A DNA stretch of 31,883 nucleotides, from positions 1 to 31,883 of IMG/VR virus record IMGVR_UViG_3300017971_000615. One strand, written 5' to 3'. The position numbers were made by a program, and so were the translations under genes. The notes below the pieces were generated by a model. It was not told where the DNA came from. It worked only from the letters and a program-made list of their open reading frames with translations, and did no database searches. Position 1 is the stretch's first letter. Each line of letters begins with the position of its first letter. The stretch is from a virus. Positions 1-31,883 of this stretch are shown here, piece by piece.

Positions 1-2
1 AT

Positions 3-287
3 ATGTATAGAGCTGCCTATGAAAATACACAACAAGAGATTAGTTATCTTCAAAAAATTAATACTGAAGATGGAATATTAATTGACCAATTAAAAGAAAG
101 CTATAATCTTTTAGATGAGCAGCATAAAGAGTTATTAAATGACATGAATAATGGATTAAATAAATATCAGAAATTATCAGAAGATTATACAATACTAGAG
201 ATAAAGAATAAGAATAAACTCAAAACAATACTTATTTTAACTGGTGTTATCGTAGTGGAAACTACAATATTGATATTGAGTAATTAG
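3..287 (+). CDS. Coiled-coil protein with C-terminal membrane segment, possibly 5'-truncated
   Basis: The first ATG lies 3 bases into the window, so the true start may be upstream and the 94 residues may be only the C-terminal part. Residues 1-70 are hydrophilic and helical with heptad-like spacing of Leu and Ile, suggesting a coiled coil. Residues about 73-92 (LKTILILTGVIVVETTILIL) form one hydrophobic stretch ending two residues before the TAG stop, so the protein would be tail-anchored in a membrane. A coiled coil with a C-terminal membrane segment fits a phage lysis protein such as a unimolecular spanin, which has an N-terminal lipoprotein signal and a C-terminal membrane helix, but the N-terminus that would decide this is not visible. 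A membrane-bound virion or accessory protein is also possible. The existence of the gene is fairly sure; the function is a guess. Confidence 0.6.
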   Translation: MYRAAYENTQQEISYLQKINTEDGILIDQLKESYNLLDEQHKELLNDMNNGLNKYQKLSEDYTILEIKNKNKLKTILILTGVIVVETTILILSN

Positions 288-323
288 AAATAGATAACTT
301 TATAAAAATTAAATTTTAAAAAA

Positions 324-1292
324 ATGAAAACAAAATTTAAAGGAATTTTTACAACAAAGAGAATTACTTATGAGCAGCCTCAATGGCTTGATGTAAATGC
401 AAGTAACATTAAAGGAACAATGTCATGGGATCCCACTAAACAAAGATGGGTATTTATTGATGAAGATGGAAATACATCTTATGTTTTATTTTCCGGAATA
501 ACAGATGCAAATGGTGTGGCCGGATCAGGAGTTGAGCTTGATGGTGTAACAATCAAAGATGGTTCTATTCTAAGTGCAGTATCTCCTGTACAAGGATTTC
601 CAATATGGAATGGTATTGACCCTTCTGATTGGATTACATTTATTGAGGACTTTATCAGTGTTCCTCTTGATGATACTACAGGATTTCCTACTGGATGGGT
701 AATTGTATCAGATGATGCAGGAACAACCGGTGATGAAGTTGATCAATTAGGTGGATGGTTGAGAGTAGCCTGTACAGGTACAGATAATGATGAAACCTAT
801 CTTTCAACACTTGGAGAATCGTTTATTTTTGCTACAGATAAAAAGTTTGTTCTCAAATGTAGGGTTCAACTTACTGAAGCTGCAACAGATGATGCAAACT
901 GGGTTATTGGAGTTTCTGATACTGTAGGAGCAGACTTCTTACAGGATGATGGAGCAGGGCCAGCTGCCTCTTATGATGGTGCTGTTTTCTTCAAAGTTGA
1001 TGGAACACTAAAAATTCAATTTGAAACTTCAAATGCAGCAGCTCAGGTAACTAATGCTACACTTGCTGATTTTGTAAGTGGAACTTCCTACAATCTTGCT
1101 TTTGTTTATGATTATGGTGATGGAGTTACAGGATCAATTACTCCTTATGTAAATGGTGTTGCCGGAACAGCTCATGCAATTACTATTGCAGGATTACAAG
1201 AAATGCATTTTGTTATGGGTGTAAAAGCAGGTGGAGCAAATGCTGAATCCTTCTTAGTTGACTATATTGCAATTGCCCAGGAGCGTAGATAG
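324..1292 (+). CDS. Probable virion surface protein (head decoration or fibre), beta-rich
   Basis: This is a 322-residue protein with many Gly, Thr, Asp and aromatic residues and alternating hydrophobic strands, typical of beta-sandwich virion proteins. The first 100 residues (WDPTKQRWVFIDEDGN and a Gly-rich stretch ending near SPVQGFPIWNGID) look like a small attachment domain. From about residue 105 onward the pattern (WITFIEDFISVPLDD, then repeated strand-turn units such as YDGAVFFKVDGTLKIQF, ending in FLVDYIAIAQERR) resembles concanavalin-like jelly-roll domains of phage structural proteins. There are no catalytic motifs, signal peptide or membrane helix. It starts after an A-rich leader and is followed after 2 bases by the next gene. 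Its place just before the terminase and portal suits a head decoration or head-fibre protein; the fold is inferred from pattern only. Confidence 0.6.
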   Translation: MKTKFKGIFTTKRITYEQPQWLDVNASNIKGTMSWDPTKQRWVFIDEDGNTSYVLFSGITDANGVAGSGVELDGVTIKDGSILSAVSPVQGFPIWNGIDPSDWITFIEDFISVPLDDTTGFPTGWVIVSDDAGTTGDEVDQLGGWLRVACTGTDNDETYLSTLGESFIFATDKKFVLKCRVQLTEAATDDANWVIGVSDTVGADFLQDDGAGPAASYDGAVFFKVDGTLKIQFETSNAAAQVTNATLADFVSGTSYNLAFVYDYGDGVTGSITPYVNGVAGTAHAITIAGLQEMHFVMGVKAGGANAESFLVDYIAIAQERR

Positions 1293-1294
1293 TA

Positions 1295-1918
1295 ATGGCA
1301 TTTTTAAGATTAAATAAAAGTGGTGATGTAATTGTTTCAGATGAGGGGATGCAGTTGCCCTGTGTTCAGAACTTGTTTAGAAAGGATAAAACAAAAACTA
1401 AATCTTATTTTGAAAAATCAAAGATTTACGTTTATCATGTTTTTACAAAAAAGCACGATCTAAATTTCCTGTCTTTTTCATCACGTACAGAGAGAGTACA
1501 AGAGCTATATCTTCCGAACTATGACATCAGTAAAATTGTTACTGATCCATTAGTCCAGGAAATAGTAAAAGAGTATAAGTTTCAACAATTCACTACAAAT
1601 GAATTAGCCTACGAAGCTTTAAAAGAAGATTTTGTCAAACTCAAAAAATTCATTTCAAATATTCCTTATGAAATAGAGAAGGATATTACTGAAACAATAG
1701 TTGTTGAATTTCCTTATGATGGTAAAATAATTGAGCAAAGAATACCTATCAAGACAACCATAAAAGTTGATAATTCTGAAGCCAGGTATAAGGCAATGGC
1801 TCAATTAAAACAACTGCTTATACTTGAAAAGGATATTCGCAACTTAATTGAAGAAGAAGAGATTGACAAGAAAAAAAGAAAAATAGAAAGTATGATGGAT
1901 CAAGGAATGTTCGTATGA
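1295..1918 (+). CDS. Unknown protein translationally coupled to terL
   Basis: The gene encodes a 207-residue protein I do not recognise. The N-terminal 150 residues are mixed alpha/beta and rich in Lys, Phe and Tyr. The last 50 residues are strongly helical and charged (QLKQLLILEKDIRNLIEEEE, then a Lys-rich run), consistent with a coiled coil. Its stop overlaps the start of the large terminase gene (ATGA at 1915-1918), so the two are probably translated together. That position is where many phages keep the small terminase subunit, and a C-terminal oligomerising helix would fit, but no N-terminal helix-turn-helix is evident, so a small-terminase role is only an inference. A head-associated accessory protein is the main alternative. 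Confidence 0.6.
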   Translation: MAFLRLNKSGDVIVSDEGMQLPCVQNLFRKDKTKTKSYFEKSKIYVYHVFTKKHDLNFLSFSSRTERVQELYLPNYDISKIVTDPLVQEIVKEYKFQQFTTNELAYEALKEDFVKLKKFISNIPYEIEKDITETIVVEFPYDGKIIEQRIPIKTTIKVDNSEARYKAMAQLKQLLILEKDIRNLIEEEEIDKKKRKIESMMDQGMFV

Positions 1919-3984
1919 TATTTAAAGATACTAGAAGATTGTCACCGGTTATTTATGAAGGGGACTTACCACATGAGTATGATCCCTTTCATAAGAAACC
2001 AGATGAAATACCAACATCTGCTAAAGAAAGAACAGAGTTTCTGCTGGATAATAAATTATTCCCGGATATTCTTTGGTGGAGAAAACAATATGATAGGTGT
2101 ATAAATGGATACACTATTGATGATGGTATTGATAAAGGTGGCGATGCAATTAGAGATGGTATAGAATGTCTTTGGAAGGGAGATAGTTGTTATTTTAATG
2201 ATTATGATATCTGGCTTCATGAAAAAAGGCTTTATATATCAGGAAGATATTATTTCTATTTAAACTTCTGGCCGATTTATGGATTGGAATGGGGTGGGAA
2301 AGTTAAGAAGATAATCAAACCAAGATTCCTTGATATGGACTTTTTGTTTGATATGAGAATGAGAAATATGTACCGATATGAATTAGATAACCAGGAAACC
2401 AAGGGTAGACAATTAGGTTATTCTGAAAAACTTGCTGGTATGTATATGGGTTGGAATTATACATTTATTCCGGCCTCTGTTAATCTTATTGTAGCAGGAT
2501 TACAAGAGGATGCTGATCACACTATGGAAAATGTAGTCAGGGGATTAGATGCTCTTATTAATACTCAATTTTACAAACAGAGGATAAGAGGTGGTAATAG
2601 TTCCTCCAAGATACAGGCAAAGGATGATTCTCAGGTACGATCTCAAACTGCAAAGGATAAACCTCAGACCCTATCAAGATATGCTCCTACAGCTGTTCTA
2701 TATGAAGAGGTTGGTAAGGGTAAAAAAGGTTGGTCGTTGGAAGTAGAGGGATATGTAAGACCTTCATTATATGCTGAAGGTAAAAAGACTGGATGGCAAG
2801 TTTGGATTGGTACCGGTGGTAAGGGAATGGAAGAAGGTGTATATGATCTTGAAAAGCGTTATTTTGATCCTGACAAACATAACATTCTCAAATTCCCAAG
2901 GAGGCATACTAAAGAAAAACAATATGAAACTAGTATGGTTGGTGCCATGACTCCTAAGTGGATGTTTCAGGTTGTTGATATTGATGGTAATAGTTCCCGG
3001 GAAAAAGGAATAGCCAAACTTGAAAAAGCTGCGGAAGGATTAAGAGATGAGGCTCTTTATAATTATTGGACACAGCACCCTATTTATGATGATAGTATTT
3101 TTATGACAAGTACATCAGGATATTTTGGAAAAGATATCATACTTGCCTTAAATATGAGAAAAATTCAAATCAGGAATAATAGGGAATTACAGATAGTTAA
3201 GAGAGGAAGATTAAAGCCAAAAAACCCAAAGAAACCATTTGAAGGAGTAGAATTTGTTCACGATGAAGATAACTGGTGGATCTCAATTATTGAAGAACCG
3301 GAAAAAGATTCCCAGGGAAATGTTTTCGTAAATCTTTATAAAGCCGGTACAGATAGCTATGATCAGGATGAAGCTGAAACATCAGCATCAGAAGGAGCTT
3401 TTATTGTAGAAAAGATGTTTAGGCAAGGTCAACAATCTGCTTTCTACAATCAAACAGTAGCTATGATAAAGGAAAGACCAAAAACATCAGAAGGTGGAGC
3501 TGAATTGTTCTTTTATCATACAGTACTTGCTTGTATTTATTACAGGGCACAGAATAATATTGAACACTCAAAGATTAGGATTTTTGATTATTATATTAAA
3601 AACGGATTTGAAGTTTTATTAAAAGAAAGACCTGAAATGGCATTTGCCGGAATGATTAAAAAGTCACAAGTTTCCAATAAATATGGAACAGACGGATCAT
3701 TAAAAATACCAGGACTTTCTATTTTGAAAAACAGGCTTACTCCTGAATATATTCAAAGAATGTATTTTATAGAACAGATTGATGCATTATCACGTTTTAA
3801 GTTAAAGACAAGTAGTGGTGGTGCATATAACTGTGACATTACAATGGCAACAATGGAAGCTGCTATAATTGCAAAAGACGAAGAGGCAATGGTTGTTGTC
3901 AGTTCAGCAGAAAAAAAGAGAGATACTTATATCGTTTTTGAAAACGTAAATGGGAGATTAGTTCAAAAAGTAATTAAACGCTAA
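1915..3984 (+). CDS. terL: Terminase large subunit (packaging ATPase-nuclease)
   Basis: The large terminase powers DNA translocation into the prohead and cuts the concatemer. In this 689-residue protein the ATPase half shows a deviant Walker A, KGRQLGYSEK, at residues 163-172, a Walker B with catalytic acid, VLYEE, ending at Glu265, and a coupling-type segment WQVWIGTGGKG about 35 residues later. The RNase H-like nuclease half has the expected spaced acids: Asp480 in GTDSYDQDE, Glu530 in GGAELFFY and Asp641 in YNCDITMAT. Length and the long N-terminal region (about 160 residues before Walker A) match terminases of Bacteroidota phages, including crAss-like ones. The gene overlaps its upstream neighbour by four bases and is followed after 5 bases by the portal gene, the classical packaging order. 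The residue roles are assigned by pattern. Confidence 0.93.
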   Translation: MIFKDTRRLSPVIYEGDLPHEYDPFHKKPDEIPTSAKERTEFLLDNKLFPDILWWRKQYDRCINGYTIDDGIDKGGDAIRDGIECLWKGDSCYFNDYDIWLHEKRLYISGRYYFYLNFWPIYGLEWGGKVKKIIKPRFLDMDFLFDMRMRNMYRYELDNQETKGRQLGYSEKLAGMYMGWNYTFIPASVNLIVAGLQEDADHTMENVVRGLDALINTQFYKQRIRGGNSSSKIQAKDDSQVRSQTAKDKPQTLSRYAPTAVLYEEVGKGKKGWSLEVEGYVRPSLYAEGKKTGWQVWIGTGGKGMEEGVYDLEKRYFDPDKHNILKFPRRHTKEKQYETSMVGAMTPKWMFQVVDIDGNSSREKGIAKLEKAAEGLRDEALYNYWTQHPIYDDSIFMTSTSGYFGKDIILALNMRKIQIRNNRELQIVKRGRLKPKNPKKPFEGVEFVHDEDNWWISIIEEPEKDSQGNVFVNLYKAGTDSYDQDEAETSASEGAFIVEKMFRQGQQSAFYNQTVAMIKERPKTSEGGAELFFYHTVLACIYYRAQNNIEHSKIRIFDYYIKNGFEVLLKERPEMAFAGMIKKSQVSNKYGTDGSLKIPGLSILKNRLTPEYIQRMYFIEQIDALSRFKLKTSSGGAYNCDITMATMEAAIIAKDEEAMVVVSSAEKKRDTYIVFENVNGRLVQKVIKR

Positions 3985-3989
3985 GCATA

Positions 3990-6632
3990 ATGAGCACAAA
4001 ACCAAACGTACTGGTATCAGAAAAGGAGAAAACAAGTGAGTGGATCAAGGATATGATCATGAGTTACTCCAAAGATTATGGGTTATCAACTAATGTTATG
4101 AAAAAAGATATTATTTGTTTTAACTACTATAATAACATTTCTGATCCAGAAGATTTTAGCTACCTTACAAAAGTAGGTAAGCGAACACTACCAGCAAAGC
4201 TGAATTTCATTCCTTTACAAAGGCCAATAATTGACACTTTAATATCTGAATATACATTAAGAGCTTTTGTCTTTTCATGTTTTCTTGATGATGAGGATTC
4301 TATTAAGGAGAAAAACTATAACAAAGCAAAGGTATTCTTTGAAAAATTGAATGCAATTCTTAAGGGGAATATGTATTCAAATAATGAAAGAATGATGGCA
4401 ATGAGATCAAAGATTCAGGAATTAACTGATTTTGTTCAAAAAGAGCCAGAGTCCCAAGATGAGGCAATAAAACAACAGCAAGTGAGAGATCAGTTACCCC
4501 AGATAAGGGTACAGTTAAACACTGCCATGGACTTAATGCAAGGATCTAATGAAAAGATCAATGAGCAAATTGAAGAACTTACAAGGAATTTGAACTATAA
4601 GTACAAGGATATCAAAGAGATTGTTGCTTATAAGTTACTCCGGAAGTACTATAATCTTTATAATATAAAAGCCAAAGGAACTGAGAATTTCAGAAACAAT
4701 CTTATTACCGGTAAGCAGTATTATTACGTTGATTATATTCCGGGAAGCAAAGACCCGATATTTGAAAATGTTGATGTCTTGGAAATTTTATATCCATCGG
4801 TTGACAATGTAGACTGGATACAGGATTTACCATGGGTAAAAAGAACTGTCCATATGTCTTATGAGGACCTGGTTGTTCAATTTGGTGATGAGTTTGTCAA
4901 AAAGTACAGCAGAGAAGAACTTGAAGCTCTTGAAGATAGCACATCTTCAGCATCTACAGGATCATTTCTTTCTACACCTGAAGGTGCAATGTATACAGAT
5001 CAGCCTTATGCTGGTAATAATACTTCTAGTGGTATTAAGGTAGAATACATTTGGTATAAATCTCCTGTCAAAATAAACATTAAATTATCTGAAAATAAAT
5101 ATACCGGTGATTATTTCCGGAAGTTTCTTGATAAGTATAAAGAGGTAATTGATCAAAAAGATTATTACTATACCAATAATCAGTATGTAAATAAATCCAA
5201 TAATAAAATTGTTAAGAATTCTTCTGATGTTGAGGTTTATGATTCCAGAAAAGGTCAAAAAGTAAAAACAAAATATTCAACAGACCTTTATATGGGAGTT
5301 GTTATTGGTGGAGAGTATGTTGTAAGAGAATGCAAATCACCAGTTGTTATTCGGGATCCACAAGACTATTCTAAAATCAATCTCCCTATATTTGGAAGAA
5401 GCTTTAATAAGGTAACTAAAAGACCTTATTCATTAGTTTGGTCAACAAAAGGATTACAAGATCTTTATAACATTGTTTATTACCACAGAGAGCTCATGCT
5501 TAACCTGGCCGGAACAAAAACAATTATATTTGACAGGGCCCAGAAACCATCTACCCTTAATGATACTGAATGGGAAGAGCAAAAGAAATTAGGCACAATC
5601 AATATCCAAACAACTACTCCGGAAGGAAGTCCAATCAGGACAAACTTCAATCAATGGAGTATGCATGATCTATCTGTTTCTCCTGCTATTCAATATTTGG
5701 AAAATATGTTATTGGGGATTAAAGAAACTATGGGTGAGATTATTGGTGTACCAAGATCAAGAATGGGTAATGTTGTAAATGCTGATCAGGTAGGTACAAT
5801 GGAGCGTTCACTGGAAAGGTCCATGGTAATAACCGAAATACTTTTCTATGAATCTGATGAAGTACTTGCCAGGGCAATGTCTCAATTATTAAATATTGCC
5901 ATTAAGTATGTTTACAAAGATGGTGGTATATTCCAGTATATCAATAATGATTTGATGAATGAGGTTGTTACGATCAACAAAGATATGTTCAAAGGAGAAT
6001 TCTTTTCTGTTTATGCTCTCAATAATAATGAAGAGGCTACTGCAATAACAGAAATGAAAGAATTACTTATGGTTGGATATAAGTCTGGCAATATTCCTTA
6101 TTCAGATATGGTGGCAATGTTCCCGGCTGAAAGTTCAATTGAGTTAAAAAACAAAATTGAATATTTTTCTAAAAAGGCACAAAGACTTCAACAAGAAGCA
6201 GCAGAAGCTGATAAGGCCCATGAAAAAGATTTACAAGAACAGGCAATAAGATTTCAGCAAGAGTTTGATGCTTTCTGGAAGAAAGAAGAGCTTGCATTAG
6301 AAAAAGCTAAATTACAAGCTGATGAAGAAAGAGAAGCTGCTAAAATCAAAATACTTGAACAGAAGAATATTATTGAAGCTAATAAAGTACAAATAGATAA
6401 GTACCTGAAGTTAATTGAACTTGCCAATGAAAAAGATTCAGAGGACAAAGCTGTAGGTGCAAATTTATATAGAGCAAATTTGAACGCTAAACTTTCAATG
6501 ATGGATTCTCAATTAAATTATTTAATTAACCTTGAAAGAGATTCAACAAATGAAAGGATACAAACAAAAAAAGCAGAAGTTGATAAGATTAAAGCTAAGA
6601 AAATGGTTAGAGAGCATGTCTCAGATAAATAG
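3990..6632 (+). CDS. Portal protein
   Basis: The portal is a dodecameric ring at one head vertex; it docks the terminase, is the DNA channel and nucleates assembly. The call rests on position directly after terL, the large size (880 residues) and composition. The middle (YNIVYYHRELMLNLAGTKTI, then ENMLLGIKETMGEIIGVPRS) has the helical stem and wing pattern of podovirus portals. Residues about 725-880 are an almost unbroken charged helix rich in Glu, Lys, Gln and Ala (for example EKDLQEQAIRFQQEF), as expected for the long C-terminal barrel that extends into the head of P22-type and crAss-like portals. A second charged coiled coil lies near residues 105-210, inserted in the N-terminal part and rich in Gln. 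The TAG stop is followed by a 129-base gap containing a promoter. Confidence 0.88.
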   Translation: MSTKPNVLVSEKEKTSEWIKDMIMSYSKDYGLSTNVMKKDIICFNYYNNISDPEDFSYLTKVGKRTLPAKLNFIPLQRPIIDTLISEYTLRAFVFSCFLDDEDSIKEKNYNKAKVFFEKLNAILKGNMYSNNERMMAMRSKIQELTDFVQKEPESQDEAIKQQQVRDQLPQIRVQLNTAMDLMQGSNEKINEQIEELTRNLNYKYKDIKEIVAYKLLRKYYNLYNIKAKGTENFRNNLITGKQYYYVDYIPGSKDPIFENVDVLEILYPSVDNVDWIQDLPWVKRTVHMSYEDLVVQFGDEFVKKYSREELEALEDSTSSASTGSFLSTPEGAMYTDQPYAGNNTSSGIKVEYIWYKSPVKINIKLSENKYTGDYFRKFLDKYKEVIDQKDYYYTNNQYVNKSNNKIVKNSSDVEVYDSRKGQKVKTKYSTDLYMGVVIGGEYVVRECKSPVVIRDPQDYSKINLPIFGRSFNKVTKRPYSLVWSTKGLQDLYNIVYYHRELMLNLAGTKTIIFDRAQKPSTLNDTEWEEQKKLGTINIQTTTPEGSPIRTNFNQWSMHDLSVSPAIQYLENMLLGIKETMGEIIGVPRSRMGNVVNADQVGTMERSLERSMVITEILFYESDEVLARAMSQLLNIAIKYVYKDGGIFQYINNDLMNEVVTINKDMFKGEFFSVYALNNNEEATAITEMKELLMVGYKSGNIPYSDMVAMFPAESSIELKNKIEYFSKKAQRLQQEAAEADKAHEKDLQEQAIRFQQEFDAFWKKEELALEKAKLQADEEREAAKIKILEQKNIIEANKVQIDKYLKLIELANEKDSEDKAVGANLYRANLNAKLSMMDSQLNYLINLERDSTNERIQTKKAEVDKIKAKKMVREHVSDK

Positions 6633-6646
6633 AGGCTTTTATAGCA

Positions 6647-6730
6647 ATGATCTCCTTAAGTTTGATTAAAGATATTAACAATAGAAGATCGTTGCTTAGA
6701 AAAGCTTACTTGCAATCTGAATTAAATTAA
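6647..6730 (+). CDS. Possible 27-residue microprotein
   Basis: In the gap between the portal and scaffold genes, an ATG 14 bases after the portal stop opens a frame of 27 codons ending in TAA. The peptide would start MISLSLIKDINNRRSLLRKA and continue YLQSELN. It is basic and could form an amphipathic helix. Its leader has no ribosome-binding signal, and the frame overlaps the -33 element of the proposed promoter. It may be chance in AT-rich DNA; only conservation in relatives would raise confidence. Confidence 0.2.
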   Translation: MISLSLIKDINNRRSLLRKAYLQSELN

Positions 6731-6740
6731 TATATTTTTG
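6709..6740 (+). promoter_or_regulatory. Bacteroidota-type promoter ahead of scaffold and capsid genes
   Basis: The sequence TATTTTTG at 6733-6740 matches the Bacteroides -7 consensus TAnnTTTG exactly. A TTG at 6710-6712 lies 20 bases upstream and matches the core of the -33 element (TTTG; here CTTG). Transcription would begin near 6747, leaving a short leader before the ATG at 6762. It sits in the only gap longer than 100 bases between the portal and the muzzle gene, directly before the scaffold-like and major capsid genes, which need the highest expression. This suggests recognition by the host primary sigma factor, though a phage-encoded polymerase may also serve late genes. Confidence 0.55.
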
Positions 6741-6761
6741 TAGAACTAAATTTTTAGAAAG

Positions 6762-7955
6762 ATGATTAAGAATCAGAAAACAGTAAAAGAGTATCTAAAC
6801 AGAAAAATGTTTGATACAGGCATTGGTAATGCTGAAGAAGGTGGTGGAGGTGGAGATCCCAAAGAACCAGCTTTTGACTCAGCTAAATTTAGAGGTGAAC
6901 CATCACCTGAACCAAAGGAACCTGCAGAACCAGTTGATCCAAATGAACCGGTTGATCCTAAAGAACCTGTAGATCCTAAAGAGCCAGCAGAACCAAAAGA
7001 GCCTAAAGAACCTAAAGAACCTGTTGACAGTATTGATGGTTATTGGAATACTTTAAAAACCACGTTGGGTGATCAGTATGAAGTACCGGAACCAATCAAA
7101 ACAGGTAAGACCAAAGATGGGAAAGAACTTACAGACCAGGAAAAGCTTAGTTTACTTGGAAGTGAGTTAATAAGACATTCAAAACTTTCCCAAAACGATG
7201 AAGTAAATGGCGTAATAAAACATCTTATTGCTGCATCTGCCACAGATGAAAACTTCTCTCTATCAAATTACATGAAAGAATATAATGAACAATTTATTGA
7301 CATTTCAAATATGAGTGTTGATGATAAATTGTATTATTCTCTTAAAAATGAATTTGGTAAAAAAGGAGAGGATGATAATACCGGAATGACTGATGAGGAA
7401 ATTCGTGAAGAGATTGATAAAATGTCTAATCTTGAAAAACGTAGAGAAGCGAGAAGAATAGATCAGCAACAAGCCCAATTACTTAATGAACAAACTGAAC
7501 AGTACAAAGTACAATATAATTCACAAGTAGAAGAGTCTCTTAAGCAGTGGCAACCACAAGAAACTCAGTTTTTGGAAAATTTTCTTAATAATGTAAAGAC
7601 AAGTCCCAGTATTGAGGGATTTGATTTAAGCGATGCTGACAAAGAACAATTTATTAAGGACTTACCAGATTTCTACAAAACAAATGTTGTCACTGATCCT
7701 TCTGGTTTTAAACAATTACAAAGTGGAGTTAATGATGTTCTAAGTGAAATAATGTCTGATCAAGAATTAGCTATTAGACTTACTCCTTTTTTGTGGATGG
7801 TTAAAAACAATAAATTGAAAGGATACACATCAAAAATAAAAGAAGATACTAAGAAAAAGATTGAAGATAAACTTAATCCCGATCCTAACTATTCAAAACA
7901 AAGTTCCTTTGGAACCGATCAATTTGATTCAGAAAAATTTAGGAAAGGGAGATAA
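6762..7955 (+). CDS. Probable head scaffolding protein
   Basis: A 397-residue, highly charged and mostly helical protein sits between portal and major capsid protein, the usual site of the scaffold. After a Gly-rich segment (GGGGGD near residues 27-32) comes a proline/acidic repeat at about residues 46-89 built from PKEP, EPVD and similar units. The rest is helical, with a Gln-rich coiled-coil stretch (RIDQQQAQLLNEQTEQYK) in the middle and a basic C-terminal helix region (KGYTSKIKEDTKKKIEDK). The motif FDSAKFR at residues 38-44 recurs as FDSEKFR at 388-394, at the very C-terminus. Scaffolds commonly bind the capsid protein through a short terminal motif, so this repeat may be the contact. No protease motif is seen. 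The start lies just downstream of the proposed promoter. No sequence homology was recognised, so the role is inferred from position and composition. Confidence 0.65.
   Translation: MIKNQKTVKEYLNRKMFDTGIGNAEEGGGGGDPKEPAFDSAKFRGEPSPEPKEPAEPVDPNEPVDPKEPVDPKEPAEPKEPKEPKEPVDSIDGYWNTLKTTLGDQYEVPEPIKTGKTKDGKELTDQEKLSLLGSELIRHSKLSQNDEVNGVIKHLIAASATDENFSLSNYMKEYNEQFIDISNMSVDDKLYYSLKNEFGKKGEDDNTGMTDEEIREEIDKMSNLEKRREARRIDQQQAQLLNEQTEQYKVQYNSQVEESLKQWQPQETQFLENFLNNVKTSPSIEGFDLSDADKEQFIKDLPDFYKTNVVTDPSGFKQLQSGVNDVLSEIMSDQELAIRLTPFLWMVKNNKLKGYTSKIKEDTKKKIEDKLNPDPNYSKQSSFGTDQFDSEKFRKGR
6897..7028 (+). repeat. In-frame proline/glutamate repeat in scaffold-like gene
   Basis: This stretch encodes about 44 residues of imperfect three- to five-residue units (PKEP, EPAEP, PVDP, EPKEPKEP). 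The corresponding DNA alternates blocks such as GAACC, AAAGA and TGATCC. Such tracts are extended, rod-like linkers and can change length by slippage. Confidence 0.9.
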
Positions 7956-7977
7956 CCCTTACTAATATAAAATTATT

Positions 7978-9453
7978 ATGAGATTAAAATTAGGGCCTAC
8001 TGAAACTGTAGCACAGGAAAGTATTTCTAGTAGGTTATTGATTGATCAGGGAATTATAGATCCTGATTTCTTTCCAACTGTTATGTCAATTTATCCAGAG
8101 TTAACTCCATTAATGGCGTTACTTGACTTTAAAGGATTCAAAACTAAAGGAGTTGCTCAAAATGTTGGTTTAATGGAAGGTAGCAAGTATCGTGCTGTAT
8201 CATCTAACCACATTCAATTCCGTATTGCTAACAGTGATGTTAGGCGTGAACACTTCTCAGCCAATGCAGATGGTAAAACATTTGTAGACAGTGCTTCTTC
8301 TTCTTATCCTGGTCAGTATGGCCGTATGTTCTATATCTATCTGGATTCAAACTGGATTGGTATGAATGATGTTGCCCTGCTTGCTGATGGTGTAACCCAA
8401 TTATTCTTTGTTTCTGATGGAGAATGGGTAACCGGTGGTGTATGGGAATACAAAGTAAAAGTTGATGGATCCGTACATGAAGAGTATGTTGATCCACGGC
8501 TTATGGTAGAAGGTGATGAAATTCAACTTGCTACTACCAAATTCCCTCATGACTTCTCAGTTGGAGGTAATGAACGTCATACTTTTGGTGGATTTGGTGA
8601 TGCTTACTTGACTCTGCAAAGGTTTAAGTACAGCTGGTCAGGTACAGCAAAAGCAATGGACTCTAAACGTAAAGTTGAAGGTCGTTGGGTACAGTCAGGT
8701 GGAGATAAATCCAATATGGCTTTCTTACCAACAGCTCATGAAGAAATGATGAAGTGGGCCGGTAAAGCACTTGAATTCCAAATTCTGGAAGGTAAAGGAA
8801 CTGTTAATCGTGATGATAAAAAAGTCAAATTAACAGATGCTAAAAACCAGGAGATCCTTTCTGGTGATGGAGTAATGTATGCCGGTGATGGACCAATTGA
8901 ATTTCCTTTGAATGATGGTTGGACTCCAAAATCAATTGATGCTCTGCTTACAGATATCAATATGTATATCCGTCCTGATGAAATGGGACAAAGAGAGATT
9001 GCTTTCTTTATGCATCCAAAATCTTATTTGTCATTCCAAAGAGCTGCCAGGGAAATGGGAGTAACCATTGACTCTAACATTGTTGGAGAAGGTGGAGAAA
9101 AAATCATCAATAACACTTATGCAGGTTATGAGTTTGGTGGATTAAGAATGCTTGTTCATTCTTCCAGTGCTTATGATGGTCGTCCCGGAAAACTTCTGAA
9201 AGATGGTACTCGTTCTAATGAATGGGATGCTATTGGTATTCCTTTGGGATTAACTTCCGGTGGAGCAAGGGGTATTGAACTTGTACAACTTCGTCCTATG
9301 CAACAAGGTATGGTGGCCGGTATTGATTCAGGATTTGATTCCATTGCTACTGAAATAGATGGTAGTTCTCACCACGTTCTTTTACAGAACGGTGTAATAT
9401 CACAAACTCAGGTTGTTAAAGTAGGTCGTAACTGGGCTACAAACTTAGCATAA
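7978..9453 (+). CDS. Major capsid protein
   Basis: The 491-residue protein follows the scaffold-like gene after 22 bases, has the usual length for crAss-like major capsid proteins, and shows family-like traits: an N-terminal arm (AQESISSRLLIDQGIIDPDF) leading into a long helix, Gly-rich and aromatic beta segments, GEGGEK followed by NNTYAGYEFGGLRM, and a C-terminal RGIELVQLRPMQQGMVAGID. This fits an HK97-fold shell protein, with the hydrophilic insert at about residues 95-200 (rich in Tyr, Gly and Val strands) a candidate surface domain. C-ending codons such as GGC, TAC and CGT are more common here than in neighbours, in line with high expression. It probably shares the promoter near 6733. 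The AT-rich leader has no Shine-Dalgarno. The next gene follows after 36 bases without a clear terminator. Confidence 0.88.
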   Translation: MRLKLGPTETVAQESISSRLLIDQGIIDPDFFPTVMSIYPELTPLMALLDFKGFKTKGVAQNVGLMEGSKYRAVSSNHIQFRIANSDVRREHFSANADGKTFVDSASSSYPGQYGRMFYIYLDSNWIGMNDVALLADGVTQLFFVSDGEWVTGGVWEYKVKVDGSVHEEYVDPRLMVEGDEIQLATTKFPHDFSVGGNERHTFGGFGDAYLTLQRFKYSWSGTAKAMDSKRKVEGRWVQSGGDKSNMAFLPTAHEEMMKWAGKALEFQILEGKGTVNRDDKKVKLTDAKNQEILSGDGVMYAGDGPIEFPLNDGWTPKSIDALLTDINMYIRPDEMGQREIAFFMHPKSYLSFQRAAREMGVTIDSNIVGEGGEKIINNTYAGYEFGGLRMLVHSSSAYDGRPGKLLKDGTRSNEWDAIGIPLGLTSGGARGIELVQLRPMQQGMVAGIDSGFDSIATEIDGSSHHVLLQNGVISQTQVVKVGRNWATNLA

Positions 9454-9489
9454 GGGTTTGTTTTTTAATTTTTAAATTTTAATACTAAG

Positions 9490-10695
9490 ATGAATACACA
9501 GACACAAGATTTAGCAAATAAGGTTCATGTCGTTTTTATGACAAAACCTACTAAGAAACATCCATTCACTATTCCAATAACCAAGTTAAGGGACAGGGTA
9601 TTTATTACCGGCCAGGATTTGAGTTATAAGAAAATGATTGGAGAAGTAGATTTAACAAAAGAAGAAGAAGCCAAATATCCTGTAGTAATTGATCCTACAG
9701 AACATTATAAGGTTATTCATATGCAACCTCTATATCGTAATAATGATTATGATAAGGCAATAATTGATTTATTATTGCTTTCCGGTAGAATTGCAGAGTC
9801 TAAAGCCAAGTATGATGAAAAACCTGTAGAGTATGTTGGCTATCTTAAAGATGAACTCGCAGAGTCCAATGCTTTTATCGCAATTGAAGATGAACGCTAT
9901 GAAGCTGAAACAGCTGTACGTGAATCAACAATTGATGATTATAAGAAAATCGCTCTGATCGTTAATTACAGAATGGGTAAAAGTATTGATGTTCTCAATA
10001 TGCCTGATCAGTATGTTAAAGGAGAGTTAATCAAAGCAGCTAAAGAGAATCCTAAAGCGGTAAAAATGTGTTTCCCAAAATGGAATCCTGCTGTAGCTGA
10101 GGATATTTATATTCTTCAATTAATAAGACATAATATTTTAACCAGACAACCAAATGGAGATATCTATGATGGTGAAGAGTTTATTGGAGTAGGAATTGAT
10201 GCTGTAGGAAAATTCATGAAAATGAGTTCTAAAAGCCACTACCTCAACAAATGGAAAACCTTATTGGATAGGAAGCTGGGCTTAGTAAGTCAAAAGGTAG
10301 CTGAACAAGCAATTGATGGGTACAACAAGAATGACAGGCAGACTGAGTTTGATAATTTATTGAGTAAAGTAAAAGTTGCAATTGTAGATGAAAATCTATC
10401 TGCAGCTGAATACCATCTTGATAGGTTAACAACTGAGTTTGCTGATCTTCTTGAAATGGACGTTGAAGTGTCTCTCAATCAAAAGGTGGATGATCTAAAG
10501 CTTAAAAAAGTGGAAGATAAAACCCTGGCTGAGAAAAAGAAGTTCAGAGAATCTCTTGAAATACTAGACCTTAATGCTATTCAATCAAAGATAACCCATG
10601 GGAAAACTCCGTTCAAAAAAGAAGAATGTGAGAGTTTTTGGGAAGATAAGATGAAGTTAATAGAGTATATGGTAACTATTAAATTTTCTGAATAA
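9490..10695 (+). CDS. Conserved-position unknown protein after the capsid gene
   Basis: I do not recognise this 401-residue protein. Residues 1-80 are beta-rich (KVHVVFMTKPTKKHPFTIPI, then LRDRVFITGQDL), and the rest is mainly helical and charged, with a long helical stretch from about residue 240 to the end (QKVAEQAIDGYN, then LLSKVKVAIVDENLSAAEYH). There is no signal peptide, membrane helix or nucleotide-binding motif. It sits between the major capsid protein and the first ring/adaptor candidate, so an internal head or capsid-associated role is likely but unproven. Its stop overlaps the next start by one base (TAATG at 10693-10697), suggesting coupled translation. Confidence 0.7.
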   Translation: MNTQTQDLANKVHVVFMTKPTKKHPFTIPITKLRDRVFITGQDLSYKKMIGEVDLTKEEEAKYPVVIDPTEHYKVIHMQPLYRNNDYDKAIIDLLLLSGRIAESKAKYDEKPVEYVGYLKDELAESNAFIAIEDERYEAETAVRESTIDDYKKIALIVNYRMGKSIDVLNMPDQYVKGELIKAAKENPKAVKMCFPKWNPAVAEDIYILQLIRHNILTRQPNGDIYDGEEFIGVGIDAVGKFMKMSSKSHYLNKWKTLLDRKLGLVSQKVAEQAIDGYNKNDRQTEFDNLLSKVKVAIVDENLSAAEYHLDRLTTEFADLLEMDVEVSLNQKVDDLKLKKVEDKTLAEKKKFRESLEILDLNAIQSKITHGKTPFKKEECESFWEDKMKLIEYMVTIKFSE

Positions 10696-11435
10696 TGTTT
10701 AACACTGTAGAAGATATTTACCAGTCCTTTTTGGATGGTATTAGAATGGTAAAGCAAAGCGTTGTAAAGCGTGACAAGTTTACTAGAATCTGGAATGAAT
10801 GGGCCTTAAATCAATGGGTCAAAGATAATCTATCTATTAGAGAGGGTTTTGAGTATTCTGACAAGCAGATTGATGATTTGCAATCATTGATAGTTTCTAC
10901 AGATGGGATCTACAATTATAATGGAACTGTATTATATCCAATTGCACCGGTAAGTGGAAAGACTCATGTTTTTCCCTTGCCGACATTGGGTGTAGCTCTT
11001 ACTATTGTAGGTGATGTAACTGGAACAATTGTGTTTCCAAAGTTAAAATCATTGAAAAAAGTATGGGTTTATAATGGTTCTGAATGGATTGAATGTAGTC
11101 CCCTAAAAGCAATTTCAGAAGGTTTTACAAAGAAATCTTATTATACCGGACCTAATGCGACTAGAGTTTATTATAAGGTAATGAATAATACTGTACTTAT
11201 TGAAAATAATGATTCATTTGATCCTACTTCAATTAAATACGAGTATCTTCGTTATCCAAATACAATGGTTTACAATAGCTCCGGTAATGATATAACATAT
11301 ACATTAGATTTAGGTCAAGATCAACTTGAAGAAATAAGAGATATGGCTGTAAAGCTATATTTAGAAAGAGTTTCAGATCAAAGATACAAGTCCTTTTTTC
11401 AAGAGGATTTAGTAAAGAACATTTCCCAAATATAA
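10695..11435 (+). CDS. Portal-proximal ring/adaptor candidate
   Basis: This 246-residue protein begins with helices (NTVEDIYQSFLDGIRMVKQS), has a beta-rich middle (GVALTIVGDVTGTIVFPKLK, VWVYNGSEWIE), and ends with a helical segment (QLEEIRDMAVKLYLERVSDQ) near the C-terminus. That helix-strand-helix outline, with a YLRYPN turn before the last helix, is typical of head-tail connector proteins that stack under the portal in P22-like and crAss-like virions. The assignment as the first ring protein is by outline and gene order after the capsid gene; the exact ring cannot be named. Start is coupled to the upstream stop, and the gene ends 13 bases before the next. Confidence 0.55.
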   Translation: MFNTVEDIYQSFLDGIRMVKQSVVKRDKFTRIWNEWALNQWVKDNLSIREGFEYSDKQIDDLQSLIVSTDGIYNYNGTVLYPIAPVSGKTHVFPLPTLGVALTIVGDVTGTIVFPKLKSLKKVWVYNGSEWIECSPLKAISEGFTKKSYYTGPNATRVYYKVMNNTVLIENNDSFDPTSIKYEYLRYPNTMVYNSSGNDITYTLDLGQDQLEEIRDMAVKLYLERVSDQRYKSFFQEDLVKNISQI

Positions 11436-11448
11436 AATTTAAAAAATT

Positions 11449-12948
11449 ATGAGACGCTTAAAACATCCAAATAATGTTTTGCATTTCCCTACTCTTTCTC
11501 ACGTAGATGTAGGTCTTTATTACGATGCTAATTTAGCAAAAGCAATTCTTTCTTTTAAGAAAGATGGTATTAATCTTCCTGGTGGCGATTCTACTTTGAC
11601 AGCAGCTTCAGGCACACTTGCTTCTGGACTTAAAGTAGCCGTTGCCTATACAGATGATGGAATATTTAAAAGTAAATTACTTACTTTAAATGCCCCAGCA
11701 AAAGCTGAAGATATTTATTATAATTATGGTTTGACTATCCAGACCAATGTAAAATTACCAGGCGTAAGAACTCGTCATGATGGTAGGTTTGAAAAAACTT
11801 ATGGCGGTACCTTAGATGTTGTTGAAACATCCGGAGGATATGTAACTGATGCTTACAAACTTGAAATGGAAGATAACATCCTTGATTATATTACCAATGA
11901 TGTTGCAACCCATAGCCAGGAAACAGATCCAAGAGTAACTTTTGCAGGATCTATCGTTCAAGCTTTCAGGGTTTATAAAGTTGCAACTGCTCAGGCTGAT
12001 TTATCAGGAACCAATGTTGTTTGTACTTATACTCCTTCTGATGGTGGATCTGATGTAACAGTAACACTTGATCAGGCTACAGCTATACTCAATGTAGATG
12101 CTGCTAATACTGATCTTGCTTCTGAACCAGTTATTGTTGTTGCAGGTGGAGCAAGTACTTATTATTTCATTGGAACAACAGCTGGTGATAAGTGGTATTT
12201 ATCAACTGCTACTTCAACTTATTCCGGAACAACTACTCGTCATATTGCTCTTGTAGCAAAGAATGAAGAGGTTCAGTTTGATGTTGAGTATATGGCAGGT
12301 CAATGGACTCAGCAAAATTATGGCTGGCAACGATTGACTTATGTTGATAGTGGTAATACCTCATGGGTTGTTAATGGTACTGCTGAAACAATTGCTACTG
12401 GTGCCAATGCTGCTGCTTTTGTAGCTAATATTGTTGCGGGAACAGCCGGTGCTGCTGGATATGTTTATGCAAGTAAACAGTTAAATGCTTCTACTACTGT
12501 AGATGTATTGTTCCTTGAAGATGCTTATGATTATTACATCAAGCCAAATGACACTTACTTTACTTCTGTAAATACTACAAACTACCAAATGTCTAGTACA
12601 ACAGGTAGATATCCTTCGCTTACTTCTGATGAAGTATTCCGGGTAGTGTTTAACAAGAAAGATGGAGGAAGGTTATCAGCAATGATGAGACTTGATCAGC
12701 CTGCAGCTAATACTACTTATGCCAAATATTCAATCAAATGCAATTTTGATATTTATGGTGAGCCTTTAGCTTCGGAAGACAGTACTTATGTGAATGAAGT
12801 ACACATTTATATGCCTAAAACAGTGGCCCAGACTGATTACTTTGATGCTTCAGATCTGTATACTGATTATGGAGATACACCTACACCTGATACTACTTTT
12901 GAAGAGTTGATAGGTTTCTGGTGTGATTTGGCCGTTACTTCATGGTAG
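11449..12948 (+). CDS. Large Thr/Ala/Gly-rich virion structural protein
   Basis: A 499-residue protein with low charge, no predicted membrane segment and a marked excess of Thr, Ala, Gly, Val and Tyr, as expected for an all-beta virion protein. The N-terminus (MRRLKHPNNVLHFPTL) is basic. Residues about 195-330 form Thr/Ala-rich strands (TATSTYSGTTTRHIALVAKN, then ANAAAFVANIVAGTAGAAGY) resembling a surface or immunoglobulin-like insertion, while the last third (PSLTSDEVFRVVFNKKDGG to the acidic TPTPDTTFEE tail) is more conserved-looking. It lies among connector genes, so a tail hub, tail tube or head decoration role is possible. The MRRLKHPNN leader has no signal peptide features. The gene ends 29 bases before a strong hairpin. 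I cannot name the family. Confidence 0.6.
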   Translation: MRRLKHPNNVLHFPTLSHVDVGLYYDANLAKAILSFKKDGINLPGGDSTLTAASGTLASGLKVAVAYTDDGIFKSKLLTLNAPAKAEDIYYNYGLTIQTNVKLPGVRTRHDGRFEKTYGGTLDVVETSGGYVTDAYKLEMEDNILDYITNDVATHSQETDPRVTFAGSIVQAFRVYKVATAQADLSGTNVVCTYTPSDGGSDVTVTLDQATAILNVDAANTDLASEPVIVVAGGASTYYFIGTTAGDKWYLSTATSTYSGTTTRHIALVAKNEEVQFDVEYMAGQWTQQNYGWQRLTYVDSGNTSWVVNGTAETIATGANAAAFVANIVAGTAGAAGYVYASKQLNASTTVDVLFLEDAYDYYIKPNDTYFTSVNTTNYQMSSTTGRYPSLTSDEVFRVVFNKKDGGRLSAMMRLDQPAANTTYAKYSIKCNFDIYGEPLASEDSTYVNEVHIYMPKTVAQTDYFDASDLYTDYGDTPTPDTTFEELIGFWCDLAVTSW

Positions 12949-12976
12949 TTTATTTTTTTTGTATGTAATGGGAAAA

Positions 12977-12992
12977 GGGGACTTCGGTCCCC
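12977..12992 (+). terminator. Perfect GC stem with UUCG tetraloop
   Basis: GGGGAC-TTCG-GTCCCC forms a 6-bp perfect stem closed by a C(UUCG)G tetraloop, the most stable common RNA tetraloop. An outer GGG (12970-12972) can pair with CCC (12998-13000) across an internal loop. It lies between the 499-residue structural gene and the next gene. Only a short weak T run (TTTAAAA) follows, so it may be a Bacteroidota-type terminator, a partial attenuator, or a 3'-end stabiliser or processing site for the capsid-region messenger. Confidence 0.5.
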
Positions 12993-13014
12993 TACATCCC
13001 TTTAAAATAAAAAT

Positions 13015-13695
13015 ATGAAAACACTCAATCAATACGCAGAATCTATTATGATAGCTCTTAAGCAAGTAACTGACGAAAGTTATTTGTCCGGAAAAGAAGA
13101 GTGGATAAAAGATAAAATTAAAGATGTTAGGAATACACTTGCAAGAGAAGAGTTTTCAAACAATAAATATATTGATCCTAAGTATTATACTAAGCTTGAT
13201 CTTTTAGTTGAGTGTGATGTTAAAACTGTTACTGTTGGAAAAACTACAATTACAAGCAATGTAAAACTGGCAAGGATTGAATTGCCACCACTTATAAGTA
13301 GAGTTGGAGAACCGGTAACTTATATTGGAGATGATAATATACTTACTCCCGGATTTTATATTACAAGTTTATCAGGTCTAAATTCAAGTGATGCTGCTCA
13401 ATTTGTCTCCATGAAGCCATTAGCTGCCCGTGTAGGACCGTATGTATATTTAAAGAATATGCCAGCTGGAATGACAAATGCAACTGTTATAGCGGCTCTA
13501 AATGATCCAACTGATGATCCTAATTATTCAGATGATGATCCTTTTCCGGTAGCTTCTGAATACAAATTAGAATTACTTGTTAAGCAAGATATTTTAGCTG
13601 GATGGAATATTCCACTTGATGTTTTGCATAATGAAAATGATGATTCTATTCCTAATTCTAAAAACATGACAAATGCCAGCAGGGATAACAAGTGA
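13015..13695 (+). CDS. Ring/adaptor (connector) candidate
   Basis: A 226-residue protein with an N-terminal helical region (LNQYAESIMIALKQVTDESY, then EWIKDKIKDVRNTLAREEF), a beta-rich centre (CDVKTVTVGKTTITSNVKLA) and a segment near residues 170-200 reading YSDDDPFPVASEYKLELLVK, which is followed by a helix. Acidic turn plus FPVASEYK and a helix is a pattern often seen in connector and tail-adaptor proteins of podoviruses. It probably forms one of the rings between portal and muzzle. It starts 22 bases after the UUCG hairpin in an A-rich leader, and its end overlaps the next gene by 23 bases. Confidence 0.55.
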   Translation: MKTLNQYAESIMIALKQVTDESYLSGKEEWIKDKIKDVRNTLAREEFSNNKYIDPKYYTKLDLLVECDVKTVTVGKTTITSNVKLARIELPPLISRVGEPVTYIGDDNILTPGFYITSLSGLNSSDAAQFVSMKPLAARVGPYVYLKNMPAGMTNATVIAALNDPTDDPNYSDDDPFPVASEYKLELLVKQDILAGWNIPLDVLHNENDDSIPNSKNMTNASRDNK

Positions 13696-14161
13696 TGGTA
13701 AAACCTTTTTTACCGCAATAGCATATCTTGAAATTAAAGGGGAAAACGATATTTCAATATTCTATTTTCAGAACAGGTGGCAGTATGTTTATACTGATAC
13801 CAAATGGATGTATATTCAATCTGATGATATAGATGGCCTGGTTCCTAATGGACTTAATTATGTGAATTGCTTACATTATAAAGTTGAAGGAACTGATGGA
13901 GAAGATTATTGTTGGGTTCCTTCAATATATACCTCAATAGAAGAGTTACGGCCTATAGAAGAACAGGATTGGAGAGCATGGCAAGAAAATGTTATTTCTG
14001 ATCAACCAAAAGATCATATTAAAACCTATAAAAACTTAACTGGTATTGATCTTGAAAAAAGAAGAATACCTGGTCATAATGGTTATGAGTTTTATAAAAA
14101 AGCTTTAACTGAACGATACAAAAACAATGGAAAACAATATGGAGAAACAATTCCAAAATAG
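13673..14161 (+). CDS. Unknown small protein in the connector cluster
   Basis: This 162-residue protein has a beta-rich first half heavy in Trp and Tyr (ISIFYFQNRWQYVYTDTKWM) and a helical, charged second half (RKALTERYK-like tail: YKKALTERYKNNGKQYGE). I recognise no family. It overlaps the upstream connector gene by 23 bases in a different frame and the downstream gene by 35 bases, so it is locked into the cluster and probably made at a fixed ratio with its neighbours. The start is the only ATG in this frame near the overlap. A tail or connector accessory is the most likely role by context. Confidence 0.6.
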   Translation: MPAGITSDGKTFFTAIAYLEIKGENDISIFYFQNRWQYVYTDTKWMYIQSDDIDGLVPNGLNYVNCLHYKVEGTDGEDYCWVPSIYTSIEELRPIEEQDWRAWQENVISDQPKDHIKTYKNLTGIDLEKRRIPGHNGYEFYKKALTERYKNNGKQYGETIPK

Positions 14162-14639
14162 ATTTAATAAGATTAAGGATTTTGTCTTTAATTATCCTGA
14201 TGGATATAATATTACATCATGGGAAAAGCTATTTGGAGATTGGCTAGTGAAAGCAAGGAAAGGCTACTTAAAAGCAAGGTCAAGAAGTAGCATTGCAGAA
14301 ATGTTCATAGGAAGAGTTGTGAAATCATTTAACAAATTACTGTTAGATGATATTTTGTTTAATCATGTTATCTTTTCTTTTCCTTTTGAAAAGATGTATA
14401 TGTTTATTGCACAAAAGCCAGAGAAATCAAAAACTAAAAAAGTTTATTTAAGCACTGGTATGTATAATGTCGGTGTTTACATTTATTTTTTACCCAGCGT
14501 TAGAAAAAGAGTAGAGTTTAAATATATATACCCCATTGGTATTTACAGGAGTGAAATTAACAAAGCGTTAAAGCAAGGCCATAAATACCCCAGATATGAA
14601 GATGTTATTGCCTTTATAAATAAAAACGTATATGATTAG
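14127..14639 (+). CDS. Unknown basic protein in the connector cluster
   Basis: The 170-residue protein is strongly basic and aromatic (KARKGYLKARSRSS, then SFPFEKMYMFIAQKPEKSKT), without signal peptide or clear membrane helix. I do not recognise it. The first ATG (14127) follows an A-rich leader and gives a 35-base overlap with the preceding gene; an internal ATG at 14139 would shorten it by four residues and leave 23 bases of overlap, so the start is uncertain. The TAG stop overlaps the next start by 8 bases. The basic character would suit contact with DNA inside the connector or packaging of DNA ends, but that is speculation. Confidence 0.6.
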   Translation: MENNMEKQFQNRFNKIKDFVFNYPDGYNITSWEKLFGDWLVKARKGYLKARSRSSIAEMFIGRVVKSFNKLLLDDILFNHVIFSFPFEKMYMFIAQKPEKSKTKKVYLSTGMYNVGVYIYFLPSVRKRVEFKYIYPIGIYRSEINKALKQGHKYPRYEDVIAFINKNVYD

Positions 14640-15315
14640 TTCAGTATATTTTACTTCTCCCGAAATCATTCAAAATAAGTTAGTAAGGAGATACCGCAAA
14701 ATAAAAGAGTTTCATATTGATGATATTGTTGAATGGTGTGGTGATGTTGAAACAAACTATATCAATGACGTGGATCTTATGGTCAGGTTTAAGAATGTTC
14801 CCCTAACAGTTACAAATGGCAATGTATTACTCCCTTGTAATATTCATAGGATAATTGATGTTTATACAGAAGGAGATAGGATAATTGACTTTAAGCTTAA
14901 TTCATCCGGAGCCTACATGACTGATTTAAAATACCATGACAGCTTTGATTCAGAGTTTGATGAAACAACAATTTATCTTAACTATGTTGGTATTCCCGTA
15001 GATCCTGAAACAGGATATGTTTTAATAGCAAAAGGACATGAAATTGCTTGTGAAACTTTTTGCTTAATGAGGGCATTTGAGGAAGATGTTGCCATGGGTA
15101 AATTTAATATGAACTTTTGGGCCAGGTGGGAAGCACAGTTTCCTGGTCAGATCATAAATGCTTTGTCAAATCCATTCAGGCATAAAACACAGCAACACTT
15201 AAAAGATCTTGAAACAATTCGTTTTAATGCTTTGCCAAGGATAGGAAAGGTTGAACTTTCTCATGAAATGTTTGATGATAATGGAGTTATAGTAATACCA
15301 GAAATACAAGAATAA
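14632..15315 (+). CDS. Ring/adaptor (connector) candidate
   Basis: A 227-residue protein with an N-terminal helix (SPEIIQNKLVRRYRKIKEFH), beta segments (VDLMVRFKNVPLTVTNGNVL, IIDVYTEGDRIIDFKLN) and a C-terminal helix pair. The stretch TTIYLNYVGIPVDPETGYVL followed by a helix with two Cys and several aromatic residues (HEIACETFCLMRAFEED) closely follows the outline of podovirus head-tail connector proteins, where a YxxxPxDxxG turn precedes the last helical hairpin. It likely forms the last ring before the muzzle. The stop and the next start share one base (TAATG at 15313-15317), tying its translation to the muzzle-like protein. Which ring it is cannot be told here. Confidence 0.65.
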   Translation: MISSVYFTSPEIIQNKLVRRYRKIKEFHIDDIVEWCGDVETNYINDVDLMVRFKNVPLTVTNGNVLLPCNIHRIIDVYTEGDRIIDFKLNSSGAYMTDLKYHDSFDSEFDETTIYLNYVGIPVDPETGYVLIAKGHEIACETFCLMRAFEEDVAMGKFNMNFWARWEAQFPGQIINALSNPFRHKTQQHLKDLETIRFNALPRIGKVELSHEMFDDNGVIVIPEIQE

Positions 15316-18300
15316 TGGATACTGTAAACAGATTTTCAGGACCGGTAGTTAGTGATGTTGATTATGCTGATGTCAAGCCTAATCAATTATCTTTTCCTTC
15401 TTTAAATATAAGAATTTATAATAAAGCTGGGCAGGGTTTTATTGCTACTAATGTACCAGGAAACAAATATGATGAATCATCAAGTGTTGGTTTTAAATTA
15501 TCTGAAGGTTATGTTGGAGTTGGTGGAGCAGAACATAATGGGATTGCTTATATCCTATCATGGAATGAGGAAGATCAAACAGGTGAAATAGGTGTATTCC
15601 CATCTCCAAAACAAGTATCTTATGATGAATTTGGAATTGTCTCATTAAATACCTCTCTCAGTGGCTTTGAGAGAACGTATAAGGCGTTATCTAATTTTAC
15701 AGGTGCCGGAGGTAGCAGAAGAATACTTCGCTCTACACAGCTTGATTTTAATCTATATAGCCAGGATGTTATTATTAAACCTTCATACGATGATTCAGTA
15801 GATCTTTATATCTGTAATGGGAGAACTCCAAACATTGTTATTAATTCTGGATTTGACTCTGATGGTATTATAACTGAAAGAAGAATTGAAGAAGATCAGT
15901 TTAATAGCACAGTAAGGCAAATATTATCAGTAAATAAAATGGTAACTATGGAGTTAAATGACATTAGGGATAATGGTATTTTTACTCCCGGGAATTACTT
16001 TGTTTATGTTAAATTTCTTGATGAAAATTATAATTCTACAAAATTCTTTACTTCAATTGGCCCAATCTGTATTAATGCAGGAAATGATATGTATGATTCA
16101 GAGGGATTACAAGAAAGGGATTTCCTTCAAGATTTGACAAACTATACTGATAAGTCAATTCAGTTAAAGATTGATCCGGCCAGTATTGATGATACTTATA
16201 CTTATATGAAGTTTTATGTTATCCGTTACTCTGCTTATCAGGAAAACGGAATAGCAACCACTGATATATATGGTATTAATAAAGAATTTCTGATTGAAAG
16301 TGTAATAGGAGATAATGGACTTGTTGAGATTACAGGAGCTGAAGATACTATTGTGGCAACTTATGATGAGATTCTCGCAGTAAGTTCTATTTATAATATT
16401 TCAAATGCACATGATATTATCAATAAAAGATACCTTGGTGTTAACTGGAAGAGTGAAGTAAATTTTACAAAGGAAAAAAGTGATGCTTTTGCTGCTTTTG
16501 CACAATTAATAGATACTTCGTTTAATTGTACTTCTACAATAGGTGATTATGATTTTGCGTTAGGAAATTGGAGTCCTTTTGGGTATAAAGTTCCGGAAAG
16601 GGTAACTACTAATCTTGGTTATTTTGATGGAGAGATATATCCTTTTGCTATAAGATTTGTTTTTAAAGGTGGTGCTGAAACAGATCCTTATCCTATTAAG
16701 TCAAAAGACCTTTTGGAAGGTGTTGTTCCTTCTGCAGAAACATTAAAAAAAGGATTGATTAGATTTCCCAACGAAAAACAAGTAATAGGTTCCGGAGCCC
16801 CAGATCAATTTGATCAAAGTTATATTTTAAAAGCTTATTTTGATATTGCAAGTGCAATGGCTTATGCCAATGGGAATAGTTTATTTGATGAAGTACTCGG
16901 GTTTTATTTTGTAAGAGGTGAAAAGCTTGACAATCTTGTTGCACAGGGAGTGATGTTTAATGTTTATGATAAGATATCTGGGACACAGGGAACACTTTAT
17001 TTTGATGGGGGAGATGGTGGAGAGCCTGGTGATGCCAAGATGATTCCTATGCCGAGGAAAACATTTCCTTATGCAAACAGATTTCTTGATGGCAGTACTG
17101 TTAAAAGAACTTACTTTTCCCAAACAACTGAATACTCTCCTGTAAAGAGAACAGACCATTTTGCTGTCTATTCTTCAGATGCTTTCTTCTCTAATCTAAA
17201 AGTACAGGAAGGAATAGATCATTATATGAAAGTGATTTATACAATATCTGATACACAAGATTATTTTAAAAGCAGTGGTTACAGTCCTTTATTGTATTTT
17301 TCTGTACAAAAGAAGTCACATACCTATGCAAATTATCCTAATTCTTATAGGGTAAAAGCTTTTAATATAGGCCAGGGAATTTCTAATTCAGCAAGTGGAT
17401 TTGTTACAGCATTACTTGATGGAGAAACAAACACTAATGACAAAAAAGGATTTAGTACAAAAGCTGATGCAGCTGATGAGACTTATACTTATAACAGAAG
17501 TGTATTTTCTCCTAAATATATTGGAATAAAATTAGAGGATGGAGCAACAATTGATTTGCCTGATGGGAATTATGCAATTGTTAATATCTATAAGCAAGAA
17601 AATGATAGTGATCTTTTTGAAAGCAAAGCTCAAAGTTTTGATCCTACTGTAACTTCTTATTCAAGAATTTCACAGGCATTAGAAATGACTACTGCTTTAG
17701 ATGATTTAATACTCTCTGGTGGAGATAACTTCAAACAAAGGGTTTATTTCCGGCAAATGAGATATTTTGGATTTGATGGTGATGCTGACCATATATCTGA
17801 CAATAATGTTAATTATAAGCATGGCTGTCTTTTTGGATTTATGATGTCATCTAAGTTGAATTCAGCAATGAGGAATACTGTTGACTATAAAGATTCATCT
17901 GATACAACAAGAACATATCGTTATTATCCTGAAATACTTCAAGATGGAGAAGGTGCTGATCAATGGGTTTTGGATAGTGAAAATGAAGAAGATGCAGTAG
18001 AGGCTTTTCAAATTAATGATGGCTACAATATTACGTTAAATCCAAGAGTTGCATTAGGAGTAGATAGTAATAAAAATATCCTAGATCCATTTAAAAAGAA
18101 TAGAGGATACTATACAAATCCATTAATTTCCGGAAGCATTACAGATCAGTTTCGTGAGTTTTCCAGTTCTAATTATCGTGATTTCTTAGTAGAAGATAGT
18201 CCAATTTTAAGAGTTATTGAATATAAGGGAAGAGTAATCTGTATTACGAGAAATAAAATATTCCAAGTTTATGTAGATGATAGGCTTGTACAAAGTAATG

Positions 18301-19253
18301 CATCAGGAGATAATGTTATTGCCAATGCATCTACATTTTTAAGTGAGAATGTTAATATACTGGCCGACTATGGTTGTCAACATAAAACAGCAGTTGTTCT
18401 TACTGACAATGCTATTTATGGTTGGGACTATATCAGAAATATCATTTGGAGAATTATTTTAAAAACATCACAAACTCCCGGAAGATATTTCTTACAAGCA
18501 GAAGATCTTACAATGACTAAGTTTTACCAGAAAGAAGTTATTGATGCTAAAGACAGTTCACAGTTTACTGATATTGTTTCAGAGCCTGATGATGATGTTT
18601 TAGGAGGGGATGGAATTGTGTTGGGTTACAATAAAAAATATGAGGAAGTATATTTTACTTTACTTAGGCGTGAAGGTGGTGTACGTTATGATAGAACCTT
18701 TATCTATTCAGAAGTGATTGATGGGTTCGTTCCGGAGAGATCGGTCAATACGCCCTTTTATTTAAAGCTGGGTGATGGGTTATATACTGAAAAGCCTGAA
18801 GTAGATCGCGGAGTGTTATCCGGGACCAGGTATTTCTATAAAGAAGATGAAGGAGAAAGGCAAACATTTTATGATGAAATAAAAGCTGCTAAATTATCTT
18901 TCATTGTCAATGGAAATTCAGACCAGCAAAATACTTCAATGATTGTAAAAATACTTGAATCATTAAGGATTGAAATGCCAAATATTAAGTTGACCTCTAT
19001 TCGTTATGAAACAGCATACCAGGTATCAGTCTATGATTTTGACACTACAGATATTGCTGATATGCCAGAATATTTTAAACATGATTGGTTGGTTCCGGTA
19101 TCAGTTCAAACAAGTTCAGATGAAGAACAATATGAAACAGATAGTGAGATTGAAGGAAAGTGGGTGAAAGTAACACTAATCTATGAACCTGAATCATCAG
19201 CAGAAGAGATCTATATTAAGAAAGTAATTAGTTCATTTACACCAATATTATAA
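15315..19253 (+). CDS. Muzzle-like tail protein
   Basis: The 1312-residue product is the largest complete protein here. It is beta-rich with low charge, in keeping with the tail-tip or muzzle protein of crAss-like phages, which is related in role to the P22 gp10 tail hub. Family-like stretches are YNISNAHDIINKRYLGVNWK followed by a helical segment, and, in the C-terminal third, YKGRVICITRNKIFQVYVDD and ADYGCQHKTAVVLTDNAIYG, a pattern of propeller-like blades. The gene sits after the ring proteins and before the cargo-type genes, the expected place in crAss-like genomes. It follows its neighbour with a one-base stop-start overlap and the next gene begins 3 bases after its stop. No cleavage motif or enzyme signature is apparent. 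A tail-stabilising function is the established role for the group; I could not confirm it by alignment. Confidence 0.8.
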   Translation: MDTVNRFSGPVVSDVDYADVKPNQLSFPSLNIRIYNKAGQGFIATNVPGNKYDESSSVGFKLSEGYVGVGGAEHNGIAYILSWNEEDQTGEIGVFPSPKQVSYDEFGIVSLNTSLSGFERTYKALSNFTGAGGSRRILRSTQLDFNLYSQDVIIKPSYDDSVDLYICNGRTPNIVINSGFDSDGIITERRIEEDQFNSTVRQILSVNKMVTMELNDIRDNGIFTPGNYFVYVKFLDENYNSTKFFTSIGPICINAGNDMYDSEGLQERDFLQDLTNYTDKSIQLKIDPASIDDTYTYMKFYVIRYSAYQENGIATTDIYGINKEFLIESVIGDNGLVEITGAEDTIVATYDEILAVSSIYNISNAHDIINKRYLGVNWKSEVNFTKEKSDAFAAFAQLIDTSFNCTSTIGDYDFALGNWSPFGYKVPERVTTNLGYFDGEIYPFAIRFVFKGGAETDPYPIKSKDLLEGVVPSAETLKKGLIRFPNEKQVIGSGAPDQFDQSYILKAYFDIASAMAYANGNSLFDEVLGFYFVRGEKLDNLVAQGVMFNVYDKISGTQGTLYFDGGDGGEPGDAKMIPMPRKTFPYANRFLDGSTVKRTYFSQTTEYSPVKRTDHFAVYSSDAFFSNLKVQEGIDHYMKVIYTISDTQDYFKSSGYSPLLYFSVQKKSHTYANYPNSYRVKAFNIGQGISNSASGFVTALLDGETNTNDKKGFSTKADAADETYTYNRSVFSPKYIGIKLEDGATIDLPDGNYAIVNIYKQENDSDLFESKAQSFDPTVTSYSRISQALEMTTALDDLILSGGDNFKQRVYFRQMRYFGFDGDADHISDNNVNYKHGCLFGFMMSSKLNSAMRNTVDYKDSSDTTRTYRYYPEILQDGEGADQWVLDSENEEDAVEAFQINDGYNITLNPRVALGVDSNKNILDPFKKNRGYYTNPLISGSITDQFREFSSSNYRDFLVEDSPILRVIEYKGRVICITRNKIFQVYVDDRLVQSNASGDNVIANASTFLSENVNILADYGCQHKTAVVLTDNAIYGWDYIRNIIWRIILKTSQTPGRYFLQAEDLTMTKFYQKEVIDAKDSSQFTDIVSEPDDDVLGGDGIVLGYNKKYEEVYFTLLRREGGVRYDRTFIYSEVIDGFVPERSVNTPFYLKLGDGLYTEKPEVDRGVLSGTRYFYKEDEGERQTFYDEIKAAKLSFIVNGNSDQQNTSMIVKILESLRIEMPNIKLTSIRYETAYQVSVYDFDTTDIADMPEYFKHDWLVPVSVQTSSDEEQYETDSEIEGKWVKVTLIYEPESSAEEIYIKKVISSFTPIL

Positions 19254-19256
19254 GTT

Positions 19257-21680
19257 ATGGGATTTCCATTTATGTTAGCTTTTGGAGCTGCATCAGCAGC
19301 TGGTAAAATAGCAAACTCCATCTGGGGTGAAAAAGAATTTACAAATTATAATCCAACAACTACTTTCCTGGGTGATTATAAAAGAGCAGGATCAATATCC
19401 GGAGTTCAGGGAGGATTTGAGTTTGACCCTAACAGTTTTATTGATACTAAGAGGACAACTTTTGGTAAAGTTATGGATATAGCATTACCAACTCTTGATA
19501 CTGGTATGGCAATAGCAGGAGCAGGAGGTTTTGAAAAAAAGGCTAAGGCAGGTATTTATATTAAACCTGAGAATAGAGGTAAGTTTACAAAATACTGTGG
19601 TGGTAAGGTAACCAGTGAATGTATACAAAGGGGCTTAAAAAGCAAATCAGCTGCAGTAAGGAAAAGAGCTAACTTTGCCAGGAATGCAAGAAAGTGGAAG
19701 AAAGGAGAAAATGGATTATATGTTGGTAAAGATCCTGAATTTATTTTTAAAGATAAGTACAATACTCTATTATCTAAAGATGAAATGACAAAGTTTAAGA
19801 AATGGGCTTTAGAAGAAAGTAAACGTCAAGGGAGAGATATAATGATGGATATTGGAGCTTATGATGTTCAAGGATTTTGGAAAAGTGGAGAATGGAAAAA
19901 TAAAGATAAAGGTGGTCATGGAACAGATAAATTTAAAAAACCAAATCATCCTACTTTTAGTAATGAATCTATGTATAGTGGAACAGATGGTTATGAAGGT
20001 GGTATATGGAGAGAAGATGGCGGTTTCATTCCTTCTGACTTTAGTAAAGAGCTTTATGATATGGAGTATTATAATAGACTTTTTGGGAGGGAACCAAATA
20101 GACCTGAGCATCTTTACTTTGAATATGGACAACCTGAATATGCTAAGGGCAAACCAAATATGAAAAGAGGTGGATTACTTCTTGATAAACCTGCTGATAC
20201 TACAAACAAACCACAATCCGAATTTGATGGAAGATTAGAAGCAACAATATTATCTGCTTTACCATGGGGAGCAAAAGCTCTTATGAATAATCCTGCTGTA
20301 CCTGAAATATTAGCTGGTTTTTATGGTTTGGGAAAAGGAATTGCACCGGCCAGTCTTATTAACCTACCAGGAGATATGTCACCTAATCAGGCTACTTATA
20401 AAAAGAATAAAGTAGCTTTAGAGAATATTGAAAGAGCTAAAAGCAAAGTAAGTCCTAAGCGTATTGATCCTGATTATCCAATGAACAGGATAGCAATAGA
20501 AACAGCAAATGAATTTTTTGGTAATCCTGATAACGATCTTATCATAGGCCCACAAAGTAAATTTCCTAAAAAAATGGAAGATGGTGGTTATGTAAACTCT
20601 ATTAAAAAAATCAATGGCCCTTCTCATGAATCAGGTGGAGTAGATAAAGTATTAAATGGACAACCGGTAGAAGTTGAAGGTGGTGAGTATCAATTTAATT
20701 TTAAAGATGGAAGTAAAGCTATTTTCAACAAAGAACAGATGCAAATGTATAACTCGGGAGTACCAATCTCGGAAATAATTAAAACTATGCCTAAAAATAA
20801 TGTGATTGCCAAATGTGGTATGAGAATCAAAAAGAAAGCCCAGAGTGGATTATACAAAGGTGGCCTCTATTATGATGAAGATAACCCTTATGGAGTCAAT
20901 CTTGAAATTCCTACTTTAGGAAATTACCCTGGAAAAGAATTTAATTTTGGAATAAAATCAAATGAGATATCTTTTCCTAATGTACTAGATACTCCTATGG
21001 GAAGTGAGTTAGATTATCTTAAGACTGATAAAATAGGCTCTCCTGAAACAAAAGCTGTTAACTTTTTTGATCAATATAGAAAAAACCTAAAAAACTCTGC
21101 TTTAGCAGCAGGAGCATTAGGAATTGGTCAAGTAGGACAAACTGTAGCTGATATGATACGTAATAAAAGCGAAAGAGGTCCGGAACCTATTCCTACAATT
21201 GCACCCAGAATGATCAGTCCTAGATATGTTAGTGCTGAACCTGGTATTCGTTCTACAGATAGAGCATTTGGTACTGCACTTGAAATGAGCAAAATTACCG
21301 GAAGGCCAGAATATATTCCACAACTATTATCACAGAAGTTTGAAACTACTGAAAAGATTGTATCTGATGTTAATAGGGTTAATGTAGGAGAAAATGCAAG
21401 AGTTGATGCTATGAATGTTCAGACTGGATTAAGAACAGATGTTGCCAACAGGCAAATAATGAGAAATAATGAAATGGATAGAATACAGTTTGATATGATT
21501 AAATCTCAGGTACGTGGTGGAAATATAGACAATCTTTATAAAACACTTGCCGGTATAGTTAATGTCGGATCTCAATTTGGTCAGAATAAACTTTCAGCAG
21601 ATATTATGGAATACTTAAAAGGATCACTAGCACCTATTGAATTTATGCAACTAATGAATAAATTAGGATTTAGTGAATAA
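19257..21680 (+). CDS. Internal virion (cargo-type) protein with conserved basic module
   Basis: This 807-residue protein opens with a small Ala/Gly-rich hydrophobic segment (residues 1-24, FMLAFGAASAAGKIAN). At residues 100-148 lies a basic module (RGKFTKYCGG, then SAAVRKRANFARNARKW) of a type I recall from many Bacteroidota and crAss-like phage virion proteins. A second recurrent signature is GPSHESGG at 454-461 with VEVEGGEY at 471-478. The region between is rich in Gly, Asp and Lys, while the end is helical and Gln/Asn-rich (NRVNVGENARVDAMNV). Position right after the muzzle gene matches a cargo protein ejected or packed inside the tail or head. No enzyme motif is seen. The basic module may bind nucleic acid. 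It ends with TAATG, coupling to the small gene that follows. Confidence 0.7.
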   Translation: MGFPFMLAFGAASAAGKIANSIWGEKEFTNYNPTTTFLGDYKRAGSISGVQGGFEFDPNSFIDTKRTTFGKVMDIALPTLDTGMAIAGAGGFEKKAKAGIYIKPENRGKFTKYCGGKVTSECIQRGLKSKSAAVRKRANFARNARKWKKGENGLYVGKDPEFIFKDKYNTLLSKDEMTKFKKWALEESKRQGRDIMMDIGAYDVQGFWKSGEWKNKDKGGHGTDKFKKPNHPTFSNESMYSGTDGYEGGIWREDGGFIPSDFSKELYDMEYYNRLFGREPNRPEHLYFEYGQPEYAKGKPNMKRGGLLLDKPADTTNKPQSEFDGRLEATILSALPWGAKALMNNPAVPEILAGFYGLGKGIAPASLINLPGDMSPNQATYKKNKVALENIERAKSKVSPKRIDPDYPMNRIAIETANEFFGNPDNDLIIGPQSKFPKKMEDGGYVNSIKKINGPSHESGGVDKVLNGQPVEVEGGEYQFNFKDGSKAIFNKEQMQMYNSGVPISEIIKTMPKNNVIAKCGMRIKKKAQSGLYKGGLYYDEDNPYGVNLEIPTLGNYPGKEFNFGIKSNEISFPNVLDTPMGSELDYLKTDKIGSPETKAVNFFDQYRKNLKNSALAAGALGIGQVGQTVADMIRNKSERGPEPIPTIAPRMISPRYVSAEPGIRSTDRAFGTALEMSKITGRPEYIPQLLSQKFETTEKIVSDVNRVNVGENARVDAMNVQTGLRTDVANRQIMRNNEMDRIQFDMIKSQVRGGNIDNLYKTLAGIVNVGSQFGQNKLSADIMEYLKGSLAPIEFMQLMNKLGFSE

Positions 21681-21829
21681 TGACAGCTATAGAAAAACTA
21701 GAAAACAGATTGAGATTATTAGAGTTAAGAGTTAAAACTGCAAAATGCAATAAACAAGTTGATATTTATTTAAAACAAGCTATTTTTGTAAAACAACAAA
21801 TTAACAAATTAAAAAGTAAAAGAAAATGA
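21680..21829 (+). CDS. 49-residue coiled-coil protein
   Basis: A short frame links the preceding and following genes: its ATG overlaps the upstream stop (TAATG at 21678-21682) and its TGA overlaps the next ATG (ATGA at 21826-21829). The 49-residue peptide (beginning MTAIEKLENRLRLLELRVKT and ending INKLKSKRK) is basic and shows heptad spacing of Leu, Ile and Val, so it should form a helix or coiled coil. There is no membrane segment. The double overlap fits a real gene much better than chance. Its role is unknown; an assembly helper or small virion component made with the cargo proteins is plausible. Confidence 0.75.
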   Translation: MTAIEKLENRLRLLELRVKTAKCNKQVDIYLKQAIFVKQQINKLKSKRK

Positions 21830-22287
21830 GCAAAGAGCTATTAAATCAGACAGGAGACATAATGCAAAAAGTCGTAAAAGAAGAAATAGAAAAAGAATTA
21901 ATTCCTTTTAGGATTTATCCTCATGTTTCACCTCCGGGTAAATTCATAGGTGAGTATTTACAGCCACCTCCATCTACAACATTAAAAATGCCAGCAGCAT
22001 TTGATTATACAAAACGTACTGATCCTGATGATGCATTAAGGAAATATTATGTTGGTCCATTGTTAATGTTTGTTCATAAAGTAGGAGAACCAAAACAATT
22101 AAGAGAGTCTCTTGAAGGTGCTGGATTTGACGAAGGAGATATTGTAATACCACAGGGATTTCAGGATACTCATGTACTGGACAGAAAGCTTTATGCTACT
22201 GTAAGATTTGATAATGTTGTAGTTATTATTAAAAGAGGAACAGAAGATCATAAGAAAATACTTGAATTCAATAAAATTGAAATATAA
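21826..22287 (+). CDS. Possible GroES-like (co-chaperonin-fold) protein
   Basis: In this 153-residue protein the C-terminal two-thirds recalls the GroES beta-barrel: YYVGPLLMFVHKVGEPK (residues 74-90) resembles the GxVxxVGxG strand, GDIVIPQG (104-111) the VGDxVxF strand, and KLYATVRFDNVVVIIK (121-136) the final EVxIMxExDIxA region. Residues 42-70 (LQPPPSTTLKMPAAF, then charged) would take the place of the mobile loop. It could be a T4 gp31-like phage co-chaperonin that assists capsid protein folding with host GroEL, or a structural protein that merely shares the fold. The N-terminal 25 residues are an acidic helix not found in GroES. The classical hydrophobic loop tripeptide is not clear. Both gene ends overlap neighbours (ATGA, TAATG). 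Confidence 0.35.
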   Translation: MSKELLNQTGDIMQKVVKEEIEKELIPFRIYPHVSPPGKFIGEYLQPPPSTTLKMPAAFDYTKRTDPDDALRKYYVGPLLMFVHKVGEPKQLRESLEGAGFDEGDIVIPQGFQDTHVLDRKLYATVRFDNVVVIIKRGTEDHKKILEFNKIEI

Positions 22288-24464
22288 TGTTAAGGATTTC
22301 TCCACAGGCTAATCAATTAGTTTTGCCTAGCCCTCAACCTTTGTCAATGCTACTATCTGGATTAGGTGGTAGCTCTTCTCGTTCTGGTAGTCAAGGATCC
22401 GGAACTGATAAAAATTTGAAGATGAATCCGGGTGATGCTGCTACTTATTCAATGGCAGTAAATAACTTAGAAGCACAATATAAAAGCAAGCTAAATAAAG
22501 TCTTTAATGATGCTATGCAAAGTAATGAAGGTTGGCAAGCATACGCAACTAAAGAGTCTACAATTAACGAACTCCAACAATACAATCAGGAGTATCAAAA
22601 TCAAAGATTGCTTTTGGATGCTGAAAAGGATTATCTTGAAGGTAATGTTGCAAGGTTAAATAATCTTGAAACATATTTAAAACAAAAACAGATTACTGAT
22701 AATGACTTTATCTGGGGAGAAGATGATGAAGGTAATGTTCAAATTGGAATTGACACTCCTGCAGGCAAAATAATGACAGCTGGTGCATTAAAAAATTATA
22801 ATGCAACTAAACCTTACCAATTAGGTTTTATGGAATATACGGCACCGGCCTTTGAAGAATTGGATGATTTGCTTAAAAGAAAACTTGATGAAGCAGCTGA
22901 AAATAGTGCTTATACAGAAGTAACCCAAACACAAGGAGATAAGGCTATAAGACAAAGGAATTATGTCAGTAATAAACCTCAACTTGAAATGGGTTGGCAA
23001 TCCTTTATGAATGCATTACCAGGAGATCAGGCTTTAACAAGAGCTTATAATATACGAAAGTATATCTATGACAAGCAACTTGAAGGATTAAGTGATGAAG
23101 ATCGTGAAAAGGCTCCTTCATTCCAGGAGTATATGATGGCTCCGGAAATCAATAAAAGAATTCCATTAAAAGATCAATTAGCTATTTCAGAAGCAACAGG
23201 TGAAACAGCAAGTAATAAAGATCAGTATCCTGATATTCCTACAAACTTTTTTATGAATGTTCTTTATGGAATGGACAGGATGTTGTCAACGGATCCTAAT
23301 AGCGTAATGTTTGATGCTACTGAAAGAAAAAACATTGCTCAGTATATTCCAGCATTTAAAGATAATGATGTTGTTAAGCCTTATTTAACAGAGTTTGATA
23401 CAGCTTTAAGTGAAGTAATGAGTGGAGAAGCAATTACTTCAGATAATGAAGATCTCACTGAAATTCTTGCAAGTGGATTAAAAGAAAGTTTACCTAAGTT
23501 AAGATTTGATCCCAGGACTGAAAGAGGAAAAGATGAACTTGATATGTATATGCAGGAGTTTAGAAATGAATACCTCTATACTGTATTAACTGATGCTCAA
23601 TTAAAAGAAGTAGCAAATGAAATATATGAAATTCCGGAAGTAAGAGAGCGAGAAGAAGAAGAGGGTTATGGAGCTGATTATGGTGTTGGTAAAGCATTAC
23701 AAAGAACAGGTGAAACGGTATTAGAATCATTATACCTTAAGCCAAAATCTCCTACTAAAGATGAAGCTAAAAAGAAAAGCGATCTTTACAAATTGGTTAA
23801 TGATCCAAACCTTACAAATTTTGAATTTAAAAATATTATACGATACGGAACCGTAACAACGGCTTATGATTTTGAAAACGAAGAATTTGAAAAAAGTAGT
23901 CTTTATATGAAAACCCCAACTGACAGGGTGTTATTTCTTGGTAATTATATTGACCCTACAGAACTATATGATCCAGAAGAAGGAGTTGAACCAGTATTTT
24001 ATGAAACCGGTGGAAAGATATATGCTGATATGCCATGGACATTAGAAGGTGGTACTGAAACAAAAGGTAATCCTGGTGCTAGGGTAAGGATGATGGTTTT
24101 AGATACTAAAGAAAATAGGAAAAAGATTAAGTTTACATTACCAGACAGTAAGAATGATATGATTACACGCACATTAAAGGAAACTGATGATGAAAGATTT
24201 CCGGATATGAATGTGCAGTCCATTACTTTAACAAAAGAATTTCTCAGTAGAAATCCTGATTTAATGAGTCGTGGTTACAAGGCAGGTGATGATGTTCTTG
24301 TATTAGGAGTAGACACAAGATATAATCAAATAGTAACAGATGCATTACAGGAAATATCTCCAAGCCAAAGAACATTTGGATTATTACCAGAAATAGAAGA
24401 TTACCTTAAAAGAATGGGAATAAACATTGTTATGCATCAAGGGTTTGATTATGCCCCAAAATAA
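22287..24464 (+). CDS. Internal virion (cargo-type) protein
   Basis: A 725-residue, acidic, mainly helical protein without recognised enzyme motifs. Residues 24-42 are a Ser/Gly-rich low-complexity linker (LSGLGGSSSRSGSQGSGTD). Residues about 55-135 are coiled coil (MAVNNLEAQYKSKLNKVFND, then Gln/Asn-rich helices). A second helical charged region spans about 430-490 (EVREREEEEGYGADYG), and the last 150 residues contain beta segments (RVRMMVLDTKENRKKIKFTL). Large helical proteins with a linker directly after the muzzle gene and before a giant ejected protein fit the virion cargo class of crAss-like phages. A contractile or ejection-channel role is not indicated. Start overlaps the preceding stop (TAATG); the stop is followed by a 131-base gap with a weak hairpin. 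Confidence 0.6.
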   Translation: MLRISPQANQLVLPSPQPLSMLLSGLGGSSSRSGSQGSGTDKNLKMNPGDAATYSMAVNNLEAQYKSKLNKVFNDAMQSNEGWQAYATKESTINELQQYNQEYQNQRLLLDAEKDYLEGNVARLNNLETYLKQKQITDNDFIWGEDDEGNVQIGIDTPAGKIMTAGALKNYNATKPYQLGFMEYTAPAFEELDDLLKRKLDEAAENSAYTEVTQTQGDKAIRQRNYVSNKPQLEMGWQSFMNALPGDQALTRAYNIRKYIYDKQLEGLSDEDREKAPSFQEYMMAPEINKRIPLKDQLAISEATGETASNKDQYPDIPTNFFMNVLYGMDRMLSTDPNSVMFDATERKNIAQYIPAFKDNDVVKPYLTEFDTALSEVMSGEAITSDNEDLTEILASGLKESLPKLRFDPRTERGKDELDMYMQEFRNEYLYTVLTDAQLKEVANEIYEIPEVREREEEEGYGADYGVGKALQRTGETVLESLYLKPKSPTKDEAKKKSDLYKLVNDPNLTNFEFKNIIRYGTVTTAYDFENEEFEKSSLYMKTPTDRVLFLGNYIDPTELYDPEEGVEPVFYETGGKIYADMPWTLEGGTETKGNPGARVRMMVLDTKENRKKIKFTLPDSKNDMITRTLKETDDERFPDMNVQSITLTKEFLSRNPDLMSRGYKAGDDVLVLGVDTRYNQIVTDALQEISPSQRTFGLLPEIEDYLKRMGINIVMHQGFDYAPK

Positions 24465-24505
24465 TCTCACAAGGCAAAGCCTATCACATATCCAGCAAAG
24501 CTGTA

Positions 24506-24526
24506 GATCTACCATAGATCGTTTTT
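24506..24526 (+). terminator. Weak hairpin-plus-T-run terminator candidate
   Basis: GATCTA (24506-24511), loop CCA, and TAGATC (24515-24520) form a perfect 6-bp stem directly followed by GTTTTT. This has the layout of an intrinsic terminator, although the stem is AT-rich and the T run is short. It lies about 40 bases after the stop of the cargo-type gene and about 70 bases before the giant gene, which would then need its own promoter; none with the Bacteroides consensus is evident in the remaining gap. Confidence 0.4.
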
Positions 24527-24595
24527 AAGAGTACTTTATAATAATTAGGTACTTTCACATCAAAGATATTTATAATAGCTTAAATCAATTATATT

Positions 24596-27500
24596 ATGGC
24601 ACTAGAAGAAACAAAAGGACAGGAGCAAATAACCCAGCAAGTAGATAATGGTAAAAGAAGAAGATTAAATTTTGCCAGGTCGGTACATGCAGGTGGAAGT
24701 TTAGCTGATATTTATGAAGCCTCACTTGAATCAGGTTTAGAACCAGAGATGCCAACATTTGAGGACTTTTCCCAATCTTTTCCAGAAATTCCTGAAGAAC
24801 AAAGAATGCCTTTGTATGAAAGAGCAAATCAAATGTTTGATCTTTACAATACAATTGAAAAACAAACTTTACAAACTTCCGGATATCGCTTTCCTGATAC
24901 TGAATATTTCAAAGGAGATCAGTATAAAAAAGATCTTTTAGCTGAAAGGTCAAAAAGGAATGAAGTAATTCTTGATGATCGGTTTTTCCATACAACAAGT
25001 GGAAAAAGATTTGAATTATATTCAATGGATGAAGAAGCAACTTCTAAAGGATTTTTTGAAGATAAAAACGGAAACCTTAAACCATTGGCTCTGGAAAAGT
25101 ATGCTGATAATAACTTAATGTTACAAATGACTCCTAATGGTAAAACCTATTGGAAAGAAGCAGGTGACAATGAATTTATTCCACCTGATCTTATTAAAGG
25201 ATATTTTGGTGACAGGGTACTTGAAACTAAAAGTGGTTGGGATAGTATTGCAAGAGGTTTATGGAGTGGCTCTGCTCCAATTGTTGCAAAAGGAATTGGT
25301 ACTGCCGCTGGTGTCATTGGTAGTTTAAAAGATCAACTATTTGGATGGGAAGGTAAACCAGAAGATAGGGGATATTATAAGTTTAATGCTGATATGCAGA
25401 ATTGGGCCAATATGCATTCAACAAAAAACTATGATGAAATGAATAGTATGTTTAATGACTGGAATGCAGCATTACATACTGTATCAAATGGTGTTACTCA
25501 GCTATTAGGAATTATAGCTGCCGGTGCTGTACTTGGAGGCGTAGGTGGAGGTGCTGCCAGGTTGTTTGGTGCTAATTTACCAGCCTGGGTTCCATTTCAA
25601 GGATCATTATTACTTGGTGACTTTGAAGCTGCTGCAGGAGTACAGGATGAGTTAATGAGACAAGGAGTTGATTTCCATAGATCATCTTGGTATCTTCTAC
25701 CTTATATGGCCGCAACCCATGTTTCAGAAATGACATTTGGTGGACTTGCTGAAAGAGCTGGTGGTGATATGGTTTTAAGGCAACTAGGAAGAAACAAGTT
25801 TACCAATGAAACAATTACTAAAACTGTAAATGATGTTGTTGGAGAAGCTGTAGCTACTACAGGAAAAGCATTAAGAAAAATGTCTGTTGCTGAACAAAAA
25901 ACTGTAGTTGGTAAAGTATGGACAACACTTCAAAATGCCAGGTTTGCTGCAATTGAATCTCAAATGTCTGCTGCTGCATCTAAGAGTGCAGGTAAAAGAT
26001 TTCTTTCCGGACTTAACAGGACAACCATAGCATCATTTACTGAAGGTGTGGAAGAGATTGAAGAAGCAGTAATGCATCGTTGGCTAAATATGTGGGTTAA
26101 TGGTAGAGAGGCTGTAATAGGTGAAAGATATGTAAACCTTCATGAAAACTATAATTATATCCCAAATAATCCTGATGATCCTACGCTTGGTTATAAAAGG
26201 ATAAGCAAAACAAATCCTACTGATGTTACTGATGTTACTTACAGAGAATATGAGGAACATGAGAAAAACATGAATCATTTTAATGATGTACTGGCCGGAA
26301 AGAAAACACTTGACACTACATTCAGTATTGAAGAAGGAGTGGCCGCTTTCCTTTCTACATTTATAACATTTGGGATTGGTAATGGTACCGGGATTATGTC
26401 ACCTCCACAGCATAAAGACAAAGCTCTTTATGATATGGCAAAGTTTGTCCTAAAAAATCCACAAGCAAATACTAAAGCAATAAGATCTCAAATTGATAAG
26501 CTTGTTAAAATGGGTGCCTTTACTGGAATAAAAGAGGATACTGCAAAACATATTGATATGTTTATGGAAGATCTGAATTTCTCAGTAGAGTTATTAAAGA
26601 AAATCAAGAATGATAAAACTGTACATGATGCCTTAAGAGGAAATGATTCTTTAATAAAAAGAACATTCATGGCTTATAGAGAGATTGAAAGAAGCAATCA
26701 GGCTATATCCAACCTTAATGGAGTAATGAATGAGCTTGGTGATAATGCACTGGAAGCAGACAATGAAGCCCTTGGTCTTAAAAAAGGAGATAAGGCCGCT
26801 GATATACAAAAACGAATTGAAGCAGAAGAAAAACTTTTGAAAGTTAGCCAGGATAATCTTAACTGGATAACTACTCCACAATCAAAAATGGCTCTTTCAT
26901 TTGATGATAAAGGTAAACCAGTAAGAACTGTTACTGATGAACAGGTTAAATATGGCAGTCCTTTAAAAGTTAAAAAGACAAGTGGTGCTTATACCGATAT
27001 GATGTTTAATTCACTTGCATTAAATTATCAGCTTAATCAAATGGCTGAAAAAGAAGCAAGGAAGAGATTAGGACTTAAAGAAGGTGTTAAATCAAGTGCG
27101 TTAACAAAAGAGATAGATAAAATATTACCCGGAATTTATTCAAGGGTAAAAATGGCTGATGTTAATTTATATCAGATGTTTAGTGGTGTAAGAGATAATT
27201 TCCTTTCAGCTTTAAACAAATATGCCAATTTACAAGATCAGGAAGCTGCAGATCTAAAAACTGTACTTGAAGAAACTTTCTTAAGACTTGGGAATAAGGA
27301 GTCTGTTGAAAAAGGTGCAATGAACAGAATTGATACATTGCTTAAGCCTATAAAAGATATTATTGCTGGTGTAGAAAAAGGAACTAATCTTTATGATAAT
27401 CCTGATCTTACTTATGATGTTGTTGCTGCAATGGGAAACCTTCAAGCAGGATTGGGAGAAATCAAAAAACTTGCTGGTATCCTTGAACCTACTTCTGAAA

Positions 27501-30500
27501 CCGCACAACAAATTGGAAGTTACCTATCAAATATTGATCAACTTGGAAATCAGTTAAATCAAAATCTTACAGAAAGTGCTATTAATGCTGGTATGGAAGA
27601 TCAGCTTACAGCATTAACCGGTGCTACTGATGAAATCAGATTAATGCTTAATCAACCTGTAGAAGGAGGATCCACTGCTTTTACAAATCCTACCGATGAT
27701 GATAAACTAGCTGCATTATATCTCATGCTGGATAGAAGAATGGCCATAGAATCAGCATATCAAACAGCAATTAAACAAGACGTAGCAAGCATTGGTATTC
27801 CACATAAGGTTTTACAGACGATTGTAGACCTATACAGGAACGATCTTGAATCATTAAAGACCTATATTGAATCTAATGTGAACTTCGTTCAGGGAAGCCT
27901 GGAAGCTACAGAAGATAATTCTCAGCACAGTCCTCTTCTTGATAATGATAATGCAAGGTTAAATAAAGGTATTCTTGATAAGTTTGGTGATTTTATTAAA
28001 GAGCAAGAGGAAAAGATTGAGATCATCAATGAAAAATTAAGTGACTTAGCCGGTAATAAATCAATTAATAATTTCAAGGTAGAATCATCTTATATTAATA
28101 TTGATCATGAGATGTTACTTACCTGGTTAAAATTCTTTACTCCTGAAATTGGATTTGAAGGATCAAAAGAGTTGCTGACATTACTGGAAGCCGGTAAGTC
28201 TAAAATTCAAACAATACTTGATAGTGATCTTGGTAATGGTGAAAAAGTAAAAAGCATTGATAATCTACTTCAATATTATCTAAAAGCTGAAGCAGAAGAA
28301 AAAGGTAAGATTGAAATAAAACTTCATGAAATAGAAAAAGCCATTATTGAGACAAAAGAATCTTTATCCGGAAAACTTGATGCAATGATTACCTGGTTTA
28401 ATAAAAAAGCCGGGAATTTATATTTATTGGGTGATCCACTAGATACTGATGCTCTTGTTGATAGAAAGTTATCTACTCTAAAAGAAAGAACAGAAGAATA
28501 TAATAATGGTCTATTGACTACTAAAACATGGGCAGACTCATTTCATTATTTCTTTAATGGTTCCGGAAACTCAATAAGTAATATTCAAATGAAGAGGTTT
28601 TTCTTTCAGCATACGATTAATACTTTAAATGAAGTTAATCAGTATGGTCAGAATGAAACTCCCTCTATAATGGATGTCATTCAGGTTGCCAGGGATATTG
28701 TGAAAGAAACTCCAATGGGTGATAATGTAAATACCTATGAACAGGAAAGAATGTTGATTACTATTATTGGATTTTTGTTCTCTCCTTCCAACCAGTTTCT
28801 CAAAGATGGAGTTACTCAAAAAACAATACAAAAATCAGTACATCATATTATAGATAATGTTCTTTTTGCAAAAGGATATGGTGGTACCGGTAAATCTACA
28901 TTGGTTGTTTTAAATACAATAAAAGCCTTTAATAGATTAAATGATAATAAAAAACTTAATGTTACTGTAATTGTTCCAAGTGAAGATCTTATTCAAACTT
29001 ATGAAGAGAATTTAGAAGGTACTGAAAAAATAGTAGGTGTTGAATATAAATTACTCCATGAAGTATTGGGTAAAGGAGAAGTATCTTCCCAGGATATTGT
29101 TTTTGTAGATGAAGCAACAGTTATTCCTACAAGTCAAAGAGAAAGAGTTTCAGAGCTAGTTAAAGCAAGCAATTCAAACTGGATCTTTTTAGGAGATGAT
29201 GTACAAACAACTGCTTTTAAAGATGTAAGCATTGATCCTGAAACAAAAGAAAGAACAATTTTTAATGTAAACAAAGAAGAGTATCTTTTAAATACAATGG
29301 CCCGGTTTACACTTCCATTAACAGAAGTATTTCGTGCCAGATATCTTCAGTTTTCACAATTGCAAGATGCAGTAAGAGGTGCTAAATATCATTTTTCAAG
29401 TGACTCAATTAATGAGTTTTTAGATTTTAATCTTGCTTCTTTTAAAATAAAACAGGACAATACAGGTAAAATTGGTATTCAATTCTTTTCAAATCAAGTA
29501 GAGGATCCTGCAGAAAATAGGTTGATACAAGAATTTATTGATTTTAATGAAAAATATCCTGAACAAGGAAAAGATTCTGTTTTAATATTTCTTACTAATG
29601 AAGATCTTGAAAATGCTTTAAATAGAAATGAAGCATTAAGAGAAAAACATTCAGGTCAATTAAAAACTGTAGAGTATGATTTAATAGGATTAATAGACAA
29701 TCCTAAAAAAGCAAACAGGTTGGTTTCTGGATTACAAGCCGATGCAGCTTTTGTAGCTATTGATTTTAAAAAACACAAATTATTTAATTCAAGTAACCCT
29801 GCTGAAAGAGTAGATAAAAAAATGTTATTAAGATCATTCTTGGTTGCTACATCAAGACAGAAATCTTACTTGGCACTACCAGGAGATCCTAAGAACTCAA
29901 AACCAATTGAACAGGAACTTGCTGATAGCGAAATAGCAACTTATGATGGTAATTTAGAATTTGCAGAATTACATAAAGAATATCTTGTTGGAGAAGATGG
30001 AAATGGTGGACGTTATAGCTATTTATTAGCTGGTAGAGAAGATAAGCCCGGAATGAAACCCTCTAAGACTTCAGCAGACGATCAGGAAGAGGCGTTTGAT
30101 AAAACTTTAATGTTGGATACCACAGGAGATGATAACGCTGCTCAGAAAGTCCATAAAGAGACTAAAGAGTTTATTGCAAAACTTAAAAAGAATCGGGCCA
30201 GGGGAACAAGGTTAAGTGATTTGTTTTGGGAAATTGAGGATACTCTAAAAGATCAGAATAAATTAACAGAAAACGAATTACTTTCTATTATCAATAACGA
30301 AGAAGCTACAGAATCAGAAAGAGAATCTGCAACCCAGATATTATCTAATAAAAAGTTTCATAAGCTTTTTAACATAGCAACCAATTATGTATTGATTGAG
30401 GCTAATAATCCAAAAAGTAAAAAACTATTGGCATTAAAGACTGAAGGGGAATCTATTTATCAGTTTCTTAATGACAGATTATCCTATCAGTATTCCGATC

Positions 30501-31883
30501 CGGAAGCTTTATTTGAAAGTCTTGTTAAAGTAATTTCTCTTGAACCAGATATTTCACTTGCAGCAAGAAACAATCTTGCTATACCGGCTCCATTCTTAGT
30601 AGCTAATGTTGATGGAAATACATTTGTTTCTCAACCAAACCTTATTAATATTGTAGGATATACAACAATTAACAACCAGGTAATTCCAATTGCAGATCTT
30701 CATATTTTCCATTACAGAAATAACAATAAAGTATTTCCATCTGATTTACTTCATATTGGAGGACAATTAGCCTTAATGTTACAGAGTGGAATGAAAATCA
30801 ATAATGTTTCTGTTCACAATTTTAATATTAACTGGAAAGAAAAGCCATTAACCACAAGACATCTTGAAAGAATAACACTAACAGAAGATCAAATTATTGG
30901 TGCTTTAAATGAAGCAAATATAGAACTTGGAATAAAGGGAACATTTGCTCAAAATGATGAAGAGAATGAGTTCATATTTGACAGGACAGCTTTAACATCA
31001 GAAACAGAATTTGGTGCACAAGAAAGGATTCTCTCTCAATACAAAGAGGTAATGCCAGGTTTGCTTTATGTTAAAGATGGGAAAAAAGCCACAGTGCATA
31101 GCATTACTACTCAAATAGTAAATGGTAAAAGAGTAGTTATGGTAAGGCTTGATAGTAAAACTAAAATTCCTTATGAAGAATTTAAGCAAAAGTACATTAC
31201 CGATTCAGCTGAAGGTAACCTAACAATATATAATTCCTCAGCTAATAAATTTGCTGATCATAATTTGATGTATGCAACATCTATGATTAGTGTCATGGAT
31301 TCGGATATGCAAGAACTCCTTGTCCCCTCCATTAATTTCTTTGAAATAACCGGGCCTAACAGAAATGAATTATTGAAGTTTAGACAAATAATGATAAGTG
31401 GACTTAATACACAAGTCCATAGTTTTAAACTGGTACTTCATTCAGAACCTATTAATGGTATAGCTGTAGATAAGAAAGATGATAATATTGTTGAGAAAAA
31501 TGTGTCATTTGGTAATCCAAAAGCATTCCAATATCCTGTATCAATCCAGTTTAATTCAGATAAAGCAATACAATCTACCATAGACAAAGTAAAAGGATTA
31601 AAAGATCAACTTACTATTCTTAAAGAAAAAGCAAATCTTACTAAAATGGATGATGTAGCTGCTTTTAAAAAGATGGGTCTTGATAAAATTGGATTTCTTG
31701 GTGAAGTTGAATATGATTATCATAGAAGTCTTTCTAAAACAGAATTTGTAGAACAGGCAAATAAATATGTTACTTCTGAAAAAATGACTTCAGAAGAAGC
31801 TAAAAAAATACTTGGTGATATATTTGAAAATGCATTCCCACTAACAGAAGAACAACGTGACGATGAAATAGCTAAATCAAGTA
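24596..31883 (+). CDS. Giant multidomain protein with SF1 helicase core (runs off the window)
   Basis: An ATG at 24596 opens a frame with no stop to the window end: at least 2429 residues, C-terminus missing. Residues 1-200 are helical and charged; about 213-345 hold two Gly/Ala-rich hydrophobic stretches (QLLGIIAAGAVLGGVGGGAA at 302-321); about 350-1350 are mostly helical, with a recurrent-looking EGVEEIEEA near 483. Residues about 1350-1770 are a superfamily 1 helicase: Walker A GYGGTGKST (1427-1435, Lys1433), motif Ia VTVIVPSEDL, Walker B FVDEAT (Asp1505, Glu1506), motif III FLGDDVQ (1531-1537), motif IV-like LTEVFRAR (1575-1582), motif V GLQADAAFVAID (1712-1723) and motif VI LVATSRQK (Arg1754). 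The DEA and GDDVQ forms resemble RecD/Dda-type (SF1B) helicases. The rest is unassigned. Following cargo-type genes, it is probably a virion protein ejected with the DNA, helping entry, unwinding or transcription; alternatively an early replication protein. Confidence 0.85.
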   Translation, partial: MALEETKGQEQITQQVDNGKRRRLNFARSVHAGGSLADIYEASLESGLEPEMPTFEDFSQSFPEIPEEQRMPLYERANQMFDLYNTIEKQTLQTSGYRFPDTEYFKGDQYKKDLLAERSKRNEVILDDRFFHTTSGKRFELYSMDEEATSKGFFEDKNGNLKPLALEKYADNNLMLQMTPNGKTYWKEAGDNEFIPPDLIKGYFGDRVLETKSGWDSIARGLWSGSAPIVAKGIGTAAGVIGSLKDQLFGWEGKPEDRGYYKFNADMQNWANMHSTKNYDEMNSMFNDWNAALHTVSNGVTQLLGIIAAGAVLGGVGGGAARLFGANLPAWVPFQGSLLLGDFEAAAGVQDELMRQGVDFHRSSWYLLPYMAATHVSEMTFGGLAERAGGDMVLRQLGRNKFTNETITKTVNDVVGEAVATTGKALRKMSVAEQKTVVGKVWTTLQNARFAAIESQMSAAASKSAGKRFLSGLNRTTIASFTEGVEEIEEAVMHRWLNMWVNGREAVIGERYVNLHENYNYIPNNPDDPTLGYKRISKTNPTDVTDVTYREYEEHEKNMNHFNDVLAGKKTLDTTFSIEEGVAAFLSTFITFGIGNGTGIMSPPQHKDKALYDMAKFVLKNPQANTKAIRSQIDKLVKMGAFTGIKEDTAKHIDMFMEDLNFSVELLKKIKNDKTVHDALRGNDSLIKRTFMAYREIERSNQAISNLNGVMNELGDNALEADNEALGLKKGDKAADIQKRIEAEEKLLKVSQDNLNWITTPQSKMALSFDDKGKPVRTVTDEQVKYGSPLKVKKTSGAYTDMMFNSLALNYQLNQMAEKEARKRLGLKEGVKSSALTKEIDKILPGIYSRVKMADVNLYQMFSGVRDNFLSALNKYANLQDQEAADLKTVLEETFLRLGNKESVEKGAMNRIDTLLKPIKDIIAGVEKGTNLYDNPDLTYDVVAAMGNLQAGLGEIKKLAGILEPTSETAQQIGSYLSNIDQLGNQLNQNLTESAINAGMEDQLTALTGATDEIRLMLNQPVEGGSTAFTNPTDDDKLAALYLMLDRRMAIESAYQTAIKQDVASIGIPHKVLQTIVDLYRNDLESLKTYIESNVNFVQGSLEATEDNSQHSPLLDNDNARLNKGILDKFGDFIKEQEEKIEIINEKLSDLAGNKSINNFKVESSYINIDHEMLLTWLKFFTPEIGFEGSKELLTLLEAGKSKIQTILDSDLGNGEKVKSIDNLLQYYLKAEAEEKGKIEIKLHEIEKAIIETKESLSGKLDAMITWFNKKAGNLYLLGDPLDTDALVDRKLSTLKERTEEYNNGLLTTKTWADSFHYFFNGSGNSISNIQMKRFFFQHTINTLNEVNQYGQNETPSIMDVIQVARDIVKETPMGDNVNTYEQERMLITIIGFLFSPSNQFLKDGVTQKTIQKSVHHIIDNVLFAKGYGGTGKSTLVVLNTIKAFNRLNDNKKLNVTVIVPSEDLIQTYEENLEGTEKIVGVEYKLLHEVLGKGEVSSQDIVFVDEATVIPTSQRERVSELVKASNSNWIFLGDDVQTTAFKDVSIDPETKERTIFNVNKEEYLLNTMARFTLPLTEVFRARYLQFSQLQDAVRGAKYHFSSDSINEFLDFNLASFKIKQDNTGKIGIQFFSNQVEDPAENRLIQEFIDFNEKYPEQGKDSVLIFLTNEDLENALNRNEALREKHSGQLKTVEYDLIGLIDNPKKANRLVSGLQADAAFVAIDFKKHKLFNSSNPAERVDKKMLLRSFLVATSRQKSYLALPGDPKNSKPIEQELADSEIATYDGNLEFAELHKEYLVGEDGNGGRYSYLLAGREDKPGMKPSKTSADDQEEAFDKTLMLDTTGDDNAAQKVHKETKEFIAKLKKNRARGTRLSDLFWEIEDTLKDQNKLTENELLSIINNEEATESERESATQILSNKKFHKLFNIATNYVLIEANNPKSKKLLALKTEGESIYQFLNDRLSYQYSDPEALFESLVKVISLEPDISLAARNNLAIPAPFLVANVDGNTFVSQPNLINIVGYTTINNQVIPIADLHIFHYRNNNKVFPSDLLHIGGQLALMLQSGMKINNVSVHNFNINWKEKPLTTRHLERITLTEDQIIGALNEANIELGIKGTFAQNDEENEFIFDRTALTSETEFGAQERILSQYKEVMPGLLYVKDGKKATVHSITTQIVNGKRVVMVRLDSKTKIPYEEFKQKYITDSAEGNLTIYNSSANKFADHNLMYATSMISVMDSDMQELLVPSINFFEITGPNRNELLKFRQIMISGLNTQVHSFKLVLHSEPINGIAVDKKDDNIVEKNVSFGNPKAFQYPVSIQFNSDKAIQSTIDKVKGLKDQLTILKEKANLTKMDDVAAFKKMGLDKIGFLGEVEYDYHRSLSKTEFVEQANKYVTSEKMTSEEAKKILGDIFENAFPLTEEQRDDEIAKSS

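Follow-up and report, generated by a model that had tools for sequence, protein, structure and literature searches.

A giant reading frame of a crAss-like phage that carries an SF1 helicase and most likely forms the first half of a virion RNA polymerase protein

The giant open reading frame (ORF) at the 3' end of the viral contig investigated here (IMG/VR record IMGVR_UViG_3300017971_000615; all 31,883 nucleotides, hereafter the window) encodes a superfamily 1 (SF1) helicase and most likely represents, as judged from sequence comparison, the N-terminal half of a virion RNA polymerase giant rather than a separate machine. An earlier note on this DNA had considered a distinct ejected machine, a proposal that is probably not right, as the same chain runs into a zincin and a crAss-type virion RNA polymerase in both complete relatives, designated G002 and C222. 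The overall reading that we regard as rather probable is that of a crAss-like virion giant, whose helicase would be followed beyond the window by the zincin and a two-barrel virion RNA polymerase, and which would be packed and ejected with the helicase serving the polymerase. The fused helicase touches two questions, namely the access of virion RNA polymerases to their template and the function of the long parts of the giants outside the polymerase; a DNA-unwinding motor may accompany the polymerase when infection begins.

The phage and its giant gene

The features of the window are compiled in Table 1. By its sequence the contig belongs to a distant crAss-like phage, and its MCP also matches a crAss-like family, albeit weakly: the tblastn matches of TerL and portal are almost exclusively crAss-like records with 22–27% identity, and the tail ring and tail stabilisation genes are present in the conserved crAss order. 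With a TerL identity of about 25%, the phage may represent a deep or outside branch with respect to the recognised families of Crassvirales. The virion module proposed in the earlier note was confirmed by the CrAss_Ring_1 match above the cut-off and by the crAss-like TerL and portal proteins. The giant ORF follows the tail stabilisation gene and, as also proposed, cargo-type genes, whose slot is filled by three ORFs according to the comparison with Cellulophaga phage phi14:2, Flavobacterium phage Fpv3 and G002. Homologue searches with these three ORFs (807, 153 and 725 aa) found none, and the two small ORFs at 13673-14161 and 14127-14639, candidates for IHF-like genes, lack a Pfam or PHROG match.

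Table 1. Coordinates of the features in the window and the evidence for their assignment.
Feature	Position	Strand	Evidence
Terminase large subunit (TerL), crAss-like	1915..3984	+	phrog_6681 3e-37; tblastn Crassvirales; 50% to G002
Portal protein, crAss-like	3990..6632	+	phrog_6547 2e-43
Major capsid protein (MCP)	7978..9453	+	phrog_11589 1e-4; 51% to G002 ORF at same place
Probable tail ring protein 2	13015..13695	+	CrAss_Ring_2 1e-4, below cut-off; 28% to G002
Tail ring protein 1	14632..15315	+	CrAss_Ring_1 9e-8, above cut-off
Tail stabilisation/muzzle protein homologue, 1312 aa	15315..19253	+	blastp to phi14:2 g071 7e-6; homologues in G002 and C222
Three ORFs (807, 153, 725 aa), cargo-gene slot	19257..24464	+	position compared with phi14:2, Fpv3 and G002
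Giant ORF (P0001), N-terminal part of proposed helicase-virion RNA polymerase giant	24596..31882	+	2429 codons, open at 3' end of window
Conserved N-terminal module, residues 139-766	25010..26893	+	blastp to G002 giant 24%, E 1.6e-25; to C222 giant 23%, E 1.5e-11
Hydrophobic Gly/Ala segment, residues 303-321, inside N-terminal module	25502-25558	+	hydropathy
SF1 helicase block, residues 1200-1790	28193..29965	+	107 bits to G002 vs <=33 in shuffles; E 7.6e-27 to C222 over 1054-1781
Walker A GYGGTGKST, residues 1427-1435	28874..28900	+	GKST invariant in giant ORF, G002 and C222
Walker B VDEA, residues 1504-1507	29105..29116	+	DE invariant
Motif III FLGDDVQ, residues 1531-1537	29186..29206	+	FL-x-DD-x-Q invariant
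Motif VI RSFLVATSR, residues 1746-1754	29831..29857	+	terminal Arg invariant
Post-helicase conserved region, residues 1969-2415	30500..31840	+	blastp to C222 giant E 3e-5

The giant ORF runs off the end of the contig without a single stop codon, for which the chance is about 10^-91 given its base composition. The other frames contain 96–359 stops, and the GC content by codon position (0.47/0.33/0.19) is gene-like. The uninterrupted frame claimed previously is borne out by these statistics and by the ORF call itself. Searches of the giant ORF in PHROGs and NCBIfam returned nothing, PDB sequence searches gave no meaningful match, and tblastn against 50,697 phage records found none. The N-terminal module has no library match, and comparison with the N-termini of cr50/cr53/cr118, phi14:2 g067 and Fpv3 gp32 revealed no homology. 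The membrane-like Gly/Ala segments described earlier are reduced to one modest segment at residues 303-321, the only one in the giant ORF that passes a Kyte-Doolittle threshold of 1.5. The stretch from 30500 to 31840 bears a faint likeness to RecB-type nuclease motifs from which the catalytic residues are absent; an inactive PD-(D/E)XK nuclease was considered from this motif resemblance and is not claimed, as Pfam gives no support.

Two complete relatives and the polymerase half

A TerL profile search of IMG/VR retrieved 80 crAss-like loci, and 42 of the records were examined for a homologue of the giant ORF, which was present in a single one, namely G002 (IMGVR_UViG_3300013122_000005; 54,403 bp). 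Its genome is collinear with the window and carries an intact giant of 5301 aa in the same slot. The second relative, C222 (G046:C222), was reached by the family TerL profile in GTDB contigs; an earlier scan of genome contigs gave none, and no relative was detected when viral contigs were scanned with single-sequence patterns of the MCP, the 725-aa ORF, the giant ORF and the helicase segment of the latter. C222 is a contig in a metagenome bin titled 'Bacillus sp. isolate CSSed10_241R1', is collinear with the window and harbors an ORF of 6668 aa. Both giants sit after the muzzle protein within a synteny of about ten genes. The giant ORF matches both of them over residues 139-766 and 1054-1790, and C222 additionally over residues 1969-2415.

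Beyond the part that corresponds to the window, both relatives contain a zincin motif between helicase and polymerase (HEAVH at 2715 in G002, HEAMH at 2698 in C222) and the pattern RIPT-x(3)-SS ... G-x-DYD-x-D near residues 4526 and 4499, respectively. The polymerase loop of phi14:2, RIPNQGQSS ... GSDFDIDK, exhibits the same pattern. A 12-member profile of crAss virion polymerases scored 38 bits on G002 with hmmsearch, compared with at most 15.9 bits in 60 shuffles, and hhalign of G002 against this profile gave an E-value of 6e-11. The joint alignment of G002 and C222 reached a probability of 97.9 (E 3.9e-13) over 715 columns, and the reversed control 0.1%. The score of C222 alone against the profile was low (6.8 bits versus at most 2.3 in 40 shuffles), and the two relatives match each other over the polymerase region with an E-value of 2e-72. 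A five-sequence polymerase profile gave no match in G002 that passed the search filters, and when the 12-member profile was cut down to 94 columns around the DxDxD motif, G002 scored no better than shuffled sequences. The DxDxD loop is absent from the window itself, which ends too early by comparison with G002; according to the relatives it most probably stops about 290 codons before the zincin and about 2100 codons before the polymerase loop.

Several further features of this clade were observed. Its phage contigs G046:C222, L146 and L148 belong to metagenome bins that bear the labels Bacillus sp. and Bacteroidales, and the Bacillus label is probably wrong for the phage contig C222. The TerL of the closest relative (L002:3070-6363) appears to be split by an intein-like insert. 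In G002 the helicase giant is followed by a second giant (2695 aa, G002:C1:4188-12275) with an ART-PolyVal ADP-ribosyltransferase domain at the cut-off and two HExxH motifs. The 6668-aa ORF of C222 (15930-35936) has a second HExxH at 5338, past the polymerase, which would fit a fusion with the counterpart of the second G002 giant.

The SF1 helicase

The profile search of the giant ORF supports the helicase with a Pfam AAA_30 match on residues 1408-1540 (28817-29215; E 3.2e-8) of 34 bits, above the cut-off of 27. The motifs I, II and III of the SF1 RecA1 domain are present with their catalytic residues, and K1433, D1505, E1506, Q1537 and R1754 are identical in the two relatives despite an overall identity of about 25%. 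The catalytic Lys, Asp, Glu, Gln and Arg are in place as the earlier note had stated. A profile of the three helicase sequences aligned with a Dda/crAss SF1 profile with a probability of 98.1 (E 1.3e-13), and the reversed control reached 1.8%. Among phage proteins, Dda/RecD-like SF1 helicases come closest, with weak scores. The assignment of the putative second RecA domain is based on motif VI and the relatives, with zero library matches. The AlphaFold model of residues 1201-1800, calculated from two sequences, was uninformative about the fold (pLDDT 34).

The motif series listed in the earlier note is present, with motif V in a degenerate form (LVSGLQADAAFVAID) that lacks the usual SQG core. 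Motif V is non-canonical in all three helicases, and in G002 an E replaces the G of motif III; unwinding may therefore be weak or absent. T4-type Dda and phage RecD-like SF1 helicases share the RecA1 domain and motifs I, Ia, II and III with the giant ORF, but they are stand-alone proteins with a canonical motif V. Taken together, the comparison identifies a real, fused helicase of the Dda/RecD type, which is predicted to be active.

Helicase-polymerase fusions and their possible role

The giant ORF occupies the gene slot of the giant proteins of crAss-like phages. Two members of Suoliviridae resemble the relatives in combining a zincin, a virion polymerase and an SF1 helicase in one chain, namely cr50_1 gp059 (NC_055868, Boorivirinae; 4774 aa), located in the same gene slot as the giant of the window, and cr118_1 gp14 (NC_055872, Uncouvirinae; 4946 aa). 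The helicase precedes zincin and polymerase in the giants of G002 and C222, whereas it follows them in cr50_1 gp059 (Walker A at 4275, polymerase at 3154) and cr118_1 gp14 (4471 and 3207), where its sequence is canonical. The fusion of helicase and polymerase is hence not unique to the present phages, but the N-terminal placement of the helicase is new here. The helicase tree has very long branches and is compatible with a single fusion event as well as with two. A literature search for a helicase fused to a virion polymerase, in either arrangement, retrieved none in the literature covered; Yutin et al. 2021, who mention 'several large, multidomain proteins' in the transcription block and show domains in a figure (PMC7886860), may have given prior notice of it.

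Elsewhere among the crAss-like phages examined, the SF1 helicase has a gene of its own or the giant yielded none. As most of them have a giant polymerase without a fused helicase, the latter is dispensable for polymerase function in general. The virion RNA polymerase g066 of phi14:2 is located in the same gene slot and shares the DxDxD and RIP-x(5)-S core with the relatives, but here g066 (2180 aa) is encoded separately from g067 (1797 aa) and neither contains a Walker A motif; the order is the g071 block, then g070-g067, then g066. Fpv3 has the same gene order, in which the muzzle and cargo genes are followed by gp32, a single giant of 4287 aa that contains the polymerase motif but no helicase, and the AAA_30 proteins of this phage are encoded by separate genes on the other strand.

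The proposed chain would comprise the N-terminal module with its hydrophobic segment, long helical stretches, the SF1 helicase, the post-helicase region, a zincin-type HExxH and the two-barrel polymerase. It would travel in the head as cargo, pass through the tail together with the DNA or ahead of it and refold in the host, where the zincin may cut it. The helicase would then spend ATP moving on the entering phage DNA and open it for the polymerase, or feed it, and the polymerase would transcribe the early genes. In crAss-like phages the virion polymerase is a packaged protein that leaves the particle with the DNA and transcribes early genes, and cargo is ejected too (review PMC10136315). The genes g066 and g067 of phi14:2, which share the slot of the window's giant, were annotated from MS/MS virion proteomics; by analogy, this finding and the gene order point to packaging and ejection of the giant. 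More generally, we infer the continuation of this ORF, its packaging, ejection and catalysis, as well as the coupling of its helicase to transcription or DNA entry.

The N4 virion polymerase needs denatured DNA, and DNA binding or unwinding by an extra domain has been speculated (PMC12633501); for virion polymerases fused to large proteins, a coupling of DNA translocation to transcription has been proposed (PMC10770324). A helicase within the chain would suit both of these roles. The fused helicase, with its two arrangements in crAss-like phages, makes the N4 unwinding guess testable (PMC12633501). A bolder and rather doubtful version of our reading is that of an ejected single-chain motor-polymerase, realised in two fusion orders in crAss-like phages, whose helicase might pull or unwind the entering genome, hand the template to the polymerase and thereby couple genome entry to the first transcription.

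An alternative role, independent of transcription, is that of a polyvalent conflict protein, whose helicase would move on the incoming DNA and act against host restriction or other defence as in DarB of phage P1. Polyvalent proteins are large chains that reach the host by delivery, are likely processed by zincins and carry helicases, DarB being like the proposed giant a large delivered multidomain chain with a helicase (PMC5512222), and the giant gene next to the helicase giant of G002 contributes an ART-PolyVal domain at the cut-off and two HExxH motifs. However, the prevalent helicases described for these proteins belong to SF2 and are fused to a methylase, as in DarB, which has no polymerase (PMC5512222), whereas the helicase of the giant ORF belongs to SF1, and searches of the giant ORF for a methylase or a methylase-SF2 helicase dyad gave no match. 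The polymerase in the chain of the relatives points to transcription, and we regard the conflict role as improbable.

Slightly less credit still is due to a decayed helicase whose remaining function in the giant would be DNA binding or structure alone. The very long branches of the helicase tree, the degenerate motif V shared by the three members and the E that G002 has in motif III would fit such a decay, but the retention of GKST, DE, FL-x-DD-x-Q and the motif VI Arg in all three at about 25% identity is unlikely for a dead enzyme. A giant that stays unpackaged and acts inside the infected cell as a transcription or replication protein is very improbable given its position within the late virion block, where it takes the slot of the MS-detected virion giants of phi14:2, and the presence of the same polymerase motif in Fpv3 gp32, an annotated virion structural protein.

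Database names hide the polymerase of the known fusions, since cr50_1 gp059 (65825-80149) is listed as 'DNA helicase' and cr118_1 gp14 (16381-31221) as 'exonuclease V'. The 2626-aa protein gp01 of cr124_1 (L111:22-7902) is also named 'DNA helicase', yet it has the virion polymerase loop and lacks Walker A; this name seems to be wrong, and the giant seems to be split by the ends of the linear record.
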